From positions 1 through 41,520 of the forward strand of contig JARFTZ010000023.1 in NCBI GenBank assembly GCA_029289235.1: a DNA stretch of 41,520 bases. The letters run 5' to 3'. The notes under the pieces were generated by a model. That model ran no database searches, was not told the origin of the DNA, and saw only the letters and a list, made by a program, of their open reading frames with translations. Below are positions 1-41,520 of the stretch, piece by piece. The DNA is from Gammaproteobacteria bacterium. Its GTDB lineage: Bacteria > Pseudomonadota > Gammaproteobacteria > Burkholderiales > Rhodocyclaceae. Position 1 is the stretch's first letter; the number at the start of each line of letters is the position of its first letter. A program made the position numbers and the translations under genes.

Positions 1-1
1 C

Positions 2-202
2 ATCGAGGGCGTCTTCCACATCCAGAACGTCAACGCCTACGACAGTCGCCTGAAAACCTGGATGCGCCGATTCAATGGCATCGCCACCAAGTATCTCGAC
101 AACTACCTGGGCTGGCGCCGCCTGCTCGAACGCTATCGCGAGACCATTTCTCCTGCGCTTTGCCTCAACGAAGCCGCCGGGCGATGGGGACTCAACAGCT
201 AA
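2..202 (+). CDS. IS1595-family transposase, C-terminal end (partial)
   Basis: The reading frame is open from the window edge and ends in TAA at 200-202, giving the last 66 residues of a protein. It contains [19 protein letters not shown] followed by a [13 protein letters not shown]-like stretch, which I recognise as the C-terminus of IS1595/ISXO2-type DDE transposases. These enzymes move the element by cut-and-paste or replicative transposition in the cytoplasm. The rest of the gene lies outside the window. A stretch just after the stop (203-214, TTCCGACAGCGCC) is where the terminal inverted repeat of the element would be expected; I cannot compare it with the other end. Directly beyond it, an integrase reading frame starts in mid-protein, so the element probably inserted into, or recombined with, an integrase gene. 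Confidence 0.75.
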
Positions 203-214
203 TTCCGACAGCGC

Positions 215-357
215 CATAAAAAAGGCAACATGAAAGCTCTATCGTGGGAAGAAATGCCGGGCTTTCTCCATCGCTTGGACGGATTTCACGGGGAATTTGC
301 TACCGCGTCGTGCATCCGCTTGATGCTTTGGACTGCTACCCGCCCTGGCGAAGCTAA
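215..357 (+). pseudogene. Tyrosine recombinase (phage-type integrase) internal fragment
   Basis: From 215 the frame reads HKKGNMKALSWEEMPGFLHR and then, after about 15 residues, SCIRLMLWTATRPGEANR. This resembles the start of the catalytic domain of P4-type phage integrases, where a segment like ALPWEEIPAFL precedes the helix ending in R-T-x-P-G-E with the first catalytic arginine (here the R of TRPGE). The fragment is bounded on the left by the transposase end and on the right by an abrupt switch to a TIR-like protein in another frame; its own frame stops at 386-388. The remaining catalytic residues (HxxR, Tyr) are absent, so it cannot be active. GC content is lower than in the chromosome to the right. 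Confidence 0.6.
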
Positions 358-650
358 CCGTCGTCTTGATCGGCGCGGAAACATATGACCGTGAATGGGT
401 TCGCCACGAAATTAAACGTAGCTACGAACTTGGCAAAGGGATGCTTGGGGTTTACATCCACAACGTGAAAGATCCTCAACTCGGCACCACTACGAAAGGC
501 AAAAATCCGTTTGACTACTGGTCAGTTAAGCAGAATGGCCGAGATGTAGCATTTTCGAGTCTGTACAAGACTTATGACTGGGTTAATGACAATGGCTATT
601 CAAACTTTGCTGGTTGGGTAGAGGCCGCAGCTCGAGCATCTGGCCGCTAA
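357..650 (+). pseudogene. TIR-like (ThsB/MTH538-type, DUF1863) domain protein, N-terminally truncated
   Basis: The frame reads TVVLIGAETYDREWVRHEI, then SYELGKGMLGVYIHNVKD, TKGKNPFDYW, a YKTYDWVND segment and WVEAAARASGR before TAA at 648-650. This is the C-terminal part of the MTH538 TIR-like fold (PF08937), used by Thoeris ThsB proteins and by many stand-alone bacterial proteins. Full-length members begin about 65 residues earlier with an aromatic-rich FFSFHY-like first strand. That part is missing and is replaced by an out-of-frame integrase fragment, with the join near 350-360. A TTG at 366 is the only nearby start-like codon and has no Shine-Dalgarno sequence. ThsB TIR domains make NAD-derived signals on phage infection; this remnant is probably non-functional. 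No ThsA partner is seen. Confidence 0.7.
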
Positions 651-975
651 TTAATGAAAAGGGGGCCAGGGTGAGTGAAAAGCAAATAAACACAGCCTCG
701 AGAGCGGCTTTCGGCAGTACGAGCTATAGCGGACCGTTTGACGAGGACGAAAGCCGATGTCCAGTCCTTTCTAAAACGGGTAAAGAAACGGGTAATAAGT
801 TTGTCCAAACAATCCCGATGCTTATTTATACTGGCCTTGAGTGCATCAGTTGCGTTCTGCCCATCCCACCAGCTTTCCATAAGGCCCTGACCCGCAAAGT
901 TTTCTTTGTGATTCAGGGCTTTATACTTTCTGGCTTTCACACAAACTTTCACACAGTATGTTGAAAAAAGGAAAG
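651..975. other. Gene-free, lower-GC scar between mobile-element remnants
   Basis: I see no credible gene on either strand here. Open frames exist but match no family and have no ribosome binding site. The stretch holds a short direct repeat of CTTTCACACA (around 931-955) just before the integrase N-terminus remnant. It is AT-richer than the chromosome beyond 1173, as expected for debris of horizontally acquired DNA. Confidence 0.5.
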
Positions 976-1130
976 ATGCCGACCCCTTGGCGACACCCAA
1001 AATACGGTACGTACTACCTCAAGAAACGAGTTCCTCAGGACATCAAGCACCTTTGGAACAAGCCAGACCCCTATCAGATTTCCCTCGATACGAAGGATCG
1101 CTCAGTTGCCCATACTGCTCGCTGTATCTC
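976..1130 (+). pseudogene. Phage integrase N-terminus remnant (DUF6538-type)
   Basis: An ATG at 976 with an AAAGG-type ribosome binding site opens MPTPWRHPKYGTYYLKKRVP, continuing QDIKHLWNKPDPYQISLDTKD. This is the usual N-terminus of tyrosine integrases that carry a DUF6538 head (H-P-x-x-G-x-Y-Y-x-R-R-x-V-P, then a S-L-x-T-K-D motif). Family resemblance fades at about 1120-1130, where the DNA runs into the 3' end of cydC. A switch to a second frame at about 1115 would give LYLGGLQHVQELL, which looks more integrase-like and hints at a frameshift before the break. The SAM-like and catalytic domains are missing. It is probably the broken start of an integrase whose element has been lost. Confidence 0.6.
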
Positions 1131-1172
1131 GGCGGTTTGCAACATGTTCAGGAACTGCTCGTTGCTGTGCTC

Positions 1173-2843
1173 CTATGTTCCGATCCGGACCACTCTGTCG
1201 AATGCGGCTTCGAAACCGTCGCGGTGGCTGATCCAGAGGAGAGTGCGGTCCTGCAGATGGGCGGTGATCCGGGAGATCAGCGCAGCTTCCGCGATCGGGT
1301 CCAGGCCTTCGCTGGGTTCGTCGAGAATCGTGATCGGGGCCTGTCGCAACAGGGCGCGCGCGATGGCGAGGCGCCGGCGCTGGCCGCCGGAGAGGCTGGC
1401 GCCGCCTTCCTCGATCCAGGTTTCCAGGCCGGCCGACCAGCCCTGTGTTTCCGGGTCGAGTCCGACCAGGGTCAGGATGGCGCGCATTTTCTCTTCGGAG
1501 AGAGCGGGGTCGGCCAGGCGCAGGTTGTCGGCGAGGGTTCCGGTCTTGGCCCAGGTGTGCTGGCCGACGCAGGCGATCTGTCGGCGCAGGGAGCCATCGT
1601 CGAGGTCCGCCAGCGGGACGCCGCCGACGTGGATCGTTCCGCCCTGTGGATCTTCGAAGCGGGTGAGTAGCTGGATCAGGGTGCTTTTCCCGCCGCCGCT
1701 GGCGCCCTGCAGGAGCAGGTGTTCGCCGGAGCGGACGGAAAGGTCGAAGCCGTTGAAGACCGGCGTGTAACTGTCCCAGGCGAATCTGAGCGCGCGTATC
1801 TCGATGCTGCCGTCGCGTGGCGTTGGTCCTTTGGTGACGTAGTGCGGCGCGGGGGGCTGGCCGGCGATCGCCTGGATGCGTTGGGCAGCCGCCGCGGTTC
1901 CCGGCAAATCGAGCGCGGCATTGACCAGCGGGAGCAACGCCTCGTTGCACGCCAGCAAAAGAAAGACCAGCGCTGCCAGCCAGGGGCCTTCGGTCCGGCT
2001 GCCGGCTGGGAGTTCGGCCAGCAGGCCGAGTGCGCCCCAGGCGCACAGGCCGACGGCGATGGTCGTGGCGGCGCGCAAGATGGCGGCGCGTCTTCCGCTG
2101 CGGCACTGGAGTGCCAGCCAGTGCGCGCTGCGGGCCAGCGTGTCCCCGCGCTGGCGGGTCCAGGCGTCGGCGTGCAGCGAAAAATCTTCCAGGCCTTCGC
2201 TGCAGTCGAGCAGGTGTGTTCGCAGGTTGGCGCGTCCTTTTACCTGCTCCGGCAGAACGGTGTGTCCAGCCCGCCAGCCGAGCAACGGCAGGAGCAGCAG
2301 CGCGAGAACGATCAGCAGCACGGGGAGCCAGGTCAGCGCGGGAACGGTGGAAGCGAAGATCACGGCCACGAGGCCGAAAACGAGTGCGGCCGACAGGGCC
2401 GGCAGGATCAGGCGCGGATAGAGATTGTCGAGCGCGTCGATATCGCGCACCAATCGGTTAAGCGTCTCGCCGCCGTGCCGGCCGGCGAGCTGGCGCGGAG
2501 AAAGCAGCGCCAGATGACGGTACAGCCAGACGCGCAGGCCGGCGAGCAGGCGGAACGTTCCTTCGTGCGTCACGACGCGCTCGCTCCAGCGGCTCAGGGT
2601 GCGCAGCATGGCGAAGAAGCGGACGCCGGCGCCGGGGAGGAAGAAGTTGAACAGCGCGGCGGTCGTGGGCGCCAGCCCGGCGATTGCCGCTCCCGTGAGA
2701 AAGGCGCCGGAAAGACCGAGCAGACCGAGATTGCCGATCAGGGTGAGCACGCCGAGCAGCAGCCCGAGCGCGAGCCAGCTTCCGGCGCCTGAAAGGCGGG
2801 TGACGAACGGGGCCAATGCCCGCAACCCTTCGTTGAGCTTCAT
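1173..2843 (-). CDS. cydC: Thiol reductant ABC exporter subunit CydC
   Basis: CydC is one half of the heterodimeric inner-membrane ABC exporter CydDC, which moves cysteine and glutathione to the periplasm and is needed to assemble cytochrome bd and periplasmic c-type cytochromes. The protein has an N-terminal six-helix membrane domain (about residues 15-310) and a C-terminal ATPase. The Walker A GASGGGKST lies at about 380-388, the LSGGQ signature at about 484-488, Walker B ITILDEP near 504-510 and the switch histidine near 540. I chose the ATG at 2843 because it overlaps the cydD stop as ATGA; an in-frame ATG 12 bases upstream (2855) is possible. The length of 556 residues is normal. No cydAB genes lie in this window. 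Confidence 0.92.
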   Translation of the reverse strand: MKLNEGLRALAPFVTRLSGAGSWLALGLLLGVLTLIGNLGLLGLSGAFLTGAAIAGLAPTTAALFNFFLPGAGVRFFAMLRTLSRWSERVVTHEGTFRLLAGLRVWLYRHLALLSPRQLAGRHGGETLNRLVRDIDALDNLYPRLILPALSAALVFGLVAVIFASTVPALTWLPVLLIVLALLLLPLLGWRAGHTVLPEQVKGRANLRTHLLDCSEGLEDFSLHADAWTRQRGDTLARSAHWLALQCRSGRRAAILRAATTIAVGLCAWGALGLLAELPAGSRTEGPWLAALVFLLLACNEALLPLVNAALDLPGTAAAAQRIQAIAGQPPAPHYVTKGPTPRDGSIEIRALRFAWDSYTPVFNGFDLSVRSGEHLLLQGASGGGKSTLIQLLTRFEDPQGGTIHVGGVPLADLDDGSLRRQIACVGQHTWAKTGTLADNLRLADPALSEEKMRAILTLVGLDPETQGWSAGLETWIEEGGASLSGGQRRRLAIARALLRQAPITILDEPSEGLDPIAEAALISRITAHLQDRTLLWISHRDGFEAAFDRVVRIGT

Positions 2844-4594
2844 GCGGCGATCCATGCGTTGGTGTGTTTCGTCATGTCTTCGGCTTCATCGCGGGGGGCG
2901 CAGAGGCGTCCGTTCTCGAGATCGAGTACGCGGTCGACGATGCGCAGCGGCGCCGCGCGGTGCGTCAACAAAACGAGCGTGCGGCCACGGCGCAGCTCGG
3001 CGATGCGCTCGATGACCGCCTCTTCGGTCTCCGCGTCGAGACTGGCGGTCGGTTCGTCGAGCAGGAGCACATCGGCGCGGCGCAAGCGCACCCGCGCCAG
3101 CGCGAGCCGGCGCAGTTGCCCCCCGGAGAGTTGGCGACCACCTTCGCCGAGGGGGGTGGCGAGGCCGTCGCGGAGCTCGGCGAACCAGGTCCCCAGGCCG
3201 GCGAAGGTCAGCGCCTCGCGCAGTTCGGCTTCGCTCGCGTCGCTGCGAGCTACGCGCAGGTTCGCCGCCAGCGTATCGGCCATCAGGCGCGGGTGCTGGC
3301 TCATCCAGGCGACACGCTCGCGCCAGGCTACGAGATCGATGTCGTCGATCGACAGGCCGCCGATCAGCACGTCACCTTCCTGTGCGCGCAATTGCCCGAG
3401 CAGGAGGCGCAGCAGCGTGGTCTTGCCGCCGCCGCTCGGTCCACGAATGGCGACCGCGTCGCCGGCCTGTATTTGCAGTGAGCATTTCCTTAGCACTGTT
3501 TCGCCTTCACGATGACCGAACGTGATCCGGTCGAGGGTCAACGCGGGTGCGCCGTTGCCGATTCGGGTGTCGCCACCGGCGGGCTGCAATGACGCTGCAT
3601 TCAGGATGGTTTGCAATTCTCCGGCCGCGGCGAGCGCTTCGGCGCGCGCGTGGTAGTGCGTGCCGAGGTCGCGCAGCGGCTGGTAGAACTCGGGGGCCAG
3701 GAGCAGGGCAAACAGCGCCAGTTCGAGATCCAGCGGGTGACCGTACAGGCCGAAATCGAGGCGGCCCAGCAGCGTCAGGCCAAAGTAAACCGCCGAGAGT
3801 GCAATGGCGATCGAGGCGAAGAACTCCAGCACCGCACCGGAAAGAAAGGCCAGACGCAGAACGCGCATGGTCCGCCAGCGGAATTCGTCGCCGACCTGTT
3901 CGACCTCGTCCGCGAGGCGCAGGTGGGCGTCGAGCAGGCGCAGGGTGGGCAGCCCGCGGATCAGGTCTAGGAAGTGTCCGCTCATCCTTTGCAACGCCTG
4001 CAGCTGTTCAGTCTGCCGCTGCCGCGCGCCCCAGCCGACGAGGATCATGAATACGGGAATCAGCGGTGCCGTCAGCAACAGGATGCCCGCGGCCGCCCAG
4101 CTCGAGGGCGCCAGCGTGGCGATGATCATCAGTGGCGTGAGTAAGGCGAACCACTGCTGTGGGCGATAGCGGGCGAAATAGCCGTCGAGCGCTTCCACCT
4201 GCTCCAGTAGCGCGGTACTCAGGCTGCCGGCCTGCTGGCGTTCCCGCCACGCGGGGCCCAGGCGGTAAAGCGTGTCGAGCAGTGTCTCGCGCACGGCGCC
4301 GCGCACCGCCAGCGAGATGCGGATGCCGCCCTCCTCGCGCACGATGCCGGCCAGGGCGCGGAAAACGATGCAGGCCAGAATTTGCCACCAGACTGATTCC
4401 AGTTGCTCGAACGGCTGGCCGACGATGATCAGTGCGTGCAGCACATGGGCCAGCAGGGCAGCGAAGAGAATGGTCGCCACCGTTTGCAGGACCCCGGCGA
4501 CGATGATCAGGGTGGACCAGCCGGGGTGATGGCCGAAGCGTCGGGAAATCTGGCGCAGCGCGAGGCTGTGCGTATCTAGTGCGGGGGAGGACAC
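2840..4594 (-). CDS. cydD: Thiol reductant ABC exporter subunit CydD
   Basis: CydD is the partner of CydC in the cysteine/glutathione exporter. The 584-residue protein has a membrane domain (about 25-310) and an ATPase domain with Walker A GPSGGGKT at 385-392, signature LSGGQ at 489-493 and Walker B LLLDEP at 510-515, followed by an H-loop THR near 544. The open frame extends much further upstream but loses homology. The GTG at 4594 is preceded by GGAG at seven bases' distance and gives the normal family length, so I take it as the start. It is followed by cydC with a 4-base overlap, so the two are translationally coupled. The cadR-like gene lies 89 bases upstream in the same direction, an unusual neighbour that may co-transcribe the exporter. 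Confidence 0.92.
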   Translation of the reverse strand: MSSPALDTHSLALRQISRRFGHHPGWSTLIIVAGVLQTVATILFAALLAHVLHALIIVGQPFEQLESVWWQILACIVFRALAGIVREEGGIRISLAVRGAVRETLLDTLYRLGPAWRERQQAGSLSTALLEQVEALDGYFARYRPQQWFALLTPLMIIATLAPSSWAAAGILLLTAPLIPVFMILVGWGARQRQTEQLQALQRMSGHFLDLIRGLPTLRLLDAHLRLADEVEQVGDEFRWRTMRVLRLAFLSGAVLEFFASIAIALSAVYFGLTLLGRLDFGLYGHPLDLELALFALLLAPEFYQPLRDLGTHYHARAEALAAAGELQTILNAASLQPAGGDTRIGNGAPALTLDRITFGHREGETVLRKCSLQIQAGDAVAIRGPSGGGKTTLLRLLLGQLRAQEGDVLIGGLSIDDIDLVAWRERVAWMSQHPRLMADTLAANLRVARSDASEAELREALTFAGLGTWFAELRDGLATPLGEGGRQLSGGQLRRLALARVRLRRADVLLLDEPTASLDAETEEAVIERIAELRRGRTLVLLTHRAAPLRIVDRVLDLENGRLCAPRDEAEDMTKHTNAWIAA

Positions 4595-4683
4595 CCATGT
4601 TCTCCGAAAAGGATGAGGCGACGCTGTCGTCGAAACCTCGTGAAAAATTGTTGTTGTGCCGCGGGGCGCCGTGCCGACGGCCG

Positions 4684-5115
4684 CTAGCCGAGGTGCGTTT
4701 GACGCTCGTGCCGCGTTTCGGTTTCCATCGTCGCCAAACTCTGGACGATGCCGCAGGCGAGGACCGCTTGCTCCCCGTGGCACGACTGGCGCAGCGCGAC
4801 AAGTTGCTGCTTGAGTTGTTTCAGTTCCTTGATGCGCACGTCGACGTGCGCGATGTGTTCGTCGAGTACCCGGTTGACGCCGCCGCAGTCGCTTTCCGGC
4901 TGATCGACCAGCCCGAGCAGGGCGCGGACTTCGTCGTGCGTCATGTCGAGTGCGCGGCAATTGCGGATGAATCGCAGCCGGGCGAGATGCGCATCGCCGT
5001 AGTGCCGGTAGTTCGAGCCGGTACGGCCCGGTGACGGCAGGAGCCCGGCTTTCTCGTAATAGCGGACCGTCTCGACGGTGCATTGGGCGAGGCGGGCGAG
5101 TTCTCCGATTTTCAT
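4684..5115 (-). CDS. cadR: MerR-family Cd(II)/Pb(II)-responsive regulator, CadR/PbrR type
   Basis: The protein is a 143-residue cytoplasmic dimeric regulator that twists its promoter DNA when metal binds. The winged helix-turn-helix starts MKIGELARLAQCTVETVRYY and is followed by a long coiled dimerisation helix. Cysteines at 77 (PESDC), 112 (RQSC) and 121 (LAC) match the three-cysteine metal site of CadR and PbrR proteins. It is divergent from a P1B-type metal ATPase, and the region between them contains a perfect MerR-type operator, so it very likely represses and activates that ATPase gene. cydDC lies downstream on the same strand. Whether cadmium, lead or zinc is the main inducer cannot be read from sequence alone. 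Confidence 0.88.
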   Translation of the reverse strand: MKIGELARLAQCTVETVRYYEKAGLLPSPGRTGSNYRHYGDAHLARLRFIRNCRALDMTHDEVRALLGLVDQPESDCGGVNRVLDEHIAHVDVRIKELKQLKQQLVALRQSCHGEQAVLACGIVQSLATMETETRHERQTHLG

Positions 5116-5141
5116 GATCTCTCCTGGCGGTGTGGCTGAGG

Positions 5142-5172
5142 TTGACCCTATAGTAGCTTCAGGGTGTCCAAT
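5142..5172 (+). promoter_or_regulatory. MerR-type promoter/operator of the metal ATPase gene
   Basis: A -35 TTGACC (5142-5147) and a -10 TCCAAT (5167-5172) are separated by 19 bases, the over-long spacer typical of MerR-activated promoters. Between them lies the dyad ACCCTATA..TTCAGGGT (5145-5165), with arms ACCCT and AGGGT. It closely resembles known CadR and PbrR operators. It sits between the divergent cadR and cadA genes and is probably bound by the CadR product in both apo and metal forms. Confidence 0.85.
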
Positions 5173-5213
5173 CGGCCAGTCGTCGTAGTGAGCCGAAAGA
5201 ACGGAGTCGTGCC

Positions 5214-7433
5214 ATGTCAGAAAAACCGGAAGATCACGCCTGCCATTGTTGCCATGATCACGCCACCTGTGGCGACGGTGACGCAGGTCGTCCTGCGCCG
5301 AGCGCGAACGATCCGGGCCCGGTTCCGGATGGCTACTTGCTCAGCCGCCTGCGTATCGTGGAAATGGACTGTCCGACCGAGGAGGCGATGATTCGCCGCA
5401 AGCTGGACGGTCGTCCGGAGGTGCATCGCCTGCAATTCGACCTGATGCAGCGGGTGCTGACCGTGGTTCACGCCGAAGGCGCGTTGCCGCGCATCGAAGC
5501 GGCGATTCGCGAGCTGGGCATGGTGGGCGAGGTGCTGTCCGGGACGCCGGATGGTACTCCCGGTAACGCGGCAACGCCGGGCGACGGAGTGGGCTCTTGG
5601 TGGCCGTTGGCGCTGGGCGGCTTCGCTGCGCTCGGCGCGGAGGTCGCGCACTGGCTGGCCTGGCCGGAATGGCTGGCGGCGCTGCTGGCGCTGGCGGCTA
5701 TTGCCGCGTGCGGAACCGGAACCTACCGCAAGGGCTGGATTGCACTGCGTCACGGGGCGCTGAACATCAACGCGCTGATGAGCCTGGCGGTCACCGGGGC
5801 GGTGCTGTTGCAGCAATGGCCGGAAGCGGCGATGGTCATGGTGCTGTTCACGCTGGCCGAGCGGATCGAGGCGCGCTCGCTGGAACGTGCGCGTCGCGCC
5901 ATTCGCGGCCTTCTGCAACTCGCGCCGGAACGCGCCACGGTGCGTCAACTCGACGGGCGCTGGGTCGAGCGGCCCTGCAGCGAGATCGCCATCGGCGCTC
6001 GGGTGCGGGTGCGTCCGGGCGAGCGTGTCGCGCTCGATGGTGTCGTCACTGTCGGCCGATCCACCGTCGACCAGGCGCCGATTACCGGGGAAAGCCTGCC
6101 AGTGGACAAGGCGCCGGGCGATACCGTGTTTGCCGGCACGATCAACGCGACGGGCGAACTGGAGTTCACCGTCACCGCGCCGGCGACCGATTCGACGCTG
6201 GCCCGGATCATCCACGCGGTCGAGAAGGCGCAGGCCTCCCGAGCGCCGACCCAGCGCTTCATCGACCGCTTCGCCGCGCGCTATACGCCGGCGGTGGTCG
6301 CGCTGGCGGTGCTGTTGGCCGTCGTGCCGCCGTTGCTGTTCGGCGGCGACTGGGCGGCGTGGATCTACAAGGCGCTGGTGTTGCTGGTGATTGCCTGCCC
6401 GTGCGCGCTGGTCATTTCGACGCCGGTTACCGTCGTCAGCGCGCTGACCGCCGCCGCGCGGCACGGCGTCTTGGTCAAGGGCGGCGCGCATCTCGAAGGC
6501 GCGCACGACCTCGCCTGGCTGGCACTGGACAAGACCGGCACCGTTACCACCGGGAAACCGGCGCTCACGGATACCGTCGTGCTCGAAACAGTTGGGGATC
6601 CCGTGCGTATCGCCGTGGCGCTCGCAGCGCGTTCCGATCACCCGGTGTCGCGTGCTCTCGTCGCGAGCTACTCCGGCGACTTGGCCATGCTTCCGGCCGT
6701 TGCCGATTTCTCTGCCCTGCCGGGGCGCGGCGTGACCGGCAACGTCGACGGTGTGGGCTACACCCTCGGCAATCACCGGCTGATTCACGAACTCGGCGTC
6801 TGCTCGGACGACCTGGAAGCGCAAATCGATCCGCTCGAAGCGCAGGGCAAGACCGTGCTCCTGCTCACCGACGGTGTGCGGGTGTTCGTGCTCTTCGCCG
6901 TCGCCGATACGATCCGCGCGGGAAGTCGCGAGGCTGTCGACGCGCTGCATGCGCTCGGCGTGCGCACGGTCATGCTGACCGGCGACAACCTTCATACGGC
7001 GCGGATGATCGCGGCCCAGGCGGGTGTTGACGAGGTGCAAGGCGATCTACTGCCTGAGGACAAGCTGCGCGCCGTGGCTCGCCTTGCCGAGCGCGGCAAG
7101 GTCGGCATGGTCGGCGACGGCATCAACGATGCGCCGGCACTGGCCCGCGCCGACATCGGCTTCGCCATGGGGGCGGCGGGGACGGACACGGCGATCGAAA
7201 CCGCCGACGTGGCGCTGATGGACGACGACTTGGGCAAGATCGCCCGCTTCATCCGCCTTTCGCGTACGACCCGCCGGATTCTTGTACAGAACATCGCGCT
7301 GGCGCTCGGCATCAAGGCCGTCTTCATGGCGCTGGCGGCAGCGGGTATGGCTACCCTGTGGATGGCCGTGTTCGCCGACATGGGCGCCAGCCTGCTGGTC
7401 GTCGCCAACGGGTTGCGGGCGTTGCGTGCGTAG
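5214..7433 (+). CDS. cadA: Heavy-metal translocating P1B-type ATPase (Cd/Zn/Pb efflux)
   Basis: This inner-membrane pump exports divalent soft metals using ATP. The 739-residue protein begins with a Cys/His-rich tail (CHCCHDH at 10-16), then a heavy-metal-associated domain whose binding loop is MDCPTEE (51-57), a variant of GMxCxxC with an acidic residue, as in Zn/Cd/Pb pumps. Further motifs are the actuator TGES (291-294), the CPC metal site in a membrane helix (395-397), the phosphorylation motif DKTGT (439-443), the HP pair (476-477) and GDGINDAPA (634-642). The ATG at 5214 has a GGAG ribosome binding site and lies about 40 bases after the MerR promoter. The divergent cadR neighbour supports Cd/Pb/Zn over copper. 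Copper pumps are excluded mainly by the HMA loop and the regulator type. Confidence 0.9.
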   Translation: MSEKPEDHACHCCHDHATCGDGDAGRPAPSANDPGPVPDGYLLSRLRIVEMDCPTEEAMIRRKLDGRPEVHRLQFDLMQRVLTVVHAEGALPRIEAAIRELGMVGEVLSGTPDGTPGNAATPGDGVGSWWPLALGGFAALGAEVAHWLAWPEWLAALLALAAIAACGTGTYRKGWIALRHGALNINALMSLAVTGAVLLQQWPEAAMVMVLFTLAERIEARSLERARRAIRGLLQLAPERATVRQLDGRWVERPCSEIAIGARVRVRPGERVALDGVVTVGRSTVDQAPITGESLPVDKAPGDTVFAGTINATGELEFTVTAPATDSTLARIIHAVEKAQASRAPTQRFIDRFAARYTPAVVALAVLLAVVPPLLFGGDWAAWIYKALVLLVIACPCALVISTPVTVVSALTAAARHGVLVKGGAHLEGAHDLAWLALDKTGTVTTGKPALTDTVVLETVGDPVRIAVALAARSDHPVSRALVASYSGDLAMLPAVADFSALPGRGVTGNVDGVGYTLGNHRLIHELGVCSDDLEAQIDPLEAQGKTVLLLTDGVRVFVLFAVADTIRAGSREAVDALHALGVRTVMLTGDNLHTARMIAAQAGVDEVQGDLLPEDKLRAVARLAERGKVGMVGDGINDAPALARADIGFAMGAAGTDTAIETADVALMDDDLGKIARFIRLSRTTRRILVQNIALALGIKAVFMALAAAGMATLWMAVFADMGASLLVVANGLRALRA

Positions 7434-7512
7434 CAGCGACCGGCGCGGTTGCCAACGCCGCGTCGGCGCGATATAAGCGAGGCCATTCCTCTTCTCTTTT
7501 TGTATACGCGCC

Positions 7513-8415
7513 GTGGATATCAGATCGGTCGACCTCAATTTGCTGAAAGCGTTTGACGCGCTCATGGACGAGCGGAGCGTCACCCGGGCGGCGGCCCGCC
7601 TTTCACTGACGCAGCCGGCAGTGAGCGGGATGCTGAACCGATTGCGCGACAGCTTCGGCGATCCGCTGTTTGCACGAACGTCGCGTGGCGTGACGCCGAC
7701 GCCGCGGGCCGAGGCCTTGATCGGAAGCGTCAAGCGCGTCCTGGCCGAGATCGAGACGATGCTCAAGCCCGAGGCTTTCGACCCGGCGACGGCCGAATTC
7801 ACGGTATCCATCGCCGCCACCGACTATGCGCTGCGCGCCGTGCTGGTGCCGTTCATCGCAGCCCTGCGGCCGCTTGCGCCCCGGATTCGCACAGCGGTCC
7901 ATCAGGTCAATGACGCGACCGTGCAGCATCGACTGGAGCGGGGGGAGCTCGATCTGGCGCTGCTGACGCCGGAGACGGCGCCGCCCGACCTGCATGCCAG
8001 GCATCTGTTCGAGGAGCGGTATGTTTGCGCGCTTCGTCACGATCACCCCGCGGTGTCCTCCGGCGAGCTTTCTCTCGCTCAATTCTGCGCGCTGGACCAT
8101 GCCATGGTTTCCTTGGCTGGCGGAGGCTTCCGCGGAGCGACCGATGAGGCGCTGGAAAGGATCGGGCGCCAACGGCGTGTGGTACTTTCCGTGCCGAGCT
8201 TCGTGATGCTGCTCGACGTGCTGCGCGAGAGCGACCTCGTTGCGCTCGTCCCGCAGCGGCTGGTCGCCGATTCCCAGGGGCTGTCGTTGATCGAGCCGCC
8301 GCTGCCGGTGAGCGGCTTCACCAAAATCGCAGCGTGGCATGCCCGTACCCACGAAGACCCGGGGCACCGCTGGGTACGGTCGGTGCTTTTTCAGACGTGC
8401 GGGGTGTCCGGGTGA
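7513..8415 (+). CDS. LysR-family transcriptional regulator
   Basis: The 300-residue protein has an N-terminal winged helix-turn-helix (about 5-64, with SVTRAAARLSLTQPAVSGML) and a C-terminal periplasmic-binding-protein-like effector domain. It starts at GTG with MDIRSVDLNLLKAFDAL, a form typical of the NodD/PA0477-like branch of LysR proteins. No strong ribosome binding site is visible. Its stop codon directly abuts the stop of the convergent dehydrogenase gene (8416), so no terminator fits between them. The target genes are not evident: the gene does not sit divergently from an enzyme gene as LysR regulators often do, and cadA upstream has its own MerR control. The effector is unknown. Confidence 0.88.
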   Translation: MDIRSVDLNLLKAFDALMDERSVTRAAARLSLTQPAVSGMLNRLRDSFGDPLFARTSRGVTPTPRAEALIGSVKRVLAEIETMLKPEAFDPATAEFTVSIAATDYALRAVLVPFIAALRPLAPRIRTAVHQVNDATVQHRLERGELDLALLTPETAPPDLHARHLFEERYVCALRHDHPAVSSGELSLAQFCALDHAMVSLAGGGFRGATDEALERIGRQRRVVLSVPSFVMLLDVLRESDLVALVPQRLVADSQGLSLIEPPLPVSGFTKIAAWHARTHEDPGHRWVRSVLFQTCGVSG

Positions 8416-9282
8416 TCAACTCGCATCGAACAGGCGGGCGACAGCGGTCATGTTGTCGCCGCCAAGACCGTGCGCGATGCCCTGCCGGAATACCGCTCGG
8501 GCCGCTGCGAGTGTCGGAGCGGCTGCGTCGGAACCGGCAGCAGTCAGCGCATAGCCGAAGTCCTTTTCGATCAGTTCGACCGGGAATTGCGGCTGAAAAT
8601 CGCTGCGCAGCATCGATCCGGCGATGACGTTGTCGACGGGCGACCAGACGGGCGTTTCGGCGATGGCCTGTACTGCCTTGACTACGTCGGTGCCACAGCG
8701 GCGCAGCATGCCGATGAGTTCGGCCAGCGCCGTTACCTGAATGCCGAGCAAGGCGTTGGTCGCGAGCTTGACCAGCGTGCCGGAACCGATCGGACCGACG
8801 TGATGAATCGCGGCGCCCATCGATTTCAGCACGCCTTCCGCACTGGCCAATACGTTGGCTTCGCCACCGGCGAGATAAACGAGTTGTGCCGCTTCGGCCG
8901 CTGGGCGCGAGCCGGAAACGGGAGCTTCGAGCAGGTCGATGCCGCGCGCCTGCGCACTCTTGCCAAGTTCGCGAATCCAGTCGACCGACAGCGTCGAACT
9001 CTCAATCGCGATGGCGTCGGGCCGCATCGCCGCAAACGCCCCGCGCTCGGGGTCGCACCAGACGGATTTTGATGCCGCGTCGTCGCGTACCATCGAGATG
9101 ACGAAATCCGCCGCTTTTGCCGCTGCGAACGGCGAAGCGGCCCATTGCGCGCCGGCGGCGAGCGAGGCTTCGGCCGCTTTCGGGGTGCGGTTCCAGACGG
9201 TGAGCGAATGTCCCGCCTTGATCAGGTTGGCAGCCATACGGCTACCCATGGCGCCGAGGCCGAGGAATGCGATGTTGGACAT
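8416..9282 (-). CDS. NAD(P)-dependent oxidoreductase, 3-hydroxyisobutyrate dehydrogenase family
   Basis: The protein is a cytoplasmic beta-hydroxyacid dehydrogenase-family enzyme of 288 residues. It has an N-terminal Rossmann motif GLGAMGSRMA (8-17), the substrate-loop motif APVSGSRPAAE (120-130) and the catalytic helix with K172 and N176 in GTLVKLATNALLG. The family includes 3-hydroxyisobutyrate, tartronate semialdehyde and succinic/glyoxylate semialdehyde reductases. N31-R32 after the second beta strand fits NADP preference, which suggests reductase activity on a small aldehyde or keto acid. It lies 15 bases downstream of the SRPBCC gene, with its ribosome binding site in the gap, so the two form an operon. 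A LysR gene lies upstream on the same strand. The substrate is not identifiable from sequence. Confidence 0.85.
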   Translation of the reverse strand: MSNIAFLGLGAMGSRMAANLIKAGHSLTVWNRTPKAAEASLAAGAQWAASPFAAAKAADFVISMVRDDAASKSVWCDPERGAFAAMRPDAIAIESSTLSVDWIRELGKSAQARGIDLLEAPVSGSRPAAEAAQLVYLAGGEANVLASAEGVLKSMGAAIHHVGPIGSGTLVKLATNALLGIQVTALAELIGMLRRCGTDVVKAVQAIAETPVWSPVDNVIAGSMLRSDFQPQFPVELIEKDFGYALTAAGSDAAAPTLAAARAVFRQGIAHGLGGDNMTAVARLFDAS

Positions 9283-9297
9283 GTCGTTTCCCCGGAA

Positions 9298-9816
9298 TCA
9301 GCGGTCAGCCTTGGCCTTGAACGCGGCGGCAACCATGCCCTTGAGCCACTGGTCGTGGCCGTTGATCATCGGATTCGGATCTGCCGCAGCCAGCGCCTCT
9401 GCTGGTTTGCCCTTTTGCGTTTCCTGCGTGAGGATGCGCACGCGACCGCCGGAAATGTCTTCGAGAAGCCAGGCGTGGTGCACGTCAAGTCGGTCTTCCG
9501 GGTCGCTGCCAGCCCAACCGTGCCAGGCGACGCGGGCGGGTTGGCCAGCGGAAGGTGCCACGTATTCGACGACCTGCGCCTCGACCGGGAAGCCGAAGGT
9601 CTCGAAATAGAAGCGCACGTCGTTTTCCAGTTCCGGTCCCTTGTTGTCGTAGAAACGCGGGTTGGCCGAGTTGGCGTAATAGGTCGGCCACAACGCGGGG
9701 GTGTTGAGAAACGGCCAGAGGTCGGCGACCGAGAGGCCGGCGACGATCATTTCGTTCGAGGCAAAGTTGTCGGTGAAGCCGGGGAGGTAGCCTTCCGGCC
9801 AGATGATTGCGTTCAT
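9298..9816 (-). CDS. SRPBCC-superfamily (polyketide cyclase-like) protein
   Basis: The 172-residue protein starts MNAIIWPEGYLPGFTDN and has the alternating strand pattern and C-terminal long helix of the START/SRPBCC fold, which forms a deep hydrophobic ligand cavity. Recognisable points are an early VSVAD-like helix (GLSVADLWPFL), WHGWAG and a central HHAWLLED strand. Members bind or transform small hydrophobic molecules; many are annotated as polyketide cyclase/dehydrase without biochemical proof. No catalytic residue can be assigned here. It has an AGGA ribosome binding site and is the first gene of a two-gene operon with the HIBDH-family reductase. A LysR-type inverted repeat lies upstream (9938-9954), suggesting control by the neighbouring LysR protein. 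Confidence 0.7.
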   Translation of the reverse strand: MNAIIWPEGYLPGFTDNFASNEMIVAGLSVADLWPFLNTPALWPTYYANSANPRFYDNKGPELENDVRFYFETFGFPVEAQVVEYVAPSAGQPARVAWHGWAGSDPEDRLDVHHAWLLEDISGGRVRILTQETQKGKPAEALAAADPNPMINGHDQWLKGMVAAAFKAKADR

Positions 9817-9937
9817 TGGATATTTCCTGATGTGAGGGTGTGGAGTTCGCTGTCCTCCGAACCTTGCCGTGAAGCAGCCGGCGGTCAGCGCGTACTCACA
9901 TCATGGAATTTGGAGTGAAATAAATCCAATGGCAATT

Positions 9938-9954
9938 TGTTATCTGACGTATCA
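9938..9954. promoter_or_regulatory. Candidate LysR binding site upstream of the SRPBCC operon
   Basis: The sequence TGTTAT-N7-ATCA fits the T-N11-A pattern of LysR binding sites. It matches the site at 10860-10875 (TGTTAT-N7-ATAA) on the other side of the LysR gene in both half-site and spacing. It lies in the leader region of the SRPBCC gene, 13 bases beyond the LysR stop codon. The match is to sequence pattern only. Confidence 0.4.
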
Positions 9955-9966
9955 GAAAAACGAATA

Positions 9967-10851
9967 TCACTTGTCTCGTCTTTCACCGACACGCTGGCGA
10001 AGAAAATCGATGGCGCGCTCGGCACGGGCGGAGAGCGGCCACTCGGCGCGATGAATCAGCCAAAGCTTGTCGATGACCGGCGTGGGATGCGTCACCGCGT
10101 GAATCGCGTCCTGCCTCGGAAACGCCTGGCGCGCGTATTGCGGAATGACGGAGAAACCGAAGCCGCGCGCGACCGGTTCCAGAATCATCCCGATGTGATT
10201 GATGAAGCCGCGGCAAGGCAGGCTGCGGATGCCGGCGTTGCCCGGAAAAATGCGGCTGAACAGGCGGCTGGCCATCGCTTGCCCATCCGGATGGTCGATG
10301 AAGCCGATGCGTTCGAGATCGCGCCAATCCTGCACATTCTCGCCCGCAGGTACGACCAGTTCGAGCGCTTCCTCGGCGAATACGCTGGCGGCGATCCGGG
10401 GATCGTCCGGGCGGTAGGTCATCAGCCCGAGTTCGTAGCGATTCTGTACGACGGCTTCGAGCACTTCCGGGTCGGGCGCGAAGCGGTGGCGGATGATCAG
10501 CTCCGGGGATGTTGCCTGCAGGTCGAGCAACAGCGGATAGACGGCGAGCCCGATGCTGCCCGGGCTGGTCAGCGTGATATCGCCGCGATCGGCGTCGGAC
10601 TCCGACAGGCGCAGGTGGAGACGTTTGCTGGCCTGATCGACTTCACGGCAGTAGTCCAGCAGCGTTCTGCCCGTCGGCGTCAGTTCAAGCTGGCGTGGCC
10701 GGCGGATGAACAACGCGCCGAGATGGTCTTCAAGGTGCCGGATGTGCTGGCTGACAGCGGCCTGTGTCAGGCCGAGCCGGTCGCCGGTGCGCGTGAAGCT
10801 GCCGAGTTCGGCCAGCGTGGAAAACGTGCTGAGCCATTGCGGGTTAAACAT
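9967..10851 (-). CDS. LysR-family transcriptional regulator
   Basis: The 294-residue regulator opens with MFNPQWLSTFSTLAELGSFT and a typical winged helix-turn-helix (about 3-62, TRTGDRLGLTQAAVSQHIRH), followed by a two-lobed effector domain ending in LWLIHRAEWPLSARAERAID. The QAAVSQHIRHLEDHLG helix is the DNA-recognition part. It is divergent from the VOC gene and co-directional with, and upstream of, the SRPBCC/dehydrogenase pair. Near-identical TGTTAT-N7-AT-A sites lie on both sides of the gene (9938 and 10860), so it probably controls both flanking operons as well as itself. The inducer is unknown; the enzymes nearby suggest a reactive carbonyl or quinone-like compound. Confidence 0.9.
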   Translation of the reverse strand: MFNPQWLSTFSTLAELGSFTRTGDRLGLTQAAVSQHIRHLEDHLGALFIRRPRQLELTPTGRTLLDYCREVDQASKRLHLRLSESDADRGDITLTSPGSIGLAVYPLLLDLQATSPELIIRHRFAPDPEVLEAVVQNRYELGLMTYRPDDPRIAASVFAEEALELVVPAGENVQDWRDLERIGFIDHPDGQAMASRLFSRIFPGNAGIRSLPCRGFINHIGMILEPVARGFGFSVIPQYARQAFPRQDAIHAVTHPTPVIDKLWLIHRAEWPLSARAERAIDFLRQRVGERRDK

Positions 10852-10859
10852 AAGAATCT

Positions 10860-10875
10860 GTTATAGGCGACATAA
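10860..10875. promoter_or_regulatory. Candidate LysR operator between the LysR and VOC genes
   Basis: A perfect inverted repeat TTAT-AGGCGAC-ATAA (10861-10875) fits the T-N11-A LysR box. It lies 10 bases upstream of the LysR start and about 72 bases upstream of the VOC start, the usual place for a divergently acting LysR site. The preceding G extends its likeness to the second copy at 9938-9954. Confidence 0.6.
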
Positions 10876-10947
10876 CGGAATGGCTGTTCAATTTATGAAT
10901 CCGGGCGCTTAGAGTACGCCTCTTTCAGTCAGTAAGGAGAACCGGAC

Positions 10948-11457
10948 GTGGCGAAGCCCTATCCGCGCAGCTTTTCCCATATCGGCCTGTCGGTCACCGA
11001 TCTCGATGCGGCCGTCAAGTTTTACACCGAGGTCATGGGTTGGTATTTGATCATGGCGCCGACCACGATCACGGAAGATGATAGTGCCATCGGCGTGATG
11101 TGCACCGACGTTTTCGGAAAGAACTGGGGCTCGTTCCGCATTGCCCATCTTTCGACGGGAGATCGTGTCGGCGTGGAAATTTTCGAGTTCCGTAATGCCG
11201 TTCGCCCCGATGACAATTTTGAATACTGGAAAACCGGCGTTTTCCATTTCTGCGTGCAGGATCCCGATGTCGAGGGCATGGCCGCAAAAATCGTCGCGGC
11301 CGGCGGCAAGCAACGCATGCCCGTGCGCGAGTATTTCCCGGGAGAAAAGCCTTACCGCATGGTCTATATGGAAGACCCGTTCGGAAATATTCTTGAAATC
11401 TACAGCCACAGCTACGAACTGACCTATTCGGCGGGCGCGTACCAGCCGGGCCAGTAG
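10948..11457 (+). CDS. VOC-family (glyoxalase/extradiol dioxygenase-like) protein
   Basis: The 169-residue protein has the paired beta-alpha-beta-beta-beta modules of the vicinal-oxygen-chelate fold. The four expected metal ligands are visible: H11 in FSHIGLSV, a Glu in VEIFEF, a His in GVFHFCV and a Glu in FGNILEIYSH. Such proteins include glyoxalase I, fosfomycin-resistance enzymes and lactoylglutathione lyase-like proteins with unknown substrates. The GTG start at 10948 is supported by AAGGAGA seven bases upstream. It is the first gene of a + strand series (VOC, MDR reductase, PfpI, flavin reductase, SDR) divergent from a LysR regulator. A lyase or dioxygenase role in carbonyl detoxification fits the context but is not shown. 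Confidence 0.85.
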   Translation: MAKPYPRSFSHIGLSVTDLDAAVKFYTEVMGWYLIMAPTTITEDDSAIGVMCTDVFGKNWGSFRIAHLSTGDRVGVEIFEFRNAVRPDDNFEYWKTGVFHFCVQDPDVEGMAAKIVAAGGKQRMPVREYFPGEKPYRMVYMEDPFGNILEIYSHSYELTYSAGAYQPGQ

Positions 11458-11461
11458 GGCT

Positions 11462-12457
11462 ATGGACATGGCGAGTGTTCCGGCTGCGTACGAAGGGTGG
11501 GGCTGGCAAAGCGGTCATGATCCGCTGGATCTGCGCTTGCAGAACGTCGCAGTTCCGCCGCTTGCGGCGGGTGAGGTGCTCGTTCGCAACGCGGTGATCG
11601 GGCTCAACCCGGTGGACTGGAAAGTGCTCGGCCACATCGATGGCTGGCCACCGGGGCACGTCCCCGGTGTCGATGGCGCAGGTGTCGTCGTGGCGGCAGG
11701 CCAGGACGTTTCCGCCTCCTGGTTGGGCCAACGTGTCGCCTATCACCAGAATCTTCATTGCGCCGGTAGTTTTGCGGAGTACACGCCGTTGGTCGCCCGC
11801 GCATTGATGCGCGTGCCGGAGGCGCTTGATTTCGCGACGGCGGCGAGTTTCCCCTGTCCGGGCCTGACGGCGAGGCAGGCCATCGAAAAGATTCCGCTTC
11901 ACGAAAACGCTTCCGTGCTGATCAGCGGCGCGGGCGGGGCGGTTGGGCTCTATCTGGTGCAGTTAGCCGTGGAGCGCGGATTTTCCGTCAGCGCCATTTG
12001 TCACGAACGACACTGGGGGCGACTCAAGTCGTTAGGCGCAAGTCGGTGCGTCGCGGAACCGGAAGCGCTCAAGGGACTGTCGTTCTACGCTGTGATCGAC
12101 AGTGTCGGACCGGTCCGTGCCACGCAGCTGGCGCAACGGATCGATGCCAACGGTCACTTGGTCTGCATTCAGGGGCGTGTGCCGCAATGGCCATTTCCCG
12201 CGTTCGAGCAGGCCATTTCGTTGCACGAAGTTGCACTGGGCGCCTTGCATCGGTACGGAAGCGATGCCGCCTGGGCGCGCCTGACCGCCGACGGCGAACG
12301 GATGCTCGAACAACTTGCTTCGGGGGCGATGGAGCCTGAAGCACAGGTTCGGCGCGATTTTTCCGGGCTGCCTGAACTCCTTGAAGCGCTGCGTCAACGC
12401 AGTTTCTCCGGGAAGCCGCTCGTGGTGCTTCCCTTTTATGAATCACATGGCGGGTGA
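11462..12457 (+). CDS. Zinc-independent MDR oxidoreductase (quinone oxidoreductase-like)
   Basis: The 331-residue cytoplasmic enzyme has a GroES-like N-terminal domain (IGLNPVDWKVLG near 47-58, PGVDGAGVVVAAG near 68-80) and a Rossmann domain whose NADPH-binding loop is SGAGGAVGLYLVQLA near 154-168. The NPVDWK motif and the lack of the four-cysteine structural zinc lobe place it with quinone oxidoreductases and enoyl reductases, not with zinc alcohol dehydrogenases. These enzymes reduce quinones or activated double bonds with NADPH. It begins four bases after the VOC stop and is probably cotranscribed. A second ATG lies six bases downstream (11468). The C-terminus is of normal length. Confidence 0.82.
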   Translation: MDMASVPAAYEGWGWQSGHDPLDLRLQNVAVPPLAAGEVLVRNAVIGLNPVDWKVLGHIDGWPPGHVPGVDGAGVVVAAGQDVSASWLGQRVAYHQNLHCAGSFAEYTPLVARALMRVPEALDFATAASFPCPGLTARQAIEKIPLHENASVLISGAGGAVGLYLVQLAVERGFSVSAICHERHWGRLKSLGASRCVAEPEALKGLSFYAVIDSVGPVRATQLAQRIDANGHLVCIQGRVPQWPFPAFEQAISLHEVALGALHRYGSDAAWARLTADGERMLEQLASGAMEPEAQVRRDFSGLPELLEALRQRSFSGKPLVVLPFYESHGG

Positions 12458-12492
12458 TTCATTTTTCAAACTCTATTGTTAGAAATACTTAT

Positions 12493-13203
12493 ATGACTCC
12501 TGCTCTAAAAATCCTTGTTGTTCTGACATCTCATGCCATGGCTGGAAGTGCCAGTCATCCGACCGGTCTCTGGCTTGAAGAGTTCACCACGCCTTACTAC
12601 GCGTTCGTCGATGCGGGGGCAGAGGTGGATGTCGCGTCCATCCAGGGGGGGAAAGCCCCGATCGATCCGGGTTCGGTCCGTCCGGAAGGGAAAAACCCAC
12701 CCAGCGTCGAGCGTTTTCTTAAAGACCCGGTTGCTCGGGCCAAGATCGAGGCTTCGATGAAAATCGAAGTGCTGAAAGCGACCACCTACGACGCTGTCTT
12801 TCTGCCGGGTGGTCACGGCACGATGTGGGATCTACCGCAGAGCGAACCCCTTGCGAGGCTGTTGAGCGATGCGTGGGGAGAAGGAAAAGTGGTCGCCGCG
12901 GTTTGTCATGGGCCGGCCGGTTTGGTCAACGCCAAGGACGAGACCGGAAAAGCGTTGGTCACTGGTCGCCGCGTGGCGGCATTCAGCAACAGCGAGGAAG
13001 TCGCCGCAAACATGGACAAGCAGGTTCCGTTCGCGCTGGAATCCCGAATCCGCGATCTCGGTGCTCGTTACGAGAGCGGGCCCGATTTCAAGCCGTTCGC
13101 GGTGCGGGATGGCCGCCTTGTCACAGGACAGAACCCGGCGTCGTCGGAGAGGGTGGCGGAGTTGGTACTCGAAGCTGTCCGCGAAACGGCGCTCAAGCGA
13201 TGA
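12493..13203 (+). CDS. DJ-1/PfpI-family protein (Hsp31/glyoxalase III-like)
   Basis: The 236-residue protein belongs to the class I glutamine-amidotransferase-like DJ-1/PfpI superfamily. It has the nucleophile-elbow cysteine C138 in AAVCHGPAGLVN followed by H139, an early acidic residue in GLWLEEF (E29/E30) and the FLPGGHG loop (103-109). This arrangement is that of Hsp31/GLO-III-like proteins, which convert methylglyoxal to lactate without glutathione or act as protein deglycases and chaperones. I chose the ATG at 12493, where homology begins (KILVVLTSHAM); a GTG at 12454 would add 13 unrelated residues. Its location in a string of carbonyl/quinone enzymes supports a role against reactive aldehydes. 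Confidence 0.85.
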   Translation: MTPALKILVVLTSHAMAGSASHPTGLWLEEFTTPYYAFVDAGAEVDVASIQGGKAPIDPGSVRPEGKNPPSVERFLKDPVARAKIEASMKIEVLKATTYDAVFLPGGHGTMWDLPQSEPLARLLSDAWGEGKVVAAVCHGPAGLVNAKDETGKALVTGRRVAAFSNSEEVAANMDKQVPFALESRIRDLGARYESGPDFKPFAVRDGRLVTGQNPASSERVAELVLEAVRETALKR

Positions 13204-13272
13204 CCTGCCACGCCGTGTTTTCCCGGATTGCATAACCCCCTTTTGTTGATAGCACAGGATCAGGAATCGTTC

Positions 13273-14373
13273 ATGTCAGCTCTGTTTTCTCCGTTCAAAC
13301 TCAAATCCGTCATTCTGAAAAACCGCATTGCCGTACCGCCGATGTGCCAGTACAGCGCCACCGACGGTCTGGCCAACGACTGGCATCTCGGCCACTACGC
13401 CAGCCTCGGGCGGGGCGGTGCCGGGCTGGTGATCGTCGAGGCGACCGGTGTCGCGCCGGAGGGACGCATCAGTCCCGCCTGCCTGGGGTTGTGGAATGAC
13501 GACCAGGCTGCCGGGCTGGCCCAGGTTGCTGCTGCAATAAAAGCGGGTGGCGCCGTGCCCGGCATCCAGATCGGGCACGCCGGGCGCAAGGCCAGCGCCA
13601 ATGTTCCGTGGGAAGGCGATGACCATATCCCCGAGAGCGATCCGCGTGCATGGGAGACGATCTCGCCGTCGCCGGTCGCCTTCGGCGCCAACTTGCCGCG
13701 AGTGCCGCGAGAGATGACGCTGGCCGACATCGAGCGGGTGAAAGCTGATTTCGTTGCCGCGGCGCGTCGTGCGCGGGAGGCCGGTTTCGAATGGCTGGAG
13801 TTGCATTTCGCGCATGGCTATCTGGCGCAGAGCTTCTTCTCGCCACATGCCAACAAGCGCACTGATGCCTACGGTGGCGACTTCGCCGGGCGCGGCCGTT
13901 TCCTGCTGGAAACGCTGTCTGCCGTGCGCGAAGTCTGGCCGGAGAATCTGCCGCTGACTGCACGCTTCGGTGTCATCGAGTACGACGGGAGCGACGAGGA
14001 GACGCTGGCCGAGTCGATCGAGCTGATCCGGCAATTCCGCGCGCGCGGGCTGGATTTCGTCAACGTCAGCGTCAATTTCTCGACGCCGGATGCCAATGTT
14101 CCGTGGGGGCCGGCCTTCCTGTCGCCGGTGGCGGCGCGGGTAAAGCGCGAGGCAAAATTGCCTGTCGCCTCGTCGTGGAACATCGATACGCCCGCACTGG
14201 CGGAACACACGGTCGCGACAGGCCAACTGGACGTGGTGATGATCGGCCGCGTGCACTTGGCCAACCCGTACTGGACGCACGAGGCGGCGCATGCGCTGCA
14301 TGTCGATCGCCCCGATTGGGTGCTGCCTGCTCCTTACGCGCACTGGCTGGAGCGGTACAAGCGGAATGCCTGA
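13273..14373 (+). CDS. Old yellow enzyme-family NADH:flavin oxidoreductase, XenA/YqjM type
   Basis: This is an FMN-dependent TIM-barrel enoate reductase of 366 residues. The thermophilic-like/XenA class marks are clear: C25 in PPMCQYSA, which tunes the flavin potential, H178 and H181 in LHFAHGYL, which bind the substrate carbonyl or nitro group, and Y183. The numbering is the same as that known for Pseudomonas XenA. Such enzymes reduce activated alkenes, quinones, nitroesters and other electrophiles with NAD(P)H. The ATG at 13273 has a CAGGA site seven bases upstream; a longer frame from 13228 has no such support. It follows the PfpI gene by 69 bases. It likely acts as an electrophile reductase in this cluster. 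Confidence 0.9.
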   Translation: MSALFSPFKLKSVILKNRIAVPPMCQYSATDGLANDWHLGHYASLGRGGAGLVIVEATGVAPEGRISPACLGLWNDDQAAGLAQVAAAIKAGGAVPGIQIGHAGRKASANVPWEGDDHIPESDPRAWETISPSPVAFGANLPRVPREMTLADIERVKADFVAAARRAREAGFEWLELHFAHGYLAQSFFSPHANKRTDAYGGDFAGRGRFLLETLSAVREVWPENLPLTARFGVIEYDGSDEETLAESIELIRQFRARGLDFVNVSVNFSTPDANVPWGPAFLSPVAARVKREAKLPVASSWNIDTPALAEHTVATGQLDVVMIGRVHLANPYWTHEAAHALHVDRPDWVLPAPYAHWLERYKRNA

Positions 14374-14449
14374 GCGCTGCGCCGCGGTAGTATGAATCGC
14401 GGCGCGCGCCGCAGGCGGGCCTTTTTTACGACTGAACTGGAGAAAGCGG

Positions 14450-15229
14450 ATGGATCTCGGGTTGCGGGGGAAAACAGCACTGGTGTGTGCAGCGAGTCGC
14501 GGACTGGGGCGCGGTTGTGCCGAAGCGCTCGCTGCGGAAGGCGTGAAACTGGTCATCGCGGCGCGCCGCGAGGCCTTGCTGGAGGAGGCGGCAAGGGAGA
14601 TCCGGGCGCGGTTTGGCGTCGAGGTGATTCCGGTTGCTTGCGACATCACGGCGGCGGAGGGGCGCGCACTCGCGCTGGCGGCGTGCCCGCAGCCGGATAT
14701 CCTGGTGACGAACGCCGGCGGGCCGCCTGCCGGTGATTTCAGGAACTTCTCCCAAGCGGATTGGCATCGCGCCCTCGATGCCAACATGCTGACGCCGGTC
14801 GAGCTGATCAAGGCGACGATCGACGGGATGATAGGCCGCGGCTTTGGCCGCATCATCAACATCACCAGTGCGGCGGTGAAGATGCCGATCGGCATCCTCG
14901 GCCTGTCCAACGGGGCGCGCGCCGGCTTGACGGGCTTTGTCGCCGGCCTCGCGCGCGAGGTCGCACCGCACGGGGTGACGATCAACAACCTGCTGCCGGG
15001 GATGTTCGATACCGACCGCCTGGCTTTTCTCACCCAGGCTCAAGCTACCGCAGCCAGTCTGCGTGTCGATGAAATCACCGCGCGGCAACTGGCCGGCATC
15101 CCTGCGGGGCGTTTCGGGCGTGCCGGCGAGTTCGGCGCGGCGTGCGCGTTCCTGTGCAGCGCCCACGCCGGCTACATCACCGGTCAGAACCTGCTGATCG
15201 ACGGCGGAGCGTACCCCGGAGTGTTCTAG
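14450..15229 (+). CDS. SDR-family protein with non-canonical catalytic motif
   Basis: The 259-residue protein has the short-chain dehydrogenase fold: TALVCAASRGLGRG (9-22), NAGG (88-91), NITS (137-140) and a C-terminal GQNLLIDGGAYPG. The catalytic Tyr-xxx-Lys is absent. At the position 13 after S140 there is S153, and R157 stands where Lys belongs, in GLSNGARAGL. The cofactor motif is CAASRGLG, not TGxxxGIG. This matches a recognised SDR subgroup (FabG-like proteins with imperfect NAD motif and tetrad), whose activity is not well defined. It follows the flavin reductase by 76 bases with a weak ribosome binding site and may be the last gene of the operon; a hairpin follows. It should not be labelled FabG. 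Confidence 0.85.
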   Translation: MDLGLRGKTALVCAASRGLGRGCAEALAAEGVKLVIAARREALLEEAAREIRARFGVEVIPVACDITAAEGRALALAACPQPDILVTNAGGPPAGDFRNFSQADWHRALDANMLTPVELIKATIDGMIGRGFGRIINITSAAVKMPIGILGLSNGARAGLTGFVAGLAREVAPHGVTINNLLPGMFDTDRLAFLTQAQATAASLRVDEITARQLAGIPAGRFGRAGEFGAACAFLCSAHAGYITGQNLLIDGGAYPGVF

Positions 15230-15242
15230 AAAAGAGGTTCCC

Positions 15243-15281
15243 CGAGGGGCGTATTCCATCTTTTGATGAATAAACCCCTCG
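15243..15281 (+). terminator. Long hairpin after the SDR gene, probable terminator
   Basis: The arms CGAGGGG (15243-15249) and CCCCTCG (15275-15281) close a stem that continues as TATTC..GAATA and ATC..GAT around a TTTT loop, with two mismatches and one bulge. It begins 13 bases after the SDR stop. The tail is ACTTTCTTCG, only moderately T-rich, so termination is likely but not certain. Confidence 0.5.
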
Positions 15282-15299
15282 ACTTTCTTCGTTCGTGAA

Positions 15300-15314
15300 T
15301 GTAGTAACAATACA
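15300..15314. promoter_or_regulatory. Candidate RpiR-type operator upstream of the beta-propeller gene
   Basis: TGTAGTAACAATACA is a 15-base imperfect palindrome with TGTA/TACA arms. It fits the pattern TGTA-n-T-nnn-A-n-TACA known for HexR, an RpiR-family regulator. The palindrome before dctP (16917-16929) has the same internal pattern. A further TGTTGTAGTTA half-site lies at 15326-15336, almost identical to part of the 16744 palindrome. An RpiR gene is encoded in the same cluster (23455). Confidence 0.45.
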
Positions 15315-15428
15315 AAGCGGCAATTTGTTGTAGTTAGAATTCTTTCGGCTGTTCGGCAGTTCGCGCGGTTGGTGGAAGGTCGATGGCCATTTTGTGAGCA
15401 GCAAGTCCAAACCGAGAGGAGTCAAATC

Positions 15429-16646
15429 ATGTTCAAAAGATCTGCCTTGTGTCTGTCCGTCGCTGCCTGTCTGGCGGTGGTTCCCGTCGCGAGCATGGCC
15501 GCGCAACCGAAGCTCGAAGTCGTCGCCGAATGGAATCGGTTGGCGTACGACCTGGGCGATGCCGCAGCCGAAAAGGCGTACGACGACGCGCAAACGTGGA
15601 AAAAGGCTTTGCTGCACGGGGTCAAGGTTGATTCCAAGGGAACGATCTACGTCACTACGGCCCGCTGGGGCGGCAAGGAGGTGCCGGCAACGCTTAGCAA
15701 GCTGGTCAAGAAGGACGGGCAATGGAAACTCCAGCCGTTCCCCAGCAAGGAGATGAATGACGTTGCCAATCCGAAGGGGTTGAAGGCGGTCCTGGGTTTC
15801 GAGATCGACCGCAACGATGTGATGTGGATCCTCGACCAGGGGCACGTCGCGGGCGCGCCGTCCGCGCCGGGCGACGAGAAGCTGATCGGCTGGGATCTGA
15901 AGACCGGCAAAGAAGTGGCGCGCTACGAATTCAGCGAACAGGATTCGGACAGGAAGTGCTCGTTCCTCAACGACGTCGCGGTCGACAATGACAGCGGCTA
16001 TATCTACATCACCGACTCCGGGATTTTCTGCGATCCGTTGAAGGGCGGGCTCATCGTCTATGACGTCAAGAACAACAAGGCGAAGCGCGTGCTTTCGGCG
16101 CCGGAGTGGGTCAATGACGAAGCCTTTACCTTCAGGATTCACGGGCGGGATGTGCTGAAGGCCAAGGATGGCAAGCCCAATCCGATGCGCACCGGTGCCG
16201 ACGGCATCGCCTTGTCCGGCGACAAGAAGACCCTCTACTGGACGAACCTGACCGGCAACCGGTTGCTGAGCCTGCCGACGGAACTGCTCCGCGACTTTTC
16301 GAAGAGCGAGGATGAGGTCAAGAGCGCGGCCAAGGTGGTTTCTTCGCTGCCATCCAATACCGACGGGATGACCGCTGACCGGAAGAACAACCTGTACATG
16401 ACCGGATTGACGTTGAACGGCGTCATGAAGCGCGATGCGAAGAGCGGAAAAATCTCGACGTTTGCCAGCGACGAGGCGATTTCCTGGCCGGATACGCTGG
16501 GATGGGGGCCGAAAGGCGATCTGTATCTGGTCTCCAATCACCTGCACTTGTGGGTCGATGGCGACATGGACTTCGATCAGCCGAAGGTGCCGAATTTCCG
16601 GATCTACAAGATGAAAGTCGGCGCCACGCCTTACCTTGCAAAGTAA
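15429..16646 (+). CDS. Secreted royal-jelly/SMP-30-like beta-propeller protein
   Basis: The 405-residue protein has a Sec signal peptide (MFKRSALCLSVAACLAVVPV.., cleavage near residue 24 after SMA) and is therefore periplasmic. The mature part shows the features of the major royal jelly protein/yellow family (PF03022), often annotated as L-dopachrome tautomerase-related: MWILDQG, CSFLNDVAVD, YIYITDSGI, GADGIALSGDKKTLYWTNL and NTDGMTADRKNNLYMTG. These six-bladed propellers are related to SMP-30/gluconolactonases, and a sugar lactonase role is plausible beside a sugar-acid-like transporter, though no activity is proven for bacterial members. The ATG at 15429 has GAGAGGAG upstream. A candidate operator precedes it, and 394 bases separate it from dctP. 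Confidence 0.78.
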   Translation: MFKRSALCLSVAACLAVVPVASMAAQPKLEVVAEWNRLAYDLGDAAAEKAYDDAQTWKKALLHGVKVDSKGTIYVTTARWGGKEVPATLSKLVKKDGQWKLQPFPSKEMNDVANPKGLKAVLGFEIDRNDVMWILDQGHVAGAPSAPGDEKLIGWDLKTGKEVARYEFSEQDSDRKCSFLNDVAVDNDSGYIYITDSGIFCDPLKGGLIVYDVKNNKAKRVLSAPEWVNDEAFTFRIHGRDVLKAKDGKPNPMRTGADGIALSGDKKTLYWTNLTGNRLLSLPTELLRDFSKSEDEVKSAAKVVSSLPSNTDGMTADRKNNLYMTGLTLNGVMKRDAKSGKISTFASDEAISWPDTLGWGPKGDLYLVSNHLHLWVDGDMDFDQPKVPNFRIYKMKVGATPYLAK

Positions 16647-16743
16647 TCAAAGGTCATTGATGCGGCGAGTGGCGTGGGCGAGGAATCGGCGCGAAAAGAC
16701 GCCGGTTTCTCGCGGAGCGTTAGTTGTTGATGTTGTTTGTATA

Positions 16744-16761
16744 TGTTGTAGTGATACAACA
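16744..16761. promoter_or_regulatory. Palindrome TGTTGTA-GTGA-TACAACA
   Basis: A perfect 7-base-arm inverted repeat with a 4-base centre lies in the 394-base gap between the propeller gene and dctP. It contains TTGT-N6-ACAA, close to the TTGT/ACAA half-sites described for HexR-like RpiR proteins, and shares TGTTGTAGT with 15326-15334. The rest of 16647-16895 is AT-rich and shows no gene. Confidence 0.45.
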
Positions 16762-16895
16762 CGGTAGTGTCTTGTGTAGTGCAGTGGCGGCGGCTTGTGG
16801 GGTCGTCGGCAAAGACCGGCTCGTCATCGGCTGTTTCTGAAAATTCCTTTTTGTTTAATTGGTTGTGCGGCGACCGCGATTCTGTTTGAAGGTTG

Positions 16896-16929
16896 TTGAC
16901 ACGACGTGTTTACGGAGTAGTATTACTAC
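16896..16929 (+). promoter_or_regulatory. Promoter of the TRAP/catabolic operon with overlapping palindrome
   Basis: A -35 TTGACA (16896-16901) and a -10 TAGTAT (16918-16923) are 16 bases apart. The -10 is embedded in the perfect palindrome GTAGTA-T-TACTAC (16917-16929), an ideal place for a repressor. The pattern GTA-n-T-nnn-A-n-TAC is shared with 15300-15314. This predicts a leader of about 110 bases before the dctP start at 17041. The RpiR protein encoded downstream is the natural candidate repressor. Confidence 0.6.
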
Positions 16930-17040
16930 CGAATTGATCGGGTGTGTCGTTTCATGGCGCCCGCGGTTCGGGCGGTGTCTGAACTTCGTTTCCCTGTTTG
17001 TCGGGGTGACGGATATCCGGAAATAACTATGGAGGTTGTC

Positions 17041-18030
17041 ATGTTCAAGAAAGTATTGCTGGCGGCGTCATTGGCGGTTATCGGCGTTTCGTCTGCCGTG
17101 GCGCAGTCGGGCGACAAGATCGTGATCAAGATTGGCTACGGAACGGCCGGCGGTCCGATTCACGAGGGGGCGCTGGAGCTGAAGAAGCGGCTGCAGGCAG
17201 CGAACGGCCGGCTCGACGTGCAGGTCTTTCCCGGCGGCGCGCTGGGCTCCGAAGGAGAAATCATCGGCCAGTTGCAGACCGGCATGACCGACATGCTGCT
17301 GACGACGACCGGGCCGCTCGGGCAGCAGAACCCGATCTATTACGTGCTCGAAACACCGTACATCTTCATCAACTACGCGCAGGTGGACAAAGTGCTCGAT
17401 GGTCCGGCCGGAGACAAGCTCCTCAAGGGGCTGGAAGCGAAAGGCCTGGTCGGCTTGGCTTTCTGGGAAAACGGCTTCCGGGAAATGTCGAACAACGCCC
17501 GCCCGATCAAGGCCCCGGCGGACCTGAAGGGATTGAAGATGCGCACGCAGCAGAATCGCCTGCACATGAAGTACTTCTCCGATCTCGGTGCCAATCCCAC
17601 ACCGTTGCCTTTCACCGAAATCTACAACGCGCTGGCGACCAAGATGGTCGATGGGCAGGAGAACCCGCTCTCGCTGATCGCCACCAACAAGTTCTACGAG
17701 CAGCAAAAGTACGTATCCCTGACCGATCACGTCTATTCGTCGGTCCCGGTCTATTACTCGAAGTCGAAGTGGGACAAGTTGCCTGCCGACGTCCAGAAGC
17801 TGGTGAAAGATACGGTGTATGACATGCGCCTGTGGCAGCGCAAGCTCGGCCGCGACCAGCAGAAGGCGTACGTCGCCGAGATTTCCAAGAAGTCCGAGGT
17901 GCTTGAACTGACCGACGCCGAGAAGGCTGCGTTCCAGAAGGCCGCCGAGCCGGCATTCGAGTGGGCCAAGAAAGAATACGGCGCGGCGTACGAATCGACT
18001 CTCAAGGAAGTGCTCGAGGCGGCGAAGTAG
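17041..18030 (+). CDS. dctP: TRAP transporter solute-binding protein DctP
   Basis: The 329-residue periplasmic protein captures the substrate for the TRAP membrane subunits encoded next. It has a Sec signal peptide (MFKKVLLAASLAVIGVSSAVAQ, cleavage near 21) and the DctP-family fold. Family marks are GPIHEGALELKKRL, FPGGALGSEGEIIGQLQTG, ENGFREMSNNARPI and LKGLKMRTQQN, whose Arg usually salt-bridges the carboxylate of the ligand, and later MVDGQENPL. The ligand is therefore probably an organic or sugar acid. The ATG at 17041 has GGAGG upstream. It is the first gene of a long operon with dctQ, dctM, an FGGY kinase, a dehydrogenase and an aldolase. A strong hairpin lies between it and dctQ. Confidence 0.92.
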   Translation: MFKKVLLAASLAVIGVSSAVAQSGDKIVIKIGYGTAGGPIHEGALELKKRLQAANGRLDVQVFPGGALGSEGEIIGQLQTGMTDMLLTTTGPLGQQNPIYYVLETPYIFINYAQVDKVLDGPAGDKLLKGLEAKGLVGLAFWENGFREMSNNARPIKAPADLKGLKMRTQQNRLHMKYFSDLGANPTPLPFTEIYNALATKMVDGQENPLSLIATNKFYEQQKYVSLTDHVYSSVPVYYSKSKWDKLPADVQKLVKDTVYDMRLWQRKLGRDQQKAYVAEISKKSEVLELTDAEKAAFQKAAEPAFEWAKKEYGAAYESTLKEVLEAAK

Positions 18031-18048
18031 CCTCGCCGGGTTGTTCGG

Positions 18049-18076
18049 GCGATTGCCTCGGCAATGAGGCAATCGC
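18049..18076 (+). other. Intercistronic hairpin between dctP and dctQ
   Basis: GCGATTGCCTC (18049-18059) and GAGGCAATCGC (18066-18076) form a perfect 11-base-pair stem with a GGCAAT loop. No T-tract follows, so it is unlikely to be a full terminator. Its position 18 bases after the dctP stop suits a 3'-end stabiliser or partial attenuator that keeps binding-protein mRNA in excess over the permease. The second TRAP operon has an equivalent hairpin. Confidence 0.75.
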
Positions 18077-18112
18077 GCGGAGAGCGAGCAGGTCACTATG
18101 GAGAGGTCAGCA

Positions 18113-18598
18113 ATGAGCAGCATTAAGAACCCCAAGGGGCTTTCCGCTTGGCGGCGGATCGAAATAGCCATCTATGTGGTGCTGGGGATCGCCATGACGC
18201 TACTGATGTTCAGCAACGCGGTCATGCGTTACGTGTTCGATTCTTCGATCGTGTGGTCGGAAGAGGTCATTCGCTTGTTCTTTGTTCTGGCGATGTTCAT
18301 CGCCATTACCGGCGGTTTCATCCGCAACGAGCACATCGGTTTCGACAGCCTGGCCAAGCGGCCGGGCGCATTCAACCTCATTTTCAAGGCGGTTACCGGC
18401 CTGTGCCTGGTCGTTGTCGGCGGGCTGCTGGCCTACGAAGGCGGGAAATTTACCCTGATGACCGGTGATGTGCCGTTGCCGGCGACCAACATGCCGACGT
18501 CGCTGTTCATGTGGCCGGGCGTGGTTGCAGGCGGGGTGTGGGTAGTGATCGGCCTGGCGAAGATCGCCGCCATCTTTGTGCGGAAGGAATCGGCATGA
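18113..18598 (+). CDS. dctQ: TRAP transporter small permease DctQ
   Basis: The 161-residue inner-membrane protein has the four hydrophobic segments of DctQ (about 17-38, 52-70, 90-110 and 128-150). It also carries the family motif FSNAVMRYVFDSSIVWSEEV after the first helix, followed by GGFIRNEHIGFD. It works as the scaffold for the DctM transport subunit. I chose the ATG at 18113, with GGAGAGG six bases upstream; an in-frame ATG at 18098 lacks such a site. The stop overlaps the dctM start as ATGA, indicating translational coupling. Confidence 0.9.
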   Translation: MSSIKNPKGLSAWRRIEIAIYVVLGIAMTLLMFSNAVMRYVFDSSIVWSEEVIRLFFVLAMFIAITGGFIRNEHIGFDSLAKRPGAFNLIFKAVTGLCLVVVGGLLAYEGGKFTLMTGDVPLPATNMPTSLFMWPGVVAGGVWVVIGLAKIAAIFVRKESA

Positions 18599-19872
18599 GC
18601 ACGCTGTTCATATACCTGGCTATCTTCGGCGCGCTGTTCGCCGTCGGTTCGCCTGTAGTGTTGTCACTCGCCGCGGCGGCGGTGGCGATGCTCCTGATGA
18701 AGGGCGTTGACCTGATCGTCTTCGCCCAGAAATTCATGGTCTCGCTCGACAATTTCGGCCTGACCGCGATGTTCTTCTTCATTCTCGCCGGCGAGATCAT
18801 GAACGGCGGCGGCATGACGCGACGCATCATCGCCGCCGTGTCGAAGCTCGTGAAGGATATCCCCGGCGGGCTGGCGATCGTCACGGTCGTTTCCTGCGGG
18901 GTTTTCGCCGCGATCAACGGGTCGGCCATCGCCACGATGCTGGCGATCGGCGCGATCATGTATCCGGCGATGGTACGCCAGGGCTATTCGCCGGCCTTCG
19001 CCGCGGCGACGATCGGCGCCGGCGGCGTGGTCGGGCCGATCATTCCGCCGTCGATCCCGATGATCGTCTATGGCTCGACGACCGGTGATTCCGTGGCGGC
19101 GTTGTTCGCCGGCGGCTTCCTGATCGGGACCTTCATTCTTTCGATGGAAGTAGCGGTCGCCTACCTCGTCTCGAAGAAACGCGGCTGGGGTGTCAACGTG
19201 CCCGAGATCGATTTCGGCGACACCAAGGGCATCGCCTGGGCGCTGGTCTTTCCGGTGATGATCATGGTGAGCATCACCTCCGGGATGATGACGGCGACGG
19301 AAACCGCCTCGATGGCCGTGATGTATGCCTGGTTCGTCGGCTCCTTCATCTACCGGGAATTCAAGATCCGCGAGTTGCCGACAATGATGGCGACAGCGAT
19401 GAAAGGCTCGGCCGCGGTGATGGCCATCGTCGGCGCGGCGACGGCCGTCGGCTGGATTCTGACCTACGAGCGGGTGCCGCAGCAGGTCACCGAAACGCTG
19501 GTGGCGAACATCCAAGGGCCGTATGCGTTCATGGCGGTGTCGTTCGGCATCCTGTTCATCGTCGGGATGATCATGGACCTGACGCCGGCGATCCTGATCC
19601 TGACGCCGATCTTCATGGCGCCGGTCGCTGCATTCGGTGTCGATCCGATCTACTTCGGCGTCTTCTTCTGCGCCACGCTGACCGCAGGGCTGGTGACGCC
19701 GCCGGTGGGCACGCTGATCTATCTCGGCTGTTCGATGTCGGAAAGCCCGCTGAGCCAGGTCGTGAAGGAACTTGTCCCGTACATCGCGGCGATCTACATC
19801 GCGCTGTTCGTCTGCGTTGCCTTCCCGAATGTCATCACCTACGTGCCCAAGCAACTGCTCGGACTCTATTGA
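18595..19872 (+). CDS. dctM: TRAP transporter large permease DctM
   Basis: The 425-residue polytopic membrane protein is the sodium-coupled transport subunit of the TRAP system. It consists almost wholly of hydrophobic helices and shows DctM hallmarks: FFFILAGEIMNGGGMTRRI, GSAIATMLAIGAIMYPAM, IGAGGVVGPIIPPSIPMIVY, MTATETASMAVMYA, GMIMDLTPAILILTPIF and GLVTPPVGTLIYLG. The PPS and TPPVG turns belong to the pseudo-symmetric hairpins of the ion/substrate site. It starts inside the dctQ stop codon and is followed 13 bases later by the FGGY kinase gene, so uptake and the first catabolic step are coupled. The transported compound is unknown. Confidence 0.92.
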   Translation: MSTLFIYLAIFGALFAVGSPVVLSLAAAAVAMLLMKGVDLIVFAQKFMVSLDNFGLTAMFFFILAGEIMNGGGMTRRIIAAVSKLVKDIPGGLAIVTVVSCGVFAAINGSAIATMLAIGAIMYPAMVRQGYSPAFAAATIGAGGVVGPIIPPSIPMIVYGSTTGDSVAALFAGGFLIGTFILSMEVAVAYLVSKKRGWGVNVPEIDFGDTKGIAWALVFPVMIMVSITSGMMTATETASMAVMYAWFVGSFIYREFKIRELPTMMATAMKGSAAVMAIVGAATAVGWILTYERVPQQVTETLVANIQGPYAFMAVSFGILFIVGMIMDLTPAILILTPIFMAPVAAFGVDPIYFGVFFCATLTAGLVTPPVGTLIYLGCSMSESPLSQVVKELVPYIAAIYIALFVCVAFPNVITYVPKQLLGLY

Positions 19873-19885
19873 ATCGGAGCCGATG

Positions 19886-21415
19886 ATGAACTTGCCAATG
19901 CAAACCCATACCACCCGCGTGCTGGCGGTCGATATCGGCACCTCGTCCGTGCGGGCGATGGTGTACGACGCGACAGGGGCGATCCACGCCCGCGCGCAGA
20001 TCGCCTACTCGACGATCCGGCCGGCGCAGTACCTGGAAGAGCAGGATCCCGATCTGGTGCGTGCCGAGGTCTATCGCGCCATCGCCCAGTGCCTGCAACA
20101 GGACGGGGCGAAGCCGGGCGAAATCGAAGCGATCAGCTTCTCGTCGCAGATGTACGGCGTGATCGCTCTTGATCACGCCCATCGCCCGCTCACGCGCAAC
20201 ATCCTCTGGTCGGACGGGCGCTCGGAGCCGCAGGCCGAGGCAATGAAAAAGTCACTCGGTGCCCGATGGCTCTACCCGGACACCGGCTGTCCGATGAACT
20301 CGATCTTCCCGTTCGCCAAGCTGCTTTGGCTCAAGTGCGAACAGCCGGAACTATTCCGCGCCGCCGCCCGTTTCGTGTCGATCAAGGAGTACGTGACCTT
20401 CCCGCTCATCGGCGAATGGTCTATCGACTATTCGATGGCTTCGTCCACGGGGTTGCTCGACATCCACGCGCACCGCTGGAGCACGAAGGCGCTGGACTAC
20501 CTTGGTCTGCTGTCGGAGCGGCTGCCGTCGCCGGTATCAGGGACGCAGCGGTTCTCGCTGCAAGCCGGTTCCCCGCTGGCCGGCCTGGGTTTGCCGGAGG
20601 ACGTTGCCGTCTTCCTCGGCGGCGGCGATGGTCCGCTGGCCAATCTGGGTGCGGGAGCCTCCTTGCCGGGAACGGTCAACATCGACCTCGGTACCTCCGG
20701 GGCGGCACGCTGCCTGGCAGAGCGGCCGACTGTCGACGACGCAGCGAGCCTATGGTGCTTCTGCCTGACCGAGGAGCTTTGGGCAAGCGGCGGCATCGTG
20801 ACCAACGTCGGCAACGCCTACCAGTGGTTTGCCGGCAAGGTGCTCGGCACCGCCGGGATTGCCGAACGCGACGCCTACGCGATCATGGATCGTACGGCCG
20901 CCGAAATCGCGCCGGGGTGCGATGGGCTGTATTTCCTCCCCTATCTGCGCAAGGCGCGTTCGCCCTATTGGGACGGCCGGCTCAAGGGCACGATGTACGG
21001 ACTCACGGCCGATCATTCGGCGGCGCACATGGCGCGCGCCATGCTCGAAGCGGTTGCCTTCGACCTGCGGACGATCGTCGGCGTCATGCGCAAGAAGCTG
21101 ACCCTCGCGGAGCATGTCGTGCTGACCGGCGGGCTGGCGCGTTCGCCGATCATCCCGCAACTCCTCGCCGATGTCCTCGATGCCGAGATCCGGGTGCCGG
21201 CGGACGGCGAAGGATCGATCGCGGGCGCGGCGATTCTTGCACTGAACGGCCTGGGCGCCATCCCGGCGCTGTCTTTCATCGGCGAGGCGCGCACGGCGAA
21301 GACATACCGTCCCGACGCCGCGAATCGCGAACGCTACCACGCGGTTTACGCGGGCTACACCCGCCTCGTCGATCAGCTGCGAGGAATCAATCTCAATGAA
21401 AGGAACGTGTTGTGA
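19886..21415 (+). CDS. FGGY-family carbohydrate kinase
   Basis: The 509-residue cytoplasmic enzyme transfers phosphate from ATP to a sugar, sugar acid or polyol. The N-terminal phosphate-binding motif is VLAVDIGTSSVRAMVYD (12-28). Substrate-side motifs SFSSQMYGVIALD and ILWSDGRSE follow, and the second ATPase-fold lobe has NIDLGTSGAARC and VVLTGGLARSPIIPQLLADV. The tone of these motifs is closest to the gluconokinase/xylulokinase branch. Of two adjacent ATGs (19883, 19886), the second is six bases from GGAG and is preferred. The stop overlaps the next gene's GTG by four bases. With the dehydrogenase and aldolase it forms the core of a catabolic pathway whose substrate is not determined by sequence. 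Confidence 0.85.
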   Translation: MNLPMQTHTTRVLAVDIGTSSVRAMVYDATGAIHARAQIAYSTIRPAQYLEEQDPDLVRAEVYRAIAQCLQQDGAKPGEIEAISFSSQMYGVIALDHAHRPLTRNILWSDGRSEPQAEAMKKSLGARWLYPDTGCPMNSIFPFAKLLWLKCEQPELFRAAARFVSIKEYVTFPLIGEWSIDYSMASSTGLLDIHAHRWSTKALDYLGLLSERLPSPVSGTQRFSLQAGSPLAGLGLPEDVAVFLGGGDGPLANLGAGASLPGTVNIDLGTSGAARCLAERPTVDDAASLWCFCLTEELWASGGIVTNVGNAYQWFAGKVLGTAGIAERDAYAIMDRTAAEIAPGCDGLYFLPYLRKARSPYWDGRLKGTMYGLTADHSAAHMARAMLEAVAFDLRTIVGVMRKKLTLAEHVVLTGGLARSPIIPQLLADVLDAEIRVPADGEGSIAGAAILALNGLGAIPALSFIGEARTAKTYRPDAANRERYHAVYAGYTRLVDQLRGINLNERNVL

Positions 21416-22392
21416 AGGTTCTGGTGACCTCCAAGTCATTCGGCCGCGTTGCGCCCGATGCGCTTGAGCTGCTCAAGGAAAATGGCATCGAGATCGTCCG
21501 CGGCTCGCGGCCCTCGATGAACGCTGCCGAAATCGCCACCGAAATCGCCGGGTGCGACGCGCTCGTCGTCGGCAACGACACGGTCGATGCAGGCGTGTTC
21601 GCCGCCGCCGATCGCCTGCAAGTCGTGCATATGCACGGGACCGGCCTGGATGCGATCGATGTTGCTGCGGCGACAGAAAACGGCGTGCTGGTGGCCAACG
21701 CGCCGGGCGCCAACCGCAACGCTGTGGCCGAACTGACCGTCGCGCTGATGCTGGTCGCGGCGCGATCGATCGACAAGCACATCGAGATCCTCAAGGCCGG
21801 GCGCTGGGAGCGCACGGCAGGGCATGAGGTCTCCGGCAAGACCCTCGGCGTCATCGGCCTCGGCAACATCGGCCAGCGCATCGTCGAGCTGCTCTCCGGT
21901 TTCAACATGGGCGTCATCGGCTTTGACGTCTATCCCGACCGCGAATGGGCGGAGCGCGCTGCCGTTGCCCTGGCGCAATCGCCCGACGAGGTGTTTGCCG
22001 AAGCCGACTTCGTTGTTCTTGCGCTCTCGCTGAACGACAAGACCCGCAACTTCGTCGACGCCCGCCGTCTCGGCCTGATGAAGCCCAATGCCTATCTGAT
22101 CAATACGGCACGCGGCGGTCTGGTCGATGACGAGGCCCTGTGCGTGGCCTTGCGCGAAAAAAGGCTTGCCGGCGCAGCCATCGACGTGTTCGACCCGGAA
22201 CCGCTGTCACCCGATTCGCCCTTGCGCACCTCGGGTGCGACGCTGACGCCGCACCTGGCGGCGACGTCGGTCGAATCCGCCGGCAACGTCTCACGAATTG
22301 TCGCGCGCAATCTCATCGACGTGCTCCTGCACGGCCGGTCGGAGTGCGCCGTCAACCCCGGTGCGCTGGCGCGCCGCATAAGAAAAAAATGA
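21412..22392 (+). CDS. D-2-hydroxyacid dehydrogenase (SerA/GhrB-like)
   Basis: The 326-residue cytoplasmic enzyme interconverts a D-2-hydroxyacid and a 2-oxoacid with NAD(P). It has the Rossmann motif GLGNIGQR (149-156) followed by D172 at the second strand end (FDVY), which favours NAD. The catalytic triad is R234 in NTARGG, E263 in DPEP and H281 in LTPHLAATS. The GTG start overlaps the kinase stop as GTGA and has AAAGGA seven bases upstream, so it is translationally coupled to the kinase. In context it could act on the phosphorylated sugar acid, like 2-ketogluconate-6-phosphate reductase or phosphoglycerate dehydrogenase-like enzymes; this is inference. Confidence 0.87.
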   Translation: MKVLVTSKSFGRVAPDALELLKENGIEIVRGSRPSMNAAEIATEIAGCDALVVGNDTVDAGVFAAADRLQVVHMHGTGLDAIDVAAATENGVLVANAPGANRNAVAELTVALMLVAARSIDKHIEILKAGRWERTAGHEVSGKTLGVIGLGNIGQRIVELLSGFNMGVIGFDVYPDREWAERAAVALAQSPDEVFAEADFVVLALSLNDKTRNFVDARRLGLMKPNAYLINTARGGLVDDEALCVALREKRLAGAAIDVFDPEPLSPDSPLRTSGATLTPHLAATSVESAGNVSRIVARNLIDVLLHGRSECAVNPGALARRIRKK

Positions 22393-22443
22393 TCTAGCCA
22401 GTTCCCTCCCTCCCACAACTTGTCTTTTTGAAAAGGATGAATC

Positions 22444-23385
22444 ATGACAATCCAGGGCTCGCTCGTCCCTAACATCACCATTTTCGACGCGTCCGGCAAC
22501 ATCGACGCAGCCAAAACCCGCTGGCACATGGACTGGATTTTTTCCAAGGGTGTCGACGGTCTCTTCCTGACCGGATCGTACGGCGCCGGTCCGCTGATGA
22601 GCACCGAGGAGCGCGTTTCGGTGTTCAAGATGGCGCGCCAGTCGGCTGACGGCTTCAAGAACAAGGTGCTGTTGCCGCACGTCGGCTGCATCGACACCAA
22701 GAACGCCGTCGAACTGGCCCAGGCCGCCGAGAAGATCGGCGTCGACGCCATCGGCGCCGTCCCGCCGTTCTACTACAAGCACACCGACGAGGTGGTCATC
22801 GAGTACTACAAGGCGATCATCGGCGCGGTGAAGCTGCCCGTGTATGCCTACAACAACCCGGAAACCTCGCGCTACACGTTCAACCTCAAGACGATCAAGA
22901 CGCTGCAGGAATACGGCCTCGCCGGCATGAAGGACAGCCCGCTGTCGATCGGCCTGGTCTCTCAGGTCGCCTACGGCGCACAGGAAGCCGGCAAGGACTT
23001 CCAGCTGATCATCGGCACCTCCACCGGCTGGCTGCCGCTGGTGCACATGGGTGTCAAGGCGGCGATCGCCGGGATCAACAACTGGGCGCCGGAAATCATG
23101 ACCGAACTGGTCCGTGCCACCTTCGCCGGCGAGTGGGACCGTGCGCGCAAGGCCTACCTGGTGATGATGGATCTGTCGGCCAAGCTGCACTTCACCGATT
23201 CGACGATCGCCTCGCACATGGCGCTGTACGCGCGCGGCTTCGACGCCGGCTTCCCGCGCAAGCCGATGATCATGCCGGGCTTCGACAATCCGAAGTATCG
23301 TGAGCTGCGTACCATCCTCGAAAAGGGCTTCGCCGAACTGGATCTGCCGTTCGAGACCGGCAGCTTCAAGGTGCCGGGGCTGTAA
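22444..23385 (+). CDS. DapA/NAL-family class I aldolase (dihydrodipicolinate synthase-like)
   Basis: The 313-residue TIM-barrel enzyme forms a Schiff base with a 2-oxoacid. Lys163 in GLAGMKDSP is the Schiff-base lysine, and Tyr136 in VYAYNNPE is the conserved catalytic tyrosine. The pyruvate-carboxylate loop is GSYGAG (44-49) where true DapA has GTTGE, so this is not the lysine-biosynthetic enzyme. Related proteins cleave 2-keto-3-deoxy-sugar acids or similar compounds to pyruvate and an aldehyde. The ATG has AAGGA seven bases upstream. It ends the TRAP-kinase-dehydrogenase series and is followed by a GC-rich hairpin and an RpiR regulator gene, so it probably catalyses the last, carbon-splitting step of that pathway. 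Confidence 0.86.
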   Translation: MTIQGSLVPNITIFDASGNIDAAKTRWHMDWIFSKGVDGLFLTGSYGAGPLMSTEERVSVFKMARQSADGFKNKVLLPHVGCIDTKNAVELAQAAEKIGVDAIGAVPPFYYKHTDEVVIEYYKAIIGAVKLPVYAYNNPETSRYTFNLKTIKTLQEYGLAGMKDSPLSIGLVSQVAYGAQEAGKDFQLIIGTSTGWLPLVHMGVKAAIAGINNWAPEIMTELVRATFAGEWDRARKAYLVMMDLSAKLHFTDSTIASHMALYARGFDAGFPRKPMIMPGFDNPKYRELRTILEKGFAELDLPFETGSFKVPGL

Positions 23386-23402
23386 GGCCGTTCAGGCCGT
23401 TT

Positions 23403-23433
23403 CGGCACGGGGCGCGCTGGCGGCCCCGTGCCG
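23403..23433 (+). terminator. Strong GC hairpin between aldolase and RpiR genes
   Basis: CGGCACGGGGC (23403-23413) and GCCCCGTGCCG (23423-23433) form a perfect 11-base-pair stem with a nine-base loop, 17 bases after the aldolase stop. There is no T-tract, so it may be an imperfect terminator or an mRNA-stabilising structure. A GATAAT -10-like element follows at 23441. Confidence 0.5.
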
Positions 23434-23454
23434 GATCGGGGATAATCGCGGCCT

Positions 23455-24297
23455 ATGGTGCACCAAGTGAATTTCATAACCGAAAAGTACGCCGACCTGC
23501 GCAAGTCCGAGGTGAAGGTCGCCGAGTACGTCTTGCAGAAGGCGGACGAGGTCATTCACTTTTCGGTGAGCCAGCTCGCCGAACAGGCGAAGGTCAGCGA
23601 TCCCACCGTGATCCGCTTCTGCCGCGCCCTGGGGTTCAAGGGCTTCCAGGATTTCAAGATCCACCTGGCGCAGAGCATCATTCCGCCGGTGCGCACCATT
23701 CATGAGTCGATGAATGAGCAGGAGGAAGCGCCCGAACTCGTCCGCAAGGTCTTCGCGGCGAACCAGGACGCGATCCAGAGTACCCTGGGCACCCTCGATT
23801 TCGCGACGGTGCAGAAGGCCATCGAGGATCTGTCCCGCGCGGACAAGATCATCTTCCACGGGCTGGCCGGTTCCGCAGCGGTGGCGATGGACGCGCATCA
23901 CAAGTTCTTCCGTATCGGCATTCCCTGCGAGTGGTACAGCGATACGCACATGGCGATCATGGCCGGGGCGATGATGAAGCCCGGGCAGGTATTTGTCGCC
24001 ATTTCCCATTCCGGTTCGACGCACGACGTCATCGAATCGGTCCAGGCGGCGAAGAACGCCGGGGCGACGACGATCGGCATCGTCAGTTACGCCAAGTCGC
24101 CGCTGTCGAAGGTGGTGACGCATACCTTGCTGGTCGGATCGTCGGAAACCGGTTTCCGCTTCGAGCCGATGGCCTCGCGCATCGCGCAACTCTGCGTGAT
24201 CGACGTCCTCTCCGTCGGTGTTTCCCTGCTGCGCAGCGATCAGGTCATCTCCAACCTGAACAAGTCGCGGGCGGCGATCGCCAACAAACGTTATTGA
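23455..24297 (+). CDS. RpiR-family transcriptional regulator (HTH + SIS)
   Basis: The 280-residue protein has an N-terminal HTH_6 domain (about 1-77) with SVSQLAEQAKVSDPTVIRFC and ALGFKGFQDFK, and a SIS phosphosugar-binding domain (about 125-255) with FHGLAGSAAVAMDAH and AISHSGSTHDVIE, where the Ser/Thr loop binds sugar phosphates. Such regulators, for example HexR, sense a phosphorylated pathway intermediate. Its place at the end of the kinase/aldolase operon makes it the likely local regulator, with the palindromes at 15300 and 16917 as candidate sites. A GATAAT element at 23441-23446 lies only eight bases before the ATG, so a transcript from it would be almost leaderless. Confidence 0.9.
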   Translation: MVHQVNFITEKYADLRKSEVKVAEYVLQKADEVIHFSVSQLAEQAKVSDPTVIRFCRALGFKGFQDFKIHLAQSIIPPVRTIHESMNEQEEAPELVRKVFAANQDAIQSTLGTLDFATVQKAIEDLSRADKIIFHGLAGSAAVAMDAHHKFFRIGIPCEWYSDTHMAIMAGAMMKPGQVFVAISHSGSTHDVIESVQAAKNAGATTIGIVSYAKSPLSKVVTHTLLVGSSETGFRFEPMASRIAQLCVIDVLSVGVSLLRSDQVISNLNKSRAAIANKRY

Positions 24298-24357
24298 CCT
24301 GGCTACGTGTCTTGCCCGCGGGCGGCAGGCCTCTTTCCCCTTTTGTCTTGTTTTTCC

Positions 24358-25005
24358 ATGCATAGAGATATTCGCGCCGTAATTTTCGATAGTGACGGGA
24401 CGCTCGTTGACAGCGAGGTTCCTGGGATGGACGCGCTCCATGAAATGGCTGTCGCCGCCGGCTTGACGCTGAGCCGCGCGGAGGCGCACGCGCGTTTTCG
24501 CGGTGGCCGCATGGCGGATATCGCCAACTGGATCGGGGCGCAGGTCGAGGATAAGCCCGAGGATTTCGAGGCCGAATTTACCCGGCAGTACCGGGCTACC
24601 ATTGCGCAGCGGTTCAGGGAAAATCTCAGGGAAATCCCCGGGGCGTTCGATTTGCTGAGTCGCCTGGAAATCCCGTTCGGTGTCGCGACCAACGGCCCGC
24701 GGGAAAAGGTGTTGCTTACCCTGGAACTGACCGGTCTGCTGCCACTGGTGGGTGACCGGATCTTCAGTGCCTACGACGAGGGCAGTTTCAAGCCGGACCC
24801 GGGGTTGTTCCTCGCTGCAGCCCGGGGCTTGGGGCATGAGCCGCAGCATTGTGCGGTAGTGGAAGACAGCATCCCCGGGCTTGTCGCCGGCGTGGCCGCA
24901 GGCATGCATGTTTTTTCGTTGCACGGTCGAGATGGCGTGCCAGACGAAATCGCAGCGAAAGTCGTTTTCATCGGCTCGCTGTCGCATCTGAACGAGTATC
25001 TCTGA
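24358..25005 (+). CDS. HAD-superfamily sugar-phosphate phosphatase, YieH-like
   Basis: The 215-residue enzyme has all four HAD motifs: D11 and D13 in FDSDGTLVDSE, TNGP (111-114), K145 in FKPDPG, and ED (169-170) in VVEDSIPG. A helical cap (about 20-85) places it in the beta-phosphoglucomutase-like group. The segments VATNGP and FSAYDEGSFKPDPGLFLAAA are strikingly similar to E. coli YieH, which removes phosphate from 6-phosphogluconate. It begins 60 bases after the RpiR stop on the same strand. It may balance the kinase by dephosphorylating an accumulating intermediate, as such phosphatases do in other sugar operons. A mutase role is less likely because the context has no beta-sugar phosphorylase. 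Confidence 0.82.
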   Translation: MHRDIRAVIFDSDGTLVDSEVPGMDALHEMAVAAGLTLSRAEAHARFRGGRMADIANWIGAQVEDKPEDFEAEFTRQYRATIAQRFRENLREIPGAFDLLSRLEIPFGVATNGPREKVLLTLELTGLLPLVGDRIFSAYDEGSFKPDPGLFLAAARGLGHEPQHCAVVEDSIPGLVAGVAAGMHVFSLHGRDGVPDEIAAKVVFIGSLSHLNEYL

Positions 25006-25168
25006 TTGACACGGAGCGTGCTCAATCGCCACAGTTCAATGCACGGTCCAGTTGCTCTGCAACCGGCTGATCCGAAAGGCGAAATACGAAAATTTCGAAC
25101 GAGCCCCCACGCGGGGCTGGAAACCGTAAAATAGCCGCCTTTATTTACCGGTTCAGGGTAGTCAGCCA

Positions 25169-25738
25169 ATGTCCATCAAGTCCGACAAGTGGATTCGCCG
25201 CATGGCGGAGCAGCACGGCATGATCGAGCCGTTCGAGCCCGACCTGGTGCGCGAGATCGCCGGCCAGAAGATCGTGTCATACGGGACGTCGAGCTATGGC
25301 TACGATATCCGCTGCGCCGACGAGTTCCGGGTGTTCACCAACATCAACTCGACGATCGTCGATCCGAAAGCGTTCGATCCCCAGTCGTTCGTCGAGGTCT
25401 CGGGCAAGGGGTATTGCGTGATTCCGCCGAATTCCTTTGCCCTGGCGCGTACCGTCGAGTATTTCCGCATTCCGCGCAGCGTGCTGACCGTGTGTCTCGG
25501 CAAGAGCACCTACGCCCGCTGCGGCATCATCGTCAACGTCACGCCATTCGAACCCGAGTGGGAAGGGTACGTGACGCTGGAGTTCTCCAACACCACGCCG
25601 CTGCCGGCAAAGATCTACGCCGGCGAAGGCTGTGCCCAGGTGCTGTTCTTCGAGTCCGACGAGATCTGCGAGACCTCGTACAAGGATCGCGGCGGCAAGT
25701 ACCAGGGGCAGGTCGGCGTGACGCTGCCGAAAATCTGA
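25169..25738 (+). CDS. dcd: dCTP deaminase
   Basis: Dcd converts dCTP to dUTP, which is then hydrolysed to dUMP for thymidylate synthesis. The 189-residue length is that of the homotrimeric bacterial enzyme. The active-site signature [20 protein letters not shown] (111-130) gives the substrate-binding S113 and R117, and the catalytic glutamate is E138 in TLEFS. The N-terminal [19 protein letters not shown] is typical. A TAAAAT -10-like element (25127-25132) lies about 37 bases upstream of the ATG. The gene is not part of the sugar operon. thyA and folA, which use its product downstream, lie within 8 kb. An intrinsic terminator-like hairpin follows. Confidence 0.95.
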
Positions 25739-25776
25739 GCCTGCAATACTTTCGTCTTTTTTCCGTCCTGTTTTCT

Positions 25777-25805
25777 GACCCGCTGCGGCGGGTCGCTGCT
25801 TTTTG
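25777..25805 (+). terminator. Intrinsic terminator after dcd
   Basis: GACCCGC (25777-25783) and GCGGGTC (25788-25794) form a 7-base-pair stem with a TGCG loop, followed after GCTGC by TTTTT. It lies 38 bases after the dcd stop and just before the ribosome binding site of the decarboxylase gene, so the latter must start near it or be controlled by read-through. Confidence 0.55.
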
Positions 25806-25817
25806 AAGGATAAAGCC

Positions 25818-28052
25818 ATGCGCTTTCATTTCCCGGTCATCATCATCGACGAGGACTTCCGCTCGGAAAACGCCAGCGGCCTGGGCATCCGCGCCCTGGC
25901 GGCGGCGATAGAGAAGGAGGGAATGGAGGTGCTCGGCGTCACGAGCTATGGCGACCTGGCATCGTTCGCCCAGCAGCAGTCGCGGGCGAGCGCCTTCATC
26001 CTCTCGATCGATGACGAGGAACTGGCGCTGGAGCCGGAGGAGACGCTGGCTGAGCTGCGCGCCTTCGTCGCCGAGATACGCCATCGCAACCGCGAAATTC
26101 CGATCTTCCTGCACGGCGAGACGCGGACCTCGCGGCACATCCCGAACGACGTGCTGCGCGAACTGCACGGCTTCATCCACATGTACGAAGACACGCCGGA
26201 GTTCATCGCGCGCAGCATCAAGCGCGAGGCCAAGGCCTACCTCGACTCGCTGGCGCCGCCGTTCTTCCGCGCGCTGACGCACTACGCTGCAGACGGCTCG
26301 TACTCGTGGCATTGCCCCGGGCATTCGGGTGGGGTGGCTTTCCTCAAGTCGCCGGTCGGGCAGATGTTCCACCAGTTCTTCGGCGAGAACATGCTGCGTG
26401 CCGACGTCTGCAACGCGGTCGAGGAACTCGGGCAACTGCTCGACCACACGGGGCCGGTGGCGGCGTCCGAACGCAACGCCGCGCGCATCTTCAATTGCGA
26501 TCACCTGTACTTCGTCACCAACGGCACGTCGACGTCGAACAAGATCGTCTGGCACTCGACCGTCGCGCCGGGAGACATCGTCGTCGTCGACCGCAACTGT
26601 CACAAATCGGTGCTGCATTCGATCATCATGACCGGCGCGATTCCGGTATTCCTGATGCCGACGCGCAACAACTACGGCATCATCGGGCCGATCCCGAAGT
26701 CGGAGTTTGCCTGGGAGAACATCCAGAAGAAGATCGCCGCCAACCCGTTCGCCAAGGACAAGAACGCCAAGCCGCGCGTGCTGACGATCACCCAGTCGAC
26801 CTACGACGGCATCCTCTACAACGTCGAGGACATCAAGGACGAACTCGACGGCAAGATCGACACGCTGCATTTCGACGAAGCCTGGCTGCCGCACGCCGCC
26901 TTCCACGATTTCTACGGCGACTATCACGCGATCGGTGCCGACCGGCCGCGCTGCAAGGAATCGATGGTCTTCGCCACGCAGTCGACGCACAAACTGCTGG
27001 CGGGGCTGTCGCAGGCCTCGCAGATCCTGGTGCAGAACTCCGAGGAGCGCGAGCTCGACCGCAATGTCTTCAACGAAGCCTACCTGATGCACACGTCGAC
27101 CTCACCGCAGTATTCGATCATCGCTTCGTGCGATGTGGCTGCGGCGATGATGGAAGAGCCGTCGGGAACGGCGCTGGTCGAGGAGTCGATCGCCGAGGCG
27201 CTCGATTTCCGCCGCGCGATGCGCAAGATCGAGGAAGAGTGGGGCGGCGACTGGTGGTTCAAGGTGTGGGGGCCGGATGACCTTTCCGAGGAAGGCATCG
27301 AGGAGCGCGAGGCGTGGATGCTGAAACCCGGCGAACGCTGGCATGGCTTCCAGCAGCTTTCCGACGGCTTCAACATGCTCGACCCGATCAAGGCGACGGT
27401 GATCACCCCGGGGCTGGATGTCGACGGCTCATTCTCCGAGCGCGGCATCCCGGCGGCGATCGTCACCAAGTACCTTGCCGAGCACGGGGTCATCGTCGAG
27501 AAGTGCGGACTCTATTCGTTCTTCATCATGTTCACCATCGGCATCACCAAGGGCCGCTGGAACACGATGGTCACCGAACTGCAGCAGTTCAAGGATGATT
27601 TCGACAAGAATCAGCCGCTGTGGAAGGTGTTGCCGGAGTTCGTGCAGAAGCATCCGTGCTACGAGCGCATCGGCCTGAAGGATTTGTGCCATCTGATTCA
27701 CGGCGTCTATTCGGTCAACGACGTGGCGCGCCTGACCACCGAGATGTACTTGTCGGACATGGTGCCGGCGATGAAACCGACCGACGCCTTCTCCAGGATG
27801 GCGCACCGCGAAATCGACCGGGTGCCGATCGACGAACTCGAAGGGCGGATCACCAGCATCCTGCTGACACCCTATCCTCCGGGCATCCCGCTGCTGATCC
27901 CGGGCGAGCGCTTCAACGCGACGATCGTGCGCTATCTCAAGTTCGCGCAGCACTTCAACGAACAGTTCCCCGGTTTCGAGACCGACATTCACGGCCTCGT
28001 CAAGGAAGTGGTGAACGGCAAGGCGACGTACTACGTCGATTGCGTTCGCTGA
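25818..28052 (+). CDS. PLP-dependent Orn/Lys/Arg decarboxylase (class III, full length)
   Basis: The 744-residue cytoplasmic enzyme decarboxylates a basic amino acid to a polyamine or diamine, consuming a proton. It has the N-terminal response-regulator-like wing domain (about 1-130), the aminotransferase-fold core with HCPGHSGG (165-172), TNGTSTSNK, DEAW (353-356) and the PLP-lysine K392 in ATQSTHKLLAGLSQAS, and the C-terminal domain with LLTPYPPGIPLLIPGE. This is the architecture of inducible AdiA/CadA/SpeF enzymes. Arginine, lysine and ornithine cannot be told apart with confidence by eye. The ATG at 25818 has GAAGGA seven bases upstream. No antiporter gene (adiC/cadB/potE) lies next to it, so a simple acid-resistance pair is not evident; polyamine supply is possible. 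Confidence 0.92.
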   Translation: MRFHFPVIIIDEDFRSENASGLGIRALAAAIEKEGMEVLGVTSYGDLASFAQQQSRASAFILSIDDEELALEPEETLAELRAFVAEIRHRNREIPIFLHGETRTSRHIPNDVLRELHGFIHMYEDTPEFIARSIKREAKAYLDSLAPPFFRALTHYAADGSYSWHCPGHSGGVAFLKSPVGQMFHQFFGENMLRADVCNAVEELGQLLDHTGPVAASERNAARIFNCDHLYFVTNGTSTSNKIVWHSTVAPGDIVVVDRNCHKSVLHSIIMTGAIPVFLMPTRNNYGIIGPIPKSEFAWENIQKKIAANPFAKDKNAKPRVLTITQSTYDGILYNVEDIKDELDGKIDTLHFDEAWLPHAAFHDFYGDYHAIGADRPRCKESMVFATQSTHKLLAGLSQASQILVQNSEERELDRNVFNEAYLMHTSTSPQYSIIASCDVAAAMMEEPSGTALVEESIAEALDFRRAMRKIEEEWGGDWWFKVWGPDDLSEEGIEEREAWMLKPGERWHGFQQLSDGFNMLDPIKATVITPGLDVDGSFSERGIPAAIVTKYLAEHGVIVEKCGLYSFFIMFTIGITKGRWNTMVTELQQFKDDFDKNQPLWKVLPEFVQKHPCYERIGLKDLCHLIHGVYSVNDVARLTTEMYLSDMVPAMKPTDAFSRMAHREIDRVPIDELEGRITSILLTPYPPGIPLLIPGERFNATIVRYLKFAQHFNEQFPGFETDIHGLVKEVVNGKATYYVDCVR

Positions 28053-28055
28053 TTG

Positions 28056-28083
28056 CGGAATCCTTCCCCCGGAATCCTTCCCC
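28056..28083. repeat. Perfect 14-bp tandem duplication
   Basis: CGGAATCCTTCCCC occurs twice in direct succession (28056-28069 and 28070-28083), immediately after the decarboxylase stop codon. It looks like a recent local duplication; no function is apparent. Confidence 0.9.
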
Positions 28084-28087
28084 AATT

Positions 28088-28112
28088 GACCGCCCGAGTG
28101 CAGGGGGCGGTC
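28088..28112 (+). terminator. Hairpin downstream of the decarboxylase gene
   Basis: GACCGCCC (28088-28095) and GGGCGGTC (28105-28112) form a perfect 8-base-pair stem with a nine-base loop. No T-tract follows. It may end or protect the decarboxylase transcript. Confidence 0.4.
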
Positions 28113-28171
28113 GGGCAGTCCCATCGCGCCAGAGCAGGCGATATCGGGCTGCTGACTTGCAGGATGTTCTG

Positions 28172-28231
28172 CAGGGGAACTCGGCAGGAGTTGGGCAACT
28201 CCTGGGCAACTCCTGCCGTTTGCGTTCCCTG
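28172..28231. other. Long nested inverted repeat between convergent genes
   Basis: The inner arms CGGCAGGAGTTG (28182-28193) and CAACTCCTGCCG (28207-28218) match over 12 bases. The outer arms CAGGGGAAC (28172-28180) and GTTCCCTG (28224-28231) extend the stem with one bulge. The loop contains a second copy of CAACTCCTG (28196-28204) that can pair with the same left arm, so two exclusive folds are possible. It lies between the convergent decarboxylase and SDR genes and could be a bidirectional terminator or a mobile palindromic element. No T-tracts are present. Confidence 0.6.
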
Positions 28232-28309
28232 TTCAGAAGATGTTTGGAGGTCCGGCTTTCCCTGAAACCTTCCGGCCGGCGACCAATCTGTTCGAGTCCT
28301 GGAGCCGGG

Positions 28310-29083
28310 TCAGGCTATGTAAGCCCCGCCGTTGATGTTCTGTGTCGTCCCCGTGATGTATCCGGCGTCTGCACTGGAAAGCCAAACGTACAGTGCCGCG
28401 ATTTCTTCCGGCTTGCACTGGCGTTTCATGGGGACCGCTTCGGCCAGCTTCGCCTCGTTTTCAGGTGTTGAGCCCACGCGGATGTCGGTATCGACAACAC
28501 CCGGGCAGATCGCGTTGGCGGTGATGCCGTATTGTGCGAACTCTCGGGCCAGGCCGCGCGTCAGGCCGATAACGCCCGCCTTCGCCGCCGCGTAGGACGT
28601 CTTCGAAAACACACCGCCGCCGTGCTGTGCGGTGACGGAAGACATGTTGACGATGCGTCCGTAGCCGCCTTCGATCATCTGAGGGATAAACGCCTGGCAG
28701 ACGAGGAACGAACCGGTGCAGTTGACGGCGTAGACCCGGTTCCATTCCTCCAGGGAGAGTTCCAGGAATGACGACGGGGAAGGAATGCCGGCTACGTTGG
28801 CAATGGCACCGACCGGGGGCAGGTTTGATTCCATGACGGCCTTGGCCGCTGCATCGACCGACGTTTTGTCCCCGATGTTGCAGTGCATTGCAAGCACGGG
28901 TTGACCGAACTCGGATTTCACTTTCTCTGCGGCAATCTTCAGGGCTGCTTCATCGATATCGAGCATCGCGACCGCCCATCCTTCTTGAGCGTATCGGCGT
29001 GCTACGGCAAAACCGATCCCGCGAGGCGAGGCACATCCTGTGACAACAGCAGTCCGCTGACCAACTCCGGTTTGAAAACTCAT
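28310..29083 (-). CDS. SDR-family NAD(P)-dependent oxidoreductase
   Basis: The 257-residue classical short-chain dehydrogenase has the cofactor loop TGCASPRGIGFAVA near residues 15-28, the NVAG motif, the catalytic Ser in NMSSVTAQHGGG and Tyr/Lys in SYAAAKAG, and ends ITGTTQNINGGAYIA. It is an active-type oxidoreductase of a sugar, polyol or hydroxyacid; the SPRGIG loop and the C-terminus resemble sugar/polyol dehydrogenases of the FabG-like group. AAGGA lies six bases before the ATG at 29083; an adjacent ATG at 29086 is less well spaced. It stands alone, convergent with the decarboxylase gene, about 210 bases from folA. Its base composition is a little less GC-rich than its neighbours. The substrate is unknown. 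Confidence 0.85.
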   Translation of the reverse strand: MSFQTGVGQRTAVVTGCASPRGIGFAVARRYAQEGWAVAMLDIDEAALKIAAEKVKSEFGQPVLAMHCNIGDKTSVDAAAKAVMESNLPPVGAIANVAGIPSPSSFLELSLEEWNRVYAVNCTGSFLVCQAFIPQMIEGGYGRIVNMSSVTAQHGGGVFSKTSYAAAKAGVIGLTRGLAREFAQYGITANAICPGVVDTDIRVGSTPENEAKLAEAVPMKRQCKPEEIAALYVWLSSADAGYITGTTQNINGGAYIA

Positions 29084-29292
29084 CATGGATCCTTTCGTAT
29101 GTTCGCGTTGAGCGATTTCTCGCTGCAATCTAGGTATTTCAGACAGACATCACTAACATGCTTAAGCGCGAATCATAGCCCGTCGATACAACCTCAGCGC
29201 ATGATAAAAATTCACCGAGAGATGAGAAAAGGTCCCTTGGGTAGTGAGGAATGCCGCTCCATGAGCGGGCGGCAAGCGCCGGTCAGGAGGCG

Positions 29293-29781
29293 TTACTTCG
29301 CCCGTTGATAGACCACGAAGGTGTAGGCCAGGCCGTTTTCTGCGGCGAGCTGGCTACGTGATGTCTCTTTCCAATCCGCCGGCGGTACCTCGGGGAAGCA
29401 GCTGTCACCCTCGAAATCCGCCGTGAGTTCCGTCAGGTAGAGACGTTCGGCGAACGGCAGCGCCTGGCGGTATAGGTCGGCACCGCCGATGACGAAGGCC
29501 TCGTCCGAGGCCTCCACCTGTTTCAGTGCGTTTTCGAGTGATACCGCCAGCGTGGCGCCGGGAGCGGCGTACGCCGGATTGCGGCTGACGACGATGTTTT
29601 GCCGGCCGGGTAGCGGGCGGAATTTTTCCGGCAGCGATTCCCAGGTCTTCCGTCCCATGATGACCGGCTTGCCGCGTGTCGTTTCGCGGAAGTGGCGCAT
29701 GTCGCCGGGCAGGTGCCAGAGCAACTGGTTGTCCTTGCCGATGACCCGATTGCGAGCGACGGCGGCGATTAATGACAACAT
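29293..29781 (-). CDS. folA: Dihydrofolate reductase
   Basis: FolA reduces dihydrofolate to tetrahydrofolate with NADPH, restoring the cofactor oxidised by thymidylate synthase. The 162-residue protein starts MLSLIAAVARNRVIGKDNQL with LLWHLPGDMRHF, where D27 is the catalytic acid. IMGRKTWESLP and VIGGADLYRQALP carry the NADPH- and folate-binding loops. The ATG at 29781 has AGGAG seven bases upstream; the frame is open further upstream without homology. thyA, which often sits directly next to folA in related bacteria, is on the same strand 2.5 kb upstream, separated by the oppositely oriented pgl-zwf pair. Confidence 0.95.
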   Translation of the reverse strand: MLSLIAAVARNRVIGKDNQLLWHLPGDMRHFRETTRGKPVIMGRKTWESLPEKFRPLPGRQNIVVSRNPAYAAPGATLAVSLENALKQVEASDEAFVIGGADLYRQALPFAERLYLTELTADFEGDSCFPEVPPADWKETSRSQLAAENGLAYTFVVYQRAK

Positions 29782-30103
29782 GGTTGTTCTCCTCTGACAG
29801 CTATTGTGTTTCCGAGCTTGGATAAAGGGCTGTACTCGCTTCATGCAAGCAAGCGCTTTGTGTTGCGCGCTCCCGGCGAGAGCGGGTCTTGCATGGCGTA
29901 GTCGGCCGCAGGCGTTGTCTCCGCATGGGGGCATTGCGTAGCATGCAGCAAGTTTACTTGCGATTCATGTTCCGACAAAGCACGTCTCTGCCGGCAATTT
30001 TCTGGCATCGTTACATAGGGCGTGCGCAATGCGAAAATTCGAAACGAATCGGGAAAACGGCACTTGATTTCCGATAATGTCTGATCTTTCACGGAGTCGG
30101 ATC
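29782..30103. other. Divergent folA/pgl intergenic region
   Basis: This 322-base gap shows no gene. It holds the folA ribosome binding site at its left end, a small GCAAG-TTTA-CTTGC hairpin near 29947, and a 13-base palindrome ATTCG-AAA-CGAAT at 30037-30049. A GATAAT -10-like element at 30073-30078 lies before pgl, with no clear -35. The palindrome is suitably placed to regulate pgl-zwf. Confidence 0.5.
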
Positions 30104-30823
30104 ATGACTGTTGACCAACTATGCCGATGGCACGTTTCGAAGGACGGCGAGGATTTCCGTCGGCGTGCGCTGGATGACATCCTGTCTGTGGCGGAAGAGG
30201 CGATTCGTGCCCGTGGTCATTTCGATTTCGTACTGGCCGGCGGCAGTACGCCGCGTACGATCTACGAATCGCTATGCAGGTTTTCCGCCGACTGGAAAAA
30301 TTGGCATATCTACTTTGGCGACGAACGTTGTTTGCCGGATGAAAACGCCGAGCGAAATTCGCGGATGGCCGGTATCGCCTTGCTGAACCACGTGCCGATT
30401 CCTGCTGCGAATATCCATGCCATCAATGCGGGCGCCGGGCCGCAGTTTGCGGCGGCGGCCTATGCCCGGGATTTGCAGGGAGTGGGCGATTTCGATCTGG
30501 TGTTGCTCGGGTTGGGGGAAGACGGACATACCGCGAGTCTGTTCCCCGGCAACGACTGGGGAACGGGCGAGTGCTCGGCCGACGTGCTGCCGGTCTGCAA
30601 TGCACCGAAACCTCCTGCTCATCGTGTCAGCTTGAGCGCCGCGCGCTTGAGCCGGGCCAGGAAAGTCCTCTTCCTGGTTGAAGGTGCATCCAAACGGCGT
30701 GCGCTGGGGAACTGGTTCAGCGGCCATGCCATTCCCGCAAGTGCGGTTTGCCCAACGGTCGGTGTCGATGTCCTCATTCATATGGATCCCGCCGATCTGC
30801 CTTTCGGCATGATGAAGCAATGA
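30104..30823 (+). CDS. pgl: 6-phosphogluconolactonase
   Basis: Pgl hydrolyses 6-phosphogluconolactone to 6-phosphogluconate, the second step of the oxidative pentose phosphate and Entner-Doudoroff routes. The 239-residue protein is of the DevB/SOL type, with the phosphate-binding FVLAGGSTPRTIYE loop, FGDERCLP and GLGEDGHTASLFPG, whose His is essential for lactone opening. I prefer the ATG at 30104, with GGAG seven bases upstream; an in-frame ATG at 30077 overlaps a -10-like element. zwf follows after 34 bases, so the pair is an operon that runs enzyme 2 then enzyme 1. No edd, eda or gnd gene is seen next to it. Confidence 0.92.
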   Translation: MTVDQLCRWHVSKDGEDFRRRALDDILSVAEEAIRARGHFDFVLAGGSTPRTIYESLCRFSADWKNWHIYFGDERCLPDENAERNSRMAGIALLNHVPIPAANIHAINAGAGPQFAAAAYARDLQGVGDFDLVLLGLGEDGHTASLFPGNDWGTGECSADVLPVCNAPKPPAHRVSLSAARLSRARKVLFLVEGASKRRALGNWFSGHAIPASAVCPTVGVDVLIHMDPADLPFGMMKQ

Positions 30824-30857
30824 CGGTTTCTCGATTTTGAAAAAGGGAAGAAAAAGC

Positions 30858-32270
30858 ATGGATAAGCAAATGACTGCCACCCTTCCGCCAACGTCGGACG
30901 CGCTGGTGCTGTTCGGAGCGACAGGGGATCTGGCGTACAAAAAATTGTTTCCAGCGCTCTATGCGATGGTGAAAAACGGTGCATTGAGCGTACCTGTCGT
31001 CGGGGTCGCTTCCGCAAAATGGAACGAAGCCCGAGTGCGCGAAAGAATAGGCGAGAGTCTCAAGGCGCATGGCGGTATCGACGATTCGAAGGCGTTTGAA
31101 CGCCTGCTTGGTCTGTTTCGTTTCGTCGGTGGTGACTATGCGGATGCACGCACCTTTGCGGCAATTCGAGCCGCGTTGCCGGGTGCGAGGAGTCCGGCGC
31201 ACTATCTTGCCATTCCTCCCGCCATGTTCGAGACCGTCATTTCGGCAATCGGCGCATCTGGGCTGGGCGATGGTGCGCGGCTTATCGTCGAGAAACCCTT
31301 TGGCCGGGATCTCGCCTCGGCGCGTGAGCTCAACCGGATAGCGCTCTCCGTTTTTCCAGAAAGCTCGATCTTCCGCATCGATCACTACCTGGGCAAGGAA
31401 GCGATCATGAACATCTTGTATTTCCGGTTTGCCAACTCGTTTCTTGAACCGATCTGGAACCGGAATTACATACATAGCGTGTCAATCACGCTCTCCGAGG
31501 GCTTCGGCGTCGAGGGGCGCGGGGCCTTCTATGAAACGGCGGGTTGTCTGCGTGATGTCGTCCAGAACCACATGTTCCAGATTGTCGCGTTGTTGGCGAT
31601 GGAGGCGCCGGCCTATCGTGGCTACGGCGCTGTGCAGGACAAAACGGCCGACGTGTTTCGCGCGATGCGCCCGATTGATCCCGGCGATCTCGTGCGGGGC
31701 CAGTACGCGGGGTATCGGGAGGAACCCGGCGTTGCTCCGGATTCGGATGTCGAAACTTTTTGTGCCTTGCGGATGCAGATCGACTCGTGGCGGTGGGCTG
31801 GTGTGCCGTGGTTTCTTCGTGCAGGGAAATCGCTTGCCGACACGGTGGCGGAAGTCGTGGTGAACCTGAAGTGTCCCCCGCAACGGCTGTTTGAAGATAG
31901 CGCCGGCCAGGATGGTTGTTCCAATTACCTGCGTTTCCGTATTGCGCCGGGGGCTGCCGTCGCCCTCGCCGCACGGGTCAAGAAAACCGGCGAGGAGTTC
32001 GTCGGCGAACAACACGAACTTTACTTGCAGAATGAGAGGCCGGGAGAGGCCTCGCCGTACGAACGGCTGCTGACCGAGGCGATGGCCGGAAACAGCGCCC
32101 TGTTTATCCGGCAGGATGCCGTCGAGGCCGCGTGGGCCGTTGTCGAGCCGGTGTTGCATCGGCACTCTCCGGCGATCTGCTATCCACGGGGCAGCTGGGG
32201 GCCGCAAGAAGCGGATTCGTTGGCCGCCCGGCACGGGGCCTGGATCAAGCCGGCTGCGTGTGATGGCTGA
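30858..32270 (+). CDS. zwf: Glucose-6-phosphate 1-dehydrogenase
   Basis: Zwf oxidises glucose-6-phosphate to 6-phosphogluconolactone and supplies NADPH or NADH. The 470-residue protein has the dinucleotide-binding FGATGDLAYKKLFP (19-32), the EKPFG motif (145-149) and the substrate/catalytic signature RIDHYLGKE (173-181) with the catalytic His of the family further along in the FEDSAGQ-containing barrel. The alanine-tyrosine in DLAYKK, where many enzymes have DLARRK, is a mild variation. The ATG at 30858 follows GGGAAG; a TTG 21 bases upstream is open but unsupported. It is convergent with thyA, with a 50-base gap. This pgl-zwf unit is inserted between folA and thyA. Confidence 0.94.
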   Translation: MDKQMTATLPPTSDALVLFGATGDLAYKKLFPALYAMVKNGALSVPVVGVASAKWNEARVRERIGESLKAHGGIDDSKAFERLLGLFRFVGGDYADARTFAAIRAALPGARSPAHYLAIPPAMFETVISAIGASGLGDGARLIVEKPFGRDLASARELNRIALSVFPESSIFRIDHYLGKEAIMNILYFRFANSFLEPIWNRNYIHSVSITLSEGFGVEGRGAFYETAGCLRDVVQNHMFQIVALLAMEAPAYRGYGAVQDKTADVFRAMRPIDPGDLVRGQYAGYREEPGVAPDSDVETFCALRMQIDSWRWAGVPWFLRAGKSLADTVAEVVVNLKCPPQRLFEDSAGQDGCSNYLRFRIAPGAAVALAARVKKTGEEFVGEQHELYLQNERPGEASPYERLLTEAMAGNSALFIRQDAVEAAWAVVEPVLHRHSPAICYPRGSWGPQEADSLAARHGAWIKPAACDG

Positions 32271-32320
32271 AGGAGGTTTTGTCGCGTGCGGCTACCCAAC
32301 CTTGCCTGTTTCGGGTGGTT

Positions 32321-33115
32321 TTATACTGCCACCGGCGCTGGAATGTGCGGGTGCGGATCGTAGCCTTCGAGCGTGAAGTCCTCGAAGCGAAAGGCGAAGA
32401 TGTCCCTGACCTCCGGGTTGAGGCGCATGGTCGGCTGCGCGCGCGGTTCGCGGGCGAGCTGCAGCTGCACCTGTTCCAGGTGGTTGCTGTAGAGGTGCGC
32501 GTCGCCGAGGGTGTGCACGAAGTCGCCCGGCTGATAGCCGCAGACCTGCGCCAGCATCAGGGTGAGCAGCGCGTAGGAGGCGATGTTGAACGGCACGCCG
32601 AGGAAGATGTCCGCGCTGCGCTGGTAGAGCTGGCAGGAGAGCTTTCCGTCGGCGACGTAGAACTGGAACAGCGCGTGGCAGGGCGGCAGCGCCATGCGGT
32701 CGACGTCGGACGGGTTCCAGGCGGTGACGATATGGCGGCGGGAATCGGGATTCTTCTTCAGGCCTTCGACGAGTTGCGCGATCTGGTCGATTTCCCGGCC
32801 GTCCGGCGTCTTCCAGTGCCGCCACTGGTGGCCGTAGACCGGGCCGAGGTCGCCGTTCTCGTCGGCCCACTCGTCCCAGATGCGCACGCCGTTCTCTTTC
32901 AGGTAGCGGATGTTGGTGTCGCCCTGCAGGAACCACAGGAGTTCGTGGATGATCGAGCGCAGATGCAGTTTCTTCGTCGTCAGCAGCGGGAAGCCGGCGC
33001 CGAGATCGAAGCGCATCTGCCAGCCGAAGACGGAGCGGGTGCCGGTGCCGGTACGGTCTGATTTCACGGCGCCGTGTTCGAGAACATGGCGCATCAGGTC
33101 GAGATAGGGGGTCAT
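32321..33115 (-). CDS. thyA: Thymidylate synthase
   Basis: ThyA methylates dUMP to dTMP with methylene-tetrahydrofolate. The 264-residue length equals that of the E. coli enzyme. The catalytic nucleophile is C146 in [14 protein letters not shown]21-T-G-T-G contacts the phosphate, [14 protein letters not shown] and [20 protein letters not shown] are the classic binding segments, and it ends [17 protein letters not shown] -10-like element lies upstream (33145-33150, minus strand). Its product dihydrofolate is recycled by FolA, encoded further along the same strand but separated by zwf and pgl. Confidence 0.96.
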
Positions 33116-33190
33116 CGTGGTGCCGGAGTGGAAACGAAGGGGGCATTGTAATTGATGAGCGGAGGAGGGGGCGAGGCATGCTCCTGCGGC

Positions 33191-33218
33191 TTGCAGCGGC
33201 GGCCAATCGTTTTATACT
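33191..33218 (+). promoter_or_regulatory. Probable promoter of the PilZ-like gene
   Basis: TTGCAG (33191-33196) and TATACT (33213-33218) are 16 bases apart, in the divergent thyA/PilZ-like intergenic region and about 60 bases before the ATG at 33277. Confidence 0.45.
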
Positions 33219-33276
33219 CCCGGGATATCCACTCTTCTTCCATCGCCGGGGAGGCCGCCCGGCAAGGCGAGGTTTC

Positions 33277-34800
33277 ATGATCCTCAATTTCTTTTCGTCG
33301 CGTCCGAATCATCCTCTCGGTGATGCCAAGGAGGTCAAACGCGTCCTGGCCGAGTTGCCGCTTGATCCGGTGAAGGCCGTCGATGAGGTCTTCGGCTGGT
33401 TCGAATCGCTGCGTCTGGCCGACGATTTCCGGCTGGACCATCTGTTCGATGTTGTGAGTCGTCTGGATGAGGCCGCACAGCAGCATTTGCGTCGCCTGTC
33501 GCGGGACTATCTGCAGCCGGCGAGGTTGTCGAAGAGTGAAGAGCGGCGCCTGTGGAACCTCTGCTACAACTATTGGGGTGAGGTCGCGGGGTTGTACGCG
33601 CGCTGCCTCGATGGTGTCCGGTTGAATGCGTCGGACAAAGGCAGCGAGGCGCTGAAGGCTAACCTTTCTCTTGTGGGCGCGCGCTTGCTCGCCGCCCGTT
33701 CGGCCCAGCTGAAATGGATCGATTTCCGGTATGGCGCGGTCGGCGAGGATATGTGGTGCGGCATCGGCCGGCCCTACCTGGCCGCGGAGGCCGGCGGTTA
33801 CGCCCAGAAGCCGGTGCAGCTCTATCCCGGCGCCATCGGCATGACCAGCGTCGCGCAGCAGTATCTGCAAGTCTTGCTGCGTGCGTCGTCGTCGATGAAC
33901 GCCCTGCTGCCCCTGGAAATCGAGCTCGCCGACCGGCTGATTGCGCATTTCCTTCCCGGTTTTCAGTTCTCCGGCGAGTGTTTTCCGGGAAGCGTGTATT
34001 GGGTCGATGCCGATGGCGGGTTGCCGCCGACGCGGCTCGCCCGGCTGCCCGCCCAGCCTTCGAAGTCGCTGCGTTTCTTTTCGCCGGGAACCGTGCCGCA
34101 GGCGCTGGGCGAACTGATTCATGTCGTCGAACGCGGGACCTTGCCGCCCGAACTGAATCTCGGCGGCGAGTATCCGGCACCTTCGTTGCTGAAGGTCTTG
34201 CGCCATCTGGCGCTCTATTGGGCGCCGGTGCCGCCGCAGCGCGAGCACGTTCGGCATGCCGTGAAGACGCGCATCGCCGTGTTGCAGGGTTTCTCCGACT
34301 GTCTGACCGTATTCGCCGGCGATGTCGCCCGGTTGGCGACGGAGCGCGGAGCGGAAAGCTGGGTTGTCGAGAACGTCAGCCTGGGCGGATTCTGTGCCGA
34401 GACCGGGACGGTCAGCGAATGCCTCCGGATCGGTGCGTTGTTGTGCATTCAACCGGAGGGCGGTGATAACTGGGTGTTGGGGATGGTTCGCCGCTTCAGC
34501 CTGACCCCGGAAGGGGTTGCCAGCATCGGCATCCAGACCTTGTCACGAAAAGCGCGCAGTATCGAGTTGCGCCCGCGGGCGTCGGGCTTGTTTGCTTCCG
34601 AAGCGATTCCGGCGATCTGGTTGAGCGACGAGAACTCCAGCGGCGAGTGGCGCCTGGCGTTGCCGCGCGGCAGTTTCGATGTCCGCCAGATGGTTGAATT
34701 CGTCGCGGACGGGCAACGCTACCAGCTGATGCCAATGGAGCTCGAGGAGTCGGGGACCGACTTCGACATCGGTCGTTATCGCGAGCAGGTCGCGGGGTAA
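33277..34800 (+). CDS. Uncharacterised protein with C-terminal PilZ-like domain
   Basis: The 507-residue protein has no signal peptide or membrane segment. Residues 1-330 are largely helical (ELPLDPVKAVDEVFGWFESL at the start, repeated Leu/Arg-rich helices after it). The C-terminal part contains VENVSLGGFCAE near residue 363, which fits the second PilZ motif (D/N-x-S-x-x-G), followed by beta strands LRIGALLCIQ and WVLGMVRRFSL. PilZ domains bind cyclic di-GMP through this motif and an upstream RxxxR. I see only VKTRIAVLQ about 35 residues before it, so binding is uncertain. I do not recognise a named family. The ATG at 33277 follows a GAGG-type site. It may be a cytoplasmic c-di-GMP-linked protein; its neighbours give no hint. 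Confidence 0.75.
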   Translation: MILNFFSSRPNHPLGDAKEVKRVLAELPLDPVKAVDEVFGWFESLRLADDFRLDHLFDVVSRLDEAAQQHLRRLSRDYLQPARLSKSEERRLWNLCYNYWGEVAGLYARCLDGVRLNASDKGSEALKANLSLVGARLLAARSAQLKWIDFRYGAVGEDMWCGIGRPYLAAEAGGYAQKPVQLYPGAIGMTSVAQQYLQVLLRASSSMNALLPLEIELADRLIAHFLPGFQFSGECFPGSVYWVDADGGLPPTRLARLPAQPSKSLRFFSPGTVPQALGELIHVVERGTLPPELNLGGEYPAPSLLKVLRHLALYWAPVPPQREHVRHAVKTRIAVLQGFSDCLTVFAGDVARLATERGAESWVVENVSLGGFCAETGTVSECLRIGALLCIQPEGGDNWVLGMVRRFSLTPEGVASIGIQTLSRKARSIELRPRASGLFASEAIPAIWLSDENSSGEWRLALPRGSFDVRQMVEFVADGQRYQLMPMELEESGTDFDIGRYREQVAG

Positions 34801-34811
34801 ACGGTCAGCGG

Positions 34812-35327
34812 TCAGCTTTGCTGATCGGCTTCCTTGAGCAACTGGAAAATCGCCCGGAAGTTGCGGGGCGGCTTGTCCTGCGTCTGTTCCTTGAGCGCGG
34901 CGCGGCGCAGTGAGCGCAGATGCTGCAGGTCGATCGATGGATAATTGTCGGCGATTCCCTGCAAAATTTTTTCGTCTTCCAGAAGGGCGGCCCGCAGTTT
35001 TTCCAGCCGGTGCAGGCGCGCAGTCTCGCTGGCCGATTCGCCGCGGGCGTCAGCCAGTGCGGCGCGGATCGGCTCGGTGTCGGTGTTGCGCATCAGCCGT
35101 CCGATGTATTGCATCTGCCGCCGCTTCGCTTCGTCCTGTCGGAGCATGCGCTGTGCGGTGACCACGGCGTCGCGCAGGTCGTCGGGCAGGGAGATCTTTT
35201 TCAGCCGGTCGGTCGGCAGCGCGACCAGGGCCTCCCCGAGTGCCTGAAGTTCTTCCATCGCGTGCTTGCGTTGGGTCTTGGAGAGCGGCTGTGATTCCGG
35301 CTGCGATTCGTCGTCGATGGCGGTCAT
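34812..35327 (-). CDS. darP: Ribosome-associated assembly factor DarP (YjgA)
   Basis: The 171-residue, highly charged helical protein matches the YjgA/DUF615 family, now DarP, which helps late 50S ribosomal subunit maturation near the peptidyl-transferase centre. Typical segments are SKTQRKHAMEELQALGEALV, ISLPDDLRDAVVTAQRM, RRQMQYIGRLMR and a C-terminal DLQHLRSLRRAALKE followed by FRAIFQLLKE. The start ATG at 35327 gives the usual length. It is divergent from pmbA, a linkage widely seen in Beta- and Gammaproteobacteria. The two share a roughly 100-base promoter region containing a TATGAT -10-like element at about 35396. Confidence 0.92.
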   Translation of the reverse strand: MTAIDDESQPESQPLSKTQRKHAMEELQALGEALVALPTDRLKKISLPDDLRDAVVTAQRMLRQDEAKRRQMQYIGRLMRNTDTEPIRAALADARGESASETARLHRLEKLRAALLEDEKILQGIADNYPSIDLQHLRSLRRAALKEQTQDKPPRNFRAIFQLLKEADQQS

Positions 35328-35430
35328 GGGTGGTCAACGTTGTCTGGAGTGGCGGGGGAGGGTGGAGGGGCCCGGCGGATGGGCGGCGCGGGCTGTTATG
35401 ATAGCGTTTTTGCCACACGCCCCGTCATCC

Positions 35431-36804
35431 ATGTTACGAAAAGCCGCTCCGAAGCACTCCGACGCGAGGTTCTCGCATTCGCTCGATACGCTGCGCTCCT
35501 ACGCCCAGGATGTGCTGAACCACGCCCGGAAATCCGGCGCCAGCGACTGCGAGGTCGATGTCTCCGAAGGATTCGGGCAGTCGGTCAGCGTTCGTTGCGG
35601 CGAAGTCGAGACCATCGAATACAACCGCGACAAGGGGATCGGCGTCACCGTCTATCTCGGCCAGCGCAAGGGACACGCCAGTACCTCGGATTTTTCCGCA
35701 GCCGCCTTGCGCGAGACGGTGGAGGCGGCGCTCAACATCGCCCGCTTCACCGCCGAAGACGACTGTGCCGGATTGCCGGACGCCGGCTTGCTGGCCAGCG
35801 GCGAGCAGGGCTTCGCCGATCTGGACCTTTACCACCCGTGGCGGTTGTCGGTCGATGATGGGGCGGAACTCGCCCGGCGCTGCGAACAGGCGGCGTTCGA
35901 CGTCAGCCCGGAAATCACCAATTCCGAGGGGGCTTCGGTGTCGATCCAGGAAGGGCAGTTCATCTCCGCGAACAGCCTCGGGTTCATGGGCGGCTACCCG
36001 ACGTCGCGGCATTACCTTTCTTGCTCGGTGATCGCCGGCAAGGATGACCATATGCAGCGCGACGACTGGTATTCGACGTCGCGCAGCCCCGATCGTCTGG
36101 CCTCGGCAGAGGAAATCGGCGACTACGCGGCGCGGCGTGCGTTGTCGCGGCTCGGTTCGCGCAAGATCAAGACGTGCAAGGCGCCTGTGCTGTTCGAGGC
36201 GCCGATCGCGGCGTCGCTGATCGCCAACTTCGTGCATTCCGTCAGTGGCGGCAGCCTGTACCGCAAGACCTCGTTCCTGGTTGACGCGCTGGGGCAGCGG
36301 ATTTTTCCCGAGTGGCTGCAGATCAGCGAGCGCCCGCACCTGCGAGGTGCCTTGGCGAGCAGCATGTTCGACAATGACGGGGTGGCGACGCGCGAGCGTG
36401 ACGTGGTGGTCGATGGCGTGCTGCAGGGCTACTTCCTCAGCACCTACACGGCGCGCAAGCTCGGCATGCAGACGACGGGCAACTCAGGCGGCTGCCACAA
36501 CCTGATCGTTCAGCCGGGCGACGAGGATTTTCTCGGCCTGATCAAGCGAATGGATCGCGGTCTTCTTGTCACCGAGTTGCTCGGCCAGGGCGTCAATTAC
36601 GTGACCGGCGATTACTCCCGGGGTGCGGCCGGGTACTGGGTGGAGGGCGGCGAAATCCGCCACGCTGTCGAGGAAATCACCATCGCCGGCAATCTGCGCG
36701 AGATGTTCCAGGGCATCGTCGCGGTCGGTAACGACGTCCTGATTCGCGGATCGCGGCAGGTCGGCTCGATCCTGGTCGACGGGATGCGCATCGCCGGGAG
36801 CTGA
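35431..36804 (+). CDS. pmbA: Metalloprotease PmbA (TldE)
   Basis: PmbA/TldE forms a heterodimeric protease with TldD that trims peptides such as microcin B17 precursor and CcdA. The 457-residue protein has the family's N-terminal DCEVDVSEGFGQSVSVRCGE and NRDKGIGVTVYLGQRKGHAS, and the C-terminal GCHNLIVQPGD, VTGDYSRGAAGYWVEGGEI and a final GSILVDGMRIAGS. As usual for the E subunit, the HExxxH zinc motif of TldD is absent, so catalysis depends on a TldD encoded elsewhere. The ATG at 35431 begins the homologous part. It is divergent from darP and convergent with cysK. Confidence 0.94.
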   Translation: MLRKAAPKHSDARFSHSLDTLRSYAQDVLNHARKSGASDCEVDVSEGFGQSVSVRCGEVETIEYNRDKGIGVTVYLGQRKGHASTSDFSAAALRETVEAALNIARFTAEDDCAGLPDAGLLASGEQGFADLDLYHPWRLSVDDGAELARRCEQAAFDVSPEITNSEGASVSIQEGQFISANSLGFMGGYPTSRHYLSCSVIAGKDDHMQRDDWYSTSRSPDRLASAEEIGDYAARRALSRLGSRKIKTCKAPVLFEAPIAASLIANFVHSVSGGSLYRKTSFLVDALGQRIFPEWLQISERPHLRGALASSMFDNDGVATRERDVVVDGVLQGYFLSTYTARKLGMQTTGNSGGCHNLIVQPGDEDFLGLIKRMDRGLLVTELLGQGVNYVTGDYSRGAAGYWVEGGEIRHAVEEITIAGNLREMFQGIVAVGNDVLIRGSRQVGSILVDGMRIAGS

Positions 36805-36839
36805 TCGGCCGGACCTCCGGCTCCTGGTGACCCCCGGGT

Positions 36840-37772
<933 letters not shown>

Positions 37773-37893
37773 GAGAGTCCTCCGGTCGATGGGTCGGGAT
37801 CCTTCCTGCAGTGCGGCCAGCGCCGCCTGCGGGAGGAGAATGACGTCAATGTACCAGCGTGTAGACCAGCGTTGAACGACTTAATTTCTATAT

Positions 37894-37916
37894 AAATATT
37901 CCCAAGGGGAATATTT
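37894..37916. promoter_or_regulatory. Perfect palindrome AAATATTCCC-AAG-GGGAATATTT upstream of cysK
   Basis: Ten-base arms flank a three-base centre. On the minus strand it follows directly after a TTGACA -35-like hexamer (37924-37919), so it would occupy the promoter spacer and -10 region of cysK. A related half-site AAATATCCCG follows at 37926-37935. It looks like a repressor or activator site; as a terminator for dctM it would lack a T-tract. The regulator is unknown. Confidence 0.6.
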
Positions 37917-37994
37917 GATGTCAAAAAATATCCCGATATCGAATATGTGCTTTGGGGGCGCGGGTCCGCGAATTGCCGCGGTCCGTGCTCTTGA

Positions 37995-39287
37995 TCAGGA
38001 CAGGTAGCCCAGCATTCGCGGAAACGCCAGCGCAAGGTCGGGAATGAAGGTGACGAGCAGCAGCGCGATGACCATCGCGCCGACCAGCCAGAGCACCCAG
38101 GAGACCGTATCCTCGATGCGGATGCCGGCGATCCGGCAGGTGACCATCAGGTTGATCGCCATCGGCGGAGTGAACTGGCCGATCGCCATGTTCATCGCCA
38201 GGATGATGCCGAACCATACCGGATCCCACTTGAAATGAATGATCACCGGGAGCAGGAACGGCACGAAGATGAACAGGATGGAGACGGCGTCGAGGAACAT
38301 CCCGGCGATCATCAGCAGCACGGTGACAGCCAGGAGCACGATGGTTTCGTTCGAGGAAATCCCGATCAGGAGCGAACCGAGTGTTTCGAAGGCGCCTAGC
38401 GTGCTGCCTGCCCAGGCGAATACGCTGGCCAGGGCGATGATCAGCAGGATCACTCCGGAAACTTCCGCCGCTTCCGCCAGAACCTCGTAGATGGAGTCCC
38501 AGTTCAGCGTGCGGTAGACCACCAGGCCGACGAACAGGCCGTAGAACACGGCCACTACCGCCGCCTCGGTCGGGGTGAACATCCCGGAGCGCATCCCGCC
38601 GAGAATCAGCACCGGGGCGAGCAAGCCCCAGACGGCTTCCTTGAAGGTTTGCCAGAAACTGGTGGGTGGCGCATCGTCGGGATTGTCCTGCGTGCCGAAA
38701 CCGTATCGGGCCGAAATCCACACGACCGGAATGATCAGCGCCAGGCCGGCCAGCAGGCCGGGAATCAGCCCGGCCGCGAACAGCGCGGGAACCGACGCTT
38801 CGGGTACCAGTACGCTGTAGAGAATGAAGACGATCGACGGCGGGATCAGGATTGCCGTCGATCCGGCGGCGGCGATCACGCTGGCGGAAAACGCCGCGGG
38901 GTAACCGGCGCGGAGCATGCCGGGAATCATTACCGTGGCGACGGCGGCTGCATCGGCGGGGCCCGAGCCGGATATGCCGCCGAGCACCATGCACACCAGG
39001 ATTGCCGCGAGCGCCAGACCGCCGCGCCGCCGGCCGACAAGGGCGGTGGCGAAATGCACGAGACGCAGGGCGACGCCGGAACGCTCGAAAATCATTCCAG
39101 CGAGGATGAAAACCGGGATCGCCAGCAGCGGATATTTGGCGATGCCGGTGTAGACGCTGGTGGGAACCGACATCAGTCCCAGGTCGGCGAAGAATACCGC
39201 CGCCGTGGCGGAAAGCCCCATCGCAACGCCCAGCGGCACGCCGGCGAACATCAGCAGGAAAAATGAGAGGAAGAGGAGTGCGTTCAT
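37995..39287 (-). CDS. dctM: TRAP transporter large permease DctM
   Basis: The 430-residue polytopic protein is the transport subunit of the second complete TRAP system in the window. It has typical DctM segments: FILAGMIFERSGVALRLV, LGGISGSGPADAAAVATVMI, IAAAGSTAILIPPSIVFILY, MFTPTEAAVVAVFYG, GMFLDAVSILFIFVPFLLP and IGQFTPPMAINLMVT. Its motifs differ from those of the 18595 DctM, so the two systems likely move different substrates. The ATG at 39287 overlaps the dctQ stop by four bases (ATGA) and gives the natural N-terminus MNALLFLSFFLL. Confidence 0.92.
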   Translation of the reverse strand: MNALLFLSFFLLMFAGVPLGVAMGLSATAAVFFADLGLMSVPTSVYTGIAKYPLLAIPVFILAGMIFERSGVALRLVHFATALVGRRRGGLALAAILVCMVLGGISGSGPADAAAVATVMIPGMLRAGYPAAFSASVIAAAGSTAILIPPSIVFILYSVLVPEASVPALFAAGLIPGLLAGLALIIPVVWISARYGFGTQDNPDDAPPTSFWQTFKEAVWGLLAPVLILGGMRSGMFTPTEAAVVAVFYGLFVGLVVYRTLNWDSIYEVLAEAAEVSGVILLIIALASVFAWAGSTLGAFETLGSLLIGISSNETIVLLAVTVLLMIAGMFLDAVSILFIFVPFLLPVIIHFKWDPVWFGIILAMNMAIGQFTPPMAINLMVTCRIAGIRIEDTVSWVLWLVGAMVIALLLVTFIPDLALAFPRMLGYLS

Positions 39288-39760
39288 GCGGCATTCCTCC
39301 GTCTTGCCATGGCGAACAGGACCAGACGGACGACGATCAGCGCCGAAAGCAGCGGCAGCCAGGCGGTGTAGATCCACTGCGGCAGTCCGAGGCCGGGCGA
39401 GGTGACCTCGAACTCGAAATCGTCCAGCGCCATGCGGTAGCCGGTCCAGGTCAGGAGGGCGAACATTGCCACGTTGGCCAGCCATTCGAGCACCGCGCAG
39501 AGTGTCTTGCCGGCGCGCGGCAGCAGATCGACGAGCAGGGTGATGCGCACGTGGTGGCGCTCGGCGAAGGCTGTGACAGAACCTACCAGGGTGAGTACCA
39601 GCAGCAGGAATACGGAGATTTCCTCGGTGAAGGCGAAGGAGACGTTGGTCAGGTAGCGGACCAGCACGTTGGCGAAGGTGATGAGACAGAGAAGGGCCAT
39701 GCAGCCGGCGGCGAAGGCGCGCTCGAACCGGGCCGGCCGGGAGGGGCCTGAGGATTTCAT
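39284..39760 (-). CDS. dctQ: TRAP transporter small permease DctQ
   Basis: The 158-residue four-helix membrane protein carries the DctQ motif FANVLVRYLTNVSFAFTEEI after the first helix and FAERHHVRITLL in the loop after the second helix. It supports the adjacent DctM in the inner membrane. The ATG at 39760 has AAGG seven bases upstream. It is coupled to dctM by a 4-base overlap and separated from dctP by 112 bases that hold a perfect hairpin. Confidence 0.9.
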   Translation of the reverse strand: MKSSGPSRPARFERAFAAGCMALLCLITFANVLVRYLTNVSFAFTEEISVFLLLVLTLVGSVTAFAERHHVRITLLVDLLPRAGKTLCAVLEWLANVAMFALLTWTGYRMALDDFEFEVTSPGLGLPQWIYTAWLPLLSALIVVRLVLFAMARRRNAA

Positions 39761-39793
39761 GGATAAGCCTTGATGCGGAAGATCGGAAAACGA

Positions 39794-39817
39794 CCGGACG
39801 ACCGCGGGGTCGTCCGG
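39794..39817 (-). other. Intercistronic hairpin between dctP and dctQ (second TRAP operon)
   Basis: CCGGACGACC (39794-39803) and GGTCGTCCGG (39808-39817) form a perfect 10-base-pair stem with a GCGG tetraloop, 55 bases after the dctP stop. There is no T-tract. Its sequence is unrelated to the hairpin at 18049-18076, but position and form are the same, which suggests a shared role in setting the ratio of binding protein to permease. Confidence 0.75.
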
Positions 39818-39872
39818 AGTGGCGGGCAACGTGAGCCGGTGTCCGCCGGGAGGTGCGCGTCGTGTCGCTGAA

Positions 39873-40901
39873 TTACTTGGTGTTGGCGATCGCGGTCTCG
39901 GCTTTCTTGACCAGTTCCTTGCCGATCGTCGCCGTCCACTTGTCGAATACCGGGCGGGTGGCGTCCTGGAATGCCTTGCGCTGTTCGGGCGTCAGGCGGG
40001 TGATGGTCACGCCATTCTTCTCGATGCTCTTCAGCAGGTCGTCGTCGCCCGGGGTGATTCCCTTGCGTGCCGCAACCAGGTTCTCTGCGGCGGCCTGCTC
40101 CGCGGCTTCACGCACGGCCTTGCGGTCAGCTTCGCTCCAGGTCTTCCAGACTTGCTTGCTGACCACGAAGATCAGCGGATCGGCCATGTAGCCCCACAGC
40201 GTCAGGTGATTCTGGCCGAGGGTGTGCAGCTTGGCGATGCTGAAGACGGACAGCGGGTTCTCTTGACCGTCCACCGCCTTGGTGGCCAGCGCTGGCTGAG
40301 CGTCGGCCCAACTCATCTGCGTCGGGTTGGCACCCAGCGCAGTGAAGGAGTCAATGAAGATCGGCGAACCGACGATGCGAATCTTCATTCCCTTGAGATC
40401 GGCCGGCGAAGTGATCGGCTGCTTGGAGTTGGAAATTTCACGGAAGCCGTTTTCGCCGTAGGCCAGCGGAACGACGCCCTGCTTGTCCAGAATGGCGAAG
40501 AGGTCCTTGCCGACCTCGCCCTTGATCAGCGCGTCGAGTCCCTTGGCATCGGGAACGAGGAAGGGCAGGGAGAAAAGGTTGAGTTGCTTTACTTGCGGCG
40601 ACCAGTTGATCGACGAACCGACGGCGAGGTCGATGACGCCCTGGCGGATCGCCGAGAACTCGCGGGTCTGGTCGCCGCCGACCAGGCTGGTGCCGGGATA
40701 CTGCTTGACGTTGATGCGGCCGTCGGTCTTCTGCTTGATCAGTTCGGCCCAGCGCTCGCCGGCCTTGCCCCAGGTGAAGGCCGTGCCGAGGACCGTCGAG
40801 AGGCGGTATTCAGCCTTGTAGTCGGCCGCGTACAGGCTGGGTGAGGCCAGCGTCGTTGCCGCAACGGTGATGGCGAAGGCGGCGGTGCAAAGCTTGTTCA
40901 T
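39873..40901 (-). CDS. dctP: TRAP transporter solute-binding protein DctP
   Basis: The 342-residue periplasmic protein has a Sec signal peptide (MNKLCTAAFAITVAATTLAS.., cleavage near 25 after LYA) and the DctP fold. Family marks are GDQTREFSAIRQGVIDLAV, GENGFREISNSKQPI, LKGMKIRIVGSP with the ligand-carboxylate Arg, and AVDGQENPLSVF. It is the first gene of a dctPQM operon on the minus strand, preceded by the terminator of another TRAP permease. GGGGGA upstream of the ATG at 40901 is a good ribosome binding site. It is distant in sequence from the 17041 protein. Its C4-dicarboxylate or other acid ligand cannot be named. Confidence 0.92.
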   Translation of the reverse strand: MNKLCTAAFAITVAATTLASPSLYAADYKAEYRLSTVLGTAFTWGKAGERWAELIKQKTDGRINVKQYPGTSLVGGDQTREFSAIRQGVIDLAVGSSINWSPQVKQLNLFSLPFLVPDAKGLDALIKGEVGKDLFAILDKQGVVPLAYGENGFREISNSKQPITSPADLKGMKIRIVGSPIFIDSFTALGANPTQMSWADAQPALATKAVDGQENPLSVFSIAKLHTLGQNHLTLWGYMADPLIFVVSKQVWKTWSEADRKAVREAAEQAAAENLVAARKGITPGDDDLLKSIEKNGVTITRLTPEQRKAFQDATRPVFDKWTATIGKELVKKAETAIANTK

Positions 40902-41010
40902 CGAGTTCCCCCTTGGTGGATATGAAAATAGTTTGGTCTGCGAGTTTAGGTGGGCCATCCGCGCCGCGTCAAGGAAACAAGCCGGTTTGCAGACGTTTTG
41001 CGCGTATGAC

Positions 41011-41049
41011 GGAAAGAAAACCGGCGATAAGGGCAGGGCCCTTATCGCC
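41011..41049 (-). terminator. Intrinsic terminator after the third TRAP permease
   Basis: On the minus strand GGCGATAAGGG and CCCTTATCGCC (41049-41039 and 41033-41023) form a perfect 11-base-pair stem with a five-base loop, followed by the T-rich run GGTTTTCTTTCC (41022-41011). It lies 42 bases after the permease stop and separates it from the dctP gene at 39873-40901. Confidence 0.85.
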
Positions 41050-41091
41050 AGGAACGGGCCCGAAAGGCGACCCGATTCAGGAGGGTGTCGG

Positions 41092-41520
41092 TTACAACGT
41101 CAGCGCCGGAATGAAGGCGAAAGCCAGTGTGGAGCCGAGGGCGACGACATAGAACGGAATGAGTTCGCGGGAGGCCTTGAGGATCGAGACGTTGGCAATC
41201 GAACTGGAGATGAACAGCGTCGTGCCGACCGGCGGGGTATAAAGCCCGATGGCGAGCGTCAGCACCATCACCAGGCCAAGTTGCGTCAGATCCAGCCCGA
41301 TCGTCTCGGCCAGCGGCACGAAGATCGGCCCGAGCAGCAGGATCGCCGCCGGCAGGTCGATGAACATCCCGGCCACCAGCATGATCCCGATCAGCGAGAG
41401 GATGATCAGCCACGGCTCCTTCAGCGTCGACAGCGCCCATTCGGCGAACATCTGCGGCACCTGCGCGTAGGTCATCATCCAGCCGACCACCGCCGAGCCC
41501 ATGATCACCAGCATCACCAC
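41092..41520 (-). CDS. TRAP transporter large permease DctM, C-terminal part (partial)
   Basis: The frame is open to the right window edge and gives the last 142 residues of a DctM protein, including GSAVVGWMMTYAQVPQMF, GMFIDLPAAILLLGPIFVP and AIGLYTPPVGTTLFISSSIA, which are the final hairpin and helices. It is a third TRAP system, distinct from both complete ones. It ends at 41092 and is followed by a strong intrinsic terminator, so the adjacent dctPQM set is transcribed separately. The start lies outside the window. Confidence 0.88.
   Translation of the reverse strand: MVMLVIMGSAVVGWMMTYAQVPQMFAEWALSTLKEPWLIILSLIGIMLVAGMFIDLPAAILLLGPIFVPLAETIGLDLTQLGLVMVLTLAIGLYTPPVGTTLFISSSIANVSILKASRELIPFYVVALGSTLAFAFIPALTL

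Follow-up and report, generated by a model that had tools for sequence, protein, structure and literature searches.

Which compound is broken down by the products of a TRAP operon that carries a kinase, a dehydrogenase and an aldolase, and do these genes belong together? The locus lies in a window of 41,520 nucleotides (the whole stretch of DNA that was analysed) and comprises nine genes on the + strand, all open frames that match the Pfam families originally claimed for them: (i) an MRJP/SGL beta-propeller gene (15429–16646), whose product of 405 aa is secreted; (ii) dctP (17041–18030), dctQ (18113–18598) and dctM (18595–19872), which encode the solute-binding protein, the small permease and the large permease of a TRAP system, three adjacent subunits that score 292.9, 69.3 and 320.9 bits, respectively, each above its Pfam gathering score; (iii) genes for a gluconokinase-like FGGY kinase (19886–21415), a phosphoglycerate-dehydrogenase-like D-2-hydroxyacid dehydrogenase (21412–22392; Pfam 2-Hacid_dh_C, 185 bits) and a DapA-family class I aldolase (22444–23385); (iv) genes for an RpiR regulator of the RccR/HexR type with HTH and SIS domains (23455–24297) and for a HAD phosphatase resembling 6-phosphogluconate phosphatase (24358–25005). 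As predicted, dctQ overlaps dctM and the kinase gene overlaps the dehydrogenase gene, by 4 nt in each case. The original prediction also took the whole set to be self-contained. The order of the six-gene core from dctP to the aldolase gene recurs elsewhere. Two small corrections apply: the propeller gene is probably a separate unit, since the 394-base gap between it and dctP holds two operator-like sites and one resembling a promoter, and the HAD gene is in place in only 3 of 19 loci (the window, L011 and L012). In a Pfam scan of the flanking ORFs, several frames had no family and are probably spurious, and unrelated neighbours were seen.

Our main reading, to which we assign a probability of roughly 0.36, is that the locus is an inducible module that breaks down a six-carbon sugar acid without a 3-hydroxyl, a 3-deoxyhexonate being our best guess for the substrate. 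We infer the order of the steps, their regiochemistry and the direction of regulation as follows. The acid, perhaps made from a precursor by the secreted propeller, would bind to DctP and enter the cell through DctQM; the FGGY kinase would phosphorylate its 6-OH; the dehydrogenase would then oxidise the (2R)-OH, yielding 2-keto-3-deoxy-6-phosphogluconate (KDPG) or the epimer at C4, a route that would require no dehydratase; finally, the aldolase would form a Schiff base with this product and cleave it to pyruvate and glyceraldehyde 3-phosphate. The RccR-like regulator would occupy 15-bp operators, both ahead of the propeller gene and overlapping the promoter of dctP, and a build-up of KDPG would weaken its binding to them. 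That the locus represents a dehydratase-free entry to the lower branch of the Entner-Doudoroff pathway from a 3-deoxyhexonate such as metasaccharinate, governed by an RccR-like sensor and carried by a horizontally mobile module, is a slightly more tentative proposal, to which the release of hydroxypyruvate from 2-keto-6-phosphogluconate is an alternative.

Eighteen relatives of the aldolase, 64–90% identical and from scattered phyla, were found in named genomes by a scan that required an exact 8-residue peptide match, so that 18 loci is a lower bound. The cluster is rare and patchily distributed among phyla, and the gene set seems to have spread horizontally between them; a plasmid search gave no match at E 1e-40. 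The neighbourhood search in other genomes suggested by the original prediction showed that the complete order dctP-dctQ-dctM-kinase-dehydrogenase-aldolase recurs: it is present in 9 of the 19 loci (window included), from at least three phyla judged by record title, which argues that the gene string is not a chance assembly. The kinase gene is linked to the aldolase gene in all 17 loci where the cluster is uncut by a contig end (window included) and 15 of the 19 loci have a linked dehydrogenase gene belonging to one or other of two types; this conserved linkage speaks for the main reading. Three loci (L021, L024 and L027) have kinase and aldolase genes but no linked dehydrogenase gene and point against it; the L021 kinase frame covers the N-terminal domain only. 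Contig ends fall inside the cluster in L013 and L025 and about 100 bases past the aldolase gene in L022; L029 and L010, on the same contig as L013 judging by its length (19803 bases), were left out of the counts, and in L017 and L028, which contain runs of N, residues were counted where readable. Most loci come from metagenome-assembled genomes, and since the loci share ancestry, their co-occurrences should not be counted as independent.

According to passages of PMC5489143, RccR binds a 15-bp site, TGTAGT/ACTACA, and KDPG weakens this binding. Three putative operators are present on the + strand of the window: TGTAGTAACAATACA (15300–15314), before the propeller gene, an imperfect site with two mismatches to TGTAGTANTACTACA that a palindrome scan allowing at most one mismatch did not list; the perfect inverted repeat TGTTGTA-GTGA-TACAACA (16744–16761), upstream of dctP; and AGTAGTATTACTACC (16916–16930), which overlaps the -10 element of dctP. 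The latter element belongs to a sigma-70-like promoter, TTGACA-16-TAGTAT (16896–16923, + strand), the sole promoter-like site on either strand between 15150 and 25250, although not significant alone because shuffles average 2.3 such sites. An operator-like site is similarly placed in L011, L012 and L014 (-126, -126 and -98). At up to three mismatches, the window contains four matches to TGTAGTANTACTACA, two of them overlapping, versus 0.04 expected. In the whole 3.8-Mb genome there are six sites at up to two mismatches, three at this locus, including one before the propeller gene, and the others being C7, C12 and C60. Their number alone is not above chance, since a backward-pattern control gave 10 per strand; it is their clustering at the locus that carries weight. 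The idea of a global RccR regulon is weakened, half of the genome sites falling here. Among the loci, with shuffles preserving base content only, an RccR-type site (up to two mismatches) lies upstream in 9 of the 10 that have the regulator, while in L013, the tenth, the promoter region is lost to the contig end; there is one in L025 too, whose cluster is cut by a contig end; at the same threshold, such a site was found in none of the seven loci without a regulator orthologue. L022 has no operator-like site, a point against the main reading, and, its regulator position lying beyond the contig end, falls outside both groups; palindromes of L028 within runs of N are artefacts. The co-occurrence of operator-like sites with the regulator, like the clustering, speaks for the main reading.

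What the regulator senses may be read from its nearest solved protein, which proved to be RccR (8k3b, 179.9 bits), the KDPG sensor of Pseudomonas; this sequence kinship is new here. Against the HexR subfamily model NF008451, the protein scores 240.5 bits, below the curated 296. Nine residues of RccR contact KDPG in passages of PMC10810197. Seven of them are kept in the window regulator (S139, H148, R152, H164, S183, S185 and R277, the last lying beyond the printed alignment and mapped by ungapped extension) and the other two are conservatively changed (S188T and K270R). We therefore predict that the RpiR protein senses KDPG or a close analogue. H164 and the serines (or Thr) that bind the phosphate are also found in MurR and 4ivn, H148 distinguishing the sensor from both and R152 from MurR only, and a distant regulator, that of L020, keeps several contacts too in a locus with no operator; this partial sharing counts against the main reading. 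Moreover, the RccR passages name no KDPG contact to C3 or C4 (PMC10810197), so that the sensor may not separate KDPG from a 3-hydroxy analogue.

The transporter bears on the substrate as well. In DctP, R147, R168 and N208 are invariant in eight sequences and correspond, by a constant offset, to Arg152, Arg173 and Asn213 (4P47 numbering), the carboxylate-binding residues of a TRAP binding protein in passages of PMC11668362. Its best solved relative is 7bbr (212 bits), described in the same passages with 2-keto-3-deoxy-D-gluconate (KDG) bound, which speaks for the main reading. The likeness to CxaPQM, a TRAP system for sugar acids in Advenella that PMC11668362 and PMC5812351 both name, lies in the closest solved solute-binding protein and in sugar-acid ligands. 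The KDG-bound relative equally favours an unlikely alternative in which KDG itself is imported, phosphorylated by the FGGY protein and then, as KDPG, cleaved by the DapA protein, and the dehydrogenase does no more than recover 3-deoxygluconate, the reduced form of KDG, or balance redox. The predicted binding of KDPG by the regulator and the three loci without a linked dehydrogenase gene would fit such a route; however, the KDG kinases that we know of belong to the PfkB family, and the presence of dehydrogenases of two different types in 15 of 19 loci suggests a necessary step.

The kinase has a gluconate kinase, 3gbt, as its best PDB match and scores 345.9 bits against the gluconokinase model TIGR01314 (cut-off 648.55); on this sequence score it belongs to the FGGY family, and we do not claim gluconokinase equivalog status. 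Its kinship favours a further reading, also improbable, in which no dehydration takes place: gluconate would be phosphorylated and then oxidised, or 2-ketogluconate phosphorylated directly, and 2-keto-6-phosphogluconate cleaved into hydroxypyruvate and glyceraldehyde 3-phosphate, in which case a hydroxyacid dehydrogenase may reduce hydroxypyruvate to glycerate. Loci L014 and L026, with two dehydrogenase genes each, agree with it, and a secreted gluconolactonase-like protein would fit. So does the genome background: 6-phosphogluconate dehydratase (edd) over the cut-off was found in none of the 18 genomes with the cluster (control, 2 of 14), completeness being known for the window's genome only (95%). 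For the main reading, this result implies that KDPG may arise only from this cluster, whereas weaker matches to the edd model in 14 of the 18 genomes (182–278 bits vs 708), possibly other dehydratases of the superfamily, point against it. Of the 18, 16 encode a protein of the KDPG/KHG aldolase family (213–239 bits in five, only 98 bits in the window's genome); another aldolase for KDPG would thus often be superfluous, which favours a KDPG analogue and makes a different aldolase substrate, as in the gluconate route, reasonable. Yet 6-phosphogluconate dehydrogenase, found in 15 of the 18 genomes including the window's, already gives 6-phosphogluconate an outlet, and we know of no DapA enzymes with a hydroxypyruvate donor. 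In addition, an MR/MLE protein gene follows the aldolase and kinase genes in two Dehalococcoidia loci, L018 (best model galactonate dehydratase, 159 bits vs a cut-off of 311) and L019 (93% identical), which fits a 2-keto-3-deoxy substrate and so speaks against the gluconate route.

The aldolase has the conserved Schiff-base Lys (Lys163) and catalytic Tyr (Tyr136) of the DapA superfamily, set in a TIM barrel. Its best NCBIfam model, the archaeal KDG/KDPG aldolase NF040954 (130.7 bits vs a curated 390), speaks for the main reading. Tyr46, in contrast, occupies the position of a Thr in KDG aldolases and counts against it. Identity to the solved chains listed is 22–27%, and structure comparison gave tied DHDPS and NAL matches with no substrate hint. 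The archaeal KDG/KDPG aldolase and E. coli YagE share the fold and the DapA sequence family with the window protein, which differs from them in its GSYGAG loop (residues 44–49) and its sub-cut-off score. The dehydrogenase scores 267.5 bits against the phosphoglycerate dehydrogenase model TIGR01327 (cut-off 454); a housekeeping role of this kind was rejected, as two other genes of the genome outscore it, none being over the cut-off. Altogether, the kinase, dehydrogenase, aldolase, regulator and phosphatase all score below the curated cut-offs of their nearest NCBIfam equivalog or subfamily models, another point against the main reading.

FGGY kinases act mostly on ketoses and polyols. From locus to locus the kinase varies among three types, the aldolase being strongly conserved, and L024 additionally encodes an epimerase-like protein and a Dak1 kinase. 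These observations favour a reading that we regard as quite improbable, in which the aldolase acts first, on an unphosphorylated 2-oxo acid that the dehydrogenase has produced, and the FGGY kinase on the aldehyde or ketose product or on a side substrate; against it, the phosphate and 2-oxo carboxylate residues of the regulator fit a phosphorylated 2-oxo acid. That a TRAP operon and unrelated enzymes merely travel together with no common intermediate is very improbable: the transporter and dehydrogenase are replaced or absent in some loci, but the same order is found across phyla despite its rare and patchy occurrence, and operator-like sites precede both the propeller gene and dctP. Sialic acid, KDO and ascorbate (2,3-diketogulonate) operons were set aside, no further genes of these pathways being recognised in the cluster and the YiaM/YiaN models matching DctQ/DctM far below cut-off; so was erythronate, on the reasoning that 4-phosphoerythronate oxidised at C2 offers no C3-C4 aldol bond.

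The original scheme of import, phosphorylation, redox conversion and aldol cleavage of an uncommon sugar acid is partly supported; its periplasmic lactonase step is weak. The candidate metal ligands of the propeller (N181, D258, D312 and E125) are invariant in six sequences, H or A replaces the first Glu of SGL where readable, and the nearest folds are MRJP/Yellow; the protein may act as a lactonase or an isomerase. MRJP/Yellow proteins and the cyanobacterial 2qe8 resemble it in fold and sequence, and, unlike them, it is linked to a sugar-acid operon. A literature search for bacterial MRJP/Yellow members with a lactonase and an operon gave no match, and the locus offers a testable context for such proteins. 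The HAD protein, presumably YieH-like, has the 6-phosphogluconate phosphatase NF007854 as its nearest NCBIfam model (136.2 bits vs 211) and possibly serves as an overflow valve.

Among known systems, Entner-Doudoroff control by HexR and RccR in Pseudomonas resembles the window in its RpiR-type regulator, 15-bp site and KDPG pocket, and the lower branch in its cleavage of a 2-keto-3-deoxy-6-phosphohexonate, predicted here likewise. The differences are that the genomes here lack edd over the cut-off, that the sites cluster at one place and that the aldolase is of the DapA family instead of Eda. The kinase of the Pseudomonas kgu operon is of another family than the FGGY kinase. In passages of PMC5902321, kguE/K/T/D, like the window, combine a transporter and a kinase with a reductase whose substrate is a 6-phospho-2-ketohexonate, under a regulator of their own; this 2-ketogluconate operon differs in its LacI-type regulator PtxS, and the passages name no DapA-family aldolase.

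The main reading gives a sugar-acid TRAP operon that was so far anonymous a concrete hypothesis on its pathway and inducer, both open to experiment, and, if a 3-deoxyhexonate is the substrate, would show how a mobile operon in genomes lacking a recognised edd came to employ a KDPG-type sensor. Metasaccharinate is a glucose degradation product; if a 3-deoxyhexonate is the substrate, the module would allow bacteria to use what the chemical breakdown of sugars leaves behind, and a literature search for such a 3-deoxyhexonate route found no description. Metasaccharinic acid is reported in dialysis fluids (PMC13280894). Three loci have further neighbours: a diol/glycerol-dehydratase-type protein in L024, beside its Dak1 kinase and epimerase-like protein; an ABC sugar transporter and an acetoacetate-decarboxylase-family protein in L027; and a KDPG/KHG-type aldolase with an IclR protein adjoining the cluster in L017. 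Judging by isolate and record names, our guess is that bacteria with the module live in sludge reactors, in sediments and in the guts of animals.

The original prediction described nine plus-strand genes, and the open frames with their Pfam families agree with it: the genes for the propeller (15429–16646), DctP (17041–18030), DctQ (18113–18598), DctM (18595–19872), the FGGY kinase (19886–21415), the D-2-hydroxyacid dehydrogenase (21412–22392), the DapA-family aldolase (22444–23385), the RpiR regulator (23455–24297) and the HAD protein (24358–25005) follow each other, with genuine 4-nt overlaps at the dctQ/dctM and kinase/dehydrogenase junctions. The next frame (25169–25738) resembles dcd by eye. 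The window corresponds to contig C23 in a genome of 63 contigs (3.81 Mb, 95% complete). Near the contig end, a short plus-strand frame (958–1770) opens, by eye, with a stretch resembling a phage-type integrase N-terminus before turning into noise, and is possibly an integrase remnant.

The best clue to the role of the cluster is its regulator. Among solved proteins, 8ju9 and 8k3b come closest to it (about 180 bits), the latter being the complex between KDPG (2-keto-3-deoxy-6-phosphogluconate) and RccR, its sensor in Pseudomonas, where nine residues hydrogen-bond the ligand, as described in excerpts of PMC10810197. When these contacts are transferred via the printed alignment (R277 via its ungapped extension), the window regulator displays S at S139, H at H148, R at R152, H at H164, S at S183, S at S185, T at S188, R at K270 and R at R277. 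Among eight other full-length orthologues, from L011–L016, L023 and L028 (L numbers designate loci with relatives of the window's aldolase; the L017 sequence was masked in this comparison), five match the window's residues or depart from them only by S at S188. The other three show T at S185 (L013), K at R277 (L015) and K at R152 (L023). In the controls MurR and 4ivn (the latter presumably NanR), the serines or threonine as well as H164 are conserved over the printed alignments, which stop short of K270 and R277; F or Y replaces H148, and R152 is conserved in 4ivn but replaced by K in MurR. In the distant L020 regulator, L stands at H148, the remaining contacts being S, R, H, S, S, S, K and K. 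Since the controls and the L020 regulator retain several contacts, these residues are suggestive, but not proof, of a KDPG-like pocket in the window regulator.

The RccR site is a 15-bp sequence (TGTAGT/ACTACA), the binding of which is weakened by KDPG (excerpts of PMC5489143). A palindrome scan of the regions ahead of the first genes returned TGTAGTAATACTACA in L023 and L025 and near variants in other loci, along with numerous unrelated palindromes at a frequency close to that expected from shuffling. When all loci were scanned for TGTARTANTAYTACA with up to 2 mismatches (base-shuffled controls: 0.0–0.3 per locus), operator-like sites were found in the window, L011, L012, L014–L017, L023, L025 and L028, located upstream of transporter or aldolase genes. 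Such a site is present in 9 of the 10 loci with a regulator orthologue, the tenth, L013, starting at a contig end 96 bases before the aldolase gene, and at this threshold in none of the seven loci without one (L018, L019, L020, L021, L024, L026 and L027). L025 has a site on a contig that stops before the regulator could appear; L022 has none with up to 2 mismatches, and its contig stops about 100 bases past the aldolase gene, so that the presence of a regulator cannot be judged. The window contains 4 matches with up to 3 mismatches (0.04 expected), including an overlapping pair, and 3 of the 6 sites detected in the whole genome with up to 2 mismatches, at 15300, 16747 and 16916. The reversed control pattern gives 10 matches per strand over the genome; the genome-wide total is therefore at chance level and the clustering is the telling part. 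The putative site at 16916 coincides in part with a −10-like element. The one at 15300, imperfect and missed by the palindrome scan, lies about 115 bases ahead of the propeller gene, which suggests that this gene is under the same control as the dctP operon.

Using the window proteins as Tblastn queries against the loci (n = 19, window included), we found the complete order dctP–dctQ–dctM–kinase–dehydrogenase–aldolase in nine of them (the window, L011, L012, L015, L016, L017, L022, L026 and L028, the last being counted though its dctP is partly masked). Kinase and aldolase are linked in all 17 loci that are uncut there (L013 and L025, interrupted by a contig end, were excluded), the L021 frame comprising the N-terminal kinase domain only. 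A linked dehydrogenase occurs in 15 of the 19 loci; it is absent in L021, L024 and L027 and lost to the contig end in L013. Identity tables and trees distinguish two main dehydrogenase types (that of the window and that of L018, L019, L020, L023 and L025) and three kinase types (that of the window, including L020, L024 and L027; that of L018, L019 and L023; and that of L021). L014 has a different TRAP system and two dehydrogenases, and L026 has two dehydrogenases as well. The common denominator of the loci is the kinase plus this aldolase, suggesting that both enzymes share an intermediate.

The second D-2-hydroxyacid dehydrogenases beside the cluster in L014 (6426–7400) and L026 (11424–12374) are 36% identical to each other and fall outside both main types. 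The surroundings of kinase and aldolase in L024 (924–13165, from an Anaerolineales MAG) include a psicose-3-epimerase-like protein, Dak1, a diol/glycerol-dehydratase-type protein and another FGGY kinase, 57% identical to the L021 kinase. In L027 (8435–18160, a Chloroflexi MAG), genes for an acetoacetate-decarboxylase-family protein and an ABC sugar transporter come after those of the propeller, kinase and aldolase, the transporter standing in place of a TRAP system. Adjoining the Sphaerochaetaceae cluster in L017 are a KDPG/KHG-type aldolase and an IclR regulator (11854–13635).

Our tentative reading, to which we give a little over one chance in three, is that the cell would import a 3-deoxyhexonate, phosphorylate it at position 6, oxidize it at C2 to KDPG or its epimer and cleave this product into pyruvate and glyceraldehyde 3-phosphate; the inducer would be the phosphorylated 2-oxo acid. 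The carboxylate-binding Arg, Arg and Asn of DctP are kept in eight aligned orthologues. Its best solved relative, 7bbr (212 bits), was bound to 2-keto-3-deoxy-D-gluconate (KDG) and other relatives to pantoate, erythronate, galacturonate or glucuronate, with the caution that co-purified ligands are possibly not the natural ones (excerpts of PMC11668362). Direct import of KDG, the very ligand of 7bbr, is an unlikely alternative to 3-deoxyhexonate import. Equally doubtful is a route from gluconate or 2-ketogluconate, which would end in hydroxypyruvate: an MR/MLE gene found in two Dehalococcoidia clusters (L018, 4535–5764; L019, 7148–8329) tips the balance to 3-deoxy substrates, though it scores below the cut-off of its model and represents in effect one lineage. 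That the aldolase acts before the kinase appears less probable still. The two MR/MLE proteins are 93% identical, and their best solved relative is 2oo6. The window also holds a second, minus-strand TRAP system (37995–40958), read from the open frames as a DctM-like (37995–39485) and a DctP-like gene (39873–40958), the latter showing 68% DNA identity to the first dctP over 217 bases. Literature searches with narrow word combinations and partial coverage returned at most an unrelated paper and no description of such a system, and an equally narrow one on metasaccharinic acid and bacterial degradation gave a sole match, concerning dialysis fluids; both are weak evidence of absence.

Pathway genes were counted in 18 genomes, mostly drafts without a completeness figure. 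A profile search for edd (6-phosphogluconate dehydratase) gave no match above the cut-off in any of the 18 (control: 2 of 14) and weaker ones, of 182–278 bits versus a cut-off of 708, in 14; so far as this profile shows, these genomes do not form KDPG by the classical route. 6-Phosphogluconate dehydrogenase is present in 15 of the 18 and the KDPG/KHG aldolase family in 16 (weakly, with 98 bits, in the window's genome). That many genomes possess an Eda-type protein makes a simple requirement for a KDPG aldolase less likely. Plus-strand frames at 30077–32270 in the window read as 6-phosphogluconolactonase (pgl) and glucose-6-phosphate dehydrogenase (zwf); neither edd nor eda was seen beside them in the ORF list.

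Scanning the named collection retrieved 18 aldolase loci of 64–90% identity, with record titles referring to Accumulibacter, Propionivibrio, Xanthobacteraceae, Spirochaetes and relatives, Dehalococcoidia, Anaerolineales, Chloroflexi, Planctomycetes, Deltaproteobacteria and unclassified bacteria; one relative belongs to the same genus as the window, and other close relatives carry the names Candidatus Accumulibacter and Propionivibrio. With the aldolase as query (E 1e-60) and the window's own genome counted, 2 of 150 same-family genomes and 1 of 369 same-class genomes matched. With a 19-sequence profile (E 1e-80), the single match among 301 genomes of the L027 phylum and among 198 of the L017 phylum was the centre genome itself, these samples having left out other named members, e.g. 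L018, L019, L024 and L023, L025, L028. High identity combined with patchy occurrence is best read as pointing to horizontal transfer.
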